From positions 310,001 through 374,000 of the forward strand of contig NZ_FRCS01000007.1 in NCBI RefSeq assembly GCF_900143005.1: a stretch of 64,000 nt of DNA, given 5' to 3'. This stretch comes from Cryptosporangium aurantiacum (GTDB lineage: Bacteria > Actinomycetota > Actinomycetes > Mycobacteriales > Cryptosporangiaceae). This document shows positions 1-64,000 of this stretch, one piece after another. The translations under genes were made by a program, and so were the position numbers. The stretch's first letter is position 1, and every line of letters starts with the position of its first letter. The notes beneath the pieces are model-generated. The model was not told the origin of the DNA. It saw only the letters and a list, made by a program, of their open reading frames with translations, and made no database searches.

Positions 1-884
1 ACGGGCTCGAGGCCGTGGTAGCGGGACGCCGCCCGGGCCCACTCGACGAGCGCGGGCACCTGATCGCCGGGCAGGCGGGCCCGCAGGCCGGAGTCCGGAT
101 TGACCACCAGCGCGTACTCCGCGCCCGGCCACACCGCGGCGACCTCGAGCAGCGGCAGGCGCAGGGCCGGCACGGCGACGCCCGGAGCGGCCTCGGCCAG
201 CCGTTCCTCGGACGTGAACACGCCGATCGCCGGTTCGACCTCCGGACTGTCGGGGGTGAGCGGCAACGCCGCCCAGGGAAAGCGCGGGTCGTCCAGCGCG
301 ACCCCGTCGTCCACCGGCCGTAACACCGGCAGCAGCACGTCGGCGAAGACGAGCAGGTCGAGCAGGAGCGGCACGTTGCCCTGCGCGAGGACGTCGGCCA
401 TCGTCTCCTCGATGTCGTTCGCCGGTGCCCCACCCGCGCCAGGCAACGGATCGAGCGAGGGCACACCCGCGTACGCGTCGACCACGGGCAGCGCGAACTC
501 GGTCTCGCCGCGCGCGGCGTCGGCGACCTCGCCCACCGGCAGCGCCGCGTCGATCGGCAGCGTCGGGTTGAGGGCCAGCCACCAGTCCGGGTTCGGCCAG
601 TCGCGGAGCAATCCGGGGTAGTCGACCCGCAGCACCGTGTCGGCTTCCGTCCCGAGGCACCGGGCCAGGCCCTCCGGCGACGTGAACGCCAGCAGGTGGG
701 TGCGGCCACCGCGCTCCCAGGTGACCAGACGGCGCTCCGGCGCGCTGACCGCGGCGAGGTAGAGCGGCGACTCGGTCACCACCCGGAAATACCGTCCGGT
801 GTCTGCGCGTAAGAGCGCGTGGTAAAGCAGCAGCTCCGGCTCGTTCGCCGGGCGCCACCGTAACGAGGGTTCGGTCTCCGCCAC
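1..884 (-). CDS. SseB-family protein, C-terminus beyond window
   Basis: The minus strand is open from a GTG at 884 to the left edge with no stop, giving at least 294 codons. The translation begins VAETEPSLRWRPANEPELLL and carries two SseB-like halves; the second has the typical VFTSEERL stretch, the first a matching AFTSPEGLARCL stretch. SseB-like proteins in actinobacteria often lie beside ESX loci, and this one is divergent from the EccA-like gene across an 86-base gap, so a link to secretion is inferred from context. Its biochemical role is unknown. It uses three TTA leucine codons, which is unusual in such GC-rich DNA. The start is a guess between GTG 884 and alternatives further upstream; the C-terminus is missing. 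Confidence 0.75.
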   Translation of the reverse strand, partial: MAETEPSLRWRPANEPELLLYHALLRADTGRYFRVVTESPLYLAAVSAPERRLVTWERGGRTHLLAFTSPEGLARCLGTEADTVLRVDYPGLLRDWPNPDWWLALNPTLPIDAALPVGEVADAARGETEFALPVVDAYAGVPSLDPLPGAGGAPANDIEETMADVLAQGNVPLLLDLLVFADVLLPVLRPVDDGVALDDPRFPWAALPLTPDSPEVEPAIGVFTSEERLAEAAPGVAVPALRLPLLEVAAVWPGAEYALVVNPDSGLRARLPGDQVPALVEWARAASRYHGLEP

Positions 885-970
885 AGCGCCGGAGCCTAAC
901 CGCTGGCGCCGCGCTGTGCCGGTTGGGATACCGTGCACTCCGCCCCTACCTGCGGACCCCCCTCGGAGCC

Positions 971-2632
971 ATGGCGCGCACCCTTCTCGTCTCATCACGG
1001 AAGCCCGGGGCGTACCCCTCGCTGGCCGACGCGTTGGAGGTCGCCGAGCCCGGCGCGACGATCTCGATCGAACCCGGCGAGTACCGGGAGAACGTTTCGG
1101 TCACCGGCGGATCGCTGACCCTGGTCGGGCTCGGCGAGCCCGGCGAGGTGACGATCGACGCGACCGGCACCGGCCGCCCGGTCGTCTCCGGCCGCGACGC
1201 GACCGTGACTCTGCGCGGGCTCTCCCTGCGCTCGGCCGACGGACCCGCGGTGCACGCCTCCGGCGGCGTGCTGGAACTCGCCGACTGCACGCTCGCGGCC
1301 GGTTACGGTGCGGCGATCACCGCCACCGACGGCGCGGAGCTGCGGGCCGGTTCCTGCCAGATCACCGCCGGTCAGTACGGCATCGTGTGCTCCGACGCCA
1401 CCGGCGTGATCGAGGCGTGCGAGATCTCCGACATGATGGACGACGGCATCATCGTCCGGCTCGGGGCCGACCCGACGATCCGCAACACCACGGTCACCGG
1501 CGCCGGTTACCGCGGCGTCTACGTCTACCAGTCCGGCCGTCCGACGCTGGACGGCTGCGAGATCGCCCGGGCGGGTGACGTCGGAATCGCGGTCGCCTAC
1601 GACAGCCACCCGACCGTGCGCTCCTGCCGCATCCACCACACCGGCGGCGTCGGCATCCAGGTCGGCAGCGGCTGCGGCGGGGTGATCGAGGACTGCCGGT
1701 TCGAGAGCACCGCGTCGCCGGACATCCTGCTCGAGCCGGGCGCGAACCCGACGATCAGCGCGACCCGCCAGACCCCGCTGACCGGCGCCGATGCCGACGA
1801 CGGCGCGCAGGTCGAGGTCGAAAAACTGCTCGCGCAATTGGACGCGATGGTCGGGCTCGCCGCGGTGAAGAGCGAGGTCCGGTCACTGATCGACGAAATG
1901 CAGGTGAACACTTGGCGCCGCGAGGCCGGGCTGGCCGTCGGCGCGGTGAGCCACCACCTGATCTTCACCGGCGCGCCCGGAACCGGTAAGACCACCGTGG
2001 CCAGGCTCTACGGGCAGCTGCTCAAGAGCCTCGGCGTGCTGCCGGACGGGAAGTTCAAAGAGGTCTCTCGCCGCGATCTGGTCGGCCAGTACATCGGCCA
2101 CACCGCGGAGAAGACGGCCGCGGTGATCGAAGAGGCGACCGGCGGCGTGCTGTTCATCGACGAGGCCTACACGCTCTCCCGGTCCAGCGGCGGCGGCGCC
2201 GACTTCGGCCAGGAAGCCATCGACATGCTGGTCAAGCTGATGGAGGACCGGCGGGACTCACTCGCGGTCATCGTCGCCGGCTACACCGCGGAGATGAGCG
2301 ACTTCCTCGACGCGAACTCGGGTCTGGCGTCGCGGTTCGCCAAGACGCTGGAGTTCGAGAACTACAGCCCCGCCGAGCTGACGCTGATCGCCGGGCGGAT
2401 CGCCGCCGCCGACGACTACCTGCTCGCGCCCGGCCTGGAGGACGGGCTGTTCGAGTGGTTCGCCGGCATCGACCGGACCGCCAACTTCGGCAACGCCCGC
2501 GAGGCGCGCAAGCTGCTGGAGGGCATGCGCAAGGCGCAGTCCGGACGGCTGCGGAGGCTCGGCCGGGTGCCCACCCGCGACGACCTGCGCACGCTCACAC
2601 TCGACGACCTGCTGGCCGCGACCGGCTCATGA
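971..2632 (+). CDS. EccA-like AAA ATPase with N-terminal parallel beta-helix
   Basis: This is a 553-residue protein with two parts. Residues about 30-260 are repeated short beta-strand units typical of right-handed parallel beta-helix (pectate-lyase-like) repeats. Residues about 285-550 are an AAA domain of the CbxX/CfqX (EccA) group: Walker A GAPGTGKTT at 334-342, Walker B VLFIDEAYTL with D397/E398, and a sensor region VIVAGYT. EccA proteins are cytosolic ATPases of type VII secretion, thought to act on substrates or chaperones; mycobacterial EccA has TPR repeats in place of the beta-helix. ATG 971 follows a weak GGAG and matches the domain start better than a TTG 48 bases upstream. It overlaps the mycosin gene by ATGA. 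Confidence 0.85.
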   Translation: MARTLLVSSRKPGAYPSLADALEVAEPGATISIEPGEYRENVSVTGGSLTLVGLGEPGEVTIDATGTGRPVVSGRDATVTLRGLSLRSADGPAVHASGGVLELADCTLAAGYGAAITATDGAELRAGSCQITAGQYGIVCSDATGVIEACEISDMMDDGIIVRLGADPTIRNTTVTGAGYRGVYVYQSGRPTLDGCEIARAGDVGIAVAYDSHPTVRSCRIHHTGGVGIQVGSGCGGVIEDCRFESTASPDILLEPGANPTISATRQTPLTGADADDGAQVEVEKLLAQLDAMVGLAAVKSEVRSLIDEMQVNTWRREAGLAVGAVSHHLIFTGAPGTGKTTVARLYGQLLKSLGVLPDGKFKEVSRRDLVGQYIGHTAEKTAAVIEEATGGVLFIDEAYTLSRSSGGGADFGQEAIDMLVKLMEDRRDSLAVIVAGYTAEMSDFLDANSGLASRFAKTLEFENYSPAELTLIAGRIAAADDYLLAPGLEDGLFEWFAGIDRTANFGNAREARKLLEGMRKAQSGRLRRLGRVPTRDDLRTLTLDDLLAATGS

Positions 2633-3882
2633 GGGGCGCCCGAGCCGCAGCGGTGGCGGCCGTCGTGCTGGCCGGGGTGCTCGCGCCGTGCACGCCCGCC
2701 GCGGCGGCACCGGCTACCGAGCAGTGCGTCGACCCAGGCACGGCGCTCGCCCAGGTGCCCTGGGCGCAGGAGCGTCAGTCCCCGAAGACGATCTGGCCGG
2801 TCGCCGACGGCGCGGGAACCACGGTCGCGGTCCTGTCCTCCGGTGTGGACGCGCGTCACGAGCAGCTCGCCGGGCGGGTCCGGGCAGGCGAGGACTACCT
2901 GCCGGAATCCACCTCCGGCGCCGACACCGACTGCCGGGGCGTCGGGACGCAGGTCGCGGGGGTGATCGCCGCGGACTTCGTTCCGAACATCGGCTTCAGC
3001 GGGCTGGCGCCCGGCGCGACGATCGTGTCGTACCGGGTGGCCCTGTCGACGCTCGTGGGCACCGGTGAGGGCGTCGACGAGCGGGCCGGGACCCCGGCCA
3101 CGCTCGCCGAGGGGATCCGCGACGCCACCGCGGCGCGGCCCGACGTCCTGGTCGTGCCGGTCGTCACCTACACCGACGACCCGGGCCTGCGGGCCGCGGT
3201 GGCCGCGGCGATCGCCGCCGACATCGTGGTCGTCGCGTCGGTCGGCAACGTGTCGAATCCGGAGCAGGCGGCCGGGCTGCCCTACCCGGCGGCCTACGAC
3301 GGCGTCGTCGGCGTGATCGCGATGAACCGGGAGGGCACGCTCGCCGGTGGTGGCGTCGCGCCGGCGGGCGTCGACCTGGCCGCGCCCGGCGACGAGCTGC
3401 TCTCCACCCAGGCGGGCGGCGGGCTGGTCGAGGTCGGCGGCAGCGCGATCGCAGCCGGGTACGTCGCGGGCACGGCAGCGCTGATCCGCAGCCGGTGGCC
3501 GTCCGCCCCGGCCACCGAGGTCGTGCGGCGGCTGCTGGCCACGGCGACGCCGTCCACCGAGCGCGCCGGGGACGGCATCGTCAACCCGGTGCAGGCCGTG
3601 ACCGCGACGCTGACCACCGCATCACCCGAGGCGCGTGTCGCCGAGCCGAAGCGCGAGGCCGCGACCGGCGGGGACGACGGAGCGCGCCGGATCGCGCTCC
3701 TCGCGGCAGCCGTGCTGGCCGCCGCGGCGCTGCTGGGGGTGGCGTTCGCGGTCGCGCTGCCGCGAGGCAGGCGCCGTCGCTGGCGTCCCGGGTTCGCGCC
3801 GCTGCCCGAGGAGCACCCGGAGGACGACGCCCCGGCCCCACCTCGCATGCTGTTCGAGGACTGGACCGCGGGCAAACGCTGA
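2629..3882 (+). CDS. Mycosin-like membrane subtilase, catalytic triad lost (pseudoprotease)
   Basis: A 417-residue type VII secretion mycosin (MycP family). It has a signal peptide (about 1-26), an S8 subtilase fold, a C-terminal transmembrane helix (about 352-375) and a short basic cytosolic tail. All three catalytic positions are changed: the Asp of VAVxDSGV is Ser70 (VAVLSSGVD), the His of GHGTxVAG is Val105 (GVGTQVAG), and the nucleophile of GTSxAAP is Ala273 (GSAIAAGYVAG). The oxyanion Asn207 (ASVGN) remains. In mycobacteria MycP stabilises the ESX membrane complex independently of proteolysis, so a structural role is plausible. The frame is intact, so this is not a decayed gene. Its start overlaps the EccA-like stop (ATGA). 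Confidence 0.9.
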   Translation: MRGARAAAVAAVVLAGVLAPCTPAAAAPATEQCVDPGTALAQVPWAQERQSPKTIWPVADGAGTTVAVLSSGVDARHEQLAGRVRAGEDYLPESTSGADTDCRGVGTQVAGVIAADFVPNIGFSGLAPGATIVSYRVALSTLVGTGEGVDERAGTPATLAEGIRDATAARPDVLVVPVVTYTDDPGLRAAVAAAIAADIVVVASVGNVSNPEQAAGLPYPAAYDGVVGVIAMNREGTLAGGGVAPAGVDLAAPGDELLSTQAGGGLVEVGGSAIAAGYVAGTAALIRSRWPSAPATEVVRRLLATATPSTERAGDGIVNPVQAVTATLTTASPEARVAEPKREAATGGDDGARRIALLAAAVLAAAALLGVAFAVALPRGRRRRWRPGFAPLPEEHPEDDAPAPPRMLFEDWTAGKR

Positions 3883-3909
3883 CGCCCCGGTGCACCGCAC
3901 CGGGGCGTC
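3881..3909. terminator. Bidirectional hairpin terminator
   Basis: A perfect 13-base inverted repeat (GACGCCCCGGTGC / GCACCGGGGCGTC) with an ACC loop sits between the convergent mycosin and WXG100 genes and overlaps the mycosin stop codon. There is no U-tract, as is common in high-GC actinobacteria. Confidence 0.75.
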
Positions 3910-3923
3910 GGAGAAAGCTCCCG

Positions 3924-4235
3924 TCAGGAGACGCCGAAGCGGCTGGCGACGTTCTGGTCCAGCGCCTTCATGTTGATCCCGGCGTCACCGACCTTCGTGG
4001 ACAGCGACCGCAGCGTCACCGCCATGTCGTTCGCACCGGAGTGCCACTTGGCGCTCTGCGCCTGGAACGCCGCGGCGCCCTCGCTGCCACCCCACCCGTT
4101 GGCGAGCAGGTTCCGGATGACGGCGTCGACCTCGTCGAGGTTGGCGTTCATCTGCGCGACGAACGCCTCGATCGCGCCCGAGACGCTCGAGATGCCCTCG
4201 TAGTTGTAGAGCAGATCATCGGCTTCGTACGGCAT
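3924..4235 (-). CDS. WXG100-family ESX protein (EsxA-like)
   Basis: A 103-residue protein of the size and helical-hairpin pattern of WXG100 secretion substrates. The central turn has a WGG form of the WXG motif (ANGWGGSEG, about residues 47-55), flanked by two amphipathic helices. It lacks a clear C-terminal YxxxD/E export signal, which would be supplied by a partner in the usual heterodimer. The partner is probably the adjacent 115-residue gene, which lies 14 bases upstream in the same transcript. Confidence 0.88.
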   Translation of the reverse strand: MPYEADDLLYNYEGISSVSGAIEAFVAQMNANLDEVDAVIRNLLANGWGGSEGAAAFQAQSAKWHSGANDMAVTLRSLSTKVGDAGINMKALDQNVASRFGVS

Positions 4236-4249
4236 GGTGCTAGGTCCTC

Positions 4250-4597
4250 TCAGCCGTTGGTCAGGGCAGTGACGACGCTGCCGCTACCGGGGTTGAACGC
4301 GTTGCCGACGGTCTGGATCTCGCGCGCGATCTCCTGGTCGGAGCTGCCGTAGTCGGCACTGGCGGCGTTGACGTTGCCGGCCATCGTGTTCAGCGCGGTG
4401 AGGATCTGCTTGAGCTGCTCGCCGAGCTGCGCCGAGACCGACTGCAGCGCGGCACCGCCGCCGCCCTGGAACGACGCTCCACCCTCGGACTGGATCGTGT
4501 ACAGCAAGTTGGTCAGCTGCGCGGCGATACCTTCACCGACGTTCTCTGCCTTATTCGCAGCGTCGATGAGCATCTGCGGAGTGACGTTCATAGCCAT
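4250..4597 (-). CDS. WXG100-like ESX protein (EsxB-like), WXG replaced by glycine run
   Basis: A 115-residue helical-hairpin protein, MAMNVTPQMLIDAANKAENV at its N-terminus, paired with the WXG100 gene downstream. Where WXG is expected the turn reads SFQGGGGAA, so the Trp is gone. After the second helix there is YGSSD (about residues 83-87), matching the YxxxD/E general export signal of type VII substrates. One partner thus carries WGG and the other the export motif, as in EsxA/EsxB pairs. ATG 4597 has GGTGA seven bases upstream; ATG 4591 is the alternative. Confidence 0.85.
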   Translation of the reverse strand: MAMNVTPQMLIDAANKAENVGEGIAAQLTNLLYTIQSEGGASFQGGGGAALQSVSAQLGEQLKQILTALNTMAGNVNAASADYGSSDQEIAREIQTVGNAFNPGSGSVVTALTNG

Positions 4598-4737
4598 GGC
4601 TGGGTCACCTTCGTTCTGCCTTCGTGGCTCGGAAGTCCTGAACGGAGGCCGCCACCGCGCCGGCCACCGCCGTTGCCTAACTTAGACACCACAAGCAACA
4701 TTCGGACCAGTTTTCCCATCTGTCGCCCGTTTCCCGT

Positions 4738-6126
4738 TCATCGTTCACCGGGCGACGCGGTGCGCGCGGCTCCCTCCTGGGTCAGTGCGGGACCGGCGGG
4801 CACCCGGTCGAGTAGTGCGGTCGGTAGCGTGACCGCGTCCCCGGTCGAGTAGCCGAGCATCGCGAGCGCCTCGGCCGACTCCACCGGGAACCGCACGCCG
4901 ACGTCGGTGACCAGGCTGTACGTCCCGGTCTCGCGGGCACGGACGACGGCGATCGCGCCGCCGGGCACCACGATCCGGTCGGCGAGCACCGCACCGTCGT
5001 TGGTGCGCGCCCGGGTCGGCGTCCCGACATCGGTGCTGCCGCCCTCGGGCACCACCGTGACGAGCGGCGCGTTCTCGCCGACGAACGCGGCGCACAGCCC
5101 GGATTTCGCGGACGTCGCGGCGAGCTTCGGCGATCGCTCGGGCGCCCGCTGGTCGGCCGGCGAGTCGGACTCGAGCTTCTCGCTCTTGCGCGCCGCGGTG
5201 ATCTCGGCGGTCGCCATCGTCACCGGCTCGACCGCGCGGGTGGCCCGCAGCAAGTCCATCTGAAGGCCGGTGAGCGGGGCGAGCCCGTCGTCCAGGACGA
5301 GGTAGTCGGTCTCGCCGTTGTCCCGGCGGTCCGCGACGACCTCGCCGATGTCGTGCCCGGGCACCGCCTCAGATTCCTGCCCGGCGTCCGGGATCGACAG
5401 TTCGCGGATCGGGTCGCCCTCGGGGAGCGTGTCCAGCCAGGCGCTGCCGGCCTCGACCGGGCGGGTGCCGCTGCCGAACAGAGCGCTGGGCACCGTGCTG
5501 CCGGTGAGCCGGTAGCGGTGCCCACGCCAGACCAGGTACTCGGCGCCGGCCGCGGCATCGCGCACGTAGAGGCCGGACTCGCCGAGCGCCACCGCGTCCG
5601 CCGGCCCACCGCCGACGATCACCATCGTGACGACGGTGTCGCCCCCGGCGGCGTCGCGGCTCGGCAACACGCAGGACGACCAGCCTCCGTCGAGCACGAG
5701 CTTGGTGCTGGGCAGCGCCGCCGGCGCGTCCGCGATCCCGTGCGGGGTGCCGCGGGGGACGCCGCGCAGCGAGTTGCGGGGCACCGTGAACGTCTTCGGC
5801 GGTGCCTGGCCGGCGAGCAGCAACGCGCTGCTGTAGTTCAGTGCCGGGATCAGCGTCTCGCCCGCGTAGACGAACGCCGCGCCGGTCTCCTTCTCCACGA
5901 CGACCGCGTTCTCGACCTTCCACCGGCCGCTGCCGGTCTTGGTCAGCAGACCGTAGATCCCGAACGCGGCCGCGACGATGACCGTGACCATGACGCCGAC
6001 GAAGGCCGCACCGACGCCCCGCCGCAGCGGCGACTGCGCGGGGTCGGTCTCCCGCATGATCAGCGCGGAGATCGCCCGCTGCAGCATGAACTGGTAGGAG
6101 TGCAGCTGGTCCTTGCGCGAGGCCAT
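4738..6126 (-). CDS. eccB: Type VII secretion core component EccB
   Basis: A 462-residue protein with the signature EccB N-terminus MASRKDQLHSYQFMLQR, a short cytosolic segment, one transmembrane helix (about residues 38-62) and a large extracytoplasmic domain of R1-R4 type repeats. EccB is one of the inner-membrane core proteins of the ESX complex, with EccC, EccD and EccE. It ends 140 bases from the EsxB-like start and begins 6 bases after the EccD stop, so eccD-eccB form one transcript. Length matches the family. Confidence 0.95.
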   Translation of the reverse strand: MASRKDQLHSYQFMLQRAISALIMRETDPAQSPLRRGVGAAFVGVMVTVIVAAAFGIYGLLTKTGSGRWKVENAVVVEKETGAAFVYAGETLIPALNYSSALLLAGQAPPKTFTVPRNSLRGVPRGTPHGIADAPAALPSTKLVLDGGWSSCVLPSRDAAGGDTVVTMVIVGGGPADAVALGESGLYVRDAAAGAEYLVWRGHRYRLTGSTVPSALFGSGTRPVEAGSAWLDTLPEGDPIRELSIPDAGQESEAVPGHDIGEVVADRRDNGETDYLVLDDGLAPLTGLQMDLLRATRAVEPVTMATAEITAARKSEKLESDSPADQRAPERSPKLAATSAKSGLCAAFVGENAPLVTVVPEGGSTDVGTPTRARTNDGAVLADRIVVPGGAIAVVRARETGTYSLVTDVGVRFPVESAEALAMLGYSTGDAVTLPTALLDRVPAGPALTQEGAARTASPGER

Positions 6127-6132
6127 GACGAA

Positions 6133-7530
6133 TCAGCCGCCCAGCGAGGCGAACAGCCCCTGGACGTAGCCGTAGAAGCCGGTGAGCAGGCAGGCGATCG
6201 GCAGCAGCGAGACCAGCAGCAGCACGTCGAGGATGTCGGCCAACCGGCCCACGTACGGAGACGGCGGGCGGCGGCTGTAGAGCAGCCCCGCGCCGAGCAC
6301 CGTGCCGCCGACGACCAGGGCCACCGGCACGGCGACCAGCACCGGCATGGCCAGCGCGAAGCCGGTGAACAGCAGCGCCAGCCCCAGCACGCCGCCGGCC
6401 AGCAGCGGGATCCGCTGCCGCGGGGTGGGGAACAGGCGCCCCCGTAACAGCAGCGCGGCCGACGCCACGGCGACCAGGATGACCGCGGACGTCCGTTCGG
6501 TGCCGGCCAGAACCCAGCCGCAGGCGACCCCGGTGACGCTCACCGCCAGGAGCAGACCGGTGAGCACCTCGTCCGCGCGGGCGACGGCGGCGAACACCTC
6601 CGCGCGTTGCGGCACCGGGTCGTCGCGCAGCATCTCCTCGGTGCGCTGCGGCAGCACCGGCATCGGCAGCTTGCCGATCCGCATCGAGAGCAGGGGATAG
6701 GCGGGCAGCAGCGAGATCGCCAGCGTGAGGACGATGGCCGCGATCCCGGCTTCGGACATGCCGGTCATGAGCGCGAGCAGGCCACCGACGACGCCGAGCA
6801 GGCCGGTGGCGACGCCGCCGACGAACACCCGGCCGTGCGCGCCGACTCCCAGATATCCGACGATCCCGGCGGTGGCCAGCGCGACCGATCCGACCAGCAG
6901 GTGCGCGGCGCCCAGCTCTCCGAGGTCGGTGCCCGCCGGCGCGACCGCGACCGCACCACCGGCGGCGGCGTACACCAGCCCCGGCCCGGCGACCGCGGCT
7001 CCGGCCACCGCGTCACCGGCGGCGCGGGCCAGCACGGTGCCGACGACGCAGAGCAGCAGCGCCACCCCGAGCGAGAGCCAGCCCGGCAGCGCCCACGGCG
7101 GGCCGGCCGAGAGGATCCCGACGACGCCGAGCAGCAGCGCGCCGGTGCCGACGGCCAGCGCACAGCGCCGCGTCGCCGTGCCACCCCACGAGCGTCCGTA
7201 GCGGCGGGCACCGCTGGCGATCGCCTCGACGACGTCGTCGTACTCGAGCTCGGGCCAGTCGGCCCGGCGGGGAACGAGGTGCAATACATCACCGTCGCGG
7301 ACCCCCTGACCGGACAGGTTGCGGTCACCGGCGAGCAGCGTGCCGGTCGACGTGCGCAGCGCCCACCCGCCGTGGCGCTCGCCGTCGTCCGCGGCGCCCT
7401 CCCCGGCGTGCAGCAGCAGGCTGGGCAGGAGTTCCGCGACCGCGAGGTCCTCGGGTAACGCGACGTCGATCCGGCGCTTGGGCGTGCTGACCGTGACGCG
7501 CGCCAGCCCGGTTCCGACGGAGACGGTCAC
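6133..7530 (-). CDS. eccD: Type VII secretion core membrane protein EccD
   Basis: A 465-residue protein with an N-terminal ubiquitin-like (YukD-type) domain (about 1-85) followed by about 11 transmembrane helices, the layout of EccD, which forms the membrane vestibule of ESX complexes. The GTG start at 7530 is set by the ubiquitin-like fold beginning at once (VTVSVGTGLARVTV). It is the first gene of the leftward eccD-eccB pair and is divergent from eccC; the 134-base gap between them must hold both promoters. Confidence 0.95.
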   Translation of the reverse strand: MTVSVGTGLARVTVSTPKRRIDVALPEDLAVAELLPSLLLHAGEGAADDGERHGGWALRTSTGTLLAGDRNLSGQGVRDGDVLHLVPRRADWPELEYDDVVEAIASGARRYGRSWGGTATRRCALAVGTGALLLGVVGILSAGPPWALPGWLSLGVALLLCVVGTVLARAAGDAVAGAAVAGPGLVYAAAGGAVAVAPAGTDLGELGAAHLLVGSVALATAGIVGYLGVGAHGRVFVGGVATGLLGVVGGLLALMTGMSEAGIAAIVLTLAISLLPAYPLLSMRIGKLPMPVLPQRTEEMLRDDPVPQRAEVFAAVARADEVLTGLLLAVSVTGVACGWVLAGTERTSAVILVAVASAALLLRGRLFPTPRQRIPLLAGGVLGLALLFTGFALAMPVLVAVPVALVVGGTVLGAGLLYSRRPPSPYVGRLADILDVLLLVSLLPIACLLTGFYGYVQGLFASLGG

Positions 7531-7664
7531 GCTGTGCTACCTCCGGACAAACGGGGGTCGAATCGACGGGGCAAACCTAGCAGCCGCCGGTGCCGCAGTT
7601 GCAGCCGAAGCCCGGTGGTTATCGTGCACTCTGTGCGGTGCCATCCGTCGAAAGGGGAGCCTGC

Positions 7665-10600
7665 GTGGTCGCGGTGATCGTGAAGCGTCCGGTGCGGCAG
7701 CCCGCGCCGGAGCTCCCCGGCGGCGAGGTGGTCCTGGACCCGCCGCCCGAGGCCCCGCAGCCGAACAACCAGGCCTGGTCCCGGCTGATGATGATCATGC
7801 CGATGGGCGCCGGAGCAGCGGCGATGGGCTTGATGGTCGGCGGCGGACGCGGTGGCGCGCTGGCCTACGTCGCCGGTGGCCTGTACGGCGTCTCGATCCT
7901 CGGCATGATCGCCGCCCAGCTGGCCAACCAGGGCGGCGGCCAGAGCAAGCGCGAGATGATCGCGGCCAGGCGGCAGTATCTGCGGCGGCTGTCGCAGCTG
8001 CGGGCCGCGGTCCGGGGGACCATCCGCCAGCAGCGGGAGGCGATGCTCTACCGGCACCCGGACCCGGACGCGCTGTGGTCGACCGCGCTCAGCGCCCGGC
8101 TGTGGGAACGCCGTCCGGCCGACGGCGACTTCGGCGTCGTCCGGATCGGACGCGGTGCGCAGGAGATCGCGACGCCGCTGATCCCGCCGGAGACCCGGCC
8201 GGTCGACGAGCTGGAACCGCTCTGCGCGAGCGCCTTGCGGCGCTTCGTCACCACGTACTCGGTGGTTCCCGACCTGCCGGTCGCGATGGCGCTGCGGGGC
8301 TTCTCTCACGTCCACGCGCGGGGGGACGCCGAGCGCGTGCACGGAATGGTGCGGGCGCTGATCGCGCAGCTGGCCACGTTCCACGCGCCGGAGGAGGCGC
8401 TGATCGCGTTCTGCGTCTCCGACCAGCAGCGTCCGCACTGGGAGTGGGCGAAGTGGCTGCCGCACGCGCTGCACCCCACCCGGTCGGACGCCGTCGGCCC
8501 GGTGCGGCTGGTGGCGCCGTCGGTGACCGCGCTGGAGGCGATGCTCGACGACGTCCTGGCCCACCGCCCACGCTTCAACCCGGGTGCCGCGCCGAGCGAG
8601 GGTGTCCACCTGCTGGTGGTGATCGACGGCGGCGCCACGATCGGATCGGACCACCTGATGGCCGAGGGCGGCGTCGAGGGCGTCACGATCCTCGACCTGG
8701 GCAACCCGCCGCCGCGGGTGCTCGACCCGTCGGCGATCGTCCTGGACGTGGACGCCGACGGCGTGCTGTCCAGCACGACGATGGACGGCCGGTCGGAGAT
8801 CGGGCCCGCCGACAGCCTCGGCCCGATCGAACTGGGTGCGCTCGTGCGCCGGCTCGCTCCCTTGCGGCTGTCCGCGGCGTCGGTGGGGGAGACCCCGCTC
8901 GTCGGCGAACTCGGCCTCGCCGAGCTGCTCGACCTGGGCGATCCGTACGAGTTCGACGTGCAGCACGCCTGGGCGACGCGGCCCAACCGCGACCGGCTGC
9001 GGGTGCCGATCGGCGTGAACCCGGACGGCCGACCGGTGGAACTGGACCTCAAGGAATCCGCGCAGGACGGCATGGGCCCGCACGGCCTGCTGGTCGGTGC
9101 GACCGGCTCCGGTAAGAGCGAACTGCTGCGGACGCTGGTGCTCGCGCTCGCCGCCACCCACTCGTCCGAGACGCTCAACTTCGTCCTCGTCGACTTCAAG
9201 GGCGGCGCGACGTTCACCTCGCTGGACCGGTTACCGCACACCAGCGCGGTGATCACGAACCTCTCCGACGAGCTGGCGCTGGTCGACCGCATGCAGGACG
9301 CGATCTCCGGCGAGCTGATCCGCAGGCAGGAACTGCTGCGCTCGGCCGGTAAGTACGACTCGCAACGCGACTACGAGCGGGCCAGGGCCAGCGGTGTTCC
9401 GCTCGCCCCGCTACCGAGCCTGCTGATCATCTGCGACGAGTTCAGCGAGCTGCTCACCGCCAAACCCGACTTCATCGACATGTTCGTCCAGATCGGCCGC
9501 GTCGGTCGTTCGCTCGGTGTTCACCTACTGTTGGCGTCGCAGCGCCTGGAGGAGGGCCGGCTGCGCGGCCTGGACTCGCACCTCTCCTACCGGATCGGCC
9601 TGCGGACGTTCTCCTCGATGGAGAGCCGCACGGTACTCGGCGTCCCGGACGCCTACGAGCTGCCGCGGTCGCCGGGCAACGGCTACATCAAGGCGGGCAC
9701 CGAGGGACTGGTCCGGTTCAAGGCGGCCTACGTCTCCGGCCGGTACCAGCGCGGGAAGGACCGGCCGCGTTCGCTGCCGCGCTCGGTCGACCCGGTGCAG
9801 CTCTACACCAGCCGCTACCAGGCAGCGGCCAACGCCGAACCGGAGCCGGTAGCGGTCCCGGCCCCCGACGCCGACGAGCACACCCCGCGCGGCGAGACGC
9901 TGCTGCGCGTCCTGGTCGAGCGTCTGACCGGGGTGGGTGTCCCGGCCCACCAGGTCTGGCTGCCGCCGCTGGCCGCACCGCCGACCCTCGACCAGCTGCT
10001 GCCGCCGCTGGTCACCGACCCCGTCCGCGGGCTGACCGTCGCCGACGTGGAGCGCCGCGGCGCGCTGCACGGCGTCGTCGGCCTCATCGACCGGCCGTTC
10101 GACCAACGGCGGGACGTGCTGGACGTCGACCTGTCCGGCGCAGCCGGAAACCTGATCGTGGCGGGCGCGCCGCAGGCCGGGAAGAGCACGCTGCTGCGCA
10201 CGCTGGTGGCCGGGCTCGCGCTGACCCACACCCCCGCCGAGGTGCAGTTCTACGGTCTGGACTTCGGCGGTGGCGCGCTGGCGGGCCTGCGTGAGCTGCC
10301 GCACCTGGGCGGTGTCGCCGGCCGCCGGGACGTCGACGAGGTGCGCCGCACGATCGCCGAGATGCACACGTTGCTCACCGCGCGGGAGCAGCTGTTCACC
10401 GCGCACGGCGTCGACGGCATGGCCACCTACCGCCGGCTCAAGCGTGGCGGCCGGTTCGCCGAGGACGCGTTCGGCGACGTATTCCTCGTCGTCGACGGCT
10501 GGGGCACGCTGCGCACGGAGTTCGAGGACCTGGAGCCGGTGCTGACCGATCTCGCGCAGCGCGGGCTCGGCTACGGCATCCACCTGCTGGCCTCGGTGAG

Positions 10601-11630
10601 CCGGTGGATGGAGCTGCGACCGGCGGTCCGTGACATGTTCGGCACCCGGCTCGAGCTGCGGCTGGGTGACCCGTCGGACTCCGCGATCAACCGGCGCGCG
10701 GCGCTCAACGTCCCGAAGGACGCCACCGGCCGCGGCCTGACCCCGGACGCGATGCACTTCCTCACCGGGTTGCCGCGGATCGACGGCCACCCCGATCCCG
10801 CCAACCTCAGCGACGGCGTCGCCAAGCTGGTGCAGCGGATCCGCAACGATTGGCAGGGCGCTCCGGCGCCGGCCGTCCGCCTGCTCCCGCCGCTGCTGCC
10901 GTTCCACGCGCTGCCCCCGGCCGGGTCCGACACCGGGCGGGGCTTGCCGATCGGCATCGCCGAGGCCGACCTGTCCCCGGTGCGGCTGGACTTCGACGCG
11001 GAGCCGCACGCGCTGCTACTCGGCGACGTCGAGTGCGGCAAGAGCACGTTCCTGCGCTGCCTGGGCCGGACGATCACCGAGCGGTACGAACCGCGGCAGG
11101 CGCGGATCATCCTGCTGGACTACCGGCGCAGCCTGCTCGGGGCGATCAGCTCGGACCACCTGATCGGATACGGCACGTCGGCGGCGGTCACCACGGACCT
11201 GGTCGACCAGGTCGTCACCGTGATGAAGAGCCGCCTGCCGGGGCCCGACGTCACACCCGAGCAGCTCCGCACCCGCAGCTGGTGGAGCGGGCCCGACCTG
11301 TTCCTGCTGGTCGACGACTACGACCTGGTCGTCAACGGCCCCAACAACCCGCTGCTGCCGCTGCTGGAGTACCTCGCTCAGGGCCGCGACATCGGACTGC
11401 ACGTCGTCGTGACCCGGCGGGTCGGCGGCGCGGCCAGGGCGCTCTACGACCCGTTCCTCGGCCGGATCCGCGAGCTGGCGTCGCCGGGCATCCTGATGTC
11501 CGGGCCGCGCGAGGAGGGACCGCTCTTCGGCAACCTCAAGCCGAGGCCGCTGCCGCCCGGCCGCGGCTGGCTGGTCACTCGCCGGGGCGGAAACCAGCTG
11601 GTCCAGTTGGCCCACCTTCCGGCCGAGTGA
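7665..11630 (+). CDS. eccC: Type VII secretion ATPase EccC (three FtsK/SpoIIIE domains)
   Basis: The 1321-residue motor of the ESX system. Two transmembrane helices (about residues 38-85) precede three FtsK/SpoIIIE-like ATPase domains with Walker A motifs GATGSGKS (478-485), GAPQAGKS (834-841) and GDVECGKS (1120-1127). Domain 1 has a Walker B LLIICDEFSEL; domains 2 and 3 have FLVVDGW and FLLVDDYD. The protein is a single chain, not split into EccCa/EccCb. GTG 7665 is preceded by GGGGAG at the right distance, so the upstream in-frame ATG is not used. It would recruit substrates through the C-terminal domain. Confidence 0.96.
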   Translation: MVAVIVKRPVRQPAPELPGGEVVLDPPPEAPQPNNQAWSRLMMIMPMGAGAAAMGLMVGGGRGGALAYVAGGLYGVSILGMIAAQLANQGGGQSKREMIAARRQYLRRLSQLRAAVRGTIRQQREAMLYRHPDPDALWSTALSARLWERRPADGDFGVVRIGRGAQEIATPLIPPETRPVDELEPLCASALRRFVTTYSVVPDLPVAMALRGFSHVHARGDAERVHGMVRALIAQLATFHAPEEALIAFCVSDQQRPHWEWAKWLPHALHPTRSDAVGPVRLVAPSVTALEAMLDDVLAHRPRFNPGAAPSEGVHLLVVIDGGATIGSDHLMAEGGVEGVTILDLGNPPPRVLDPSAIVLDVDADGVLSSTTMDGRSEIGPADSLGPIELGALVRRLAPLRLSAASVGETPLVGELGLAELLDLGDPYEFDVQHAWATRPNRDRLRVPIGVNPDGRPVELDLKESAQDGMGPHGLLVGATGSGKSELLRTLVLALAATHSSETLNFVLVDFKGGATFTSLDRLPHTSAVITNLSDELALVDRMQDAISGELIRRQELLRSAGKYDSQRDYERARASGVPLAPLPSLLIICDEFSELLTAKPDFIDMFVQIGRVGRSLGVHLLLASQRLEEGRLRGLDSHLSYRIGLRTFSSMESRTVLGVPDAYELPRSPGNGYIKAGTEGLVRFKAAYVSGRYQRGKDRPRSLPRSVDPVQLYTSRYQAAANAEPEPVAVPAPDADEHTPRGETLLRVLVERLTGVGVPAHQVWLPPLAAPPTLDQLLPPLVTDPVRGLTVADVERRGALHGVVGLIDRPFDQRRDVLDVDLSGAAGNLIVAGAPQAGKSTLLRTLVAGLALTHTPAEVQFYGLDFGGGALAGLRELPHLGGVAGRRDVDEVRRTIAEMHTLLTAREQLFTAHGVDGMATYRRLKRGGRFAEDAFGDVFLVVDGWGTLRTEFEDLEPVLTDLAQRGLGYGIHLLASVSRWMELRPAVRDMFGTRLELRLGDPSDSAINRRAALNVPKDATGRGLTPDAMHFLTGLPRIDGHPDPANLSDGVAKLVQRIRNDWQGAPAPAVRLLPPLLPFHALPPAGSDTGRGLPIGIAEADLSPVRLDFDAEPHALLLGDVECGKSTFLRCLGRTITERYEPRQARIILLDYRRSLLGAISSDHLIGYGTSAAVTTDLVDQVVTVMKSRLPGPDVTPEQLRTRSWWSGPDLFLLVDDYDLVVNGPNNPLLPLLEYLAQGRDIGLHVVVTRRVGGAARALYDPFLGRIRELASPGILMSGPREEGPLFGNLKPRPLPPGRGWLVTRRGGNQLVQLAHLPAE

Positions 11631-11734
11631 CCGAAGTTTAACGTTAGTTGACGAAGTGAGCCGAGTGGCTGGAGAAGTGTTCGGGACCAACTAGGCTCGA
11701 CGGAACGGCAACGGGGGACACGGAAGGAGCTCGT

Positions 11735-12712
11735 GTGGCCGGGAACGAACTCATCGCCGACCTGGCGGCGATCGGCCAGTACGGCATGAAGATGCAGTTC
11801 TTCGCGGGTCAGGCCGGGGTGCCGATCGCGACGAAGCTCTCGGGTGTCGAGGTCGACAGCGCCGGTGCGTTCAACGGGTTCAGCGACGCCGGCACGTTCG
11901 CCGAGGGCTCGGTGATGCAGGCCGCGATGGCCAAGCAGTCGTACGCGTTCAACGCGTTCCTCGCCGACATGACCCGCGGGCTGATGGCGATCGGCAACGC
12001 CGCCAACGTGTGCGCGCACGCGTACAGCACCGGCGACATCGAGGCGGCCGAGAAGATGAACCTGCTCGGGTTCGCGTTCGCCACCGACCCGGACGCGAAG
12101 GCACCGCCCGGAGTACCGAAGGGCATCGGCGAGACGATGCTCGACCAGTCGCTCAAGCAGCAGGACTCCGGTCTGCCCGAGGCGCTCACCGATCCGAACG
12201 GTGGGACGACGGCCCAGGTCTACGGCTCCGGCTACCTGACGACGTACTCCGACGGCTCGTCGAAGATGGTGCACAGCGAGCCGATCACCGGAGCGCCGGG
12301 AGCGTCCATGATGGTCACCACGATCACCGGCGCCAACGGCCAGGTGATCAGCACTACGACCACCCACACCCGGTACAACGCCAACGGCACCTCGAACGAG
12401 TACTTCCGCAAGACCGTCACGGCGGGCACGGAGGTCGACAACGGTGAGGGCAAGAAGACCAAGAGCCCCGACATCACCGTGGTGACCGAGACCAGCGACG
12501 CCCCGAACGGCGACAAGGTCATCACAAAAACGACGACGGTCGGGGAGGCGGCGCCGAAGGTCGAGAAGACCACGGTCGACCCGACTCCGACGGCGCCGGT
12601 GACCACGCCGGGCGCCGGCCCACTGGAAAAGACGCAGGACGTGCTCGGACCCGAGGCCGGGAAGATCGACTGGCGCAAGGGTTACCAGGGCGTCGAAGCG
12701 CCGTCGTCGTAG
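11735..12712 (+). CDS. Probable type VII substrate, helical N-terminus with YxxxD motif
   Basis: A 325-residue protein between eccC and the 705-residue gene, with a strong AAGGAG five bases before GTG 11735. Residues about 1-105 are Ala-rich and helical, ending in HAYSTGDIEAAEK, where YSTGD fits the YxxxD/E type VII export signal. The rest is Thr/Gly-rich, with many TTT/TTH stretches, and resembles no enzyme I recognise. It is probably a secreted ESX-associated protein that pairs with the next product, but this is inferred from position and motif only. Confidence 0.7.
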   Translation: MAGNELIADLAAIGQYGMKMQFFAGQAGVPIATKLSGVEVDSAGAFNGFSDAGTFAEGSVMQAAMAKQSYAFNAFLADMTRGLMAIGNAANVCAHAYSTGDIEAAEKMNLLGFAFATDPDAKAPPGVPKGIGETMLDQSLKQQDSGLPEALTDPNGGTTAQVYGSGYLTTYSDGSSKMVHSEPITGAPGASMMVTTITGANGQVISTTTTHTRYNANGTSNEYFRKTVTAGTEVDNGEGKKTKSPDITVVTETSDAPNGDKVITKTTTVGEAAPKVEKTTVDPTPTAPVTTPGAGPLEKTQDVLGPEAGKIDWRKGYQGVEAPSS

Positions 12713-12730
12713 CGGATCGGGGAACCTCGC

Positions 12731-14848
12731 ATGGGGGACGAGTACTACGGCTACGACGCGGCCGACAACGACAAGCTCATCGAGCTGCGCCATCTCGGAC
12801 GCCGCACCGGCGACAACCTGACCGAGTACGGCGACAGCTCGGTCGGCTCGGACTACTTCACCGACTACGAGCAGACGTACAAGCCGACCGGCAAGCCCAC
12901 CGAGACGATGTCCCAGGAGGGCTACGACTACTTCAACAAGACCGACGGGTACGGGCGCACCGGGGCGTCCGGGTCCGGTATCGAGGCGATCTACAAGCGC
13001 ATCATGGCCCAGAACCCGGGCAAGGTGCAGGCGCTGATCGACCACTGGTACGGCATCGCCGAGGCACTGCGCTCGGTGATGGCCGAGGTCAAGACCAAGA
13101 GCGACGACGTCCACAAGCACTGGACCTCTCCCGGCGCCACGCAGTTCCTCACGCTCGGGCCGGGCGCCGCGCTGAAGTCGCTCAACGACTGGCAGATGGC
13201 CGCCGCCCAGACGTCGATGATGCTCCAGCTCGTGCTGCACGACCTGCAGGCCAAGCAGACCGAGATCCAGACGCTGTACAAGCAGTACACCGACGAGGTC
13301 GCGACGTGGCACAAGGAGATCGAGCTCAAGGGCCCGGAGGAGGTCAAGAACGCCGAAGACCTCTACGCCAAGCACATCGCCGACATCCACCAGAAGTACA
13401 CGTATCCGGCGCAGGTGATCGAGAGCAAGCTCGCTGACGCCTACTGGGACGGCTACAACGGTGTCGTCTCCAGCACGCCCGGCGTCTACGAGGGACCGAC
13501 GAACGCGGTCGTCGCGCCGCCGCCGCTCGGTATGCCGAACATGCCCGGCCTGCCCGGCGCCGGTCCGGGCGCGCCGACGGCCATCCCACCGGGCCTGGCG
13601 CCGCCGACGCCGGTCAACCCGATGACCGCGAAGCCCGCTCCGCCCACGCCGCCGGTCGCTCCCGGCAAGGGTGGGCTGGCGCCGATCGGCCCGCTGAACC
13701 CGGTCAACGCCGGGCCACCGCCTCCGGTGGCGCCCGGCAAGATCGTCCCGCCGGTCGTCCCGCCGGTCGCACCGACGCTGGGGGTGCCGCCGCCGACGAT
13801 CCTGCCGCCCTCGATCGCGAAGGGCGGCCCCGCGCTGCCTCCCGGCGCCCCACCGGCGCCGGCGCCCCCGCCGAACGTCCGGCCGCCGGTGGCACCGCCC
13901 GCACCGACTGCGCCGACGAGTCCGGTGGCGAAGTCACTGGTCAAGGGCGTACTGAAGCCGGGGGGAACCCCGGGAAACCCGAACTTGCCGCCGATGCCGG
14001 GCCGGGCGCGGCCGAACGCGACACCACCGGTACCGCCGGGCATGCGTCCGGGCAGCGACCGGCAGTCCCGGCTGGCCAGGCCGGTGTTGGGTGGTTCCGG
14101 CCCCGGCGGCGGTCCCAACACTCCGCCGCCGATGCCCGGCGGCGGGCGGCGTCCGGACGCACCGGGCGGCCCCGGCGGCATGCGGGCGATTCGTCCCGGC
14201 GGCCCGGGTGGCCCCGGCGGCTCCGCGGGGTTGCCGCCGTCCCCGTTCGCGGGGCCGCGGCCGCCGGGCCCGTCGGTCCTGGGCGGACGCACCGGGCGGC
14301 CGGGCGACCCAGGCATCCCTGGTGTGGGCCGTACGCAGCAACCGCCCGGCGCGTTGCCACCGCCCGGGGCCACCCGGCCGGTGCTGGATCGGCGCGCCGA
14401 GGCCCCGCCACCGCCACCGCCCGGACGGCAGGCGGCGCAGCGGCCGAACCTGTTCCGCCCGCAGCCCGGAAGCCTGCCCAGCCCCTGGGGCCCGTCGCCG
14501 CTGACCCGGCCGGCGGCTCCGGTGCTGAACCAGGCGGTCGGGCACCGGCCGGGGGCCACCGCGCCGATGGGCGTTCCGGACGCGCTGCGGGGCACCGCAC
14601 CGGGCGCCACCGACCGGCCGACGGACGCGACCCGGCCGGTGACCCCGGCCGACCTGGCGGCGCGCCACCACGCGGACGCGGTGGCCCCGGTGCCGGTGGA
14701 CCAGTCGCTGGCGGCCGACGCGCCGGTGGTCCGGGACGAGGACGTGTTCGCGCCGGTCACGCCCGGCGGTCCGGTGCTGGCGCAGGGCAGCACGCCGCCG
14801 GAGTACCGCACGGAGGAACGCGTCGCGCTCCCCGGGTCGGGCCAGTAG
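12731..14848 (+). CDS. Large Pro-rich ESX-associated protein with WXG-like helical domain
   Basis: A 705-residue protein. Residues about 80-235 are strongly helical, with a hairpin turn KHWTSPGATQ (about 135) that resembles a degenerate WXG turn. Residues about 250-640 are very rich in Pro, Gly and Ala (PPAPPAP, GGPGG types), and a short acidic tail follows. The layout recalls PPE/Esp-like type VII substrates, with a helical secretion module plus a long disordered arm. No toxin domain is visible. ATG 12731 follows a weak GGGGAA. It lies 18 bases after the 325-residue gene, so the two are co-transcribed and may form a pair. Confidence 0.75.
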   Translation: MGDEYYGYDAADNDKLIELRHLGRRTGDNLTEYGDSSVGSDYFTDYEQTYKPTGKPTETMSQEGYDYFNKTDGYGRTGASGSGIEAIYKRIMAQNPGKVQALIDHWYGIAEALRSVMAEVKTKSDDVHKHWTSPGATQFLTLGPGAALKSLNDWQMAAAQTSMMLQLVLHDLQAKQTEIQTLYKQYTDEVATWHKEIELKGPEEVKNAEDLYAKHIADIHQKYTYPAQVIESKLADAYWDGYNGVVSSTPGVYEGPTNAVVAPPPLGMPNMPGLPGAGPGAPTAIPPGLAPPTPVNPMTAKPAPPTPPVAPGKGGLAPIGPLNPVNAGPPPPVAPGKIVPPVVPPVAPTLGVPPPTILPPSIAKGGPALPPGAPPAPAPPPNVRPPVAPPAPTAPTSPVAKSLVKGVLKPGGTPGNPNLPPMPGRARPNATPPVPPGMRPGSDRQSRLARPVLGGSGPGGGPNTPPPMPGGGRRPDAPGGPGGMRAIRPGGPGGPGGSAGLPPSPFAGPRPPGPSVLGGRTGRPGDPGIPGVGRTQQPPGALPPPGATRPVLDRRAEAPPPPPPGRQAAQRPNLFRPQPGSLPSPWGPSPLTRPAAPVLNQAVGHRPGATAPMGVPDALRGTAPGATDRPTDATRPVTPADLAARHHADAVAPVPVDQSLAADAPVVRDEDVFAPVTPGGPVLAQGSTPPEYRTEERVALPGSGQ

Positions 14849-14878
14849 GGGGTCAGGGCAGCAGGGGTCAGGGCAGCA
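14849..14878. repeat. Tandem duplication of 15 bp at the zwf stop
   Basis: Two perfect head-to-tail copies of GGGGTCAGGGCAGCA. The second copy holds the stop codon of the leftward G6PDH gene; the first has an in-frame equivalent stop. It looks like replication slippage. Confidence 0.8.
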
Positions 14879-16238
14879 GCGTGTCCTTCGGGCCGCTGCT
14901 GCCCGCCGGGTAGTCCTGCAGCGGCACGTCATCCGCCCGCCAGGCCGCGAGCACCGGCTCGACGATGCGCCAGCACGTCTCGGCGGTGTCCCCGCGCACC
15001 GACAGCGTGGGGTCGTCGTCGATCACGCCGCGCAGGACCTCGCCGTACGGCGGAAGGTCGCCGGGGCCGAACTCCGAACCCAGCGTCACCGGGTCGAGCA
15101 CGAAAGGGTCACCCGGCCCGTTGATGTTGACGTCGAGGTCGAGCCGGTCCGGCGTGAACCCGATCCGCAGCCGGTCGGGCCGCTCCGGGCCGGTGAGGCC
15201 GAGCGGCGTGCGGGGCGGCTCCCTGAACGTGATCACGGCTTCCTTGCGGAGGTTGCCGACGGCCTTGCCCGACCGCAGCCGGAACGGGACCCCCGCCCAC
15301 CGCCACGTGTCGACGGCGACCACCATCTCGGCGAGCGTCTCGGTGTGCCGGGCGGCGTCCACACCGGGCTCGTCGGCGTAGGCCGGAAGCTGCCGGTCGC
15401 CGATCCGGCCCGCGGTGTAGCGGGCGCGGCGGCTGAAACCCACCGGGTCGTCGTTCCACACGCTGGTCGCGCGAAGCACCTGCGCCTTCCGGTCGCGGAA
15501 CTCGTGCGCGTGCAGGCTCGGTGGGGCGTCCATCGTGAGCAGCGCCAGGATCTGCAGCAGGTGGCTCTGGACCATGTCCATCAGCGCACCGGCACTGTCG
15601 TAGTAGCCCGCGCGTGACTCCAGCCCGAGGTCCTCGTCGAACACGATGTCGACCGACGCCACGTGGACGTTGTTCAGCAGCGGCTCGAAGATGCGGTTGG
15701 CGAACCGCAGGCCGAGGATGTTCAGCACGGTCGACTTGCCGAGGAAGTGGTCGACGCGGTGGATCTGCGCCTCGGGGACGATCTGGGTCAGCAGGTCGTT
15801 CAGCGCGGTCGCGGAGGCCGCGTCGACGCCGAACGGCTTCTCGCAGGCGAGCCGGGTGCGCGCCGGAACGCCGATCTCGCGCAGCGCAGCGCACGCCTTC
15901 GCGGTGACCGACGGCGGCAGCGCGAAGAACACGATCACCTCACCCTGGCAGGCGTCGAGTAGCCGCTTCAGGTCCGCGCCGTGCGTCACGTCGGCGCGGA
16001 GGTAGCGGGCGGCGTCAGCGACCTGCGCGGCCCGTTCGCCCGGGGTGCCGAACGACTCGCGGACGCGGGCCCGCCAGCGTTCGTCGTCCCAGTCGTCGGT
16101 GCCCGCGCCCAGCAGCGCGAGGCCGTCCGCGCCGCCGGAATCGAGGAGGCGCCCGAGGCCGGGCAGGAGCAGCCGCGCGGTGAGGTCACCGCTGGCGCCG
16201 AGGATCAGCAGCGTCTGGCCTGGGTTCGTTCCGGTCAT
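14868..16238 (-). CDS. zwf: Glucose-6-phosphate dehydrogenase
   Basis: A 456-residue enzyme oxidising glucose 6-phosphate to 6-phosphogluconolactone with NAD(P)+, the entry step of the oxidative pentose phosphate pathway. The N-terminal Rossmann motif is LGASGDLTARLLLPGL; the substrate motif RVDHFLGKSTVLNIL contains the conserved R-x-DH-x-LGK; EDLGLESRAGYYDSAGALMD is also typical. It is about 40 residues shorter than common Zwf proteins and is not beside 6-phosphogluconate genes. Its place inside an ESX locus may be accidental. It is convergent with the 705-residue gene. Confidence 0.92.
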   Translation of the reverse strand: MTGTNPGQTLLILGASGDLTARLLLPGLGRLLDSGGADGLALLGAGTDDWDDERWRARVRESFGTPGERAAQVADAARYLRADVTHGADLKRLLDACQGEVIVFFALPPSVTAKACAALREIGVPARTRLACEKPFGVDAASATALNDLLTQIVPEAQIHRVDHFLGKSTVLNILGLRFANRIFEPLLNNVHVASVDIVFDEDLGLESRAGYYDSAGALMDMVQSHLLQILALLTMDAPPSLHAHEFRDRKAQVLRATSVWNDDPVGFSRRARYTAGRIGDRQLPAYADEPGVDAARHTETLAEMVVAVDTWRWAGVPFRLRSGKAVGNLRKEAVITFREPPRTPLGLTGPERPDRLRIGFTPDRLDLDVNINGPGDPFVLDPVTLGSEFGPGDLPPYGEVLRGVIDDDPTLSVRGDTAETCWRIVEPVLAAWRADDVPLQDYPAGSSGPKDTLLP

Positions 16239-16282
16239 GGCATCACCATGCCCGGGGGGTCACCGGCGTATGCGCACTCGCT

Positions 16283-16329
16283 GACGCGATACCGGGGTAT
16301 AACTCGCGCTTGGACCCCGGTAACGCGTC
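16283..16329. terminator. Hairpin terminator below the eccE operon
   Basis: Sixteen-base arms (GACGCGATACCGGGGT / ACCCCGGTAACGCGTC, one mismatch) flank a 15-base loop directly after the stop of the leftward 499-residue gene. It separates this transcript from zwf. Confidence 0.65.
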
Positions 16330-16331
16330 GA

Positions 16332-17831
16332 TCAGCGGGCGGCGGGGGCTGGAGCCTCGTACCGGTGGGCGGGGCCGAACTGGGCGCGCTCGATGCGGGT
16401 CGGTTGCGTCCAGACGTAGCGGGGAGCGCCGTCGTCGAACAGCGCGAGCATGTCGTCCTGGAGGTTGCGGACCAGCGCGTGCGACTCCCGGGTGAGGCGG
16501 AGCAGCGACGTTCCCGCGGTCGCCTCCTCGGGCTCCAGCCGCTGCACCGCGACCAGGCTCGCCTCCCGGATCGCCGGGAACGCGTACGCGGTGAGCTGCG
16601 ACACCACCGACAGCTGGGCCTGCCACGGCCCGAGCGTGCCGTTGACCGTTCCGGTCAGCGCGCTCCCGTCCCGGACGACGAGCACCGGGGCGTGCGGCGA
16701 TGAGGGAGCCCGGAACGGGGTGTCGAGCGGGCGGACCAGCACGCGCTCGTCCGAGCCGGTGGCCCAGCGTCCGAAGCCGTTCCAGGCCTCCGGGCGTCCG
16801 GTGAGGACGGTCACGGATGCCCCGAGCGCCAGCGCGCGGAACACCAGGACGCGAGCCGCCCACAAACCGCCCACCAGCGCGATCCGGGTCGGCTCCGGCT
16901 GGAACAGGCGCGCGGTCGCCACCGTGTCGTCCGCGTCGAAACCGAGGACCAGGCCGGACGCGGTGCGCGGCGGGCTCAGCCGGCGCAGCGCCGGTCCGGT
17001 GGCGACGTGAGCGCCGACCGCGAGCCGGGGGAGCAGCCCCAGCCAGCGAGCGCGGCGGCGCCCGTTCGGCTGGACGGTTGCGCTGTAGACGGTGCCGGTC
17101 GGCGTGTGCGGCGGATCGGGCGGTGGGGAAGGGACCGCGGCGGCGACGGTGGCCGGAGGAGCGACGGCCGCCGCGTGCGCGGCCTGCCCGGCGGCAGCCG
17201 CGCCCCCCGGCGCGGACAGCACCCCCGGTTGGGCGACGCCCGGCTGCGCAAGGCCACCGGGCTGCGCAAGGCCACCGGGCTGGGCGAGGGCGCCGGGCTG
17301 GGCAGGAGTGCCAGGTCGGACCGTGCCCGGCTGGGGCAGCGCCCCAGGTGTGGGCGGCGCGGCGGGTCGCGCGGGCGCGGCCGGTGGATACGCCGCCGGG
17401 CCGCTCGGCATCGCGGCGCCGGGCGCCGGGCCGGTCGGTGCGGTCGCGGCGCCGGTGAGCCACGGCTGCCCCGGCGCTGCCGGGCGGCCGGGCGCGGGCA
17501 TCTGCTGTCCGCCGCCGTACGGCTGGTGCGGGTGGCCCGACGCGGCCCCCGGCTGGGGCAGCGCCCCAGGCGAGGGCAGCGCGGAGTACGGCGCGGCCCC
17601 GGCGTGCGGAGCCCCGGCGTGTGGCTGCCCGGCGTGTGGCTGCCCGGCGTGCGGCGCGGGATAGGGCGGGCCGGAGCGCGGCGCGGAGTGCGGTGGTGCG
17701 GAGTGTGGCGGCGCGGAGTGGGGTGTTACCCCGGAGTGCGGTGGTGCGCTTGCGGGCGGTGGTGCCGAGTACGGGGGCCCGGACTGCGGCGCAGCAGTGT
17801 GCCGGGGCTCGCCCGACTCGGGCGTCGTCAC
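16332..17831 (-). CDS. Pro-rich ESX-locus protein of unknown function
   Basis: A 499-residue protein whose GTG start overlaps the eccE stop (GTGA), so the two are translationally coupled. The first 270 or so residues are low-complexity Pro/Ala/Gly with short tandem units (PPHSA, HAGQP, GLAQP) that are also visible as DNA repeats. After a basic stretch (GRRRARW) the C-terminal 190 residues are a folded domain with a Rossmann-like pattern (RIALVGGLWAARVLVFRALA, then SVTVLTGRPEAW). I do not recognise the family. Coupling to eccE suggests a cytosolic accessory of the secretion machine. Confidence 0.75.
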   Translation of the reverse strand: MTTPESGEPRHTAAPQSGPPYSAPPPASAPPHSGVTPHSAPPHSAPPHSAPRSGPPYPAPHAGQPHAGQPHAGAPHAGAAPYSALPSPGALPQPGAASGHPHQPYGGGQQMPAPGRPAAPGQPWLTGAATAPTGPAPGAAMPSGPAAYPPAAPARPAAPPTPGALPQPGTVRPGTPAQPGALAQPGGLAQPGGLAQPGVAQPGVLSAPGGAAAAGQAAHAAAVAPPATVAAAVPSPPPDPPHTPTGTVYSATVQPNGRRRARWLGLLPRLAVGAHVATGPALRRLSPPRTASGLVLGFDADDTVATARLFQPEPTRIALVGGLWAARVLVFRALALGASVTVLTGRPEAWNGFGRWATGSDERVLVRPLDTPFRAPSSPHAPVLVVRDGSALTGTVNGTLGPWQAQLSVVSQLTAYAFPAIREASLVAVQRLEPEEATAGTSLLRLTRESHALVRNLQDDMLALFDDGAPRYVWTQPTRIERAQFGPAHRYEAPAPAAR

Positions 17832-19093
17832 AGGACTCCCACCCCGGTCGGCGCGGTCGCGTACACGGCCGGAGCCTGCTCCCCGTCGAGCGGGAACAGG
17901 TGCGCGCCGTGGTTCCGTGCGGTGGTGCGCAGGAGGGCGACCGTCCGGCCGATCGTCTCCGGCGCATCGACGACCCGGACCAGGCACCGCAGCTCGGCCC
18001 CACCGCTCCCCGGCGTCATCGCGAGGCTGATGCTGGTCAGCGCCGCGGGCGACCGGTACAGCGCGGCCAGCAGCGGCCCGCACCGGTCGAGCGACGGCCA
18101 CGACCGGATCCAGAAGCACTGGTGGTCGAAGCCCGCCGCGCGCCACCCGCCCCAGGACTCCACGGCACTCCGCCGCTCGGTGCCCGCCGGGCTCACCTCC
18201 ACCGCGAGCGAGTGGACCAGCGCGTCCAGCAGCCCGTCCCCGTCCAGCACCTGGTGGGCGAACCCGCTGCGCTTCAACACGTTCCCGATCCGCCGGACCA
18301 GCGCGCCCAGCACCGTCGGGACCTCGCTGATCGCCTCCGGCTCCGCGACCGCGACCTCGGCCACCGCCTTCGCCTCGATCCGCACGGTCACCCAGCAGAG
18401 CTGGTCGCCGACGCTGACCGGGGCGACCGTGACGTCGGTCCCGCCGCCGAGCGGGCGCAGCAACTCCCGATAGGACTCCGCCGCCGGATCGGTGCGGGCC
18501 GTGTCGTCGCCAGGGACCGTGTGCACGACCAGCTGCACGACGCTGCCGGGTTGCTCGGCGTCGGCCAGCGACCGGGCCAGCTGATCCAGCGGCGGCAACG
18601 CCTGCGCCTCACCGCGCAACCCAGGAGTCGGCTGCACCGCGACGACCGCGAACCAGCCCGCACCGTCCCGGCCCACCCCCAGGCGCGTACCGCCGACGCC
18701 CTCCACCGTCTCGACCGTCAGTTCCGGCGCCAGATCGCGCAGCGTGGTCAGCCGACGATCGTCCGCAAGCAACCGGGCGGACGCCCGACGACGGCGATAC
18801 CGGGAGCGGAGCACCAGTCGCTCGGCCGCCCACCGCCCGCGGAAGCGGGCGAACACCACGACCGGGAGCACGACCGCGACCCCCCACAGCGCCGGACGCA
18901 CCCATCCGGTGGCGTTCCAGCCGACCACCGCGAGCACGAGCGCCAGCTCCAGGCAGACGATCTGCAGAACGTTGACCGGACCGAGGTGACCGGGGCGACG
19001 CCGGCGACGGAGGGTGGCCGGTTCCTGATCGGTGGGTAACTGCGCACCCACGCGAGCGACCGCCCGTACGCGCGGCGAGTCGATCGTGGCCAC
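17828..19093 (-). CDS. eccE: Type VII secretion protein EccE
   Basis: A 421-residue protein matching EccE: a short N-terminal region, two adjacent transmembrane helices (about residues 30-80, ILQIVCLELALVLAVVGW and a second ALWGVAVVLPVVVFARF), then a soluble domain of about 330 residues. EccE lies at the periphery of the ESX membrane complex. GTG 19093 has a GAAGGGAA site just upstream; the frame is open further but that part only shadows the SUKH gene. It is 77 bases downstream of the SUKH-3 gene on the same strand. Confidence 0.88.
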   Translation of the reverse strand: MATIDSPRVRAVARVGAQLPTDQEPATLRRRRRPGHLGPVNVLQIVCLELALVLAVVGWNATGWVRPALWGVAVVLPVVVFARFRGRWAAERLVLRSRYRRRRASARLLADDRRLTTLRDLAPELTVETVEGVGGTRLGVGRDGAGWFAVVAVQPTPGLRGEAQALPPLDQLARSLADAEQPGSVVQLVVHTVPGDDTARTDPAAESYRELLRPLGGGTDVTVAPVSVGDQLCWVTVRIEAKAVAEVAVAEPEAISEVPTVLGALVRRIGNVLKRSGFAHQVLDGDGLLDALVHSLAVEVSPAGTERRSAVESWGGWRAAGFDHQCFWIRSWPSLDRCGPLLAALYRSPAALTSISLAMTPGSGGAELRCLVRVVDAPETIGRTVALLRTTARNHGAHLFPLDGEQAPAVYATAPTGVGVL

Positions 19094-19170
19094 TGCGCTT
19101 CCCTTCGGAGTCGAAAGGATTGGGGTCCCCTTCGGAATCGGATCTACTGCACGATAGCGCCGCCAGGTGA

Positions 19171-19653
19171 CTACCAGGTGCCGTCGTCGTGCACGCGTGG
19201 CGGCGCCGCTCCGGTCACCAGCGTCGTCAGCGCGCGGTCGACGTCGTCGCCCAGGAACCACTCGCCGCCGGCGTCCAGCGCGAACACCCGCCCGTGCTCG
19301 TCGATCGCCAGCACCGCGTCGTCGACACCCTCGATGCCGAGCGGGAACACCGCGACGCCCAGCGCCCGCCCGAACGCGGCCAGCGTCGCCGCGCTCGGCG
19401 GAACCATCGTCGGGTCGACCGCGAACGGGCGGCGGCGCAGCGCGACCCCGGGACCGTCCTGATCGACGTAGAGCCCGGCGAACTCGGTCAGGGCCTGCTC
19501 GGCCGCCGGGAACGGCACGTACCGCGATCCGTCGGCGGCGGTCTGTGCGCACACCGTCCGGATCGCCTCGGCGGCCGCGTCGGCGACCGACCGGCCCTCG
19601 GTCCAGCCGGCGCGCTCCAGCACGGCTTGGACCTCGCCCGGAAACCGCTGCAC
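19171..19653 (-). CDS. SUKH-3-like immunity-type protein
   Basis: A 160-residue protein. VLERAGWTEGRSV near the start and a following EFAGLYV segment match the SUKH-3 family, whose members mostly act as immunity proteins in polymorphic toxin systems. The GTG start at 19653 has GGAGGA six bases upstream. It lies directly ahead of eccE on the same strand, so it may be transcribed with the secretion genes. No toxin gene lies next to it in this window. Confidence 0.75.
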   Translation of the reverse strand: MQRFPGEVQAVLERAGWTEGRSVADAAAEAIRTVCAQTAADGSRYVPFPAAEQALTEFAGLYVDQDGPGVALRRRPFAVDPTMVPPSAATLAAFGRALGVAVFPLGIEGVDDAVLAIDEHGRVFALDAGGEWFLGDDVDRALTTLVTGAAPPRVHDDGTW

Positions 19654-19721
19654 CGTCGTCCTCCGCGTCTTCGTGCACCGGCAGATCCGAACGGCCGACG
19701 CTGGGAAACAACTTACTGGCC

Positions 19722-20744
19722 ATGACCTACCCTCCCGGTATGCCGTCCGACCCATTGCCGTCCGCGCAGGCCACGCGTCGGCTCCCGGGCAGCGGCTGGG
19801 CCGCGCGGATCCGCCCGTTCGACTCGCCGGTGCTGCGGGTCCGGTACCGCGGCGGCATCGCGTACGACCTGGCCGGCCTGCCGGTCTGGGACCTGCTGGC
19901 CCGCGCGGTCGTGCAGCTCCCGGACCCGGAACCCGGTCTCACCGTGGACGAGATCCGGGTCGCCGACGTGCTGACCGCGAACGAGGTGATGCTCGCCACC
20001 GGTGACCCGCTCTGGTGGGTCAACGCGAACGACCACACGGCGCTGACGCCCCCGGGCTGGGTGTGGGCGCACCTGTTCGGCTCCCGGCGGGTCGCGCTGG
20101 TGCCGGCCGTGGCGTACGGGGCGTTCCGGCACGTCGGGGGTGTGGCGACGCTGCCGGTCGACCGGTCGGTCCGCGGCGTCCGGGTCGACGAGCCGGTGGC
20201 GGTGCCGTTCGCCGAGCCGGCACCGCTGGGGGAGAACGTGCTGGGCGCCGTCGAGCGGCGGATCGGGCAGCCGCTGCCGGACGCCTACCGGCGGCTGCTC
20301 GGCGCGGCGACCGGGGTCGGCCCGACCGCGCCCGGCGTCCACCCGGAGCACGGGTTCGTCGTCGACCAGCCGTTCTTCGCGGTCGGCCACGCCGACCGCC
20401 ACCAGGACCTGCTCTACGCGCGCCACTGGTTCACCGACCGGTTCACCGCCGACTACCTGCCGATCGGCTACGTCCAGGGCGGTGTGCTCGCGCTCCGGCT
20501 GACCGGTCCGGACGTCGGGTCGGTCTGGTTCGCCGACGACGACGATCCGCGGGACGACGACCGGTACGACGCCGCCGGGTACTGCGCCGAGCTGCTGGTG
20601 CGCTGCGCGGACGACCTGGACGCGTTCCGGTCGGCGCTGTCGGTGGTGCCGCGTGCGCTGGTGGACGTGGTGGTCACGCGGGTCACGTCCGGCGCCGCCG
20701 CCCCGATCGAGGTGCCCGGAGCCGGTGCGTCCCTGCCGGGCTGA
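19722..20744 (+). CDS. SUKH (SMI1/KNR4-like) domain protein
   Basis: A 340-residue protein, divergent from the SUKH-3 gene across 68 bases. The C-terminal half looks like a SMI1/KNR4 (SUKH-1) fold: LGAVERRIGQPLPDAYRRLL, then GYVQGGVLALRLTG and VWFADDDDP. The N-terminal half (about 1-160) has aromatic motifs (WWVNANDH, PPGWVWAHLF) and may be a second, divergent SUKH-like domain. ATG 19722 begins right after the divergent promoter region; MPSD at 19740 is an alternative. A likely role is binding or neutralising a secreted toxin, inferred from family and context. Confidence 0.65.
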   Translation: MTYPPGMPSDPLPSAQATRRLPGSGWAARIRPFDSPVLRVRYRGGIAYDLAGLPVWDLLARAVVQLPDPEPGLTVDEIRVADVLTANEVMLATGDPLWWVNANDHTALTPPGWVWAHLFGSRRVALVPAVAYGAFRHVGGVATLPVDRSVRGVRVDEPVAVPFAEPAPLGENVLGAVERRIGQPLPDAYRRLLGAATGVGPTAPGVHPEHGFVVDQPFFAVGHADRHQDLLYARHWFTDRFTADYLPIGYVQGGVLALRLTGPDVGSVWFADDDDPRDDDRYDAAGYCAELLVRCADDLDAFRSALSVVPRALVDVVVTRVTSGAAAPIEVPGAGASLPG

Positions 20745-20777
20745 CCCGCGATCAGGGCTGGCCCGCGATCAGGGCTG
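20745..20777. repeat. Near-tandem 17-bp repeat at hydrolase stop
   Basis: CCCGCGATCAGGGCTG occurs at 20745-20760 and again at 20762-20777, with a third decayed copy after it. The stop codon of the leftward hydrolase lies in the second copy, as at 14849-14878. Confidence 0.75.
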
Positions 20778-21542
20778 ACCCGTGGTCGGGGCCGACTCGA
20801 GGAACTCGTCGATCATCGCGGCCAGCCACTCGGCGCGCTGCGGAACCATCGTGTGGGTGGTGCCGGGCAGGATCGCCAGCCGGCAGGCGGGCAGCGCGGT
20901 GACGTCGCCGGGCACCCCGCCGCCGAGCAGCCGGAACAGCTCCACCACGTGTTCGGGCCGGACGATGTCGGCGTCCCCGAACACCAGCAGCACCGGGGCG
21001 GTCAGCGCCGCCAGCTCCGCGGGCGTCCACTCGGGAGGGCTCGCGTCCAGCGCGGTCACCTTGGTCACCAGACCGGCGAAGCCCGCCGGGTCGGGTGCGG
21101 TGCGCAGGTACTCCTCGTGCAGCTCGGAGCCGTGCAGGTGCTCGGGCGCGAGGTCGGCGACGCCGTCCAGCAGCCCGGGGTGGAGCCCGTCGGCGGTGAC
21201 GCTCACCGAGGCGAGCACGAGCCCGCCGACCCGGTCGCCGTGGTCGGTGCCGAGCCGCAGCGCGATCGCCGCGCCCAGGCTCCAGCCGAACACGTCCGCC
21301 ACCGGGACCCCGAGCCGGTCGAGCAGCTCGACGACGTCCGCAGCGCAGTGCTCGACGGTGAGCGGCCGCTCGGCGTCCGGCGTGTGCCCGTGTGCCTGCA
21401 GTTCGACGGCGAGCACCCGGCGGTCCTTCGCCAGCAGCGGCAGGATCATCCCGAACGAGGTGCCGATGCCGGACAGCGCGCCGTGGATCAGCACCAGCGG
21501 GCGGCCGTCCGGGCGGCCGTGGTCCTCGTAGTAGATCTCCAT
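20769..21542 (-). CDS. Alpha/beta hydrolase
   Basis: A 257-residue serine hydrolase of the alpha/beta fold. The oxyanion region is LVLIHGALSGIG (about 15-27), the nucleophile elbow GWSLG (Ser near 94), the acid Asp in LLVFGDADIV and the catalytic His in GTTHTM. There is no signal peptide, so it is cytosolic. Substrate is unknown. It is divergent from the AfsR-like regulator (69-base gap), which may control it. Confidence 0.88.
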   Translation of the reverse strand: MEIYYEDHGRPDGRPLVLIHGALSGIGTSFGMILPLLAKDRRVLAVELQAHGHTPDAERPLTVEHCAADVVELLDRLGVPVADVFGWSLGAAIALRLGTDHGDRVGGLVLASVSVTADGLHPGLLDGVADLAPEHLHGSELHEEYLRTAPDPAGFAGLVTKVTALDASPPEWTPAELAALTAPVLLVFGDADIVRPEHVVELFRLLGGGVPGDVTALPACRLAILPGTTHTMVPQRAEWLAAMIDEFLESAPTTGQP

Positions 21543-21611
21543 GTGTCCAACGATGGCTGGGCCCCCTTACGATTCGCTTCTGACCGGCTCGGCCCCGCGG
21601 AAGGTGATGCT

Positions 21612-24600
21612 TTGCAGTTCGGTGTGCTCGGGCCGCTGCAGGTCACCACCGACGACGGCACGCCGGTCGTCGTCCCCGGCGCGAAGGTGCGGTTGCTGTT
21701 GGCGGACCTGCTGACCCATCGCAACCAGGTGGTGTCCGCCGACCGGCTGATCGACGACCTGTGGGGCGCGGACGCGCCCGCGAACCCGGCCGGGGCACTT
21801 CAGGTCCGCGTCTCTCAACTGCGAAAAGCCCTGGCGGACGCCGAGCGGGGCGGGCGTGACCTGGTGGAGTCCCGCGCTCCCGGCTACCTGCTGCGCACCA
21901 CCGCGGTCGACGCGGACCGGTTCGCCGCGCTCGCCACCGGGTCGGACGCCGAGTCGCTGACCGCCGCGCTGGCGCTCTGGCGCGGTGACGCCTACGCCGA
22001 CCTCGCCGACGAGGAGTTCGTCCGGGCGGAGGTCACCCGGCTGGCCGAGCAGCGTCTGGTCGCGTGCGAGCGGCTGGCCGCCGCCCGGCTCGCGCGCGGC
22101 GAACACGACCTGGTCGCCGCGGACCTCGCCGAGCTGGTGGCGGGCAACCCGCTCCGGGAGGCGCTGCGGGCGCTGCACATCCGGGCGCTCTACGCGGCCG
22201 GTCGCCAGGCCGAGGCGCTGGACAGCTACGCGGACCTGCGCACGCGCCTCGCCGACGAGCTGGGGCTGGACCCGAGCCCGGAGCTGGTCGCGCTGCACGG
22301 CAAGCTGCTCGCGCAGGACGCCTCGCTCGCGGGGCCGCCGGCCGCCGCCCGGATCCGGAATAGCTTTCCCGCGCGGCTCGACGAGCTGGTCGGCCGCGGT
22401 GAGGCACTGGCCGAGCTGCGTCGGCTGGTTCCGTCCCGGCGGCTGGTCACGCTCGTCGGCCCCGGTGGCGTGGGCAAGACCCGGCTGGCCACCGAGGTCG
22501 CCGGGGGTCTCCGCGCCCCGGACGGCGTCCACCTGGTCGAGCTGGCCGCGCTGGCGCCGGGTGACCCCGCAGTCGCCGAGCGGGTGCTGGCCGCCCTGGA
22601 CGTGCACGAGGCCCCCGGCTCCCGGGTGACCCCCGTGGACCGCCTCACCACCGCACTCCGGGGCCGGAACCTGATCGTCGTCCTCGACAACTGCGAACAC
22701 GTCCTCGACCCCGCCGCCGACCTGGTCGGCCACCTGCTCCGGGACGCGCCGGACGTCACGGTGCTGGCCACCAGCCGCGAACCGCTCGGGTTGACCGGCG
22801 AGGTGGTCTGGGAGGTGCCGCCTCTGCCCCTGCCGGACGACGAGAACGATGTGGACGCCGTCCGGCGCTCCGCCGCCGCGCGGCTGTTCACCGCACGGGC
22901 GGCGCAGCAGCAGCGGACATTTCGCCTGGACGAGCACACCGCACCCGCGGTCGCCCAGCTCTGCCGCCGGCTGGACGGCCTGCCGCTCGCGCTGGAGCTG
23001 GCCGCCACCCGGGTCCGGTCGCTCGGGCTGGCCGGGGTCGTCGAGCGGCTGGACGACCGGTTCACGCTGCTCACCGCCGCGACGCGGGACCGGCCGTCCC
23101 GGCAGCGGACGCTCACCGCGGTGATCGGCTGGAGCTGGGACCTGCTGTCGGACGCCGACCGCCAGGTGCTGGCCCGGCTGGCGGTGTTCAGCGGCGGCTG
23201 CACCGCGGACGCGGCGGTCCGGGTCTGCGCGACCGACGTCGACACGCTCGCGGGCCTGGTGGACCGGTCGCTGGTGGTGCTCGACGACGGGGCCACCCCG
23301 CGCTACCGGCTGCTGGAGTCCGTCGCCGCGTTCGGCCTGGAGCGGTTGGGCGACCATGCGGACGCGCGTGCCCGGCACGCCGCGTACTACACCGAGCTGG
23401 CCGAGCGCGCCGACCCGGCGCTGCGCGGCCCGCAGCAGGCGGAGTGGCTGGCCCGGCTGGACGTGGAGAGCCCGAACTTCCGTGCCGCGCTCGACCACGG
23501 CGGTGGCCTGCGCCTGGCGAACGCGCTGACCTGGTACTGGTTCCTGCGCGGGCGGCTCACCGAGGCGCGGCGGGCGCTCGCGCTGGACGGCGATCCGGCC
23601 GAGGAAGCCAGGGCGGTGCCGTGGCGGCTCGGGTTCGCGATCCTGCACGGCGCCCCGGTCGCGGCCGATCACGTGCGCAAGGTCGTCGCGGGATGCGCGG
23701 ACGACCGATCGGCCTGGTTCGTGGGGAGCGCCGTGCTCGAACGCAGCGAGGTGGCGCTGGCCGACGAGCTGCTGCCCGCCGAGCCGGCCGACCGCTGGAC
23801 CGAGGCCGTGGTCGCCAGCACCCGGGCGATGCTCGCGCACGCCACCGGCGACCTGGACGCGCTGGAGCGGTACGCGACCCGCAGCGCGGAGATCTTCGCC
23901 GAGCTGGGGGACCTGTGGGGGCGGCTTCGCGCCTCCGACTGGCTCGGTGGCCTGGCCGAGATGCGCGGTGACCACGACGCCGCGGCCGCGCTGCACCGGG
24001 AGGGTCTGCGCTGGGCGGAGTCGCTCTCGCTCTGGCCCGAGGTCGGCGGCAAGCTGTCCTGGCTGGCGTGGCTCGCGGTGCAGAACCGCGACTACGCCCG
24101 GGGCCGGGAGCTGGCCGAGCGGGCGCTCCGGCTGGCGGTCGAGCAGGGCACCGCGTCCGCGATCGTGTTCGCCGAGCTCAGCCTCGGCATCGCCGCCCGC
24201 CGGTCGGGGGCGCTCGATGTTGCGGTCGAGCACCTCACCGGGCTCGTCGACCGCGGACGCGCCGAGGCGCAGCCCGCGCTCTACCTGCCGATGATCCTGG
24301 TGGAGCTGGGATACGCGGCCGAGCAGCGCGGCGACCCGGACGCCGGGCTGGCGCTGCACCGCGAGGCGTTCGCGGTCGCCCAGCGGTTCGCGGTGGCGCA
24401 GGAGATGGAGCTGCCCCGGGACGCGATCACCGCGGTGGAGGGGATGGCGTCCGCGGTGGCCTCGCCGTCGCCGGAGACCGCGGCGCGCCTGCTCGGCGCC
24501 GCGGCGGCGGCCCGGGTGGCGGTCGAGGCTCCGGCGGCGCCGGCCGAGCGCGACGACACCGACCGGGTGGCCGAACGCCTCGTCACGACGCTCGGCCCCG

Positions 24601-24668
24601 ACCGCTTCGATGCGCTCCACGCCGAGGGGCGGGCGCTCGCCGCGGAGGAGGCCGTCGCCCTCCTCTGA
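21612..24668 (+). CDS. AfsR/SARP-type transcriptional regulator with STAND ATPase
   Basis: A 1018-residue regulator. Residues about 1-90 are an OmpR-type winged helix and 95-245 a bacterial transcriptional activator (BTAD) domain. Residues about 255-560 are a STAND/NB-ARC-like ATPase with Walker A LVGPGGVGKTRLA and Walker B LIVVLDNCEHVL. The rest is TPR-like helical repeats. Such proteins activate neighbouring or secondary-metabolite genes in response to ligand. The best start is TTG 21612, which has GGAAGGTGA at good spacing and begins the domain (LQFGVLGPLQV); longer frames upstream only overlap the hydrolase. Confidence 0.9.
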   Translation: MQFGVLGPLQVTTDDGTPVVVPGAKVRLLLADLLTHRNQVVSADRLIDDLWGADAPANPAGALQVRVSQLRKALADAERGGRDLVESRAPGYLLRTTAVDADRFAALATGSDAESLTAALALWRGDAYADLADEEFVRAEVTRLAEQRLVACERLAAARLARGEHDLVAADLAELVAGNPLREALRALHIRALYAAGRQAEALDSYADLRTRLADELGLDPSPELVALHGKLLAQDASLAGPPAAARIRNSFPARLDELVGRGEALAELRRLVPSRRLVTLVGPGGVGKTRLATEVAGGLRAPDGVHLVELAALAPGDPAVAERVLAALDVHEAPGSRVTPVDRLTTALRGRNLIVVLDNCEHVLDPAADLVGHLLRDAPDVTVLATSREPLGLTGEVVWEVPPLPLPDDENDVDAVRRSAAARLFTARAAQQQRTFRLDEHTAPAVAQLCRRLDGLPLALELAATRVRSLGLAGVVERLDDRFTLLTAATRDRPSRQRTLTAVIGWSWDLLSDADRQVLARLAVFSGGCTADAAVRVCATDVDTLAGLVDRSLVVLDDGATPRYRLLESVAAFGLERLGDHADARARHAAYYTELAERADPALRGPQQAEWLARLDVESPNFRAALDHGGGLRLANALTWYWFLRGRLTEARRALALDGDPAEEARAVPWRLGFAILHGAPVAADHVRKVVAGCADDRSAWFVGSAVLERSEVALADELLPAEPADRWTEAVVASTRAMLAHATGDLDALERYATRSAEIFAELGDLWGRLRASDWLGGLAEMRGDHDAAAALHREGLRWAESLSLWPEVGGKLSWLAWLAVQNRDYARGRELAERALRLAVEQGTASAIVFAELSLGIAARRSGALDVAVEHLTGLVDRGRAEAQPALYLPMILVELGYAAEQRGDPDAGLALHREAFAVAQRFAVAQEMELPRDAITAVEGMASAVASPSPETAARLLGAAAAARVAVEAPAAPAERDDTDRVAERLVTTLGPDRFDALHAEGRALAAEEAVALL

Positions 24669-24692
24669 ACGGTCGCGCCCACCCCGCCCGGA

Positions 24693-25244
24693 TCAAGCAG
24701 CCTTGGGGCGGTAGCTGGCGATGATGACGCCGCTCTTGTGGATGCGGGTGTCGAGCAGCTCGAACGTCGCCGCGTACTCGCCCAGCGGCGTGGTGACGCT
24801 TGGTCCGCCCACCAGCACCGGGTGGATCCAGAACCGCACCTCGTCGACGAGCCCGGCGGCGATCAGCTGCGTGGTGACCGAGCCGAACCCGTACTGCAGG
24901 ATGTCCTTGCCGTCCTGCTTCTTGAGCGCAGCGACCGCTTCGACCAGGTCACCCTGCAGCACCTCGCTGTTGCGCCAGCTGGGGTTCGTCAGCGTCCGCG
25001 AGGCGACCCACTTCTTCACCGAGTTGAAGTAGGCGGCGCCGGTGGACGGGTCACTCTCGTCCATGTTCGGCCACGCGGAGGCGAAACCCTCGTAGGTCGC
25101 CCGGCCCATGAGCAGCGCGTCCGCGTTCGCGGTCTGCTCCCCGGCGAACGCCGAGGCCTCGTCGTCGAAGTACGGCGCGGTCCACATCGGGTTCTCGATG
25201 ACGCCGTCGAGGGTCAGGTACGTCGAGTTGATGAGCTTGCGCAT
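24693..25244 (-). CDS. Dihydrofolate reductase-like (RibD C-terminal family) protein
   Basis: A 183-residue protein of the RibD_C/YwjB-type reductase family: MRKLINSTYLTLDGVIENP at the start, ALLMGRATYEGFASAWP for the dinucleotide-binding part, and YGFGSVTTQLIAAGLVDE near the end. Members are probable NADPH-dependent reductases of unknown substrate; this is not the housekeeping folate enzyme. GGAGAG lies six bases before the ATG. It is convergent with the AfsR-like gene and divergent from the MMPL exporter. Confidence 0.9.
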   Translation of the reverse strand: MRKLINSTYLTLDGVIENPMWTAPYFDDEASAFAGEQTANADALLMGRATYEGFASAWPNMDESDPSTGAAYFNSVKKWVASRTLTNPSWRNSEVLQGDLVEAVAALKKQDGKDILQYGFGSVTTQLIAAGLVDEVRFWIHPVLVGGPSVTTPLGEYAATFELLDTRIHKSGVIIASYRPKAA

Positions 25245-25435
25245 GATCGTCTCTCCAGCGAGTTATCGGTGTTGTTCTCTGTGCTGTCGGTACTGTGCCT
25301 GCGGCGACTTACGGTTTCCTTTCGGTCCCCTTCCGGCGCCGCGAGCGCGGCGAAAAATATGTCGCACCCCGGTGGTTCACTGTGGAGGTCAACCGGTCCA
25401 TGAGCGGCGCCACCCCGATTCCGGAGGAATCGACT

Positions 25436-27784
25436 ATGGCGGACGAACCGTCCAGCGGAACAACCCAGCTCACCGAGTCCGACACGCGTCCCGCGGAGCC
25501 CGCTCCGCCGCCCCGGCGCCGAAGTTGGCCGGTCTTCGCGGTGATCGCGGTCGGGGTGATCGTGTTCCTCGTCGGCGGTGCCGGCGGGTCGTACCAGAGC
25601 AAACTCGGCGAGGTCCAGAAGAACGACAACGCCTCCTACCTCCCCGCGTCGGCCGAGTCGACGATCGCCGGGAACGAGGCCGAGAAGTTCACCCCGGTGC
25701 AGAACATCCCGGGGTTCGTCGTCTTCCACCGGGACGCCGGCCTGACCCCGGCCGACAAGTCCGCGATCGACGGCCTGGCCACCACCGTCCGTGACCTGCC
25801 CGGCGTCGACGCCCAGGCCGTGACGCCGCCGGAGTACTCCGAGGACGGGCAGACCGCGTCGCTCTTCGTGCCGCTGATCGCCTCGAACAACGGCGAGGAG
25901 CTCAACGGCGAACAGCTGCTCGAGCACGAGCAAGAGGTGCTCAGGGTCGCGCGTGACGCGGCGCCAGACGGCCTCGACGTCCATTCCGCCGGTCCGGGTG
26001 GCCTGCTCGTCGCGTTCATCGACGCGTTCTCCGGGCTCGACAGCACGCTGCTGCTCACCGCGGTCGGCGTCATCTTCGTGATCCTGCTGCTGGTCTACCG
26101 GTCGATTGTCCTACCGTTCCTGCCGCTGATCTCGGCGGGGCTCGCGCTGGGCGTGTCCTCGCTGGTCGTCTACTTCCTGGCGAAGAACGAAGTCCTGACG
26201 CTGACCGGGCAGAGCCAGAGCATTTTGTCGGTGCTGGTACTCGGGGCGGGAACCGACTACGCGCTGCTGCTCATCGCCCGCTACCGCGAGGAGCTGCACG
26301 AATACGCACCGTTCGACGCGATGATCGCGGCGTGGAAGGCCTCGATCCAGGCGATCGTCGCGTCCGCGGCGACCGTGACGATCGCGCTGCTGTGCCTGAG
26401 CTTCTCCGAGCTGAACTCGAACAAGAGCCTCGGTCCGGTCTCGGCGATCGGGATCGTCTGCACGCTGGTCGTGATGACGACGTTCCTGCCGCTGTCGCTG
26501 GTCCTCGTCCCCAAGCTCTGGTTCTGGCCGATCCCGCAGCTGCTCGCCTACGTCGTGCCGCGGCTGCGGCGCGCACGGCCCGAGGGTGCCCGCGGCATCT
26601 TCTGGACGCTCAACGGCTCGTGGGTGTTCTGGCCGCGCATTCCGCACCGTGACCACCAGAGCGACATCGCCTCGCACGGGTTCTGGAGCCGGCTGGCCGG
26701 GCTGGTCGGGCGGTGGCACCGGATCGTGTGGATCGGCGCGACTGTCCTCCTGCTCCTCTGCCTCGCCGGGCTGACGTCGCTGAAGACCGACGGGCTGACC
26801 ACCGCGGAGAGCTTCACCACGAAGCCGGACGCGGTCGTCGGCCAGGAACTCTACGACGCGAACTTCGCCAAGGGCGCCGGCGCTCCGGCCGTGATCGTCA
26901 CCGACGCGTCCGAGACCGATGCGGTCATCGCCGCTGCGCGCGACACCGAGGGTGTGGCGCAGACGCCGGGCTCGGTGTGCGTGCAGCCCGACTACGCGAA
27001 GCTGTCCGCGGCGACCAGTGGGGGCGGCCCGCCGCCGGTGGGTGCGGACGGCTGCCTCGATCCGTCGTTCCAGGTGGCGCCGATCGACGGGCGCATCGTC
27101 GTCAACGCGACGCTCGCCGACTCGTACGACTCACCGGCCGCCTACGACACGATCGAGCGCCTGCGCACCGCCGTGCACGGGGTGTCCGGCGCGGACGCGA
27201 AGGTCGGCGGGGCCTCGGCGGCCAACCTCGACGTCTCCACCGCCTCGGTCCACGACCGGAACCTGATCATCCCGATCGTCCTCGCGGTGATCTTCGTGAT
27301 CCTGGCCGTGCTGTTCCGGGCGCTGCTGGCGCCGGTGCTGCTGATCGCCACCGTCGTGCTCTCGTTCGCGGCGACGCTGGGCGTGTGCGGGTTCATGTTC
27401 ACGCACGTCTTCGGCTTCGAGGGCGCCGATCAGTCGTTCCCGCTCTTCGCGTTCGTGTTCTTGGTGGCCCTCGGGATCGACTACAACATCTTCCTGATGA
27501 CACGGGTCCGTGAGGAGGCGCTGTCGTTCGGCACCCGCCAGGGTGTGCTGCGCGGCCTGTCGGTGACCGGCGGCGTGATCACGTCGGCGGGCATCGTGCT
27601 CGCGGCCACGTTCGTCGTGCTCGGCATCCTTCCGCTGGTGTTCCTCGCCGAGATCGGTTTCGCGGTGGCGTTCGGCGTGCTGCTCGACACGATCATCGTC
27701 CGCAGCCTGCTGGTGCCCGCGTTGAGCTACGACATCGGCCGCCGGATCTGGTGGCCCTCACGGCTGGCCGCCGGGAAGGACTGA
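25436..27784 (+). CDS. MMPL/RND-family membrane transporter
   Basis: A 782-residue inner-membrane protein with two halves of about six transmembrane helices each and two extracytoplasmic loops. Both halves carry the family motif: GTDYALLLIARYREE in the first and GIDYNIFLMTRVREE in the second, with the Asp/Tyr pair used in proton relay. MMPL proteins export lipids or small molecules using the proton gradient. ATG 25436 has a perfect GGAGGAA, so the in-frame ATG at 25400 is less likely. The cargo is unknown. Confidence 0.93.
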   Translation: MADEPSSGTTQLTESDTRPAEPAPPPRRRSWPVFAVIAVGVIVFLVGGAGGSYQSKLGEVQKNDNASYLPASAESTIAGNEAEKFTPVQNIPGFVVFHRDAGLTPADKSAIDGLATTVRDLPGVDAQAVTPPEYSEDGQTASLFVPLIASNNGEELNGEQLLEHEQEVLRVARDAAPDGLDVHSAGPGGLLVAFIDAFSGLDSTLLLTAVGVIFVILLLVYRSIVLPFLPLISAGLALGVSSLVVYFLAKNEVLTLTGQSQSILSVLVLGAGTDYALLLIARYREELHEYAPFDAMIAAWKASIQAIVASAATVTIALLCLSFSELNSNKSLGPVSAIGIVCTLVVMTTFLPLSLVLVPKLWFWPIPQLLAYVVPRLRRARPEGARGIFWTLNGSWVFWPRIPHRDHQSDIASHGFWSRLAGLVGRWHRIVWIGATVLLLLCLAGLTSLKTDGLTTAESFTTKPDAVVGQELYDANFAKGAGAPAVIVTDASETDAVIAAARDTEGVAQTPGSVCVQPDYAKLSAATSGGGPPPVGADGCLDPSFQVAPIDGRIVVNATLADSYDSPAAYDTIERLRTAVHGVSGADAKVGGASAANLDVSTASVHDRNLIIPIVLAVIFVILAVLFRALLAPVLLIATVVLSFAATLGVCGFMFTHVFGFEGADQSFPLFAFVFLVALGIDYNIFLMTRVREEALSFGTRQGVLRGLSVTGGVITSAGIVLAATFVVLGILPLVFLAEIGFAVAFGVLLDTIIVRSLLVPALSYDIGRRIWWPSRLAAGKD

Positions 27785-27809
27785 CGCGCCGCACCGGTAC
27801 GGTGCGCGC

Positions 27810-28412
27810 GTGGACGAAGGCGGGTTCTGGGACGTCGTTGCCGAGGCGTACGCGGCGCTCGAGTGCGGGTGGTACGACGAGGACACACCGCGGGACGCGG
27901 TCGCGGTGGCCTGGTCGAGCCTGCTCGCCGAGCGGTCGGCGGACGACGTCCTGGACTTCGCGGTGCACTACGAGCGCGCGATGGAGCGTGCCCGGCGTCC
28001 GGTGACGCTGGCGGCGGCCGCGCTGCTCTCCGGCGGCGCCGCCGACGACTGGTACGGACGGTTCGCGTACGAGGACCGGTTCGCCGCGTTCCGGTCGGCG
28101 CTGGTCGCGCTCGGCCGGACGTCGTTCGAGGCGGTGATCGCCGAGCCCGACGTCCTGGCTTCGCTGCCCGACGCGGACGCCGTGGAGCGGGGGGACTGGG
28201 ACTTCTTCGCGAACCTCGACGCGGTGCCGCGAGACGCGTACGCGGCGGCCGGCGGCGATCCCGGGGCGTTCGCGAACGCGGTCGCCGGGCAGCTCGGGGC
28301 TCGGCCCGTCCGTGGCGTACCACCGCTCCGGGGGGAGTGGCACATCGACGAGTCCACGCTCGCCACCCGCTTCCCGAAACTCGCCGCCCGTTTCCCGGAC
28401 GGCGTGCACTAG
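27810..28412 (+). CDS. DUF4240-family protein
   Basis: A 200-residue protein beginning MDEGGFWDVVAEA with an AALLSGGAADDWYGRF segment, which fits DUF4240 (FWxLI near the start, GGxSDDxFxxFRxW in the middle). Function unknown. It follows the MMPL gene by 25 bases and may be co-transcribed. Its stop codon shares the four bases CTAG (28409-28412) with the stop of the convergent TetR gene. Confidence 0.7.
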   Translation: MDEGGFWDVVAEAYAALECGWYDEDTPRDAVAVAWSSLLAERSADDVLDFAVHYERAMERARRPVTLAAAALLSGGAADDWYGRFAYEDRFAAFRSALVALGRTSFEAVIAEPDVLASLPDADAVERGDWDFFANLDAVPRDAYAAAGGDPGAFANAVAGQLGARPVRGVPPLRGEWHIDESTLATRFPKLAARFPDGVH

Positions 28413-29002
28413 GAGCGGGTGAGCACGCCGCTGACGACCGTCACCACCGTCCGGCGGACGTCCGCGGGGTCCGGCGGGGTACCGGTGCGATCGGCGAACA
28501 GCAGGTGGCAGGCGCCGATCAGCGTGGCCGCCACCCCGTCGACCTCCGCGTCCGCCGTGATCCGGCCGAGGTCGCGCTCCGCGGTCAGGTAGGCGCCGAT
28601 CAGGATCGCGGCCTCGGTCAGCACCGGGATCCCGGCAGGCCAGTCGCGGCGCAGCCGGGCGCGCAGCGCGTCGCGGAAGATGACCAGCGGGACGATCGCC
28701 ACCGCGACCGAGTTGAACAGCGCGGTGAGCGCCGCGGCGAGGTTGTCGACGACCGTGCCGGTTCCCGCGGCGTCCCGCAGTGCGGCTGCCTGGGCGTCCA
28801 TCCGGGTGACGCGGTCGAGCACGAACTCCGCGAGGAACGCGTCGAAGTCCTCGAAGTGCCGGTGCAGCACGCCCTTGGCGCAGCCCGCCTCGGTCGTCAC
28901 CGCCCGGCTGGTCAGCGCGCTGGGCCCGTCCCGCAGCAGGACACGTTCGGCGGCGTCGAACAACTGCTCGCGGACGTCGCGAATGGCTACCCCGGTCGGC
29001 AC
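28409..29002 (-). CDS. TetR-family repressor
   Basis: A 197-residue regulator. The N-terminal helix-turn-helix is LTSRAVTTEAGCAKGVLHRHF (about 28-48), followed by a helical ligand-binding domain. It starts at GTG 29002, 24 bases from a 42-bp palindrome and divergent from a methyltransferase. It most likely represses itself and the methyltransferase by binding that palindrome (inferred). Confidence 0.9.
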   Translation of the reverse strand: MPTGVAIRDVREQLFDAAERVLLRDGPSALTSRAVTTEAGCAKGVLHRHFEDFDAFLAEFVLDRVTRMDAQAAALRDAAGTGTVVDNLAAALTALFNSVAVAIVPLVIFRDALRARLRRDWPAGIPVLTEAAILIGAYLTAERDLGRITADAEVDGVAATLIGACHLLFADRTGTPPDPADVRRTVVTVVSGVLTRS

Positions 29003-29026
29003 CAGCGAATCGTACTTCGCTTGACC

Positions 29027-29068
29027 GAAGTGGGCATGCGCCCACTAGAGTGGGCGCATGCCCACTTC
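29027..29068. promoter_or_regulatory. 42-bp perfect palindrome, probable TetR operator
   Basis: Arms of 20 bases (GAAGTGGGCATGCGCCCACT and its exact complement) flank an AG centre. Each arm holds an 18-bp box that is itself an inverted repeat, GTGGGC-N4-GCCCAC, so two operator boxes lie back to back. The right arm contains the ATG of the methyltransferase. Confidence 0.8.
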
Positions 29069-29855
29069 TGCTCAGCCCCACCAGCACCGTCAGTTCGCGG
29101 AGTCGTTCGGCGTGGACGCCGCCCGCTACGACCGCACCCGACCGCGCTACCCCGACGCGCTCGTGCGGCGGATCGCCGCCGCCGGGCCGGACATCCTCGA
29201 CGTCGGCACCGGCACCGGCATCGTGGCGCGGCAGCTCCGCACCGCCGGTGCCACCGTGCTCGGCGTCGAGCCCGACGAGCGGATGGCCGCGTTCGCCCGC
29301 GACACCGGAGTGCCGGTCGAGGTCACGACGTTCGAGGCCTGGGACCCGGGCGGCCGCACGTTCGACGCGGTCGTCGCCGGGCAGACCTGGCACTGGGTCG
29401 ATCCGGTCGCGGGCGCCGCGAAGGCGGCGGAGGTTCTGCGCCCCGGCGGTCGGATCGTGCTGTTCTGGCACGTGTTCCAGGTCGCGCCGGCGCTCGCTGA
29501 GGCGTCCGCCGCCGTCCTCCGGCGCGTCGCACCGGAGCTGCCGTTCGATCCCCGGGCGCTCGCGCGCCCGGCTGCGGCCTACGAACCGATGCTGGGCCCG
29601 GTGGTCGACGCTCTGCGCCGCGCCGGATTCGGCGAACCGGAGCGGTGGGACGCTGACGAGCAGCGCACCTACACGAAGGACGAGTGGCTCGACCAGATCC
29701 CGACCCAGGGCATGCTGACCCGTCTCCCCGCGGACGCGGTCGCGGAGGTGATCGCCGAGGCCGGCACCGCGATCGACACGCTCGGCGGCGCCGCGCCGGT
29801 CTCGAGCATCACGGTCGCGCTCGCCGCTACCGCGCCCGCCGGGATCAGGCGGTGA
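29058..29855 (+). CDS. Class I SAM-dependent methyltransferase
   Basis: A 265-residue methyltransferase. Motif I is ILDVGTGTGIVARQL (about 46-60), motif II VLGVEPDERMAAFAR and motif IV FDAVVAGQTWHWVD, of the UbiE/Methyltransf_11 kind. The substrate is unknown. Its ATG lies inside the right arm of the TetR palindrome, with no Shine-Dalgarno, which suggests a leaderless or hairpin-controlled message. It overlaps the convergent FAD reductase by 11 bases. Confidence 0.9.
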   Translation: MPTSAQPHQHRQFAESFGVDAARYDRTRPRYPDALVRRIAAAGPDILDVGTGTGIVARQLRTAGATVLGVEPDERMAAFARDTGVPVEVTTFEAWDPGGRTFDAVVAGQTWHWVDPVAGAAKAAEVLRPGGRIVLFWHVFQVAPALAEASAAVLRRVAPELPFDPRALARPAAAYEPMLGPVVDALRRAGFGEPERWDADEQRTYTKDEWLDQIPTQGMLTRLPADAVAEVIAEAGTAIDTLGGAAPVSSITVALAATAPAGIRR

Positions 29856-31056
29856 GCGCCGGGAACAGGTCGATCGCGTCCTGCCAGCCCGCGCGCCGGG
29901 CGATCAGGCGCCGGTACTTCATCACCTTGCCCGGCTCGTTGAGCGTCACCGCGCCGGCGATCCGCTCCCCGGACCGGTAGATCGCGACGAACCGCGGCCC
30001 GTCGAGGTCGCCGAGCACGACCCGCACCTCGTCGGGCGCGGGATGGCCGACGAACTGCAGGCGGTGGTCGTACCAGTCGCTCCAGACGTACGGCGCGGTC
30101 GCGTATGGCGTCCGTTCGCCGAGCCCGAGCGCGTTGCGGGCGGCCGCGGCGCCCTGCTCGGCGGCGCCGGTCCAGTTCTCCAGCCGCATCACCGGGACGT
30201 CGAGCAGCTGGTTGGGCCAGTGCGCGACGTCGCCCGCCGCGTACACGTCCGGGACCGACGTGGCGAGGTACTCGTCGCAGCGCACACCGCCGTCACCCGG
30301 GTCCAGCGCCACCCCGGAGCCCGCGAGCCACCCGGTGGCCGGGCGCGATCCGATCCCGACGACGACCAGGTCGGCGTCGATCACCGAACCGTCGGAGAGT
30401 TCGACCGCCTCGACCGTGTCCGACCCGCGGAGCGCGGCCACCGACGTCCCGAGCCGGAGGTCGGTGCCCGCCCGCTCGTGCAGGCGCGCGAGCGCGGCGC
30501 CGACCAGCGGCCCGGCGGCCCGGACCAGCGGCACCGGCGCGGCCTCGACGACCGTCACCGGGTTGCCGTAGCGGCGCGCCGCCGACGCGATCTCCGACCC
30601 GATGAAACCCGCGCCGACGACGACGATCCGCGCACCGGCGTGCAGCGCGTCCCGGATCGCCCGCGCGTCGTCCAGCGTGCGCAGCGTATGGACGCCGCGC
30701 AGGGCGGGCGCGCCGGGGAGCGGCACCGGGGTGGAGCCGGTCGCGATCACGGCGGCGCGGTAGCCGAGCGCCTCGCCGCCGACGGTCACCGTGCGGGCGT
30801 CCGGGTCCAAACTCGTCGCCGGAGCGCCCAGGCGCAGGTCGACGCCGAGGTCGTCGCGTAGGTGCTGTTCCTCGCGGAAGACCACGGCCTCGGCGCCCGG
30901 CTCGAGGAACGCCTTCGACAGCGGTGGGCGGTCGTAGGGGAGGTGCGGTTCGGCGCCGATCAGCGTGATCGGACCGTCGTAGCCGTAATTCCGCGCCGCC
31001 TCGACCGCGCGCAGCCCGGCCAAGGAAGCACCGATCACAACAAACGGCGCGCTCAT
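29845..31056 (-). CDS. FAD-dependent NAD(P)H-ferredoxin reductase-type oxidoreductase
   Basis: About 403 residues, in the family of ferredoxin/rubredoxin reductases that serve cytochrome P450 or dioxygenase systems. The FAD site is FVVIGASLAGLRAVEAAR, the NAD(P)H site IVVVGAGFIGSEIASAAR, and the second FAD motif DVYAAGDVAHW. LPYDRPPLSKAFL is typical of the subfamily. A C-terminal reductase domain is present. No ferredoxin or P450 is nearby. ATG 31056 is taken because the FAD motif begins five residues later; two ATGs upstream (31065 and 31083) are possible. Confidence 0.9.
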   Translation of the reverse strand: MSAPFVVIGASLAGLRAVEAARNYGYDGPITLIGAEPHLPYDRPPLSKAFLEPGAEAVVFREEQHLRDDLGVDLRLGAPATSLDPDARTVTVGGEALGYRAAVIATGSTPVPLPGAPALRGVHTLRTLDDARAIRDALHAGARIVVVGAGFIGSEIASAARRYGNPVTVVEAAPVPLVRAAGPLVGAALARLHERAGTDLRLGTSVAALRGSDTVEAVELSDGSVIDADLVVVGIGSRPATGWLAGSGVALDPGDGGVRCDEYLATSVPDVYAAGDVAHWPNQLLDVPVMRLENWTGAAEQGAAAARNALGLGERTPYATAPYVWSDWYDHRLQFVGHPAPDEVRVVLGDLDGPRFVAIYRSGERIAGAVTLNEPGKVMKYRRLIARRAGWQDAIDLFPALTA

Positions 31057-31101
31057 GGGGAGCATAGTGGAACGGGATTTCAAAACCTGTCAACCGTCGA
31101 G

Positions 31102-31117
31102 CTAGCCGTGTGGCTAG
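31102..31117. promoter_or_regulatory. CTAG-type inverted repeat upstream of the FAD reductase
   Basis: CTAGCC-GTGT-GGCTAG sits in the 65-base gap between the TetR stop and the FAD-reductase start, about 46 bases before the latter. It shares the CTAG half-site with the palindrome at 31803-31823, so both are probably bound by the TetR protein encoded between them. Confidence 0.6.
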
Positions 31118-31121
31118 TGTC

Positions 31122-31733
31122 TCAGCGGCGGCGTCTGGCTCCGACGAGTCGGAGCCCGGCGTCGAGCAGGTGTTCTTCCAGCTCGGCGTCGCCGAGGTGG
31201 GTGAACTGCGGGCTCGCGGCGGCGGCGACGATGCCGGTGAGCGCCACGGCGGCGGCCACCAGGCGCCCCGCGTCGGCGTCCGGGCCGACCAGCACGAGCG
31301 GCACCCGGCGCTCGAACTCGTCGAAGTGCGGCCAGTGCTCGTGCAGGATTCGCAGCACCGCGACGTCGTCGTAGAGCAGGGTCAGCAGCTGGCGGTGTCC
31401 GATCACGAGCCGGGTGAACGCGGTGAGGAACGCGCGGGTGCGCGCGGCCTGGCCGCGCTGGGCCTCGGCCTCCCGGAGGATCGCGAGCAGCTGGTCGAGG
31501 ACCGGCGTGACGACCGCGACGACGATCTCGTCCTTGGTCTTGAAGTGGTAGTAGACCGCGGCCTTGGTGACGCCCATCGCGTCGGCGATCATCTGCAGCG
31601 AGGTGCCCTCGACGCCGTACTCGGCGAACTGCGCGACCGCGGCGTCGATCACGCGCTGCCGTCCGTCCGCGGGGCGTCCGCCGGTGGTCCGGCGCGCCGT
31701 GGACGTGCCCTGCTCGCTGGTGACGCTCGTCAC
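31122..31733 (-). CDS. TetR-family repressor
   Basis: A 203-residue regulator with helix-turn-helix SLQMIADAMGVTKAAVYYHF (about 45-64). GTG 31733 has GGGAGGA upstream. Its gene is bracketed by two CTAG-containing inverted repeats, one upstream of itself and one between it and the FAD reductase on the same strand, so it probably controls itself, the reductase and the divergent gene at 31949. The ligand is unknown. Confidence 0.9.
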   Translation of the reverse strand: MTSVTSEQGTSTARRTTGGRPADGRQRVIDAAVAQFAEYGVEGTSLQMIADAMGVTKAAVYYHFKTKDEIVVAVVTPVLDQLLAILREAEAQRGQAARTRAFLTAFTRLVIGHRQLLTLLYDDVAVLRILHEHWPHFDEFERRVPLVLVGPDADAGRLVAAAVALTGIVAAAASPQFTHLGDAELEEHLLDAGLRLVGARRRR

Positions 31734-31802
31734 TCGTCCTCCCTAGTTCGCCAGGAGTCTAGGGCTGTTTCTTGAGAAACGTCAACGATTCAACTTGCCA
31801 AT

Positions 31803-31823
31803 CGGCTAGCACTGTGCTAGCCG
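31803..31823. promoter_or_regulatory. 21-bp perfect palindrome, probable TetR operator
   Basis: Arms CGGCTAGCAC and GTGCTAGCCG flank a single T. It lies 70 bases upstream of the TetR start and 126 bases before the divergent gene at 31949, in a good place to control both. Confidence 0.75.
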
Positions 31824-31948
31824 GTCGTCTAGCGCGCTGAACAGGGTCCACGATGGAACGGCGGAACAGCCCGGATTTCCGCGATGAGTTCGGCGGTCGG
31901 CCGCGGTCTCCATGACGAAGCCGAACACGCGCGAAGCGAGGACGAACG

Positions 31949-32617
31949 ATGAACACCATCCAGCACGGCCCAACTCTTCCGCCGGCCGAGATCGACGCCG
32001 CGGTGCGCGCCGAACGGCGGCGGCTCTGCGACTACCTGGACGGGCTGGACACGGCCGACTGGGACGTACCGTCGCTCTGCGCCGCCTGGACCGTCCGCGA
32101 GGTCGTCGCGCACCTCACGACGACCACCCGGGAGACGGTCTTCTCGGTGATGCGGAGCGCGATCAAGGCGCGCGGCAGCTTTGACCGGATGCAGGACGAC
32201 GTGGCGCGCGGCCTGGCCGCGCGGTACCCGCCGGCCGAACTCGTCGCGCGGCTCCGGGAGAGCGCGGAGTCCACGCGCCGGATGCCGGGCAGCGGCCCGA
32301 TGGATCCGCTGATGGACGTGCTGGTACACGGTCAGGACATCGCCAGGCCGCTGGGCCGGCCGTACCCGATGCCGACCCGGTTGGCGCTGCCCGCACTGGC
32401 CTACGTGGCGAAGAACCGTCTGCTCGGCGGACCGAAGCGGGTGGCGGGGCTCGAGCTGGTCACCACCGACGCGGACTGGTCGACGGGCCAGGGGCCGGCG
32501 GTCCGGGGCAGGGCCGAGGAGCTGCTGCTGGCGGCGGCCGGGCGGCTGGCGGGCCTGGCCGGGCTCACCGGCCCCGGCCTCGACCGCCTCGCCGAGCGTC
32601 TCGGCGACCGGCGCTGA
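31949..32617 (+). CDS. Maleylpyruvate isomerase / mycothiol-dependent DinB-fold protein
   Basis: A 222-residue protein of the TIGR03083-type family. It has WTVREVVAHL near residue 50 and MDVLVHGQDIARPLG near 125, carrying the His residues that bind metal in DinB/MDMPI folds. Such enzymes use mycothiol as cofactor or act as thiol transferases in actinobacteria. GAGGAC lies before ATG 31949. It is divergent from the TetR gene and shares its operator region. The substrate is unknown. Confidence 0.85.
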   Translation: MNTIQHGPTLPPAEIDAAVRAERRRLCDYLDGLDTADWDVPSLCAAWTVREVVAHLTTTTRETVFSVMRSAIKARGSFDRMQDDVARGLAARYPPAELVARLRESAESTRRMPGSGPMDPLMDVLVHGQDIARPLGRPYPMPTRLALPALAYVAKNRLLGGPKRVAGLELVTTDADWSTGQGPAVRGRAEELLLAAAGRLAGLAGLTGPGLDRLAERLGDRR

Positions 32618-32679
32618 CCGGCGGTGGCGACGGGAGGGGTACGCGCGACTTCGCGCGAGCCCCCGGGGACGATGGGGAC

Positions 32680-33888
32680 GTGTCTGCCCCCTTCATCACC
32701 TCACAGCCTCACCGTCCCAAATCCGTAGGGCGGTGGTACGCGGTCTCGCTGGTGTTCCTCGCGGTCGGTCTGTCGATGGCGATGACGTTCCCGTTCCGGG
32801 CGCTGTTCCTCACCGACGCCGTGCACGCCGGTCCGGTGCTGGTCACCGTGTTCCTGCTGGTCGCCGCCGTCACCGGGGTGCTCGCGGCGAGCGCGCTGGG
32901 GCGGCTGTCGGACTCCCGGCCGTGGCGGAGCCGGCTGATCGTCGCGGCGTCGCTGGCCGGGGTCGTGGGGTGCGGCCTGAGCGCCGTCGTGCGGAACTAC
33001 TGGGTGCTGCTGATCGTCACCGCAACGGCCGTGGCGGTGTCGACCGCGCTGCAGGCTCAGTTGTTCGCCTACGCCCGGGTCGCGGTGGGTACCGGGGAGC
33101 GGGCCGCGCTGACGATCAACGCCCTGCGGACGCTGTTCTCGGCGAGCTGGGTCGCCGGACCGTTCCTGGCCGCGGTGCTGATCGAGGTCGGCGGGTTCAC
33201 GCTGATCTTCGCGGTGGCCGCGGGCGTCTACGCGGTGGCGGCGGTGGTGGCGCAACTCGGCATGCCGGAGCCCGCGCCCACCGACGCGGCAGTTCCGGAC
33301 GCCGCACTTCCGGAGGACGGCTCGAGCTCGCGGGACGTCTCCGAGGGCCTGCTGTGGCTCAACGTCGTCGGCCTGGTCCTGATGCAGACCGCCGCCGTGC
33401 TCGGCGTCCAAGCATTGCCGTTGTTCGTGGACGAGGACCTGCATGGCAGCGTCCGCGACACCGGGCTCATCCTCGGCCTCTGCGCCGCGCTGGAGATCCC
33501 GCTGATGCTCGCGTTCGGCGCGCTGGCCGGGCGGATCCCGATCCGCGTGCTGTACCTCGTCGGCCCCGCGCTCGCGGCGGCGTACTTCGCGGTGGTCGCG
33601 GTCTCCACCGGCACCGGCCAGGTCGCGGCCGCGCAGATCCTCAACGCGTCCGGGATCGCGCTGATCCAGGGCATCGGCATCACGTACTTCCTCGACCTGC
33701 TGCCGAACCGGCCGGGCCGGGCGTCGACGCTGTTCAGCAACGCGTTCCCAATCGGCGCGACGCTGTCGGCGCCGCTGCTGGGCGTCGCCCAGCACATCGG
33801 CTACCGGTACGGGTTCGCCGCCGCGGCGGTGCTCAGCACGGTCGGGCTCGCGCTGGTGCTCACCCGGCGGACGCCTTCCCGCCGGTGA
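32680..33888 (+). CDS. MFS transporter, sugar-efflux (SetA)-like
   Basis: A 402-residue integral membrane protein with 12 predicted helices in two halves and a short cytosolic linker (about 195-220). LGRLSDSRPWRSRLIV is the conserved loop 2-3 motif. The N-terminal pattern (AMTFPFRALFLTDAV) and the second-half GRIPIRVLYLVG resemble SetA-type sugar efflux carriers. The GTG start at 32680 follows GGGGAC-type purines. It is convergent with the GNAT gene and overlaps it by 29 bases. The cargo is inferred, not shown. Confidence 0.85.
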   Translation: MSAPFITSQPHRPKSVGRWYAVSLVFLAVGLSMAMTFPFRALFLTDAVHAGPVLVTVFLLVAAVTGVLAASALGRLSDSRPWRSRLIVAASLAGVVGCGLSAVVRNYWVLLIVTATAVAVSTALQAQLFAYARVAVGTGERAALTINALRTLFSASWVAGPFLAAVLIEVGGFTLIFAVAAGVYAVAAVVAQLGMPEPAPTDAAVPDAALPEDGSSSRDVSEGLLWLNVVGLVLMQTAAVLGVQALPLFVDEDLHGSVRDTGLILGLCAALEIPLMLAFGALAGRIPIRVLYLVGPALAAAYFAVVAVSTGTGQVAAAQILNASGIALIQGIGITYFLDLLPNRPGRASTLFSNAFPIGATLSAPLLGVAQHIGYRYGFAAAAVLSTVGLALVLTRRTPSRR

Positions 33889-34423
33889 GCGGCTTGTGGA
33901 ACACCACGTAGTCGCAGGGGGTGGCGAGCAGCGGCGCGAGGCGGGGCTCGGCCACCTGGAAGTCGCCGGTGCGCACGACCCGGTAGCCGATCCTGCCGTA
34001 CCAGTCCCGCAGGAACTCCTTCGACGGGTGCGCCCAGTCCTGCGGAACGAGCACCTCGAGCTGCATCACCGCTGCTCCGGCGCTGCGCCCGGCCTTTTCC
34101 GCGAACCGGACGAGCTCGCGGCCGATGCCGATCCCGCGGTACTTCGGCGCGGCCACCAGCATGCCGAACTCCGCGGTGCGCTCGTCGAGTTGCCGGATCC
34201 GCACGCAGCCGACGACCTCGTCGTCCAGCCGCGCGACCCACAGCTCGCCCGCCCGGATCAGTTCGGCGATCTCGTCCACCGTCGTTCTGGTCGTGCCGGG
34301 GATCCACAGACCTTGTTCTGCGGTCTCGTAGACCTCGTTGACCAGGTCGGCCAGGCGCGCGACCAGGACGTCGTCCCGGGAGTCCGAAGCGGGCAGCGAA
34401 GCGATCGTCAACACAGGTTCCAC
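33860..34423 (-). CDS. GNAT-family N-acetyltransferase
   Basis: A 187-residue acetyltransferase with the acetyl-CoA motif VAAPKYRGIGIGRELVRFAEK (the R-G-x-G-I-G loop near 105) and a preceding EFGMLVA strand. The substrate is unknown. It overlaps the convergent MFS gene. Confidence 0.9.
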   Translation of the reverse strand: MEPVLTIASLPASDSRDDVLVARLADLVNEVYETAEQGLWIPGTTRTTVDEIAELIRAGELWVARLDDEVVGCVRIRQLDERTAEFGMLVAAPKYRGIGIGRELVRFAEKAGRSAGAAVMQLEVLVPQDWAHPSKEFLRDWYGRIGYRVVRTGDFQVAEPRLAPLLATPCDYVVFHKPLTGGKASAG

Positions 34424-34629
34424 GGGTCCCAGTGTGCGTCAGGCGCGCGAGAACAGTCGGCAACGGTTGCCCGAACGGCCGGTGACACGGCTGTGACCAG
34501 CAATAACGCGATCAGCGAGTGGCCTGCGACGCAAGGTTCGTGCAAGGTCGGCTGTGGACGCTGCCAGTGCCGGACGGGTCGGTGACCCACCCGCCGGTGT
34601 CCGTGCGTTTCCCTCACGAAAGGCCGCAC

Positions 34630-35016
34630 ATGTCTCTGTCTGCGCTTCGTCCGGCTCTCTCCCGTGGCCGGCGGATCACCGCCGCCGTCGCCCTCGGCCT
34701 CGCCCTCGGCGTCGGTGGCGCCGCTGCCGTCGGGTCGCCGGCGGCCGCGGCGCCGGGCGACCACGCCTGGTGCGACGACTACAAGTTCTCGATGGCCCGC
34801 AACTCCGAGGGGAAGTGCGTGGAGCTGATCCAGGTCTACCTCTACCAGTACGGCTTCGGCTCGTACCTGAACGGGCACGGCGGCATCGACGGCGACTTCG
34901 GCGCGGCGACCGACCGCGCGGTCCGGGCGTTCCAGAACAAGTACAAGTCGCGGACCGGGCCCGCCGACGGTGAGGTCGGCCCGAAGACCTGGGCGACGTT
35001 CGGCTACCTCGCCTGA
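34630..35016 (+). CDS. Secreted peptidoglycan-binding-domain protein
   Basis: A 128-residue exported protein. The signal peptide (about 1-42) ends in SPAAAA before PGDHAW. The mature part is a PG_binding_1 domain with GGIDGDFGAATDRAVRAFQ and GEVGPKTW, the usual repeats that bind peptidoglycan. There is no catalytic domain, so it is a cell-wall-binding accessory. ATG 34630 is preceded by AAAGG. Two Cys residues (WCDD and KCVEL) could form a disulfide. The 206-base gap upstream holds its promoter, but I cannot place it exactly. Confidence 0.88.
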   Translation: MSLSALRPALSRGRRITAAVALGLALGVGGAAAVGSPAAAAPGDHAWCDDYKFSMARNSEGKCVELIQVYLYQYGFGSYLNGHGGIDGDFGAATDRAVRAFQNKYKSRTGPADGEVGPKTWATFGYLA

Positions 35017-35027
35017 GTTAGTGAATT

Positions 35028-35063
35028 CCGGAGCCCGGGCCGTGACGACGGTCCGGGCTCCGG
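35028..35063. terminator. Bidirectional hairpin terminator
   Basis: Fourteen-base arms (CCGGAGCCCGGGCC / GGTCCGGGCTCCGG, one wobble) with an eight-base loop, between the convergent peptidoglycan-binding gene and the ROK repressor. Confidence 0.8.
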
Positions 35064-35067
35064 CGTG

Positions 35068-36228
35068 TCAGGGCACCAGCGCGTTGACCCGAACCGGGTC
35101 GAAGAGGTGCTCGAGCATCAGCCGGCCACCGCCGATCACGCCCGCCAGCCGCCCGGCCCGGCTCGGCTCGATGACCAGCCTCTCCACCGCCATCGGCAGG
35201 CACCGCTCGTAGAGCGTCGAGCGGATGTTCGCCACGTACGGCTCCGCCTGGCTGAGCTGCCCACCGAGCACGAGCGTGTCCGGGTTGAAGAAGTTGACGA
35301 TCGTCGCCAGCACGTCGGCGGTGGCACGCCCGGCATCCCGGAGCATGCGGGCGGACACCGGCTCGGCGTCCCGAGCGATTTGTATGACGCCGGACGTGCC
35401 CTGCACGTCGAACCCGGCCGCTTGCAGACGCCGCGCGAGCGCGGCGCCGCTGGCGACCGCGTCCAGGCAACCGGTGCGCCCGCAGGAGCAGGGGACGTCC
35501 TGCTGGTCGGAGACCGGCGCGTGGCTGATGTCGCCGGCCGCGCCGCGCGCACCCCGGTGGAGCTGCCCCGACGCGATGACGCCGCAGCCGATACCGGACC
35601 CGGCCTTGAGGAACACCAGGTGCTCGGTGCCGTCCTGGGCGGCCGAGAACTCGCCGAGCGCCATCAGGTTCGCGTCGTTCTCCACCAGCACCGGGACGTC
35701 GATCAGCCCGGCGGCGCACCCCGGCACGTCCGCGCCGTTCCACCCGGGCATCCGGGACGGTGACACGACCCGCCCGGCGCGGAAGTCCACCGGCCCCGGC
35801 ACCCCGACCGTGAGCCCGGCCAGCGGCGCGGGGAACGCGGCTCCCAGATCGCGCACCTGATCCACGACCCAGGCCAGGACGCGTTCCGGGCCGTCGGCGA
35901 TGTCCATCGGGAGCAGCCGTTCGGTCAGCAGCGTCCCGCCGAGGTCGAACAGCGCGAGCGACGCGTGGTTGGCCCCCAGGTCGGCGGCGGCCACGGTCCC
36001 GGCGTCCGTACGCAGTTCCAGGCGGCGCGGCCGACGGCCGCCGCGCGACCGACCGGCGCCGGTCTCGTGCAGGAAGCCGAGCTCGATCAGGGCTTCGACG
36101 CGGGTGGCCGCGGTCGAGGCCGATACGTGGGTCAGACGTGCGATATCGGACCGGGACGCGGCGTGACCCGTACGCACGAGGCGGAGAACGGCACCCGGCG
36201 AATCGGGGGCGACGGGTTCAGGCTGCAC
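35068..36228 (-). CDS. ROK-family transcriptional repressor
   Basis: About 386 residues. A winged helix-turn-helix (SRSDIARLTHVSASTAATRV, about 23-42) precedes a ROK domain with the sugar/phosphate region AAADLGANHASLALFDLGG, ENDANLMALGE and the zinc motif CSCGRTGCLD. Members repress sugar-uptake operons and respond to a sugar or sugar phosphate. It is divergent from the ABC/asparaginase/kinase operon and is its likely regulator. GTG 36228 gives the usual family length; no good ribosome site is seen, so the message may be leaderless. Confidence 0.88.
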   Translation of the reverse strand: MQPEPVAPDSPGAVLRLVRTGHAASRSDIARLTHVSASTAATRVEALIELGFLHETGAGRSRGGRRPRRLELRTDAGTVAAADLGANHASLALFDLGGTLLTERLLPMDIADGPERVLAWVVDQVRDLGAAFPAPLAGLTVGVPGPVDFRAGRVVSPSRMPGWNGADVPGCAAGLIDVPVLVENDANLMALGEFSAAQDGTEHLVFLKAGSGIGCGVIASGQLHRGARGAAGDISHAPVSDQQDVPCSCGRTGCLDAVASGAALARRLQAAGFDVQGTSGVIQIARDAEPVSARMLRDAGRATADVLATIVNFFNPDTLVLGGQLSQAEPYVANIRSTLYERCLPMAVERLVIEPSRAGRLAGVIGGGRLMLEHLFDPVRVNALVP

Positions 36229-36270
36229 CCCATGGTTGTACCAGGTTCGCGATAAATCTTCGATCACCGA

Positions 36271-36300
36271 TTGACTTGCTTCGATAATTGGAATTACGGT
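36271..36300 (+). promoter_or_regulatory. Promoter of the ABC/asparaginase/ROK-kinase operon with operator-like repeat
   Basis: TTGACT (36271-36276) and TACGGT (36295-36300) are 18 bases apart, a good sigma-A-type promoter. TAATT-GG-AATTA (36285-36296) is an inverted repeat overlapping the -10 region, a natural place for the divergent ROK repressor to act. Confidence 0.6.
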
Positions 36301-36342
36301 TCGCCGTGCTGGATGAACTGCTGGGGGACGGGAGGTGACGGT

Positions 36343-37080
36343 GTGGCCCCGATGATCGAGGTGACCGGTGCGAACAAGCACTTCGGCGACGCGCACGTGC
36401 TGCGCGACATCGATCTGGAGGTCGCCGCCGGCGAGGTCGTGGTCGTCGTCGGGCCGTCCGGTTCGGGTAAATCGACGCTCTGCCGCTGCCTGAACCGGCT
36501 GGAGACGCTGACCTCCGGTGAGATCCGCATCGACGGGCGTCCGCTACCCGCCGAGGGACGCGCGCTGGCCCAGCTGCGCGCGCAGGTCGGGATGGTCTTC
36601 CAGTCGTTCAACCTGTTCGGCCACCGCACGATCCTGGACAACGTCGCGCTAAGTCCCATCCACGTGGCGAAGCGCGACAGGGCGACGGCCCGCGCCGAAG
36701 GCCTCGAACTCCTCGACCGCGTCGGCATCGCCGATCAGGCAGGCAAGTACCCGGCGCAGCTCTCCGGCGGTCAGCAGCAGCGTGCCGCGATCGCCCGCGC
36801 GCTCGCGATGCGCCCGAAGGTCATGCTGTTCGACGAGCCCACCTCCGCGCTCGACCCGGAGATGGTCAGCGAGGTGCTCGACGTGATGGTCGGGCTCGCC
36901 GCCGAGGGCATGACGATGGTCGTCGTCACCCACGAGATGGGGTTCGCCCGCCGCGCGGCCGACCGCGTCGTCTTCATGGACGCCGGGCAGATCGTCGAGT
37001 CCGACACCCCCGACGCGTTCTTCACGGGCGCCCGCAGCGAGCGGGCCCGCTCGTTCCTCTCGAAGGTCCTGTCTCACTGA
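36343..37080 (+). CDS. Polar amino-acid-type ABC transporter ATP-binding protein
   Basis: A 245-residue ATPase of the GlnQ/HisP class. Walker A is GPSGSGKST, the signature [16 protein letters not shown] and Walker [15 protein letters not shown], followed by the H-loop [14 protein letters not shown]. It would energise uptake through the two permeases downstream. GTG 36343 is chosen because GGAGGTGA lies just upstream; ATG 36352 is the alternative. It is first in a seven-gene operon. Confidence 0.93.
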
Positions 37081-37091
37081 AGGGGTAACAC

Positions 37092-38030
37092 ATGGCGAAA
37101 GTCGCCAACCGCACGTTGCTCACGGCGGCGCTCGCCGCGGTGACGCTCGCGCTCGCCGCCTGCGGCGGCGGCTCGGACTCGGGCTCGTCCGCGGTTCCCC
37201 CCGCTGCCAGCTCCGCGTCCACCGATCTTTTTGCGGACGCTCCGGTGGCCGACGCCGCGGCGATCCTGCCCGGCTCGACGATGGAGAAGATCAAGAAGCG
37301 CGGCAAGCTGGTCGTCGCCGAGGCGCTGGACGCCCCGCTGCTGTCCCAGCAGGACCCGTCGAACCCGGACAACGTCACCGGATTCGACGCCGACCTGGCC
37401 AAGGCGCTCGCGATCTACATCCTCGGCAAGCCGAGCGTCGAGATCGTGCCGCCCGCCACCGAGACGCGCGAGGCGCTGCTCGGCAACGGCACGGTCGACG
37501 TCGTCTTCAACACGTACACGATCACCGAGGAGCGGGCGAAGCAGGTCGCGTTCGCCGGACCGTACTTCTCCTCCGGCCTCGCGGTCGCGGTGAAGACCGG
37601 CAACACCGAGATCAAGAGCATCGACGATCTGGCGGGCAAGACCGTCATCGTCGGCGCGAACACCCCGGCCGTCACCGAGATCCCGAAGCGGGTCCCGACC
37701 GCCAAGGTGATCCAGTTCGGCACCGACCCGCAGGCCGTGCAGGCGCTGACCCAGGGCCGCGGTGACGCGTACGTGCAGGACATCACGCTACTGGCCAGCA
37801 ACGCGGCGTCCAACAAGGACATCACGGTCGTCGGCAACCCGTTCACGTCCGAGCCGTACGGCATCGGTTTGAAGCACGGCGACTCGCAGATGAAGCAGTT
37901 CGTCAACACGTGGCTGACGACGATCCAGAAGGAAGGCCTCTGGGCCGACATCTGGAAGGCCTCGCTCGGAACCGTCGTGAAGTCGGAAGCCCCCGAGCCG
38001 CCCGCGATCGGTTCGGTTCCCGGGTCCTGA
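37092..38030 (+). CDS. Extracellular solute-binding lipoprotein (amino-acid type)
   Basis: A 312-residue lipoprotein. The signal peptide ends in the lipobox LALAAC, so Cys25 or so is lipidated. The mature part is a family 3 periplasmic-binding domain (GFDADLAKALAIYILG; later TITEERAKQVAFAGPYF). It captures the substrate for the ABC importer. Binding specificity cannot be read from sequence; the family usually binds polar amino acids or opines. Confidence 0.92.
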   Translation: MAKVANRTLLTAALAAVTLALAACGGGSDSGSSAVPPAASSASTDLFADAPVADAAAILPGSTMEKIKKRGKLVVAEALDAPLLSQQDPSNPDNVTGFDADLAKALAIYILGKPSVEIVPPATETREALLGNGTVDVVFNTYTITEERAKQVAFAGPYFSSGLAVAVKTGNTEIKSIDDLAGKTVIVGANTPAVTEIPKRVPTAKVIQFGTDPQAVQALTQGRGDAYVQDITLLASNAASNKDITVVGNPFTSEPYGIGLKHGDSQMKQFVNTWLTTIQKEGLWADIWKASLGTVVKSEAPEPPAIGSVPGS

Positions 38031-38085
38031 GTCGTTCGGCGCCGGGGCGGTGACCGCCGCCCCGGCGCCCTTTCGGAGGCTTCGC

Positions 38086-38730
38086 GTGAACGTCCTGCTC
38101 GACAACCTGCCCGCGTTGCTGGACGGGCTCTGGACGACGGTCTGGATGACCGTCGTCGCCGGCATCGGCTCGCTGCTGCTCGGCGTCGTGGTCACCGCGG
38201 CCCGGGTCAGCCCGGTGCCGATCCTGCGGAGCCTCGCGTTCGGCTACGTGCAGTTCTTCCTCAATGTGCCGGCGCTGGCGCTGCTCGTCCTGTTCGTGTT
38301 CGCGTTGCCGGACGTCGGCCTGCTGATGCCGCTGACCACGACCGCCGTGCTCGTGCTCGTGATCTACGAGGCCGCGTACGTCGCCGAGGCCGTGCGCAGC
38401 GGAATCAACACGGTCTCGATGGGCCAGGCCGAGGCGGCTCGCGCGCTCGGGCTGACGTTCTTCCAGTCGCTGCGGCTGGTGATCCTGCCCCAGGCGCTGC
38501 GGGCGGTCGTCCAGCCGGTCGGGAACGTGATGATCGCGCTGGTCATGAACACGTCGCTGGCCGCGGCCGTCGGGGTCGTCGAGCTGACCGCCAGCGCCAA
38601 CAAGGTGAACCTCGTGCACGCCCAGCCGATCCCGATCTTCGTCGGCGCGGGCCTCGCGTACATGGCGCTGGCGCTGGTGATCGGGTTGTCCACGGGTGTG
38701 CTGGAGCGACGGGTGGCGATCGTCCGATGA
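38086..38730 (+). CDS. Amino-acid-type ABC transporter permease
   Basis: A 214-residue membrane protein with about five helices and the binding-protein-dependent transport signature EAARALGLTFFQSLRLVILP that contacts the ATPase. GTG 38086 has GGAGG nearby. It ends overlapping the second permease by ATGA. Confidence 0.92.
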   Translation: MNVLLDNLPALLDGLWTTVWMTVVAGIGSLLLGVVVTAARVSPVPILRSLAFGYVQFFLNVPALALLVLFVFALPDVGLLMPLTTTAVLVLVIYEAAYVAEAVRSGINTVSMGQAEAARALGLTFFQSLRLVILPQALRAVVQPVGNVMIALVMNTSLAAAVGVVELTASANKVNLVHAQPIPIFVGAGLAYMALALVIGLSTGVLERRVAIVR

Positions 38731-39554
38731 GTGGGTCGGTTCTGTTCGACGAGCCCGGGCCGCGCGGACGGCGTCGGATTCGGATCGCGTCGATCGTCAC
38801 CGTTGTTGTGCTCGTGGCAGTTGTCGTTCTCGCGCTGCGGCAGTTCGCGTCGCACGGACAGTTGGACGCCGACAAGTGGCGGCCGTTCGGCGAGTGGCCG
38901 ATCTGGGAGTACCTGCTGGTCGGCCTGCGCGGGACGGTGCAGGCCGCGGCCCTGGTCGCGGTGCTCGGTGCGGCGTTCGGCCTGATCCTGGCGCTCGGCC
39001 GGCTGTCGCCGGTGCGGCCCGTGCGGTGGCTCGCCACGGCCTACATCGAGATCGCCCGCACGCTCCCGGTGCTCCTGTTGATCTACGTGACGCTGTTCGC
39101 GTTGCCGCGGTACGGGATCAACCTGCCGCTGCTCTGGAAGCTCGTGCTGCCGCTGACCGTGGCTAACGCCGCCGCGTTCGCGGAGATCTTCCGGGCGGGC
39201 ATCCTGAGCATGCCGCGCGGGCAGAACGAGGCCGCGGTGAGCCTCGGCATGACCCGGGTCCAGTCGATGCGGTTGGTGGTCCTGCCGCAGGCGCTCCGTG
39301 CGGTGGCGCCATCGGTCGTCTCGCAACTGGTGTCGCTGCTGAAGGACACCTCGCTCGGGTACATCGTCGCGTTCACCGAGCTGCTGTACCGCGCGCAGGT
39401 GCTCGCCGCGTACAACCACCTGCTCGTCCAGACGTACCTCGTCGTCACGCTCGTTTACCTGGTCTGCAACCTGTCGCTGTCCGGCGTCGCGCACAAACTG
39501 CAGACGTTCACCCGGCGGCGCACCGCCGCACCCGTACCGGAGAAGACCCTATGA
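38727..39554 (+). CDS. Amino-acid-type ABC transporter permease
   Basis: A 275-residue partner permease with about five or six helices, an N-terminal basic cytosolic segment, and the signature NEAAVSLGMTRVQSMRLVVLP. It forms a heterodimeric channel with the preceding permease. Its stop overlaps the asparaginase start (ATGA), so transport and hydrolysis genes are translationally coupled. Confidence 0.92.
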   Translation: MSGSVLFDEPGPRGRRRIRIASIVTVVVLVAVVVLALRQFASHGQLDADKWRPFGEWPIWEYLLVGLRGTVQAAALVAVLGAAFGLILALGRLSPVRPVRWLATAYIEIARTLPVLLLIYVTLFALPRYGINLPLLWKLVLPLTVANAAAFAEIFRAGILSMPRGQNEAAVSLGMTRVQSMRLVVLPQALRAVAPSVVSQLVSLLKDTSLGYIVAFTELLYRAQVLAAYNHLLVQTYLVVTLVYLVCNLSLSGVAHKLQTFTRRRTAAPVPEKTL

Positions 39555-40513
39555 GTGACCTCGCAGAGCTGGCCGTCGTCGAGCGGGACGGGTTCGCGGA
39601 GAGCCGCCACCACGGCACGCTGGTCGCGCTGACCGCGGACGGCCGGATCGCGTTCGCGGCCGGTGACCCGAACGCGCCGATCCTGCCGCGCTCGTCGGTG
39701 AAGCCCTGGCAGGCGGTCGTCTGCCGGGCCGTTGGCCTCGTGCTGGACGACGCCGGGACCGCGCTGTCGGCGGGGAGCCACACCGGCGAGGACGCGCACG
39801 CCGTCCTGAGCCGGGAGATCCTGGTGTCCGCGGGGCTGTCCGAGGAGGCTCTCGGGTGCCCGCCGGACTGGCCGGAGGACGAACCGACGCGGAACTCGCT
39901 GATCGCCGGCGGCTCGTCGCGGTCGCCGATCCGGATGAACTGCTCGGGCAAGCACGCGGCGATGCTCGCGGCGTCCGTGGTCAACGGCTGGGACGTCGGC
40001 GGCTACCTGCTCCCGGATCACCCGCTGCAGCAGCGCGTGCGGGCGATCCTCGAGGAGGCCACCGGCGGCCCGGTGACCCACGTGACGACCGACGGCTGCG
40101 GAGCGCCGCTGTTCGGCACCACCACGCTCGGCCTGGCGCGGGCCGCCGCTCGGCTGGTGACCGCGGCTCCCGGCTCGGCCGAGCGAACCGTCGCCGACGC
40201 GATGCGCGCCGAACCGTTCTTCGTCGGCGGTACCGGGCACGTGAACACCGAGCTGATGCGGCGCGTGCCGGGCGTCGTCGCGAAGGGCGGAGCGGAAGGT
40301 GTGCTGGTCGCGGCCGCCGCCGACGGCCGCGCCGTCGCGATGAAGGTCCTCGACGGCTCGCCGCGGGCGACCACGATGCTCGCCGTCGCGGCGCTGCGCG
40401 CGCTCGGCGTCGACACCTCCGGCGTCGGTGACCTGGCCGAGGTGCCGGTGCTCGGCGGCGGCCGGCCGGTCGGCCGGATCCGGCTCGGCGCTGACCTGGG
40501 TACGTTCGCGTGA
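39551..40513 (+). CDS. Asparaginase, Rhizobium etli type (Asparaginase_II family)
   Basis: A 320-residue protein of the PF06089 family, distinct from bacterial type I/II asparaginases. Residues known in the R. etli enzyme are present: RSSVKPWQ (Ser-x-x-Lys pair), AGSHTGE (second Ser), MNCSGKH (Cys and Lys) and TDGCGAP (second Cys of the metal site). It would hydrolyse L-asparagine, or an asparagine derivative, to aspartate and ammonia in the cytosol. Coupled to a polar amino-acid importer upstream and CutC downstream. Confidence 0.9.
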   Translation: MSDLAELAVVERDGFAESRHHGTLVALTADGRIAFAAGDPNAPILPRSSVKPWQAVVCRAVGLVLDDAGTALSAGSHTGEDAHAVLSREILVSAGLSEEALGCPPDWPEDEPTRNSLIAGGSSRSPIRMNCSGKHAAMLAASVVNGWDVGGYLLPDHPLQQRVRAILEEATGGPVTHVTTDGCGAPLFGTTTLGLARAAARLVTAAPGSAERTVADAMRAEPFFVGGTGHVNTELMRRVPGVVAKGGAEGVLVAAAADGRAVAMKVLDGSPRATTMLAVAALRALGVDTSGVGDLAEVPVLGGGRPVGRIRLGADLGTFA

Positions 40514-41193
40514 CGCTGGTCGAGATCTGTCTGGACGACGTCGACGGGGCTCGGGTGGCCGAGCGGGAGGGCGCCGACCGGATCGAGCTCTGCGCGGATC
40601 TGCTGGAAGGCGGCATCACGCCCTCGCACGGCATGGTCGACGCGGTGCTGGGGGCGACGTCGCGGGTCGGCGTCCAGGTGCTGATCCGGCCCCGCGGCGG
40701 GGACTTCGTGTACTCAGCCGACGAGCTGCGCGTGATGCTGTTCGACATCAGGACGTACGCGCAGTACCCACGGGTGGGGTTCGTGCTGAGCGGGTTGACG
40801 GCGTCCGGGCGGATCGACGTGCCGTTGCTGTCGGCCCTGCTTTCGGAGTGCGGTGGTGCGCCGGTGACGTACAGCCGCGCGTTCGACGAGGTGGACGAGC
40901 AGTTCGCGGCGCTCGACACGCTGGCGTCGCTGGGCGTGGCCCGGGTGCTCACCGGCGGGGGACCGGGCGCCGCTGCGGACGGCCGCGATCGGCTGCGCGC
41001 GCTGGTCGAGCATGCCGCCGACCGGATCACGATCCTCGCCGGCGGTTCGGTGCGGTCGTACAACGTCGCGGCGCTGGTCGCGCACACCCGGGCTCCCGAG
41101 GTGCACCTGCGTGCGATGGTGCCGGCCGGTGGGCGCGATCGCACGTCTGCGGACGAGGTGCGCGCGGTGCTGGCCGGGGTGGGACGCCGGTGA
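40510..41193 (+). CDS. cutC: CutC-family TIM-barrel protein
   Basis: A 227-residue protein with the CutC hallmarks: VEICLDDVDGARVAEREGAD, RIELCADLLEGGITPS, VLIRPRGGDFVYS and ILAGGSVRSYNV. CutC was named for copper homeostasis in E. coli but its enzymatic role is unsettled. Here it lies between an asparaginase and a ROK sugar kinase with GTGA overlaps on both sides, which argues for a metabolic role in the pathway of this operon. Confidence 0.92.
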   Translation: MTLVEICLDDVDGARVAEREGADRIELCADLLEGGITPSHGMVDAVLGATSRVGVQVLIRPRGGDFVYSADELRVMLFDIRTYAQYPRVGFVLSGLTASGRIDVPLLSALLSECGGAPVTYSRAFDEVDEQFAALDTLASLGVARVLTGGGPGAAADGRDRLRALVEHAADRITILAGGSVRSYNVAALVAHTRAPEVHLRAMVPAGGRDRTSADEVRAVLAGVGRR

Positions 41194-42140
41194 CCGCCGC
41201 GGTCGTCGCGGTCGACGTCGGCGGGACCACGGTCAAGGCCTCCGTGGTCGACGACCGGGGGTTGCCGCGTCACCACCGCACGGCGCCGAGTGCCGGGGGA
41301 ACGGACACGGTCGCGGTCGTCCGGTCGCTGGTCGAGTCGCTGCGCGGCGCGGCGGTCGCCGACGGGCTCGACGTGCTGGCCGCCGGCGTGGTGACGCCCG
41401 GCCTGGTCGACGCCGAGACCGGCCGGGTCGCGTACGCGTCGAATCTCGGGTGGCGCGATCTGGACCTGCGGGCGGCGCTGGAGGGTCCGCTCGGCCTGCC
41501 GGTGTCGGTCGGCCACGACGTGCGGGCGGCCGGACGGGCCGAGCGGCACCTGGGCGCGGCGCGCGGCGCGGACGACTTCGTGCTGCTCCAGCTCGGGACC
41601 GGGATCGCGGCGGCGGTCGTCACCGGGGGTGCGCTGGTCAGCGGAGCGGGCAGCGCCGCCGGGGAGGCTGGGCACATGCCGGTCTACCCGGACGGCGAGC
41701 CGTGCCCGTGCGGCAAGCGGGGGTGCCTGGAGGCGTACGCGGCCGGGGCGGCGGTCCTCCGGAGGTACCTGGCCGCCGGAGGCGCCGAAGTGAACACCGC
41801 ACGGGGGGTGGTCGCCCGCCTCGGCGCCGACCCTGTTGCCGACCGGGTCTGGGGTGAGGCGGTGACCGCGCTGGCGTTCGGCGTCAGCACGCTGACGATG
41901 TTGCTCGACCCGGCGCTGGTGGTGCTCGGCGGAGGGTTGGCGCTGGCGGGTGACGCGCTGCTCGAGCCGGTCGAGCGTGCGATGGCGGACCTGTTGGTCT
42001 GGCGGGACGCGCCCCCGATCCGCCTGTCGACGCTCGGCACCGCGGCGGGACAGTGGGGCGCGGCGCTCGAAGCGTTCGCGCTGACACCGCACGCGGGGTG
42101 CGTGGAGTCCTGGACCCGCCCGGCCACCCCGGTCGCCTGA
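41190..42140 (+). CDS. ROK-family sugar kinase
   Basis: A 316-residue kinase. The ATP-binding motif is AVVAVDVGGTTVKASVVD; the catalytic Asp lies in VGHDVRAAGRAE, where the usual Glu-Asn before it is Gly-His; the zinc motif is CPCGKRGCLEAYAAG. It would phosphorylate a hexose or N-acetylhexosamine at C6. Being last in a coupled amino-acid-transporter/asparaginase operon hints at a sugar-linked amino acid as the imported substrate. A strong terminator follows. Confidence 0.9.
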   Translation: MTAAVVAVDVGGTTVKASVVDDRGLPRHHRTAPSAGGTDTVAVVRSLVESLRGAAVADGLDVLAAGVVTPGLVDAETGRVAYASNLGWRDLDLRAALEGPLGLPVSVGHDVRAAGRAERHLGAARGADDFVLLQLGTGIAAAVVTGGALVSGAGSAAGEAGHMPVYPDGEPCPCGKRGCLEAYAAGAAVLRRYLAAGGAEVNTARGVVARLGADPVADRVWGEAVTALAFGVSTLTMLLDPALVVLGGGLALAGDALLEPVERAMADLLVWRDAPPIRLSTLGTAAGQWGAALEAFALTPHAGCVESWTRPATPVA

Positions 42141-42145
42141 GGGCC

Positions 42146-42193
42146 TGCAACAAAGTGTGGTGTGGGCGCCCGCCCACACCACACTTAGTTGCA
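42146..42193. terminator. Very strong 23-bp-arm hairpin terminator
   Basis: Arms of 23 bases with one mismatch (beginning TGCAACAAAGTGTGGTGTGG on the left) close on a two-base loop between two convergent genes. The length exceeds what termination needs. Confidence 0.8.
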
Positions 42194-42215
42194 ACTCGAT
42201 CGGCTCCCGCTCGGA

Positions 42216-43670
42216 TCAGTAGACGTCGAAGTCGTCGACGCGGAGGACCCAGGTGCCGCGGTAGCGCCAGTCGACCGGACCGAACCCGAAGTAGTTCCAG
42301 CCGGCCCAGCCGAAGCGGGTGTAGTCGCAGCTGAAGTCGTCCCACCAGCCGCGGAGGACCCCGAGGTAACCGGCGCGCTGGCAGCCGCGGTAGCCGCGGT
42401 GGAACGAGGCGACGCGGTCACCGTAGCGGCCGCGCTCGGACCAGCCCCAGCCGCCGGTGGAGTCCCAGCCGTGGCCGCGGTGGTAGCTGCTGCCGCGGTA
42501 CCAGTTCGAGCCGCTCTCCCAGTACTCGCCGTGCGACCAGCTGCGGCCGCGGTACCACTCGCCGGTCACGCGCTCGCCGCGCCGGTGTCCGCGGTAGCGC
42601 CACTCGCGGCTGTGCTCATAGCGCGAGTCCCGAGCCTCCCGCCCGTCACGGCCATCCCGGCCGTCGCGCCCATCCCGTCCGTCGCGTCCGTCCCGGCCCT
42701 CGCGGCCTTCGCGTCCGTCCCGGCCCTCGCGGCCGTCCCGGCCGTCGCGACCCTCGCGCCCGTCCTGGCCGTCCTGCCCGCGGCCTTCGCGTCCGTCCCG
42801 GTCTCCGCGGCCGTCCCGCGCGTCCTGGCCGTCCGTGCCGTTGCGGCCTTCCTGGCCGTCCTGGCTGTTGCGGCCTTCCCGACCCTCACGGCCTTCGCGA
42901 CCCTCGCGGCCTTCGCGACCCTCGTGGCCGTCGGTGCTGTCGCCGTCGTTGCGCCCGTCCTGGCTGTCGGTGCCGTTGCGGCCCTCGCGCCGTTGGCCCT
43001 CGTTCTGGCCCTGGCGGCCCTGCCCGTCGGTGGTGCCGCGGTCGGTGGTGTTCCGGCCCTCCTGGCCGCTCTGGTCCTGCCGAGCATCGCGGCGGCTTCC
43101 GTCGCGGCGGCCCTCGTCGTCGTCCCCGTCCCCGTCGCCCTCCCCGGCGCGGTTGCCGGCGACGTTCTGCTGGGTCCAGCCGGCGCTCTGCACGGCTCCG
43201 CTCTGCGCAGTGGCACCCTGATCGGCCCCGGTCGGCGCGGTCCCGCTCTGCGCGGTCGTGCCCTGGTCAGCCCCGGCCTGGGTGGCCGCGCTCGTGCTCT
43301 GATCGGCCCCGCTTTGCGTGGCTCCGCTCTGGGCGGTCGTGCTCTGATCGGCCCCAGTCTGCGCGGCCCCAGTCTGCGCGGCCCCGGTCTGGGTGGCCCC
43401 GGCCTGGGCGGCCGCGGTCTGGGTGGCCGCGGTCTGGGTGGCCGCGGTCTGGTTGGTGGCGGCTCCGGCGTTCCAGTCGGCCACCGCCGCGGGAGCGGCA
43501 GGCGCGGCAGGCGCGGCGGGGGCCGCGGGCACTGCCGGGGCGGCAACGGTCTCCGGTGCCTCCGGGTCCGCAGGGTCGGCCAGCGCGGGAGCGCCGAGTG
43601 TCATCGTGGTGCCGGCGGCCAGTGCCACGCCGACTATCGCGAGGCCGACGCGTCCGGGCTTGCGAGTCAT
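42216..43670 (-). CDS. Repetitive secreted protein with GRDGRE repeats and aromatic C-terminus
   Basis: A 484-residue exported protein. The signal peptide ends at TLGAPALA (about residue 31). Then come an Ala/Pro stretch, a zone of five-residue units of AQTGA/DQGTT type (about 70-165), an acidic D/E patch, a long zone of GRDGRE/GREGRE triplet-like units (about 225-345), and a C-terminal domain of about 130 residues packed with Trp, Tyr, Arg and Gly and holding two Cys. I recognise no family. It may be a cell-surface, matrix or adhesive protein. ATG 43670 begins the signal peptide. Confidence 0.7.
   Translation of the reverse strand: MTRKPGRVGLAIVGVALAAGTTMTLGAPALADPADPEAPETVAAPAVPAAPAAPAAPAAPAAVADWNAGAATNQTAATQTAATQTAAAQAGATQTGAAQTGAAQTGADQSTTAQSGATQSGADQSTSAATQAGADQGTTAQSGTAPTGADQGATAQSGAVQSAGWTQQNVAGNRAGEGDGDGDDDEGRRDGSRRDARQDQSGQEGRNTTDRGTTDGQGRQGQNEGQRREGRNGTDSQDGRNDGDSTDGHEGREGREGREGREGREGRNSQDGQEGRNGTDGQDARDGRGDRDGREGRGQDGQDGREGRDGRDGREGRDGREGREGRDGRDGRDGRDGRDGRDGREARDSRYEHSREWRYRGHRRGERVTGEWYRGRSWSHGEYWESGSNWYRGSSYHRGHGWDSTGGWGWSERGRYGDRVASFHRGYRGCQRAGYLGVLRGWWDDFSCDYTRFGWAGWNYFGFGPVDWRYRGTWVLRVDDFDVY
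42628..42935. repeat. Coding DNA repeats encoding GRDGRE/GREGRE units
   Basis: Degenerate 9-bp tandem units (ccgtcgcgt / ccctcgcgg / ccgtcccgg types on the plus strand) inside the repetitive secreted-protein gene. They are prone to slippage, so repeat number may vary between strains. Confidence 0.75.
43180..43470. repeat. Coding DNA repeats encoding AQTGA/DQ-type pentads
   Basis: 15-bp units (such as gccccggtctgggtg and relatives) repeated in the first half of the same gene, encoding Thr/Gln/Ala/Gly pentads. Confidence 0.7.
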
Positions 43671-43830
43671 CTCTCGTCTCCGATCTGTCTTAACGGACAA
43701 AGCGGATACGAGCAGCTTTCGTAGCAACCGAGACGCCGACTTGCCGCACTACGCACTATTCGCCCTGTTTTAGCACCCTTCGGTCGACCCCCGCACGGGC
43801 TAATCGGCCCATCACGGCAGTGAGAGGCTC

Positions 43831-45774
43831 TTACCGGTACGAGAGCCCGTGCCCCCGCCGGAACAGCGGCGCCGACGAGTCGTCCGGCACGTCCTCGAGC
43901 TGCCGATCCGCCGCGACCTGCGACGACGGCAACTCGAACGGCAGCCTCCCGCCCGGCGTCCGCTGCCCGAGCACGGTGGCCAGCAGGACGTCGTCCGACA
44001 CGCCGTAATCGGCCAGTACCGCCGAGGCGCGGTCGACAACGTTCGTGAGCACCAACGGACGGTCGAGTTTCGGAACCGCGACAGTCGGGACACCCGCCGC
44101 GACCGCGCGGCGGAACGCCTGGTAGTCGGGTTCGGTGCCGGTGAACGTCAGGCCGAGCGTGCCGGTGCCGCTGCGCGGATCGGCGAGCCGGACGATCGCC
44201 AGGTCGGCCTTCGCCGGATCGCTGGTGACCTTCAGCCCCGCGGTCTGCGCCGCCTGCGGGCTGACCCCGGACAGGTACACCGTGCGGCCGGCGCGGGCCG
44301 GTAGCGTCCGCTTCCGGTTCGTCAGGAGCGTGAGCGACGCGGCCTGCGCCCGGTCGCCGACGGCCTGGAACCGCGGGTTGCCGGAGAGCCGGGCCGCGGC
44401 GGCGGGGTCGACGTACGGGTTCTCGAACAGCCCGAGCTGGAACTTCTGAATCAGGACGCGCCGCGCGGCTTCGTTCACCCGGGCGTTGCTGATCAGGCCC
44501 GCGTTGACCGCCTGGGTCACGTTCCGCGGCTCGTTCGATCCGCCGATCTGGTCGACGCCCGCGTTGATCGCCCGCGCGAACCGCTGGACGACGGTCAGGT
44601 TCTCGACGCCCCACGGCATGCCCGCGCCCCAGGGCCCGACGAAGAACGCCGGCGGCCGGTTGTCGCGGCAGGCCTGGGGGCAGTCGCCGGTGATCGCCCA
44701 GTCCGAGACGATGACGCCGTCGAAGCCGTAGCGGCCGCGCAGCAGGTTCTTCAGCAGGAAGCTGTTGAAGCCCGCCCCGACCTGCTCGACCCGATGCCCC
44801 CGGACCACGAGGTTCCGCAGGATCGAGTACGTCGGCATGATCCCGGCGGTCTCGGCCTCGAACGCGCCGGTGAACGGCACGATGTGCGCGGCGAAGTTGT
44901 TGCCGGGGAACGTCGCGTAGCGTCCGTAGTAGTAGTGGCTGTCGTAGCCGTTGTCCTGGGCGCCGTAGCCGACCCAGTGCTTGGTGACCGTCGCGACGCT
45001 GTGCGGCCCGAGGCCGTCGTCGCCGTGCTGCAGGCCGGAGACGTAGGCCTGCACGTGCCGCCGGGCGGTGCGCGGGTCGGAGCCGAACGTGCCGTTGACG
45101 CGCGTCCACCGCGGTTCGGTGGCCAGGTCGGCCTGCGGTGAGAGGCCCTCGGTGATGCCGACCGCGCGGTACTCCTGCCGGACGATGTCGGCGAGTTGCC
45201 GGGTCAGCGCGGGGTTGCCGGTGGCGGCCCAGCCGATCGCGTCGGGCATTGCGGTGGTGCCGACTCCGCCGACGGTTTGGCCCTCGGTCACCGAGAAGCC
45301 GTTGCGCGGGTCGGACGAGATGACGGCCGGGATGCCGAGGTTCGCTTCCTCCGCGACTTCCTGCACGGTGTTGTTCGCGGTGGCCAGGGCCTCCGGGGCG
45401 AGCGCGAGCCGGGTGATGAACGTGTTGACGTGCCGGGCGCCGATCAGCGTGCCGAGTTGCTGCCGGTCGTATCCGGTCTCGGTGGCCGGGAGCGTGCCGT
45501 GCACGAGCAGCCCGGCCTTCTGCACCAGCGTCATCCGGCGGATCAGGTCGTCGGCACGGTACTCGGGGAGCAGCCGCCAGTCCTCGTAGGGCGTCAGCGC
45601 GCCGTTCCGGTCGAGGTCACGGAAGCGCAGGCCGTCGATCGTGAGGATCGGCGCGCTGCGGGAGCTCAGCTGCGGCTGGTCCGTGGCCCCCTTACCCGGG
45701 GCCGCGGCCGGGGCGGCCAGCGCGCCCACCAGGACGGCGGTCAGGAGGGTGCATAACGCGGTCGTCCGGGACAC
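43831..45774 (-). CDS. Secreted glycoside hydrolase family 3 (beta-glucosidase-like)
   Basis: A 647-residue exported enzyme: signal peptide (about 1-24), then an EF-hand-like loop DLDRNGALTPYEDW that is frequent at the start of GH3 proteins, then the GH3 N-terminal TIM barrel with the nucleophile Asp in GVIVSDWAIT, and the C-terminal domain (TLLTNRKRTLP to GRLPFELP). It cleaves terminal beta-linked sugars. GTG 45774 has AGGAGG. It lies next to the repetitive secreted gene on the same strand, 160 bases ahead of it. Confidence 0.92.
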   Translation of the reverse strand: MSRTTALCTLLTAVLVGALAAPAAAPGKGATDQPQLSSRSAPILTIDGLRFRDLDRNGALTPYEDWRLLPEYRADDLIRRMTLVQKAGLLVHGTLPATETGYDRQQLGTLIGARHVNTFITRLALAPEALATANNTVQEVAEEANLGIPAVISSDPRNGFSVTEGQTVGGVGTTAMPDAIGWAATGNPALTRQLADIVRQEYRAVGITEGLSPQADLATEPRWTRVNGTFGSDPRTARRHVQAYVSGLQHGDDGLGPHSVATVTKHWVGYGAQDNGYDSHYYYGRYATFPGNNFAAHIVPFTGAFEAETAGIMPTYSILRNLVVRGHRVEQVGAGFNSFLLKNLLRGRYGFDGVIVSDWAITGDCPQACRDNRPPAFFVGPWGAGMPWGVENLTVVQRFARAINAGVDQIGGSNEPRNVTQAVNAGLISNARVNEAARRVLIQKFQLGLFENPYVDPAAAARLSGNPRFQAVGDRAQAASLTLLTNRKRTLPARAGRTVYLSGVSPQAAQTAGLKVTSDPAKADLAIVRLADPRSGTGTLGLTFTGTEPDYQAFRRAVAAGVPTVAVPKLDRPLVLTNVVDRASAVLADYGVSDDVLLATVLGQRTPGGRLPFELPSSQVAADRQLEDVPDDSSAPLFRRGHGLSYR

Positions 45775-45832
45775 GACGCCTCCTCGGTGAGGCTGTGATC
45801 TGGGTCACGCGAATGCCGTCACGGTATCCCAT

Positions 45833-46297
45833 TTAGAGCCCGCACTCGAACTCCCCGATGCCAGGGTTCGCGTCGGCGAGCCTGCGCAGGGCGTCCGCGG
45901 TCCGGCGGAGGTCGGTCGCTCCGATGTGGTCGGCGAAGTACGTCGACACGACCGCGTCGACGACTGGCCGCGCGGCGGCGAGCCGGTCGCGCCCGGCGGG
46001 GGTCAGCTCGGCCCACGTCGCGCGCCGGTCCGCGGCGCTGGTGGTGCGGACCACCCAGCCGTCCTTCTCCATCTTGCCGACCAGCCGGGTCGCGCCGCTG
46101 CGGGAGAGCATCACCTCGTCGGCGAGGGGGGCCATCCGGAGGCGGCCGTCGAACCGGTCGAGGGCGGCCAGCACCTCACGTTCGAAGTAGGTCAGGCCGA
46201 CGTTGGCCCGCAGCTGGTTGTTGAGGTGCGCGAAGAGCAGTGAGTCCGCGCGGTACAGCGCACGCCATGCCGCCAGTTGGTCCTCGGTCGCCGCCAC
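45833..46297 (-). CDS. MarR-family transcriptional regulator
   Basis: A 154-residue winged-helix regulator. The recognition region is MLSRSGATRLVGKMEKDGWV (about 63-82) and the wing contains TSAADRRATWAELTPAGR. It is divergent from dsbA-like and LLM genes, and a nested palindrome with GTGAA/TTCAC half-sites lies between them at 46351-46377, its likely operator. Confidence 0.9.
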   Translation of the reverse strand: MAATEDQLAAWRALYRADSLLFAHLNNQLRANVGLTYFEREVLAALDRFDGRLRMAPLADEVMLSRSGATRLVGKMEKDGWVVRTTSAADRRATWAELTPAGRDRLAAARPVVDAVVSTYFADHIGATDLRRTADALRRLADANPGIGEFECGL

Positions 46298-46321
46298 GCC
46301 GCTGAGTCTACGAACGAACTG

Positions 46322-46377
46322 TTGACGCGTGAACGATCGGCTCCCTACTCTTCACCCGTGAATAATTCACACGTGAA
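46322..46377 (+). promoter_or_regulatory. Leaderless promoter with nested MarR-type operator
   Basis: TTGACG (46322-46327) and TACTCT (46346-46351) are 18 bases apart and place the first transcribed base at about GTG 46358, the start codon of the next gene. A nested palindrome centred at 46364 (TTCAC-cc-GTGAAT-a-ATTCAC-ac-GTGAA, 46351-46377) covers the start site; an extra GTGAA lies at 46329. Confidence 0.7.
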
Positions 46378-46969
46378 CTATTACGCCGACGTGCTCTGCC
46401 CCTGGTGCTACATCGGCCACCGCCGGTTACGGGCCGCGACGGCCGGCCGGCCGGGTAGCGTCCACCGCCGTGCGTTCGAACTCGCGCCGGCGCTGAGCCG
46501 GGAGCCCGGCACGACCGCCGCGGAGCAGATGGCCGACGCGTCCTGGTGGGGCCGCAACGCCGAGGCGCGGATCGCCGAGATCCGCGCCACAGGCGCTTCC
46601 GAAGGCGTGGAGCTCAACCTGCACCTGGCCCGGCCGGTCAACTCCTTCGACGCCCACCGCCTGGTCAAGCTCGCCGCGGCGCACGACCGCGACGACGAGG
46701 TGCTGGAGGCCGTGCTGTTCGGCTACCACACCGAAGGCCGGAACATCGCTGACCACGCGGTCCTCGAAGACATCGGCGTCGCAGCGGGTCTGGAGCGGCG
46801 AGACGTCCGCTCGACGCTGGCCGGCAGCGCGTTCGGTGCCGACGTGCGCGCCGACGAACGCGCCGCCCGCAGCAGCGGCGTCACCGGCGTGCCGTCGCTG
46901 GTGATCGACGGAGCACCGCCGGTCAGCGGGGTGCTGCCCGTCGACGCGCTGGCCGACCTGATCGCGTGA
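46358..46969 (+). CDS. DsbA/FrnE-family thiol oxidoreductase
   Basis: A 203-residue thioredoxin-fold protein with the active site CPWC near the N-terminus (YADVLCPWCYIGHRR) and the cis-proline loop VTGVPSLVI near the end. It is of the cytosolic FrnE/2-hydroxychromene isomerase-like type; no signal peptide. The start at GTG 46358 coincides with the predicted transcription start; GTG 46373 is an alternative. It is translationally linked to the LLM gene (GTGA at 46966). Confidence 0.9.
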   Translation: MNNSHVNYYADVLCPWCYIGHRRLRAATAGRPGSVHRRAFELAPALSREPGTTAAEQMADASWWGRNAEARIAEIRATGASEGVELNLHLARPVNSFDAHRLVKLAAAHDRDDEVLEAVLFGYHTEGRNIADHAVLEDIGVAAGLERRDVRSTLAGSAFGADVRADERAARSSGVTGVPSLVIDGAPPVSGVLPVDALADLIA

Positions 46970-46977
46970 GGAGCACG

Positions 46978-47859
46978 ATGGACATCGGAATCGGACTGCC
47001 CACCCACGCCCCCTGGGGCGACGGACGGCGGTTCGTGGAGTGGGCACGGCGCGCCGAGGCGCACGGCTTCGGCTCGGTGGCGGTGAGCGACCGTCTGCTG
47101 TGGTCGACGCCCGAGCCGCTCACCGTGCTCGCCGCCGTCGCGGGCGCCACAGATCGCATCCGCCTGCAGACCAGCGTGCTGCTCGCACCCCTACGGGCCA
47201 ACCCGCTGCTGTTCGCCAAGTCGGTCCTGACCCTGGACCACCTCGCCGGCCCGGACCGGCTCCGGCTCGGGCTGGCGACCGGCTTCCGGGAGGACGACTT
47301 CACCGCGTCCGGCGTGCCCTACCGGACCCGTGGCGCGCGCTTCGACGACCTGCTCCTCCAGTTGGACGACGCCTTCAACGACCGCGCGGGGCTCGGCTTA
47401 CCGCCCGCTACCACCGGTGGCCCGCCGCTGTTGTTCGGCGGTACGTCGGCGGCGGCGCTCCGCCGCACCGCGGCTAGGGGAGCGGGCTGGCTCGCCGGCA
47501 CCGCGTCGGTCCAGGACCTGGACGAGTTCGTCCCGGCGCTACGGGCCGCCTGGGCGGCGGCGGGCCGCACCGGCGCGCCCCGGGTCGTGGCGTCCGCGAT
47601 GTTCGCGCTCGGCCCCGACGCGAAGGCCGCGGTCGACCGCGCGATCGCCCCGTACTACGCGTTCGCGGGCGAGGACTGGGCCCGGGAGGGCGTCGAGACC
47701 GCGCTCACGTCGGCCGACCAGATCGCCGCGACCGTCGCGGAGTTCGCGAAGCACGGCTGCGACGAGCTCATCCTCACCGGCAACGACCCCGACCCGGACC
47801 AGGTCGACCTCCTCGCCGAGGCTCTACGGGGGCGGCTTCGACCAGGCTCGACGCACTGA
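46978..47859 (+). CDS. LLM-class F420/FMN-dependent oxidoreductase
   Basis: A 293-residue luciferase-like TIM-barrel flavoenzyme. DIGIGLPTHAPWG starts the barrel, then TSVLLAPLRANPLLFAKSVLTLD and LRLGLATGFREDDF are typical of the family. It uses FMN or F420; the substrate is unknown. ATG 46978 has AGGAG upstream; a GTG at 46966 overlapping the preceding stop is possible. It forms a two-gene operon with the DsbA-like gene. Confidence 0.9.
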   Translation: MDIGIGLPTHAPWGDGRRFVEWARRAEAHGFGSVAVSDRLLWSTPEPLTVLAAVAGATDRIRLQTSVLLAPLRANPLLFAKSVLTLDHLAGPDRLRLGLATGFREDDFTASGVPYRTRGARFDDLLLQLDDAFNDRAGLGLPPATTGGPPLLFGGTSAAALRRTAARGAGWLAGTASVQDLDEFVPALRAAWAAAGRTGAPRVVASAMFALGPDAKAAVDRAIAPYYAFAGEDWAREGVETALTSADQIAATVAEFAKHGCDELILTGNDPDPDQVDLLAEALRGRLRPGSTH

Positions 47860-47897
47860 TCGCGGACGGCCGTCGCGGCGACGGCCTGACCGCGATC
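47858..47897. terminator. Nested palindromic terminator
   Basis: Outer arms GATCGCGG / CCGCGATC enclose inner arms GGCCGTCGC / GCGACGGCC around one base, between the convergent LLM gene and the NDH-2-like gene. Confidence 0.6.
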
Positions 47898-47908
47898 GCG
47901 GGGTCGGC

Positions 47909-49075
47909 TCAGGCCGGAGCGCCCGCCAACAGCTGCGGCCGGTTGTCGTTCTTGAGCCAGCGGTGCGAGCCGGGCTTGCGGGCTTCGTTGATCAGGTGTT
48001 TGACGCTGGACTCGCAGGCGAATTCCTTGAGCTTCGCGCCGGGACGGCCGCTGACGAAGAGCCGCATCGCGGTGTCGTCCCGGTGCGCGATCTGGTAGAT
48101 ACCGGCGCCGCGGCCGAAGCTGATGCACATGGCGGGAAAGAACACGCGGGCGGCCGTGGGCGGTGTACCGGCGAGCCGGCGGAGCACGGTGTCCGCGGCG
48201 TGTGCGCCCAGGCAACCGGCGGCGTAGGCGCTCATCCGGAACGGCAGGCCGGACGGTGCTGCCGAATCCCCGGCCGCGACGATGTGCTCGTCGTCGACGC
48301 TGGTCAGCGTCTCGTCGGTGACTAGGCGCCCGGCGTTATCGGTGCGCAATCCGCTGCGCGTGGCCAGGTCGGGCACGCCGAAGCCGGCGGTCCAGATGGT
48401 GACCGCGCTCGGCAATTCCCGGCCGTCCCGGAGGTGCACACTGTCCCGGGTGACCGCGGTGACCTTCGCGTCAGGACCGTCGACCACCGTGACCCCGAGC
48501 GCGGCGAACCGCCGGGACGCCGTGCGCCGGGCCCGCGGGTGCAGGTACGGGCCGAGCACTCCGCCGCTGACCAGCGTCACCCGTCGGCCCTGTTCTGCCA
48601 GCTCGGCGGCCGTCTCGAGGCCGGTCGGACCGGCTCCGATGACGGTCAGCGCGGCCGTCGCGGGGACGGCTTCGACAATCGACCGCAGCCGCTGTGCCGC
48701 CTCCAGTGTCGCGATCGGATGGGCGAACTCGTCCGCCCCGGGCACACGCGCCTCGATACTGTGGCTGCCCACCGCGTAGATCAGGTGGTCGTAGCCGGCC
48801 GCGCGGCCGTTCGTGAGCGTCACACTGCGCCCGGCCGCGTCGATGCGGGTCGCGGTGTCGACGACCAGCCGGACGCGGTCGGCCAGGACGTCGCGATAGT
48901 CGACGACCGCGTCATGGGTCCCGGCCACCAGCTGGTGCAGGCGAAGCCGCGGGACGAAGGTCGGACGCGGGTTGATCAGCGTCACGGATACGTCGTCGCG
49001 TTGCGTCAGGCGGTTGGCCGCCATGACGCCGGCGTACCCGCCGCCGACGACGAGGACCTCGGTGTGCGCAGTCAC
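47909..49075 (-). CDS. NDH-2-like FAD/NAD(P)H oxidoreductase
   Basis: A 388-residue flavoprotein: FAD site VLVVGGGYAGVMAANRL, NAD(P)H site LTVIGAGPTGLETAAELAE, second FAD motif EHIVAAGDSAAP. The layout matches type II NADH dehydrogenases and related pyridine-nucleotide disulfide oxidoreductases, though the C-terminal membrane-anchoring part is short. The GTG start at 49075 precedes the FAD motif directly. The TetR gene lies just upstream on the same strand, 68 bases away. Confidence 0.88.
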   Translation of the reverse strand: MTAHTEVLVVGGGYAGVMAANRLTQRDDVSVTLINPRPTFVPRLRLHQLVAGTHDAVVDYRDVLADRVRLVVDTATRIDAAGRSVTLTNGRAAGYDHLIYAVGSHSIEARVPGADEFAHPIATLEAAQRLRSIVEAVPATAALTVIGAGPTGLETAAELAEQGRRVTLVSGGVLGPYLHPRARRTASRRFAALGVTVVDGPDAKVTAVTRDSVHLRDGRELPSAVTIWTAGFGVPDLATRSGLRTDNAGRLVTDETLTSVDDEHIVAAGDSAAPSGLPFRMSAYAAGCLGAHAADTVLRRLAGTPPTAARVFFPAMCISFGRGAGIYQIAHRDDTAMRLFVSGRPGAKLKEFACESSVKHLINEARKPGSHRWLKNDNRPQLLAGAPA

Positions 49076-49143
49076 GGTGTCTCCCTCGTTGATGCCGATT
49101 CGGCCTCAAGACACCGCGGGCGCCGCCCGTGTGACACCGGGGC

Positions 49144-49722
49144 TCACCGCGCAACCGGGCGCAGCCCGTCGAGGATGATCCCGGCGAGGTGCGCGGAGCG
49201 CCGGCGGCTGGTCTCCGCCCCGGCGTGGCGGATCGCGGCGAACGCGCCCGCGACCAGCGCCATCACCTCGTCCGTGGTGGCGTCGGTGCGGACCGTGCCG
49301 GCCGCGTGCGCGCGGCCGAGCAGGCCTTCGACGTGACGCGCGAGGTCCGCCGCGAGGTCGGGCGCCGCGGTGCGCAGGTCGAACTCGGCGGCCGCCAGCG
49401 CGCTCTTCACGGCCGCGTTCTCCGCACCCGCGGCCATCATCCGGGACAGCAGCGTGAATAGAGCCGCGGGGTCGTCGCCCGCGGCAAGCCGTTCTGCCTC
49501 GTCCACCAACTGCTGCAGCATGTCGGTCGCGACCGCGAGGTACAGCGCTTCCTTGGCCGGGAAGTGCCGATGGACGGTGCCGGGGCCGACGCCCGCGCGG
49601 CGCGCGATCTCGTCGAGCGAGACGTTCAGACCCTCCTGGGCGAACATCTGCTGCGCCGTACGCAGCACCCGCTCCCGATTGCGGCGTGCGTCGGCGCGCA
49701 GCTCGTTCGGTTTGCCGGACAT
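49144..49722 (-). CDS. TetR-family repressor
   Basis: A 192-residue regulator with helix-turn-helix VSLDEIARRAGVGPGTVHRHF (about 34-54). It lies upstream of the NDH-2-like gene and divergent from an NTF2-fold gene; a 22-bp-arm inverted repeat in the shared promoter region is the likely operator. Confidence 0.92.
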   Translation of the reverse strand: MSGKPNELRADARRNRERVLRTAQQMFAQEGLNVSLDEIARRAGVGPGTVHRHFPAKEALYLAVATDMLQQLVDEAERLAAGDDPAALFTLLSRMMAAGAENAAVKSALAAAEFDLRTAAPDLAADLARHVEGLLGRAHAAGTVRTDATTDEVMALVAGAFAAIRHAGAETSRRRSAHLAGIILDGLRPVAR

Positions 49723-49736
49723 TGTGGAAACACCTT

Positions 49737-49793
49737 AACCGGTGCGTCGCCCCGGTTAGGCTCGACCTCGATAACCGGGGCGACGCACCGTTT
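49737..49793. promoter_or_regulatory. Large inverted repeat, probable TetR operator pair
   Basis: Two 22-base arms with one mismatch (AACCGGTGCGTCGCCCCGG at the left) are 13 bases apart. The left arm with its flanking T holds its own inverted repeat TAACCGG-N9-CCGGTTA (49736-49758), and the right arm carries most of it, so two dimer sites are likely. Confidence 0.75.
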
Positions 49794-49806
49794 AGGAGCC
49801 ATGCCG

Positions 49807-50181
49807 ATGACCACGCACGAGGACACCGCCGCCTTGATCCGGCAGATGCAGGAGTGCTTCAACAGCCGCCAGTTCGACCGCGCCGCTGACCTGCACACGC
49901 CCGGGTTCTACAGCCATCCGCTCGGCGCCACCGGGTTCGCGGCGGGCAGGGACGCCTGGCGCATGCTCACGGCCCGCTACCCCGAGATCCGCGTCGTGGC
50001 CCAGGACATCCTGGTCGACGGTGACAGGGCCGCCGTCCGCTCGACCGTCGAAGGCATCACGAGCGGCGCAGCGCCCGAGCTGTTCGAGATCTTCCGCATC
50101 GACGGCGGCCGGTTCGCCGAGATGTGGGGCGCCAGCACGGGCTTCCGGGCCGCGGCGAGCCCGGAAGACGTGGTCGGCTAG
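49807..50181 (+). CDS. SnoaL/NTF2-fold protein
   Basis: A 124-residue protein of the SnoaL-like polyketide-cyclase/ester-cyclase group: ALIRQMQECFNSRQFDRAADL, YSHPLGATGFAAGRDAW and ELFEIFRIDGGRFAEMWG. Such small alpha+beta barrels bind or isomerise hydrophobic ligands. ATG 49807 sits eight bases after AGGAG, better than ATG 49801. It is probably the TetR repressor's target. Confidence 0.85.
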   Translation: MTTHEDTAALIRQMQECFNSRQFDRAADLHTPGFYSHPLGATGFAAGRDAWRMLTARYPEIRVVAQDILVDGDRAAVRSTVEGITSGAAPELFEIFRIDGGRFAEMWGASTGFRAAASPEDVVG

Positions 50182-50253
50182 CGGGGCACAAAACGACGTG
50201 GTGCCGGGTCCTACGCTTCTCGCAGAGGGCAGGGGGCCCGAAACACGCCGGGG

Positions 50254-50766
50254 GTGCCTGTGCCACGCGACACGACGCTAGCCCGAGCCCGGGCCGAGCT
50301 GGCCTCGGGTTCGGTCACGATGGCGACCCAACGGCTCCGCGGCCTGGTCGGCTCGTTCCCGCTCGACCTGGAAATCCGCGCCCAGCTCGCGGAGGCCTAC
50401 CGGGCGCAGGGAAACGCGGCGCAGGCAGGGCGCTGGTCGTACCTCGCGGAACACCGGGACGCCGACGAGGTCGCCGCGTTCGAGCGCGCGACCCCGGACC
50501 CGCTGCATCGGATGCGGTGCCTGGCGTGGCCCGCCGACCCGGGCGTCGCCCGCAACCCGGCTGCCGTCGAGCGTCTCAACGCCCTGCGCGCGGCCGCCGA
50601 AGCGCGGCACCGGATGTCGATTCCCTACCCGGAGCTGGCGCGCGGCGAGGTCAGCGAGGCCAGCCGGGGAGAAAAGGTCGGTTGTGCGCTGGCCGCGCTC
50701 GCCGCCGGACTGTTCCTGCTCGGCGTCGCCAACGGTGCGCGCACGGTCGTCCGCTGGCTGTTCTGA
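50254..50766 (+). CDS. DUF6584-like protein with C-terminal membrane helix
   Basis: A 170-residue protein. Residues about 8-80 form TPR-like helices (LARARAELASGSVTMATQRL, AEAYRAQGNAAQAGRWSYLA) as in DUF6584. A single transmembrane helix lies at about 142-165 (GCALAALAAGLFLLGVA). Function unknown. GTG 50254 or 50260 could be the start; a GGGG run precedes both. Confidence 0.7.
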   Translation: MPVPRDTTLARARAELASGSVTMATQRLRGLVGSFPLDLEIRAQLAEAYRAQGNAAQAGRWSYLAEHRDADEVAAFERATPDPLHRMRCLAWPADPGVARNPAAVERLNALRAAAEARHRMSIPYPELARGEVSEASRGEKVGCALAALAAGLFLLGVANGARTVVRWLF

Positions 50767-50769
50767 ACG

Positions 50770-51231
50770 TCAGCGAGTCCGGCCCTCGCGGACCATCTCG
50801 ACGGTCTTCGTGATCCGATCGGAACGAGTCGCCTCCCGCTTGGCGTCGGTGACCCACCGGACGTACTCCTTGCGGTGCGAGTAGGCCAGCGCGGCGAACG
50901 CCTTGTCGGCGGCGGGGTCGGCCGCGAGCGCCGCGGCCAGGTCCTCGGGCACCTCGACCGTGCGTTCGCCGGTCTCCGCCACGATGCGGACGTCGTACTG
51001 CGCGCCGATCTCGACACCGGCCTGCGCCCGGGAGGCTTTGGAGAGGCCGATCATGTTCTCGCCGCCCATCCGTGCCAGGCGTAGCGAGAGCGTCACCTCG
51101 TTGATCGTGACCTGCACGGGGAAGACCTTCTTCCCCTCACCGAGCGCGGCGACCTGCTCGTCGGTGAGGATGAACGCCCCGGCCGGCCCACGGGGCTCCA
51201 GGGTCGTGGTCAGCTGCAGTGTCTGTCCCAT
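50770..51231 (-). CDS. DUF1905 plus YdeI-type domain protein
   Basis: A 153-residue protein. The N-terminal 90 residues are a DUF1905 beta-barrel (LEPRGPAGAFILT at the start, then LRLARMGGENMIGLSKASR), and the C-terminal part is the YdeI/OmpD-associated helical tail (AFAALAYSHRKEYVRWV). Function unknown. It is convergent with the DUF6584-like gene, three bases away. Confidence 0.85.
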   Translation of the reverse strand: MGQTLQLTTTLEPRGPAGAFILTDEQVAALGEGKKVFPVQVTINEVTLSLRLARMGGENMIGLSKASRAQAGVEIGAQYDVRIVAETGERTVEVPEDLAAALAADPAADKAFAALAYSHRKEYVRWVTDAKREATRSDRITKTVEMVREGRTR

Positions 51232-51249
51232 GCGTGCACGGTATCGGGC

Positions 51250-51714
51250 TTACGTCGCGGTGAAGAGCACCGCGCGTCCGGAGGCAGCGGCGCGGTCGTA
51301 GAAGCCCCGAAGGTCGACGTAGTTCGTCCACGTGTACTCGAAGTCGTCGTCCTCACCCCGCAGCGCATCGGCGAACCGATCACGGAACCAGTCCTCGTCG
51401 AGCGGGCGCAGGGCCTCCGCGACGTCCCGCACCTCGGCGGCGGCCACGTACACGACGTAGAACTCCTCGTGCAGGTGGCGTCCGCCCAGCACCGCGTGGG
51501 ACAGCGGGTAGGCGCCGCCGTCGGGGTCCAGCGTTCCGTCGGTCAGGCAGCGGTGGATCGGGATCCACGCCTTGTCCGTGTCGACCTTCAGCTGGTCGTC
51601 GTCCCACGACTCTTCCAGCTCTTCGAGGATCTCCGCCACCGCGTCGTCGTCACCGTCGGCGGCGAGCAGCGACCGTTCCTGGTCCTCGGTGATCGCAAAA
51701 TGCACTCCCAACAT
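51250..51714 (-). CDS. DUF1877-family protein
   Basis: A 154-residue acidic protein matching DUF1877: MLGVHFAITEDQE, DKAWIPIHRCLTDG, AVLGGRHLHEEFYVVYV and DFEYTWTNYVDLRGFYDRAA. Function unknown; the family sometimes lies near toxin systems. It is alone on the minus strand between the DUF1905 gene and the ABC operon. Confidence 0.85.
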   Translation of the reverse strand: MLGVHFAITEDQERSLLAADGDDDAVAEILEELEESWDDDQLKVDTDKAWIPIHRCLTDGTLDPDGGAYPLSHAVLGGRHLHEEFYVVYVAAAEVRDVAEALRPLDEDWFRDRFADALRGEDDDFEYTWTNYVDLRGFYDRAAASGRAVLFTAT

Positions 51715-51745
51715 GGCGCCGATCGTAGGGGTAGGGCCTCGCGGG

Positions 51746-52606
51746 TCACCGCGCGGTGACGGCGAGATATCCGTCCTCCAGGCCGGGCTCGATCGAACCG
51801 GCGCGGGGGCTCGGCGCAGTGGGCGCCACGATCCGGTACCGCATGCCGTCCTCGTGCGGCAACGCGGACACGACCGTGCCCTCGGTCGGCGGCGGCCCGT
51901 CGGTGACGACCGACCAGACCTGACCCTCGGCGCAGCGGGTCAGCTCCTCGACCGTGCCGCGGAAGATGAGCCGGCCCTTGGCCAGCACCGCGACCTCCCG
52001 GCAGGTCTGCGCGATGTCGTCGACGATGTGCGTGCTCAGCAGCACCGTGCGTCGGCCGGCGAATTGCGACAGCAGCGTGCGGAAGCGGATCCGCTCCTCC
52101 GGGTCGAGGCCCGCGGTCGGCTCGTCGACGATCAACAGCTGCGGATCGGCGAGCAGCGCCTGAGCGATGCCGACCCGCTGCCGCATGCCCCCGGAGAAAC
52201 CCCGCAACCGGCGGTTGGCGTACGTGGTCAGGCCGACGACCTCGAGCAGCTCGCCGACGCGCCGGCGCCGCACCGACCCGTCGTCCATGCCCTTGAGCAG
52301 GGCGATGTAGTCGAGGAACTGGCGGGCCGTCAGATCGGGGTAGACGCCGAGGTCCTGCGGCAGGTACCCGAGGTGGCGTTGCAGGGCCGTCCGCCCCGCA
52401 CGCGTACCGACGTCGTGCGCGCCCACGAGCACCTGGCCTGCCGACGGCCGCACGATGCCCGCGAGGATCCGCATCAGCGTGGTCTTACCGGCGCCGTTGG
52501 CGCCGAGCAGACCGAACATGCCGGTGGGGACGGTGAGGTCGAGGCCGTCGAGCGCGGTCACCCCGCCGCGGTAGGTCTTCATCAGGCCGGAGATTTCGAT
52601 CCGCAT
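51746..52606 (-). CDS. ABC exporter ATP-binding protein
   Basis: A 286-residue ATPase of the drug/antibiotic exporter class. Walker A is GANGAGKTT, signature FSGGMRQRVGIAQALL, Walker B LLIVDEPTAGLDPE, with H-loop STHIVDDI. A C-terminal extension of about 75 residues follows. It is the last gene of the ECF sigma/anti-sigma/permease operon and powers the membrane subunits upstream; the 24-base gap to the permease fits one transcript. Confidence 0.93.
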   Translation of the reverse strand: MRIEISGLMKTYRGGVTALDGLDLTVPTGMFGLLGANGAGKTTLMRILAGIVRPSAGQVLVGAHDVGTRAGRTALQRHLGYLPQDLGVYPDLTARQFLDYIALLKGMDDGSVRRRRVGELLEVVGLTTYANRRLRGFSGGMRQRVGIAQALLADPQLLIVDEPTAGLDPEERIRFRTLLSQFAGRRTVLLSTHIVDDIAQTCREVAVLAKGRLIFRGTVEELTRCAEGQVWSVVTDGPPPTEGTVVSALPHEDGMRYRIVAPTAPSPRAGSIEPGLEDGYLAVTAR

Positions 52607-52630
52607 TCGGGTTCCCTTCGTCTGGGTGGC

Positions 52631-53437
52631 TCATCGGGCGCGGCGGACGCGGAGCGCGTGGCCACCCGCGAGGACGGCGGCCGCCAGCGCCAGCAGCACG
52701 CCGATGGACAGCCACGCGACCGACGGCGTCGGATTCGGCCGGAGGAAGTTCAACGTCGCGCCGGTCACCGGACCGGCCAGGGACTGCTGGCCGTCGATGC
52801 CGTGAAAGTCCAGCAGCGCGACGAGCGGATAGCCGCCGAGCGGGTAGACGAGGGTCTGCGCGAGCGTGGGCATGAGCTCCGGCCCGACCAGGTTGCCCCA
52901 GAGCCAGTAGCCGACGAACAGCACACGGAACAGCGGAGCCGGCATCACGACCGGCAACGCCAGCGCGAAAGCGGCCACGAACAGCAGGCCCGGCACGAAG
53001 ACCACGCCGCTGGCGACCAGCGCCCAACCGAACGCTTCAGGTGCGCTGGTGTGCACTGCGTACGCGGCGGTGAATCCGAAGTACACCACCAGGATCGGTA
53101 TCGCGGTGGCGGCGGCCGTCCCTAGGTACTTCCCGAGCAGGCGGGCGCCCGGCCGGGCCGGCGTGGCGTCCAGGATCGGCGCCACCCGCAGGCGGTCGTC
53201 GCGAATGAGCCGGTCGGCGAGCAGACAGCCGAACCCGATCGTCAGCAGGGCGTGGAGCTGGACCGCGAGGCCCAGCACCGCGGTCCGCGCGTCGGCAGGC
53301 GCTTCGTCCGGGTCGAACAGGTCGCGCAGCAGACTGCCCCCGATCAGCAGGAACAGCACGACGCTCAGCGCGGGCACGATCCACACCGAGCGTTTTCGGA
53401 CCTGCATACGGAACTCGTAGCGCAGGCTGGCGATCAT
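52631..53437 (-). CDS. ABC-2-type membrane subunit
   Basis: A 268-residue protein with about six helices. MIASLRYEFRMQVRKRSVWI is the typical start of ABC-2 permeases, and a DDRLRVAPILDATPARPG stretch after helix 2 corresponds to the RDPAxELxxATP motif of the neighbouring proteins. AGGAGGA precedes ATG 53437, which overlaps the previous stop (ATGA). It is probably a heterodimer partner of the 231-residue protein. Confidence 0.85.
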   Translation of the reverse strand: MIASLRYEFRMQVRKRSVWIVPALSVVLFLLIGGSLLRDLFDPDEAPADARTAVLGLAVQLHALLTIGFGCLLADRLIRDDRLRVAPILDATPARPGARLLGKYLGTAAATAIPILVVYFGFTAAYAVHTSAPEAFGWALVASGVVFVPGLLFVAAFALALPVVMPAPLFRVLFVGYWLWGNLVGPELMPTLAQTLVYPLGGYPLVALLDFHGIDGQQSLAGPVTGATLNFLRPNPTPSVAWLSIGVLLALAAAVLAGGHALRVRRAR

Positions 53438-54129
53438 TCGTCCTCCTCGCCGATCAGGCGTTCCGAGCGGGTCAACACAAGCAGGGCGAGCGCGGTGAGC
53501 GTGGCGCCCACGCCGATCAGCACGAGCCGGTTCGCGATCCAGTCGTCCGGCCGTGCGCCCCGCGTCGTCGCGAACAGGTAGAGCAGGCGGCCCGGCAGGT
53601 GCTCCTGCGCGGCCTCGCCGAAGAACTGCTGGAGCGCCCACACCGTCGTGACCAGCGCGCCTGCCGCCGCCGGGCTGCGGAACACGGCGCCGGCGGCGAG
53701 GGCGGCGCCGCTCAGCCCGAGCGTCGGGGCGAGCCAGGTGAGCTGCCCGACGAACGCCCCGTGGTTGGCCGGCCACCGGCCCCACCAGCCGGTCGCGATG
53801 AGTACCGACGCCATCGTCGTGGCGACGGCCGCGGCCCACCCGAGCGTGACGGCCATGCGCCGCAGCACCGTGAAGCGGTACGGCGTCGGCGTCGTGAGCT
53901 GCAGTTCCACGGCCGGGTCGCGGCCGACGAGCGAGGCGCAGGTGACGCCGGCCGCGAGCGGGATCGCCATTTCCAGGGCACCGAGCAGGACGCGGGCCGT
54001 GCTCGCCTCACCGGACAGCGGGTTCGCCAGCGCGGCGGCGAGGCTCAGTGCGACGGCGATCGGCGGGCCGAGCAGCGCCGTCACGCCTGCCCGGCGTGTC
54101 TCGTAGCGCCAGAGGGTCAGTGGTCTCAC
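53434..54129 (-). CDS. ABC-2-type membrane subunit
   Basis: A 231-residue protein with six predicted helices. After helix 2 it has GRDPAVELQLTTPTPYRF, close to GRDPAAELIAATPGSG in the anti-sigma protein upstream. Its start and stop overlap both neighbours by four bases, so it is translationally coupled between the anti-sigma and the second permease. Confidence 0.83.
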   Translation of the reverse strand: MRPLTLWRYETRRAGVTALLGPPIAVALSLAAALANPLSGEASTARVLLGALEMAIPLAAGVTCASLVGRDPAVELQLTTPTPYRFTVLRRMAVTLGWAAAVATTMASVLIATGWWGRWPANHGAFVGQLTWLAPTLGLSGAALAAGAVFRSPAAAGALVTTVWALQQFFGEAAQEHLPGRLLYLFATTRGARPDDWIANRLVLIGVGATLTALALLVLTRSERLIGEEDE

Positions 54130-55067
54130 AGGGGATGGGTAGCGCGCCAGCCGTTGCGAGGTTCATCAAAACGTCCGGCCAGCAGAAGCGCGATGAGCGC
54201 GACGGCGGCGCTGACCGCCAGCACAGGCGCGTTCGTCGACCAGACCGTCACGATGACCCGCGCCGGGAGAGCGTCGGGGGACAGCAGCACGTCGCCCGCC
54301 AGCACGCGCACGGCCCACAGCCCGACGGCGGCGCTGAGCGCGACGTCCGACCCGAACCGGACCGCGATCAGCAGGCTCAGCGAGGACAGCAGCGCCATCG
54401 GCCCGAGCCACGCGCCGACGAGCGTGTTGAGGCTCGCGGTGTCGGCCACGTCCGCGGCGGCCAGTGCGACGGAGGCGACGACCGCGATCGCCAGGTCGTA
54501 ACCGAACACCAACGCGAGCCGGACGAGGAGCAGCAGCCCGGATCCCGGGGTGGCGGCGATCAGCTCGGCGGCCGGGTCACGTCCGGAGCGGTACGTGCCA
54601 GCCACACCCGCGGCGGCGACGATGGGGGCGATCAGGGCGAGGACCAGCTCTGCGGTGCCACCGGCGGTGGTGCGCTCGGCGTCGCGGCCGGTCGTGGCCT
54701 GGACCAGGACGATCACCACGCCGAGCGCGATCACCAGCGCCGACGCGATCGGCACGGCCGGCCGGATGAGGCGCGCCTCGGCCACCATCAGCGCGGCGAG
54801 GTGCCGCAGACGTCTCGCGGCCTGTCCCTCGGGCGGTGGATCCGGGCTCTCGACGGCGCTCCGAGTCAGCACCGCGCGCACGAGCCGCTCCGGGTCGGGT
54901 GCGGTGGTGCCCGCGGTAGCGGTGCCCGGCCGCAGAGCGTCCGCAATGTTTTTCCAGGCGGCGAGGTCTGCGCGACAGCGCGGGCAGTCCGCGAGGTGCA
55001 CCCGGACGCGGTCGCGGTCCGCGCCGCGCAACGTGCCGGCGGCGTAGGCGGCCAGCCATTCTTTCAT
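54126..55067 (-). CDS. Zinc-finger anti-sigma factor fused to permease-like membrane domain
   Basis: A 313-residue protein. Residues about 1-45 are a zf-HC2 anti-sigma zinc finger (VHLADCPRCRADLAAW, the His-x3-Cys-x2-Cys motif). A linker follows, then six helices (about 95-305) with GRDPAAELIAATPGSG in the same place as in the adjacent permeases. Thus the membrane part appears homologous to an ABC-2 subunit. It would hold the sigma factor at the membrane and release it on a signal sensed by the transporter-like domain (inferred). It overlaps the sigma gene by ATGA. Confidence 0.85.
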   Translation of the reverse strand: MKEWLAAYAAGTLRGADRDRVRVHLADCPRCRADLAAWKNIADALRPGTATAGTTAPDPERLVRAVLTRSAVESPDPPPEGQAARRLRHLAALMVAEARLIRPAVPIASALVIALGVVIVLVQATTGRDAERTTAGGTAELVLALIAPIVAAAGVAGTYRSGRDPAAELIAATPGSGLLLLVRLALVFGYDLAIAVVASVALAAADVADTASLNTLVGAWLGPMALLSSLSLLIAVRFGSDVALSAAVGLWAVRVLAGDVLLSPDALPARVIVTVWSTNAPVLAVSAAVALIALLLAGRFDEPRNGWRATHPL

Positions 55068-55612
55068 TCGGGCACCTCCTGGGCGGCGAGCGCCGCGGCG
55101 ACGGCGGCCCGCGCGTGATACAAGCGGCTCTTGACCGTGCCGACGGGGATCGCGAGCACGTCGGCGACGTCGGCGAGCGGCAGACCGGCGACGAAGACCA
55201 GCGCGATCACGTCACGGTGGTGGGCGGGCAGCCGATCGATGGCCGCGGCCACCGGAGTACCACCGGCCGCCGCGATCGCCAGCTCCTCCGGACCGGCGCT
55301 GTGATCGGCCCGGTCGGGCAGTTCCGTGCGGGCGGGCTCGGGTGCGGACCGGCCGCGCAGCCGGTTGTGCGCCTGGCGCCGGGCGATCCCGAACAACCAC
55401 GTCGTGACCTTCGCGCGCCCCTCGAAGGCACCGGCCGACCGCCAGACCGCGAGCATCGTGTCCTGAAGAATCTCCTCGGCGGTCATCCGGTCGCCGGCGA
55501 GCCGCTGCAGGTAGCCGACCAGCGCACCGGAGTGCCGCTCGTAGAGCCGGGCCAGAGCGGTCGCGTCACCGGCGGCGACCGACCGCAGTAAGTCGTCGTC
55601 GCTACCCGCCAT
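55064..55612 (-). CDS. ECF RNA polymerase sigma factor
   Basis: A 182-residue sigma-70 family factor of ECF type. Region 2 includes AEEILQDTMLAVWRSAGAFEG; region 4 is LPLADVADVLAIPVGTVKSRL with its helix-turn-helix. It directs transcription of its own operon, probably from the GAACC/CTACTC promoter just upstream. Its activity is likely held by the coupled zinc-finger membrane protein. It is the first gene of the five-gene operon. Confidence 0.94.
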   Translation of the reverse strand: MAGSDDDLLRSVAAGDATALARLYERHSGALVGYLQRLAGDRMTAEEILQDTMLAVWRSAGAFEGRAKVTTWLFGIARRQAHNRLRGRSAPEPARTELPDRADHSAGPEELAIAAAGGTPVAAAIDRLPAHHRDVIALVFVAGLPLADVADVLAIPVGTVKSRLYHARAAVAAALAAQEVPE

Positions 55613-55635
55613 CCGCCCACCCCCTCTAAGTGAGT

Positions 55636-55662
55636 GAGTAGCGCCGCGGGCGCGAACGGTTC
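55636..55662 (-). promoter_or_regulatory. Candidate ECF-type promoter of the sigma operon
   Basis: On the minus strand GAACC (55662-55658) and CTACTC (55641-55636) are 16 bases apart, the spacing common to ECF promoters with a GAAC-type -35 box. It lies 24 bases before the sigma start and overlaps the NTF2 stop codon. Confidence 0.5.
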
Positions 55663-56125
55663 AGTCGTCGCTCTCGGCTCCGCGCGCGATGCGCGAGAAC
55701 AGCTCCCACGGGATCGGCCGCACCAGCGGGTCGGCGTGCCGGTGCACGAGCTGCCACCGGTCGCCGGCCCGGCGGAAGACCAGCGTGACCCGCAGCGACC
55801 AGTCCTGATCGGGTGTACCGCCGACCTCGCCGTGCTGACGCTCCACCGCGACCAGGACGGCCAGCGCACCGGAGACATAGGACTCCACGACGTCCAGCCG
55901 GGCCTCACCGGAGGCGAAGAACCGAGAGGTCTCGGCCAGGCTCTCCTCGGTGTACTCGAACCCGCGCGTCGTCTCGCCGCCGTAGGGCGGCATGAGCGTG
56001 TAGTCGGCCGGGTGGTCGAAGAGCGTCAGGTAGTGGCGAATGTCGCCGCGGATGTAGGCGTCGGCCGCCTCGTCCATCGTCCGGATCAGCTCGGCGAGCT
56101 GCTCCTCGGTGATCGCGTCGGTCAC
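55661..56125 (-). CDS. SnoaL/NTF2-like protein
   Basis: A 154-residue NTF2-fold protein: ELIRTMDEAADAYIRGDIRHYLTLF at the start, VESYVSGALAVLVAV, then LRVTLVFRRAGDRWQLVHRHADPL. It is of the DUF4440/ketosteroid-isomerase-like kind, probably a ligand-binding or small-molecule isomerase protein. It lies 48 bases upstream of the sigma gene on the same strand and could be co-transcribed. Function unknown. Confidence 0.85.
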   Translation of the reverse strand: MTDAITEEQLAELIRTMDEAADAYIRGDIRHYLTLFDHPADYTLMPPYGGETTRGFEYTEESLAETSRFFASGEARLDVVESYVSGALAVLVAVERQHGEVGGTPDQDWSLRVTLVFRRAGDRWQLVHRHADPLVRPIPWELFSRIARGAESDD

Positions 56126-56256
56126 GTGCTCATGATGCTCCAGCGGCGGGCGGCGGGGGAGCCCTCAACCCGGCTGCCTCACCCGATCGGGTGGTCGGCG
56201 GGGGACGGTCGGCCGGGGTTGACCCTCTCCCCGTGTGAGGGTTCAGGGTTCGGCTG

Positions 56257-57240
56257 ATGATCCTCAACGGTGTGGCGTATCCCGGCGGGCAGCACTGCGA
56301 GACCACCGCGCTCGGCGCGCTGCTACGCCACGAGAAAATCACCCTGTCCGAACCCATGCTGTTCGGTCTCGGTGAAGGTTTGGGTTTTGTCTATTGGGAC
56401 GCCAAGCGCATGGACTTTCCGTTCCTCGGCGGGCGTACCAAGCCGACCAGCATCGTCCGGACCCTCGCCGACCGGCTCGGCCTGACGTTACGCATCGAGG
56501 AGACCGGTTCTCCGCGTAAGGCCTGGCGCACGGTGGCCACCGCACTCGACGCGGGGCGGCCGGTCGGCCTGCAACTGGACTCGTACCATTTGGACTATTT
56601 TACGACGAAGGTTCACTTCGCCGGTCACGTCGTCGCGCTCTACGGGTACGACGACACCCGCGCCTACCTGATCGACACCGCCCAGCAAGGCGGCACCGTC
56701 TCGACCACGCTCGACAGCCTGGCGCGGGCCCGTAGCCAACGCGGGCCGATGGCCGCCCGCCATCTCTCGTTCACGATCTCCGGCCCCGCCTCCCGGCCCG
56801 ACCTCGGCGACGCCATCCGGGCCGCCGTCCGCAGCAACGCCCACGCGTTCCTCAACCCGCCGATCGCCAACCTCGGCCACCGCGGCATCAGCAAGGCGGC
56901 CCGGGAGGTGCCGAGGTGGCTCGCTCGCTCCTCCGACCCCGCCCGCGACCTTCCGCGCGCCGCCATGCTGATGGAACGTGGCGGCACCGGCGGTTCGCTG
57001 TTTCGCGTCCTGTATCGCGATTTCCTCGCCGAGAGCGCCGCCCTTGTTCACGACCTCCAGCGTGGCGCCGAGAGGTACGCCGAGATCGTGCCGCTCTGGT
57101 CCGAGGTCGCGCGGCTGATCGCGGCCGCCGGAGAATCCGGCGAGGCCGGGCACCTGACCCAGGCCTCGGGTTTGCTCACGGAACTCGCGGAGAAGGAACG
57201 CCGGGCAATGCAGACGCTGGCCGACATCTGCGCCGTGTGA
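56257..57240 (+). CDS. BtrH-N-domain / DUF4872 protein, cysteine acyltransferase-like
   Basis: A 327-residue protein. Residues about 1-150 resemble the N-terminal domain of BtrH, which transfers an acyl side chain in butirosin synthesis: Cys14 in GGQHCETTALGALL, His124 in HFAGHVVALYGYDD and an Asp in AYLIDTAQ. Residues about 185-325 are the helical DUF4872 domain. It may transfer an acyl group from a carrier protein or act as a cysteine peptidase; no partner carrier gene is visible. The ATG lacks a clear ribosome site. Confidence 0.8.
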   Translation: MILNGVAYPGGQHCETTALGALLRHEKITLSEPMLFGLGEGLGFVYWDAKRMDFPFLGGRTKPTSIVRTLADRLGLTLRIEETGSPRKAWRTVATALDAGRPVGLQLDSYHLDYFTTKVHFAGHVVALYGYDDTRAYLIDTAQQGGTVSTTLDSLARARSQRGPMAARHLSFTISGPASRPDLGDAIRAAVRSNAHAFLNPPIANLGHRGISKAAREVPRWLARSSDPARDLPRAAMLMERGGTGGSLFRVLYRDFLAESAALVHDLQRGAERYAEIVPLWSEVARLIAAAGESGEAGHLTQASGLLTELAEKERRAMQTLADICAV

Positions 57241-57533
57241 CCGGCGACGCAGGCGCCCTCGGCGGGCTCGCCATCATCGCTTTCCGCTGTGTCAACGAGA
57301 TCGAGAAAGTGCTGGTTCGCGCTGATGCGGCGCGGCGGCCGGAGGCGGAGTGCCCGGTCGAGGTCGCGCTCGTGGCGATCACTGGTCCTGCGGGATCTCG
57401 GGTCCGAAGCGCGGGCTTCCCGCATCGGACGCTGTACCGGCTCACCGCTTCGGGTCGTGCTCTCGAGCCGCTCCTGGTCGAGCTGTACCGGACGGGGGCT
57501 GCCCTGCTCGACCAGGCCGGCGTTCCCTCCTGA
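57237..57533 (+). CDS. Small ORF, possible winged-helix C-terminal fragment
   Basis: A 98-codon frame starting at a GTG that overlaps the BtrH-like stop (GTGTGA). The C-terminal half, YRLTASGRALEPLLVELYRTG, looks like the end of an HxlR/MarR-like winged helix, but no recognition helix is visible. It overlaps the convergent small membrane gene by 92 bases. It may be a real coupled gene or a remnant. Confidence 0.35.
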   Translation: MTGDAGALGGLAIIAFRCVNEIEKVLVRADAARRPEAECPVEVALVAITGPAGSRVRSAGFPHRTLYRLTASGRALEPLLVELYRTGAALLDQAGVPS

Positions 57534-57744
57534 CCCGGGCGCCGCGTGCTCGCGGCGCTGACGCTCCGACCGCGGCGCCGATGGCAGCGCCCATGACCAG
57601 CAGCGGAATGCCCATGTACACCAACGGGTCGGCGATCTCGTAGAAGGAACCCTGCAGCGCGCTCGGTAGCAGAATCAGCAGACTGACCAGCGCGGCGCCG
57701 ACCGCCAGCCCGATCGCGGCGCCCCGCCCCGGCCGTCTCCTCAT
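57442..57744 (-). CDS. Small two-helix membrane protein
   Basis: A 100-residue frame with two hydrophobic helices (GAAIGLAVGAALVSLLILL and LVYMGIPLLVMGAAIGAAV) and a basic tail. GAGG precedes ATG 57744. I recognise no family. The tail region overlaps the plus-strand small ORF, so one of the two ends may be wrong. Confidence 0.5.
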   Translation of the reverse strand: MRRRPGRGAAIGLAVGAALVSLLILLPSALQGSFYEIADPLVYMGIPLLVMGAAIGAAVGASAPRARGARVRRERRPGRAGQPPSGTARPGAAREHDPKR

Positions 57745-57756
57745 GCCGAGATCCTC

Positions 57757-57930
57757 GTGGGGGCGCCGGAGTTGCGCAACCCGCCCGTCGAGTGGTGGGA
57801 CCTGTTGCTTCAGGTGTCCCGAGCGCTGTGGCTCACCGAGACGACGGCCTGGTTGCACTGGCGTCGGCAGGAGACCATCCACGGAATCGTCCGGGCCGAG
57901 TTGCGGCTGCTGCCGGTAACGCTCCGGTAG
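57757..57930 (+). CDS. Short ORF of unknown origin, possibly a fragment
   Basis: A 57-codon frame with a protein-like composition (VEWWDLLLQVSRALWL, TETTAWLHWRRQETIHG), starting 12 bases from the divergent small membrane gene. There is no ribosome site and no family match. It could be a remnant of a longer gene; the rest of the gap to 58001 shows nothing. Confidence 0.25.
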   Translation: MGAPELRNPPVEWWDLLLQVSRALWLTETTAWLHWRRQETIHGIVRAELRLLPVTLR

Positions 57931-58000
57931 TGGGCGTGGCCACGATCCTCGAGAAGCCGGATCACGGGGACTCGAGCTTTTCCCGGAGCGCTTCGACCCG

Positions 58001-58699
58001 TCAGGCCAGTTTGAGCAACAACTCGGAGAGCTCGAACGGCATCGTGACCATGCAGTCGTGGCCGGTCGGCAGTTCCCAGACCGTTTCTGCCGGAGATACG
58101 GGCCGCCGTTCCGGGGCGCCGACCGTGCAATGGATGTGCGTCCGCGAAATCGCGCTCGCGGAGGGATTGTCGAGCCGGACAGCTTGCTGGAAGCAGCGCA
58201 CCGGTTCGTCGGACAGGATCGTGCGGAGCCAGGCGACGTCCGCCGGATCGGTGACGCCGAACAATCCTGCGGGTGGAGGGAGTTCCGGCAGCGGCGGGAT
58301 GCGCCACCAGGCCTCGGACTGCGCGGCCTGGTCGATCAAATGCTGGGTGAACGGCAGGACGTCGATGACGCTTTCGCCGTCGTTCGGGACCATGGCGTCG
58401 ACATAAACCAGGTGTGCGATCCGGTCGGGAACCAAATTCGCCACCGCGGAGATGACCATTCCGGCATAGCTGTGTCCCACCAGCACGACCTCGGTCAGGT
58501 CCTGCTCCAGGAGCACACGGATGACGTCGTCGATGTGGGTGTCGAGCCCCACGTCAGGGCCGAGCAGGTGGGACCGGTCGCCGTGGCCGGTCAGCGACGG
58601 CGCGAGGGCCCGGTGGCCGGCTCCTGCCAGCAGCGGGATCACACGGTCCCAGCTCGCGGCACTGTGCCAGGCGCCGTGTACCAGTAAATATGTGGACAT
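58001..58699 (-). CDS. Alpha/beta hydrolase of the esterase (methyl-esterase-like) type
   Basis: A 232-residue hydrolase starting STYLLVHGAWHSAASW, with nucleophile elbow GHSYAGM (Ser near 79), and the catalytic His in LPTGHDCMVT near the end. The short chain and HGAWH/GHSYAG motifs resemble plant-type methyl esterases and their bacterial relatives (EstC-like). The substrate is unknown. It is divergent from an HxlR-type regulator that likely controls it. Confidence 0.88.
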   Translation of the reverse strand: MSTYLLVHGAWHSAASWDRVIPLLAGAGHRALAPSLTGHGDRSHLLGPDVGLDTHIDDVIRVLLEQDLTEVVLVGHSYAGMVISAVANLVPDRIAHLVYVDAMVPNDGESVIDVLPFTQHLIDQAAQSEAWWRIPPLPELPPPAGLFGVTDPADVAWLRTILSDEPVRCFQQAVRLDNPSASAISRTHIHCTVGAPERRPVSPAETVWELPTGHDCMVTMPFELSELLLKLA

Positions 58700-58727
58700 A
58701 ATTGTTCCTTTGCGTCACGGCGAATGG

Positions 58728-58764
58728 TGGTTCTCTTCGGTAATTCGGTACTGTTCGAGAACCA
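58728..58764. promoter_or_regulatory. Inverted repeat between hydrolase and HxlR genes
   Basis: TGGTTCTC (58728-58735) and GAGAACCA (58757-58764) are perfect arms 21 bases apart in the 139-base divergent region; a candidate operator for the HxlR protein. Confidence 0.45.
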
Positions 58765-58838
58765 AGACCCATGATTCGCGGCCGCCTTGCGTCGCGCAAT
58801 CAGGCACATTCGGGTGCCGCGGTTCCCCGGAGGTAACC

Positions 58839-59198
58839 ATGAGCGCTGCCGACCGACCACGCGCCGGATGCCGGCCACTCATCGACGACAAGTGGTCACT
58901 CGTGGTCATCTCGTTCCTCGGCTCGGGGCCCCGCCGCTTCACCGAATTGCGGCGAGGAATCGACGGAATCAGTCAACGCATGCTCACGGTCACACTCCGC
59001 AGCCTGGAACGGGACGGCATTCTCGTCCGGACAATCCACAATGTGATGCCGCCCAACATCAGCTACGGGCTCACGCCGCTGGGCGTCTCTTTCCTTGAGT
59101 CGGTCACGCCCATGCTGGAATGGAGTCAGGCGAACCTGAAGCACGTCGAAGCCGCCCGCGTCGCATACGACGCCCAGAAAGTCCTCGAGGGGCGGTAG
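58839..59198 (+). CDS. HxlR-family transcriptional regulator
   Basis: A 119-residue winged-helix regulator: CRPLIDDKWSLVVISFLGSG, RFTELRRGIDGISQRMLTVTLRSLE and YGLTPLGVSF. The N-terminal Cys often senses electrophiles or redox change in this family. ATG 58839 has a strong CCGGAGG five bases upstream. It is divergent from the esterase-like gene. Confidence 0.92.
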   Translation: MSAADRPRAGCRPLIDDKWSLVVISFLGSGPRRFTELRRGIDGISQRMLTVTLRSLERDGILVRTIHNVMPPNISYGLTPLGVSFLESVTPMLEWSQANLKHVEAARVAYDAQKVLEGR

Positions 59199-59248
59199 CG
59201 GCCAGGCGAGCCGTGAGGGCCGACTGGGCGCTCCGTACGCTGTGCGCC

Positions 59249-59584
59249 ATGACCAGCCGCGAACAACTGCCGGAGATCCGTGCCGGCATCGACCAACTCG
59301 ACCGGCAGATCGTCGGATTGCTGAGCCGCCGGGAGGAACTCGTCCGACGTGCCGGTCGGCTCAAGACCGATTCGGACGCCGTGCGCGCCCCCAACCGCGT
59401 CGAGCAGGTGATCGGGAAGGTACGGACGCTCGCCACCGAGTCCGGCGCGGACCCCGACGTCGTTGAGGCCACCTACCGGGCGATGATCGCGGCGTTCATC
59501 GACCTCGAGCTTCGCGTCCATGCGGGACAGCACGCGACAGGATCGTCATCGGGTCACGGCCCGGAGGCCGGAGTACCTCGGTGA
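59249..59584 (+). CDS. AroQ-type chorismate mutase
   Basis: A 111-residue all-helical chorismate mutase: LPEIRAGIDQLDRQIVGLLSRREELVRR, a central VRAPNRVEQVIGKVR, and AMIAAFIDLELR. The conserved Arg, Lys and Glu of the type II fold are in place. It turns chorismate to prephenate, or serves a related isochorismate lyase reaction. There is no ribosome site, but TACGCT lies seven bases upstream of ATG 59249, so the message is probably leaderless. The C-terminal 30 codons overlap the convergent GNAT gene. Confidence 0.88.
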   Translation: MTSREQLPEIRAGIDQLDRQIVGLLSRREELVRRAGRLKTDSDAVRAPNRVEQVIGKVRTLATESGADPDVVEATYRAMIAAFIDLELRVHAGQHATGSSSGHGPEAGVPR

Positions 59585-60005
59585 TCGTGAAGCCGCATCG
59601 GCGGTAGAAGTCCACGGCCCGCCCGCCGGCGTTGACCCACAGCCGCGCGTAACCGGCGTCCGCGGCCCAGGTCGTCAGACTCGTCATCAGTGCGCCGCCG
59701 ATACCGCGGCCGCGCTGGTCCGAGCGGACGATGACGCCGACCACCCACGGACCCCGGTCGGCGAGTTCGTCATGCTCCACCGTGATCAGACCCATGCCGC
59801 CCAGGACGTCGCCCGCTGCGTCAACCGCGACGAGCGTGACCGGCACACCGTCGGCCCCGGCCTCGCCCTGCGTGGTGCGGATCCACCACAGCAGAGACTC
59901 ACGGCCGGAATGGTCGGCCCACTCCTGCCACCGCAGGCGCGCCAACGGGTCCACGAGATCCGGGCGATCGGCCAGCGACTCGATCGTGAGGCTCGACCGC
60001 AGCAT
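59496..60005 (-). CDS. GNAT-family N-acetyltransferase
   Basis: A 169-residue acetyltransferase with VGVIVRSDQRGRGIGGALM (acetyl-CoA loop R-G-x-G-I-G) and RAVDFYRRCGF near the end. The substrate is unknown. TACAGT ends six bases before ATG 60005, which suggests a leaderless transcript. It overlaps the chorismate mutase by 89 bases. Confidence 0.88.
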   Translation of the reverse strand: MLRSSLTIESLADRPDLVDPLARLRWQEWADHSGRESLLWWIRTTQGEAGADGVPVTLVAVDAAGDVLGGMGLITVEHDELADRGPWVVGVIVRSDQRGRGIGGALMTSLTTWAADAGYARLWVNAGGRAVDFYRRCGFTITEVLRPPGRDPMTILSRAVPHGREARGR

Positions 60006-60140
60006 ATTGGCACTGTAGCCGCGCGACGGCTTTTGGGTTGTCGCTGATTCAGGCGACCAGGACGATCCCGGTGGCGCCCGCGGCGGCGTCTCGCTCAAAA
60101 CCGCTAGGAGTCGGACGGACGGCCGCATATCTTCCGGTGG

Positions 60141-60668
60141 ATGGACACCTCGCCGCTGAGCTTCCTGCGACGTCAATACGACATCGCGTGGGCCCTGACC
60201 GAGATCTCGCTCGCCGGTCTCGGCGACGAGGAGTGCTTCTGGCTGCCGTCCCCGGGGGCCTGGACCGTGCGGCGCGAGCCCGACGGATCGTGGCGCGCCG
60301 ACTGGGCCGAGACCGAACCGGACCCGCCGCCGCTGGTCAGCGTCGGCTGGCTGACGTGGCACGTCGACATGTGGTGGTCAACGGCTCACGCGCACGCGGT
60401 CGGCCGGGAAACAACGTCCCCCGAGCAGATCGTGTGGGCGGGGACGGCCGCGGCCGCGGTCGCCCGGATCGAGCGCCTCCACGCCGACTGGTCGGCGGTG
60501 CTGGATCAGGCTCGTGATGAGGATCTAGCCGTGGCACCGGCCAGCAGCTGGCCGTTTCCGGGCGGGCAGCCGTTCGGCGACGTGCTGGCCTGGGTGAACC
60601 TGGAGCTGATGAAGAACGCCGCGGAGATCGGGCAACTGCGCCGGATCCGGCTCGTCGGCAACGGCTAG
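60141..60668 (+). CDS. DinB-like four-helix protein
   Basis: A 175-residue DinB-superfamily protein: SFLRRQYDIAWALTEISLAGL, SVGWLTWHVDMWWSTAHAHA with the first metal His, and DVLAWVNLELMKNAAEIGQLRRI, where the usual HxxxH is replaced by MKNAAE, so one metal ligand may be missing. Members are thiol-dependent transferases or of unknown role. It is convergent with trmB. Confidence 0.8.
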   Translation: MDTSPLSFLRRQYDIAWALTEISLAGLGDEECFWLPSPGAWTVRREPDGSWRADWAETEPDPPPLVSVGWLTWHVDMWWSTAHAHAVGRETTSPEQIVWAGTAAAAVARIERLHADWSAVLDQARDEDLAVAPASSWPFPGGQPFGDVLAWVNLELMKNAAEIGQLRRIRLVGNG

Positions 60669-60681
60669 TTCCGGCGCGGCT

Positions 60682-61371
60682 TCAGGCTGATGCGGGTGCG
60701 GGGCGACGCGCGAAGATGTCCGCGACGACGTGGCCCTTCGCTCGGCCGCGGGTCTCGTACTTCGTTTCCGGACGCCACGCCGGGCGCTCCACCGGGCCGC
60801 CGTGCTCGAGTTCCAGGCCGGGCTCGGCAGCCAGCACCGCGACCATCTGCTCGGCGTAGGGCTCCCAGTCGGTGGCGCAGTGCAGCCGCCCGCCGGGGAC
60901 CAGCCGGTCCGCGACCAGCGCGGCGAACCGGGCGTCGACCAGGCGGCGCTTGTGATGCCGCGCCTTGGGCCACGGGTCGGGAAAGTAGAGGCGTACGCCG
61001 GCCAGGCTCGCGGGCGGGATCCGCTGCTCCAGCAGCTGGGCGCCGTCGCCGTGGAGCACCCGCACGTTGTCCAGCCCACGCTCGTGGACGCCGCGCAACA
61101 GCGCGCCGACGCCGGGAACGTGCACGTCGGCGGCGATCAGGCAGGTACGCGGATCGGCCTGCGCCATCTCCAGCGTGGTGCCGCCCATGCCGAAACCGAT
61201 CTCCAGGACGACGGGCGCGTCACGGCCGAAGAGTTCCGTCAGGTCGAGGGGCGCGTCACCGGCCGGGATCGCGAACCGGTCGGCCAGCGTGCCCAGGGCC
61301 CTGCGCTGACCGGGCGTAACCCGGCCACTACGCAGCTTGTAGGTCCGGTTGACGGTCGCGCTCTCGGTCAC
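60682..61371 (-). CDS. trmB: tRNA (guanine-N7)-methyltransferase
   Basis: A 229-residue SAM-dependent enzyme that methylates G46 of tRNA at N7. VVLEIGFGMGGTTLEMAQ is the SAM motif, and LYFPDPWPKARHHKRRLVDA is the TrmB signature. A housekeeping gene. Confidence 0.96.
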   Translation of the reverse strand: MTESATVNRTYKLRSGRVTPGQRRALGTLADRFAIPAGDAPLDLTELFGRDAPVVLEIGFGMGGTTLEMAQADPRTCLIAADVHVPGVGALLRGVHERGLDNVRVLHGDGAQLLEQRIPPASLAGVRLYFPDPWPKARHHKRRLVDARFAALVADRLVPGGRLHCATDWEPYAEQMVAVLAAEPGLELEHGGPVERPAWRPETKYETRGRAKGHVVADIFARRPAPASA

Positions 61372-61413
61372 GCCTCATTGTCCGCTACGCGCCGACCCGA
61401 CCCGCACCGGCCA

Positions 61414-62175
61414 TCACGGCTTGCGCGCGAGGACGAGCAGGCGGTGCGGACTTCCGTCCCGGTACCGGCCCGCGCCGGTCAGCGCGTCGGCCGTGACGCT
61501 GAATCCGGCCGACGTCAGATCCGCGCGGATCGCCGGTAGGCGGCTGGTGCGGTAGTACATGACGAACGGAGGCCGCCACACCGTGTTGCGGACGCGCATG
61601 ACCAGGTCGAACCCGAGCGTCTGCCAGTACCAGCTGTCGGTGAGGGGCGGCGGCGCCTCGATCGGGAAGGCGAAGAGCCCGCCGGGTCGCAGCGCGCGGT
61701 ACACACCCTCGAAGAGCGCCGGCCGTTCGGAGGGCAGGAAGTGGCCGAGCGCTCCGAAGCTGACCGCGAGGTCGAAGCGCTCGGCGAACGGCAGGGCCCT
61801 GGCGTCGGCCCGCACCCATAAGGCGTCCGGATTCGCGGCCCGCGCCTGGGCGAGCATGTTGGCGCTGAAGTCGACGCCGGTGATCCGTCCGCGGCACAGC
61901 GTGGTGAGAACCTGCGTGCCCGCGCCGGTACCGCAGCACACGTCCAGACCATCGGTGAACGGCCCGAGGCCGGCCAGCGCTTCGGCGGTCGTGTCGAGAA
62001 CGACGTCCGCCGTGCGGTAGGGCGTGTAGTCGAACTTCGGGGCGAGGAGGTCGTAGCCGTGCTCGACCGACGAGAGCGCCTGGACACACAGCTCACGCGC
62101 AGACGGGCCCTGGGACGAGAACACCGACCGAGCGTATCCGTCGACCGGTCCCGCCGGAGACAGTTGGATGCGCAT
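61414..62175 (-). CDS. Class I SAM-dependent methyltransferase
   Basis: A 253-residue methyltransferase: LDVCCGTGAGTQVL (motif I, Cys-Cys in place of the usual Gly/Ala), RITGVDFSANMLAQA and FDLAVSFGALGHFLP. The substrate is unknown. The ATG at 62175 is the longest start; a GTG at 62124 (VFSSQGPSAREL) is possible. Confidence 0.88.
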   Translation of the reverse strand: MRIQLSPAGPVDGYARSVFSSQGPSARELCVQALSSVEHGYDLLAPKFDYTPYRTADVVLDTTAEALAGLGPFTDGLDVCCGTGAGTQVLTTLCRGRITGVDFSANMLAQARAANPDALWVRADARALPFAERFDLAVSFGALGHFLPSERPALFEGVYRALRPGGLFAFPIEAPPPLTDSWYWQTLGFDLVMRVRNTVWRPPFVMYYRTSRLPAIRADLTSAGFSVTADALTGAGRYRDGSPHRLLVLARKP

Positions 62176-62260
62176 CCGGCGCGTTATACCCGGATTTGTC
62201 GTCTTTACTCCCGTGTGGTGATTTCATGCAGGAGTCGTCGGGGAGCAACGGGGGGCGTTG

Positions 62261-62659
62261 ATGAACATCGTGAAGAAGTTGGTGCTGGTCGCTGCGTGTG
62301 CAGTGCTCAGCCCGCTGGTGTCGGCGGGGCCTGCGGAGGCGGTGGGGGGTCCGTACTACGGAGCCATCGCCTATTCGGAGTCCACCGCCAAGTACGGGTA
62401 CGCATGGACGGGGGCCGGGCAGGCGGCAGCCGACGCGAGGGCGCGTCTCTACTGTCAGCAGACCGGTGCGACCGACTGCGTCGTCCGGGTGAGCGCCTAC
62501 GGCGGTTGGATCGCGCTGGCGACCACGATTCCGAGTAATCCGTGGGGCTGGGGACGCGCCGGGACTCGCCAGGGCGCGGTGAACTTCGCGCTGAGCGGTT
62601 GCCGGACCTACGGCGGTGGTGACGCCTGTGCGCTGGCCATCGCGGTCGATCTGACCTGA
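62261..62659 (+). CDS. Secreted DUF4189 protein
   Basis: A 132-residue exported protein. The signal peptide ends in SAGPAEA (about residue 25). The mature part has YYGAIAYSESTAKYGYAW and WGWGRAGTRQGAVNF, two halves with paired Cys (CQQTGATDC and CRTYGGGDAC), the DUF4189 pattern. Function unknown; small disulfide-bonded extracellular proteins of this family are common in actinobacteria. Confidence 0.88.
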   Translation: MNIVKKLVLVAACAVLSPLVSAGPAEAVGGPYYGAIAYSESTAKYGYAWTGAGQAAADARARLYCQQTGATDCVVRVSAYGGWIALATTIPSNPWGWGRAGTRQGAVNFALSGCRTYGGGDACALAIAVDLT

Positions 62660-62693
62660 CCCTGCCCGGTCAGGTCAGCGCCCGGCCGGCGCG

Positions 62694-62987
62694 CTACGCC
62701 GGCCGGGCTACCTCGGCCACCCCAGCGACGTCGGCCGCCTCGGCCGACGTGGGGAACGGCGCGTCCACCAGGCGCTTCTGCGCCCGGGACGCGAAGTACT
62801 CGCGGGACGCCTGGTCGAGCGACCGGCAGACCACCCGGTCGGACGCTTCGGACGGTGCCGGCAGCGGTCCGGCCACCGTGACGCCGGGGCGGATCGCGGT
62901 GTCGAAGCGCGAGCGTCGCTCGGCGAACAACCCGAGCAGCGGCGAACGGCCGGGGCGAGCGGATCGACGGGGCTCAGTGATCGTCAT
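62694..62987 (-). CDS. Small unknown protein below the GMC remnant
   Basis: A 97-codon frame from ATG 62987. It is in the same frame as the GMC remnant, with no stop between, so it may be either a separate gene or its decayed tail. The composition is protein-like (RSPLLGLFAERRSRFDTA, EYFASRAQKRLVDAPF). No family is recognised. Confidence 0.4.
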   Translation of the reverse strand: MTITEPRRSARPGRSPLLGLFAERRSRFDTAIRPGVTVAGPLPAPSEASDRVVCRSLDQASREYFASRAQKRLVDAPFPTSAEAADVAGVAEVARPA

Positions 62988-63065
62988 GCCCCTAGCCTGG
63001 TCCCTCAGGGGCGTCCGGCACCTGAGTAGTTCTGCCCGCGGCGCGGACGGTCCGCGGCGGCGGAG

Positions 63066-63425
63066 GTTCTCGACGCCGTGCACCCACCCGTCCGGGTCCA
63101 CCACCGCGGAAGAATCGTCCGCCGCCCCCATCCGGCACGTACCGACCGGGTGGTGATACGGCGCCACGGGACCCTGCTCACCTCCGCTGATCACGGCATC
63201 CAGCGGCGCGCTCCGGGCCAGTCGTCCGGCGAGGTCGGCGTCCGCCCGCAGCCGCACCAGGTCGCGCGGGTCGGAGAGCAGACCGGTGTTGATGCGGGGC
63301 GGCACACGCGGATCGGCCGACACGAGTCGCAGCACGCCGCGGGACTCGGGTGAGAGCAGCGCCACCAGCAGCGTCACCGAGGTGCGGTCGCCGTCGGGCA
63401 GTTCAACTCCACGCCGCAGGCACGG
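63066..63425 (-). pseudogene. GMC oxidoreductase, C-terminal remnant
   Basis: The minus strand encodes only the end of a glucose-methanol-choline oxidoreductase: SPESRGVLRLVSADPRVPPR, then YHHPVGTCRMGAADDSSAVV and WVHGVENL, after which homology stops. The N-terminal FAD domain is missing, and the frame is closed upstream of 63425. The final DAS-x-x-P/NT-x-x-x region is not recognisable. It abuts the LysR remnant. Confidence 0.8.
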
Positions 63426-63439
63426 TCACCGGCGAACGC

Positions 63440-63605
63440 CACGCCGCGCGCCGCCGGGTTCACCCCGGTCGACGGCGTCGAGTATCGCGAACTCCCCGAT
63501 CTGCGGATCCGCGCGGAGGTCGCGATGGTCACCCGTGCCGGGGACGAGCGTCCGCTGGTGGCCCGATTCACCGAGAGCGTGCGGGCCACGATGCGCCGCG
63601 TGTGA
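63440..63605 (+). pseudogene. LysR-family regulator, C-terminal remnant
   Basis: The plus strand encodes the end of a LysR substrate-binding domain: GVEYRELPDLRIRAEVAMV, TRAGDERPLVARFTESVR, then the stop at 63603-63605. The helix-turn-helix and most of the protein are missing. Together with the GMC remnant it marks a deletion through a divergent pair. Confidence 0.65.
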
Positions 63606-63629
63606 GGTCCCGGCTGCGACGATCACTCC

Positions 63630-64000
63630 ATGTCGAGGCGAGTGTTCATCAGCTACGCACGCGAGGATCGGAGCGGGGTCGACGAGATGGCCTCGGATCT
63701 GCGTCACGCCAAGATGGACGTGTGGTACGACGCGCGGCTGGCAGGCGGCGATCCATGGTGGACCGAGATCCTCCGCAACATCCGCGAATGCGACACGTTC
63801 GTGTTCGCGCTCTCGGAGTGGTCGATGGCGTCGGAGGCGTGCCGGCGCGAGTACGGCTACGCGCGGGACCTGCGACGACGCGTTCTTCCGGTTCGGATGG
63901 GCGAGCTTCCCGTGGTCGGGCCGGAACTCGACGACCTCTCCGGCCTGCACCAAACCCCCTATCGCACGGGGGACAAGACGGCGACGTTCGACCTACTCGC
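63630..64000 (+). CDS. TIR-domain protein, N-terminal part (cut by window edge)
   Basis: ATG 63630 opens a frame to the right edge without a stop (at least 123 codons). RRVFISYAREDRSGVDEM starts a TIR fold, then LRHAKMDVWYDARLAGGDPW and a SEWSMASEACRREYGYARDL segment, with the Glu of SEACRREY in the usual place for TIR NADases. Bacterial TIR proteins often degrade NAD+ in defence or are toxins/effectors. The C-terminal domain that would tell the system is outside the window. Confidence 0.85.
   Translation, partial: MSRRVFISYAREDRSGVDEMASDLRHAKMDVWYDARLAGGDPWWTEILRNIRECDTFVFALSEWSMASEACRREYGYARDLRRRVLPVRMGELPVVGPELDDLSGLHQTPYRTGDKTATFDLL

Follow-up and report, generated by a model that had tools for sequence, protein, structure and literature searches.

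Predicted pseudo-mycosins in ESX loci: a Cryptosporangium aurantiacum gene and its relatives in other families

Mycosins are needed for ESX secretion, and their activity is dispensable for it. According to the available portions of PMC5082899, secretion continues when the catalytic site of MycP1 or MycP5 is mutated, but not when the mycosin is deleted. An Asp-His-Ser triad is reported for five M. tuberculosis mycosins in the accessible part of PMC5156307. Two structural studies of ESX-5 disagree on the part played by MycP5, structural or regulatory. The available text of PMC8131196 describes a MycP5 trimer that caps the EccB5 chamber, and ordered periplasmic assembly is lost without MycP5. In the corresponding part of PMC8232910, MycP5 did not stay with the purified ESX-5 complex, and a regulatory rather than a structural role was suggested. 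No report of natural pseudo-mycosins was found in the open-access literature searched.

The ESX locus and its mycosin

The DNA analysed here, referred to as the window, is a stretch of 64,000 nucleotides from Cryptosporangium aurantiacum. It contains a type VII (ESX) locus in which EccB, EccC, EccD, EccE, and WXG100 proteins are all represented (Table 1). The pseudo-mycosin gene sits in this locus with eccB, eccC, and eccD, which is the setting of a mycosin, and the eccA stop and mycP start overlap by ATGA. Whole-genome searches gave one S8 match and one TIGR03921 match on contig C7, so there is no other mycosin in the locus, as had been supposed from the letters. Window proteins of 325, 705, 186, and 237 aa have no Pfam match, and the first two are possible candidate substrates.

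Table 1. Features of the ESX locus and of the pseudo-mycosin (positions in the window)
Feature	Positions	Strand	Basis
EccA-like: right-handed beta-helix domain and AAA ATPase of EccA/SpoVK/CbbX type	923..2632	+	PF13229, PF00004, PF17866; TIGR03922 241.5 bits, cut-off 466.65
Pseudo-mycosin (MycP-like S8 fold), 417 aa and stop	2629..3882	+	PF00082, TIGR03921, model and fold match
Signal-peptide region, residues 1-27	2629..2709	+	Hydropathy maximum 1.95 from residue 9; model helix 3-15
Ser70 (TCC) at catalytic Asp position	2836..2838	+	Alignment, sister orthologues, model
Val105 (GTC) at catalytic His position	2941..2943	+	Alignment, sister orthologues, model
Asn207 (AAC) at oxyanion position; both sister orthologues have Asp	3247..3249	+	Alignment, orthologues
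Ala273 (GCG) at catalytic Ser position	3445..3447	+	Alignment, sister orthologues, model
C-terminal membrane helix, residues 349-381	3673..3771	+	Model helix 349-381; hydropathy maximum 2.66 from residue 355
WXG100 (Esx) protein, 103 aa	3924..4235	-	PF06013 E 9.2e-12
WXG100 (Esx) protein, 115 aa	4250..4597	-	PF06013 E 1.7e-9
EccB	4738..6126	-	PF05108, TIGR03919 over cut-off
EccD	6133..7530	-	PF19053, PF08817, TIGR03920 over cut-off
EccC (EccCa and EccCb)	7590..11630	+	TIGR03924, TIGR03925 over cut-off
Locus protein, 325 aa	11735..12712	+	No Pfam/NCBIfam match; both sisters have related stretches next to eccC
Locus protein, 705 aa	12731..14848	+	No Pfam/NCBIfam match; relative in G002
EccE, start codon not settled	17828..19723	-	PF11203 44.9 bits, cut-off 23.7; relative in G002

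Ten proteins of the G077 and G021 stretches were scanned, and none inside the ESX cluster matched a peptidase family. A Peptidase_M23 gene is located beyond eccA in L088. The locus could possibly encode a substitute protease of a new kind; the peptidase scan covered the G077 and G021 stretches and the window proteins.

The reading frame of the pseudo-mycosin is open throughout. Hydropathy and an AlphaFold2 model (mean pLDDT 83.3, pTM 0.74) indicate a signal-peptide region, an ectodomain, and a single C-terminal transmembrane helix. The two hydrophobic segments, as read from these sources, correspond to the mycosin layout. PF00082 scored 84.8 bits against a cut-off of 21.8, which places the protein among those with a Peptidase S8 domain. 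The mycosin model TIGR03921 gave 215 bits, below its curated cut-off of 278.75, a value also missed by the intact MycPb (209.3) and by the intact gene on contig C24 (248.6). In the fold comparison, the model matched MycP1 (4m1z) with Z 38.4 and rmsd 2.1 over 275 residues, and MycP3 (4kg7) with Z 38.1 and rmsd 2.6 over 287 residues; classical subtilisins tie with them, with Z up to 39.5. Cys33 lies before the domain and Cys102 inside it, and such a pair is presumably a mycosin trait. Sequence and predicted structure together confirm a mycosin-type subtilase that has lost its triad. The intact frame, the subtilase fold, and the membrane anchor, all claimed in the earlier note, are thus borne out.

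The vacated catalytic site and selection

Positions 70, 105, 207, and 273 line up with the motifs D-[ST]-G, H-G-T, G-N, and G-T-S in an alignment to 65 further subtilase rows, mainly mycosins. The replacement of the catalytic Asp, His, and Ser by Ser70, Val105, and Ala273, first read from the letters, is corroborated by codons, alignment, and model, and none of the three triad residues is present. In the model, residue 70 ends strand 65-70, residue 105 starts helix 105-114, and residue 273 lies at the start of helix 272-289; a subtilase has its catalytic Asp, His, and Ser at these points of the fold. The ectodomain has only one His (His77), as does that of the G003 orthologue. A single ectodomain His leaves no room for another Asp/His/Ser set, and a migrated triad is therefore rejected. 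Loss of catalysis in the window protein is strongly predicted from its sequence.

The orthologues of two sister genomes, G003 and G002, carry A/G/D/A and A/F/D/A at positions 70/105/207/273, with no internal stop. The triad is gone in both of the other same-genus genomes that have the locus, and each of the three genus members with the locus has Ala in place of the Ser. With two sister genomes also dead at the locus, sequencing error at the triad codons is very unlikely. Neither way in which the earlier reading might have failed, a triad elsewhere or an error in the letters, therefore finds support. The oxyanion Asn207 is present, as stated; it does not hold as a conserved feature, both sisters having Asp. 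G001 showed no orthologue of the pseudo-mycosin among its matches, and an EccC-mycosin fusion in G001:C37, considered from a 1689-aa open frame, was rejected because EccC has its own stop.

The third-position G+C is about 0.9 and dS is therefore underestimated, so that the Nei-Gojobori dN/dS values count only in comparisons between genes. For the pairs window-G003, window-G002, and G003-G002, they were 0.362, 0.520, and 0.447 for the pseudo-mycosin and 0.364, 0.580, and 0.488 for EccB. The intact MycPb gave 0.357 against G003. Constraint on the pseudo-mycosin is like that on EccB and intact MycPb. The intact MycPa was lower (0.220-0.262), and EccA, EccC, and EccD were also below the pseudo-mycosin in the same pairs. 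The claim that selection keeps a non-catalytic form stands with values of 0.36-0.52, yet these are above intact MycPa.

Dead and intact mycosins in related genomes

This genome has three mycosin-like genes with a D/H/S triad, at C2:674524, C2:706055, and C24:17167. The two on C2 lie near a second ESX locus; around C24:17167, ESX genes were sought within 8 kb. One scan of genome contigs with P0001 turned up a single distant subtilase of 24% identity. Intact mycosin-like genes are also retained in G002 and G003. Because of its intact mycosins, this genome alone does not rule out that an active mycosin may serve the locus. The earlier note proposed a look for a second, active mycosin elsewhere in the genome; intact genes exist here, but in two f3 genomes, G006 and G033, the only mycosins found are dead.

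A total of 35 distinct dead mycosin genes were identified in five families (f1, 4; f3, 5; f14, 6; f15, 12; and f16, 8). Rows were chosen because they resembled the dead protein or its profile, or were picked by hand, so these counts are not unbiased frequencies. The first alignment set held 66 rows, with 13 flagged as dead. The second held 22 order-wide loci, with seven flagged, all f16. The third held 60 hand-picked loci, 15 of them flagged (14 without the frameshifted L273), and L191, a further dead f16 copy. The 37 flagged rows became 35 genes after removal of L273 and of L152, a second copy of L092. L273 was rejected as a dead mycosin because an apparent frameshift puts its Ser motif in another frame. 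The case made from one gene is supported and was understated.

Neighbourhoods were counted for 30 of the 35 genes. Twenty-one adjoin eccB in the same slot and arrangement as in the window (f1, 3; f3, 5; f14, 3; f15, 3; and f16, 7), including G050, whose contig carries only eccB and part of eccD. Eight lie beside eccC in another ESX type, and for the L116 gene no ecc gene was found in a 20 kb stretch. The S8 search gave two matches in G006, of which both are dead and each adjoins eccB-eccD-eccC, and the sole S8 match of G033 is dead. Both genomes have ESX loci, but neither yielded an intact-triad subtilase in that search. The Ser is missing in eight of eight f16 mycosins. In seven of the eight f16 genomes, no match other than the dead gene extends to position 350 or further in the mycosin model, which has 353 positions; in the eighth, a short contig truncates the dead gene. 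The f16 group yielded no full-length intact mycosin. In G163, the only other S8 match lies within a 1224-aa open frame. The assemblies of G006, G033, and G163 are estimated as 99-100% complete, so that a missed gene is possible and unlikely in each.

The f3 and f16 clade has Asp for the oxyanion Asn in 13 of 13 rows, has lost the Ser in 12, and has lost both Asp and His in six; decay here looks stepwise from the sequences. In the first tree, f3 was the sister group of the dead f1 rows (94/94); in the second, a branch set these rows apart together with f3 and f16 (67/92); and in the third they grouped with f14 (99/88). A single origin of oxyanion-Asp mycosins is thus not settled. Dead clades were well supported in several families in the third tree. 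For that tree, the list of dropped rows had 36 names, 35 of them present, including the dead L111b, L152, L191, and L273; intact rows more than 80% identical to a kept row were then removed, which took 118 rows to 83. Placement of the long branches L122, L116, L247, L036, and L092 is unsure.

It is reasonably likely that the ESX cap has a lasting alternative form, the pseudo-mycosin, which is present in five or more families of a single order, that catalysis was lost more than once, and that some genomes (G006, G033, and apparently the f16 group) retain ESX loci while lacking a catalytically competent mycosin.

Proposed role and comparison with known systems

The pseudo-mycosin is quite probably kept as a periplasmic cap that stabilises EccB, the non-proteolytic job of a mycosin. 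This role is drawn from the published ESX-5 work. The protein is predicted to be a membrane-anchored subtilase fold unable to cut peptide bonds. It would be exported through its signal peptide and anchored by its one C-terminal membrane helix. By analogy with MycP5 of ESX-5, a trimer could be seated on the periplasmic EccB ring, where it would close and stabilise the EccB chamber. Complete ESX gene sets with dead versions only, in some related bacteria, suggest a structural cap rather than an enzyme. Since fold and anchor are kept, the triad is lost, and dead-only ESX loci occur in other families, this branch of ESX systems can probably do without mycosin proteolysis. Against the cap are the missed TIGR03921 cut-off, the higher dN/dS than intact MycPa, EccA, EccC, and EccD, and the regulatory role for MycP5 suggested in the available part of PMC8232910.

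Also against it, the intact mycosins of this genome could act in trans. The pseudo-mycosin would then be a scaffold, and an active mycosin from C2 or C24 would join mixed trimers or process the substrates of the locus. The intact genes here and in G002 and G003 agree with such a division of labour. However, the results for G006, G033, and G163 mean that supply in trans cannot be general, and this explanation is unlikely.

The surroundings of the vacated site are more conserved than the rest of the protein, with an identity ratio of 1.13-1.24 in dead groups versus 1.12-1.32 in intact groups. This counts against the cap as well, since the groove may still bind peptides. The groove may hold a substrate or partner without cleavage, as a gate, chaperone, or decoy. 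CspC and CspA are other subtilisin-like pseudoproteases with reported signalling roles, and the MycP5 active sites face the chamber in the available text of PMC8131196. However, bulky groove mutants were still competent for secretion in mycobacteria (available parts of PMC5082899 and PMC5156307), and the replacements of Asp/His/Ser differ widely across lineages (S/V/A, A/G/A, A/F/A, S/S/Q, and G/Q/P), and this does not point to a single new chemistry at the site. Such a binding role is improbable, more so than help in trans.

Decay towards a pseudogene, which the lost residues and the rates above EccA, EccC, EccD, and MycPa might suggest, is rejected as very improbable on the match of rates to EccB and intact MycPb, the open frames of three genus members, the retained fold and anchor, and the well-supported dead clades. 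It is just as hard to credit that the protein is an active protease whose site has moved or been replaced by another: some pseudoenzymes may have migrated residues (available part of PMC10211241), but 89 of 116 intact rows (counting duplicates) also have His where the lone His stands, and the Ser position is uniformly Ala in the three genus members with the locus.

Under the favoured cap role, lineages that dropped catalysis and kept the protein are a natural separation of two mycosin roles, and whatever dead mycosins still do would be the non-proteolytic function. Positions conserved in both dead and intact mycosins are candidate contacts with EccB and within the trimer. G006 and G033 would be test beds with no intact subtilase to blur the answer.

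The pseudo-mycosin resembles the mycobacterial MycP1-MycP5 of ESX-1 to ESX-5 in its S8 fold, matched to MycP1 and MycP3, its C-terminal transmembrane helix, and its place in an ESX locus. It differs from the M. tuberculosis mycosins, which have the triad in the available part of PMC5156307, in having none of the three residues. CspC and CspA of Clostridioides difficile are likewise subtilisin-like pseudoproteases retained for another function, but they are soluble germination proteins, unrelated in locus and function. Like the inactive MycP1 and MycP5 laboratory mutants (available portions of PMC5082899), it is a mycosin without catalysis within an ESX system that is complete in other respects. 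Those mutants carry one engineered change, whereas the window protein has a natural loss of all three residues that is common to its relatives.

The mycosin gene and its catalytic site

The window's mycosin gene begins with an ATG that shares the bases ATGA with the stop of the eccA-like gene. Its product matches Peptidase_S8 (PF00082, 84.8 bits) and the mycosin model TIGR03921 at 215 bits, under the curated cut-off of 278.75. Its neighbours are genes for an EccA-like ATPase, two WXG100 genes, EccB, EccD, and EccC. In a whole-genome search it was the sole S8 match on its contig, and the locus thus has no other mycosin, as the earlier note had stated. Genes similar to the beta-helix EccA-like ATPase are also present in the other ESX loci examined.

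Features of the window and of related loci (four-letter codes, residues at positions 70/105/207/273)
Feature	Location	Strand	Remarks
EccA-like ATPase	window 923-2632		right-handed beta-helix domain precedes AAA domain
Mycosin-like gene	window 2629-3882	+	open frame, 417 aa
Glucose-6-phosphate dehydrogenase gene	window 14868-16238	-	between eccC side and eccE
EccE	window 17828-19723		farther along same ESX locus
Cut EccB, G003	L086:6491-6682		C2-type ESX locus
Cut EccB, G002	L083:3967-4155		C2-type ESX locus
G042 mycosin (f3)	L075:1306-2658		D/H/S retained, oxyanion position Asp
L288 (f15) mycosins	near eccC, second ESX type		D/S/I/Q and D/R/D/A
L289 (f15) mycosins	near eccC		D/R/D/A and D/S/T/Q; intact subtilase ~5 kb farther
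L290 (f15) mycosins	near eccC		D/H/A/D, D/T/T/E, and D/R/D/A

The alignment places Ser70, Val105, and Ala273 at the catalytic Asp, His, and Ser positions, confirming what was first noticed from the sequence, and Asn207 at the oxyanion position. In an AlphaFold2 model (mean pLDDT 83.3, pTM 0.74, 27 sequences), residue 70 is at a strand end, residue 105 opens a helix, and residue 273 follows the first residue of another. VIA-align gave Z 38.4 against MycP1 (4m1z) and 38.1 against MycP3 (4kg7); classical subtilisins reached up to 39.5, which the tool's criteria treat as a tie.

Sister genomes and selection

Four genomes of the genus were among the relatives searched. The residues are replaced in sister species too, with A/G/D/A in the G003 orthologue (71% identity) and A/F/D/A in that of G002 (58% identity), and both have the gene order eccA-mycP-esx-esx-eccB-eccD-eccC. 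No orthologue was found among the matches of G001, whose best match is 40% identical, intact, and adjoins an eccB that is closest to the one on contig C2 of the window's genome. The oxyanion Asn, said to remain, does so in the window; it is not a conserved trait because both orthologues have Asp at position 207, and three relatives of family f14 have Gln or Glu there.

In the C2-type ESX locus, the second one in both sisters, a stop cuts EccB to about its first 62-63 residues, leaving the N-terminal part and membrane helix without the periplasmic domain. The eccC, eccD, and eccE genes are still present there. The G002 locus also yielded no mycosin next to eccE.

By the Nei-Gojobori method, three pairs of the dead mycosin (one lacking part or all of the triad) gave dN/dS of 0.362, 0.520, and 0.447, and EccB of the same locus gave 0.364, 0.580, and 0.488 for the same pairs; absolute values are rough, as third positions are high in G+C. 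EccC of the locus gave 0.142-0.246. Two intact mycosins of the genus, MycPa and MycPb (C2:706055), gave 0.220-0.262 (three pairs) and 0.357-0.475 (two pairs). Constraint on the dead mycosin is thus similar to that on EccB, its presumed partner, and MycPb, and weaker than that on MycPa.

Dead mycosins across the order

Five genomes of family f3 were sampled. Their mycosins are S/S/D/Q and S/E/D/G (both G006), G/Q/D/P (G021), and S/Q/D/A (G033 and G050). From its sequence, the D/H/D/S mycosin of G042 may be active or may represent an intermediate; in the tree it is sister to a fully dead mycosin. Whole-genome PF00082 searches gave two S8 matches in G006, both dead, one in G033, dead, one in G042, its D/H/D/S gene, two in G021, one of them a distant D/H/N/S subtilase, and three in G050, where the triad was read for one. 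The f3 dead genes adjoin eccB and eccD and, on contigs that extend far enough, also eccC. EccE and EccA-like genes were present past eccC in G021, G033, G042, and the first locus of G006, and no second mycosin was found in those stretches. EccB genes above cut-off number two in G006 and G021 and one in G033, G042, and G050; G006, G033, and G042 have additional weaker pieces.

In family f16, a mycosin without the Ser was found in all eight genomes searched (D/H/D/A in six, D/H/D/G in one, and G/S/D/A in one). Genes for eccA-like, B, C, D, and E surround it in the seven with long contigs. Of the other subtilases in these genomes, none extends as far as position 350 of the mycosin model, which has 353 positions.

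Among 60 further matches, hand-picked from an order-wide list and, like the other samples, not unbiased, part of the triad is missing in 15, or 14 after excluding one frameshifted case. That case, the mycosin of G218 (L273), was rejected as dead for an apparent frameshift ahead of the Ser motif, which a genome change or an assembly error would both fit. Dead mycosins occupy the window's slot beside eccB in three f14 (S/S/Q/E, S/S/E/Q, S/T/E/S) and three f15 matches (S/A/D/A, G/A/D/A, G/Q/D/A). Eight other matches in these families are dead, five being D/R/D/A, and the four with surroundings fetched adjoin eccC in a different ESX type. In this ESX type, three f15 genomes have two, two, and three degenerate mycosins close together. 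No ecc gene was found in the 20 kb fetched at L116 (f14).

A tree of 83 rows, 33 of them dead, was built with the four catalytic columns left out. A clade (100/99) unites the window's mycosin with those of G003 and G002 and is joined to the f14 trio (99/88), f3 and f16 form one clade (100/99), and the f15 trio (100/100) and D/R group (99/99) are separate. There are at least four changes between dead and intact on the best tree (3-6 over bootstraps), and two are forced by well-supported branches alone. The nearest kin of the window's group are not firm because earlier trees with fewer rows placed it otherwise.

Possible role of a non-catalytic mycosin

In published work, secretion needs MycP1 and MycP5 but not their catalytic serine (PMC5082899), and a trimer of MycP5 forms a cap that keeps the EccB5 chamber together (PMC8131196). 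A further paper suggests a regulatory role for MycP5 (PMC8232910). By analogy, the window mycosin would cap EccB. That a non-catalytic mycosin is kept across species and families agrees with this structural reading.

The vacated groove may also have a binding role, since conservation near the lost catalytic residues still exceeds that of the remaining domain. An active mycosin encoded elsewhere could possibly serve the window locus in trans. The genome has three that retain D, H, N, and S, C2:674524 (314.5 bits to TIGR03921, the only match above cut-off), C24:17167 (248.6), and C2:706055 (209.3), compared with 215.4 for the window locus; other subtilases match in weaker pieces. The two on C2 flank another ESX locus, which has eccB, eccD, eccC, and eccE genes of its own, and supply in trans is therefore possible. 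A relocated triad of standard residues is ruled out because His77 is the ectodomain's single histidine (89 of 116 intact rows, counting duplicates, also have His there).

The loss of the triad and the reading that a predicted non-catalytic form is kept, as first proposed, are both right, with corrections for the intact mycosins elsewhere in the genome and the variable oxyanion residue. Among the open-access matches listed, titles and abstract excerpts describe no natural dead mycosin, although this leaves absence unproven. No open-access paper was found joining mycosin with pseudoprotease, MycP with both type VII secretion and pseudoenzyme, or MycP, EccC, actinobacteria, and catalytic triad together. 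The finding is larger than first claimed, as pseudo-mycosins recur in this order. The pseudo-mycosin is a variant form of a known component, the mycosin, and not a new system.
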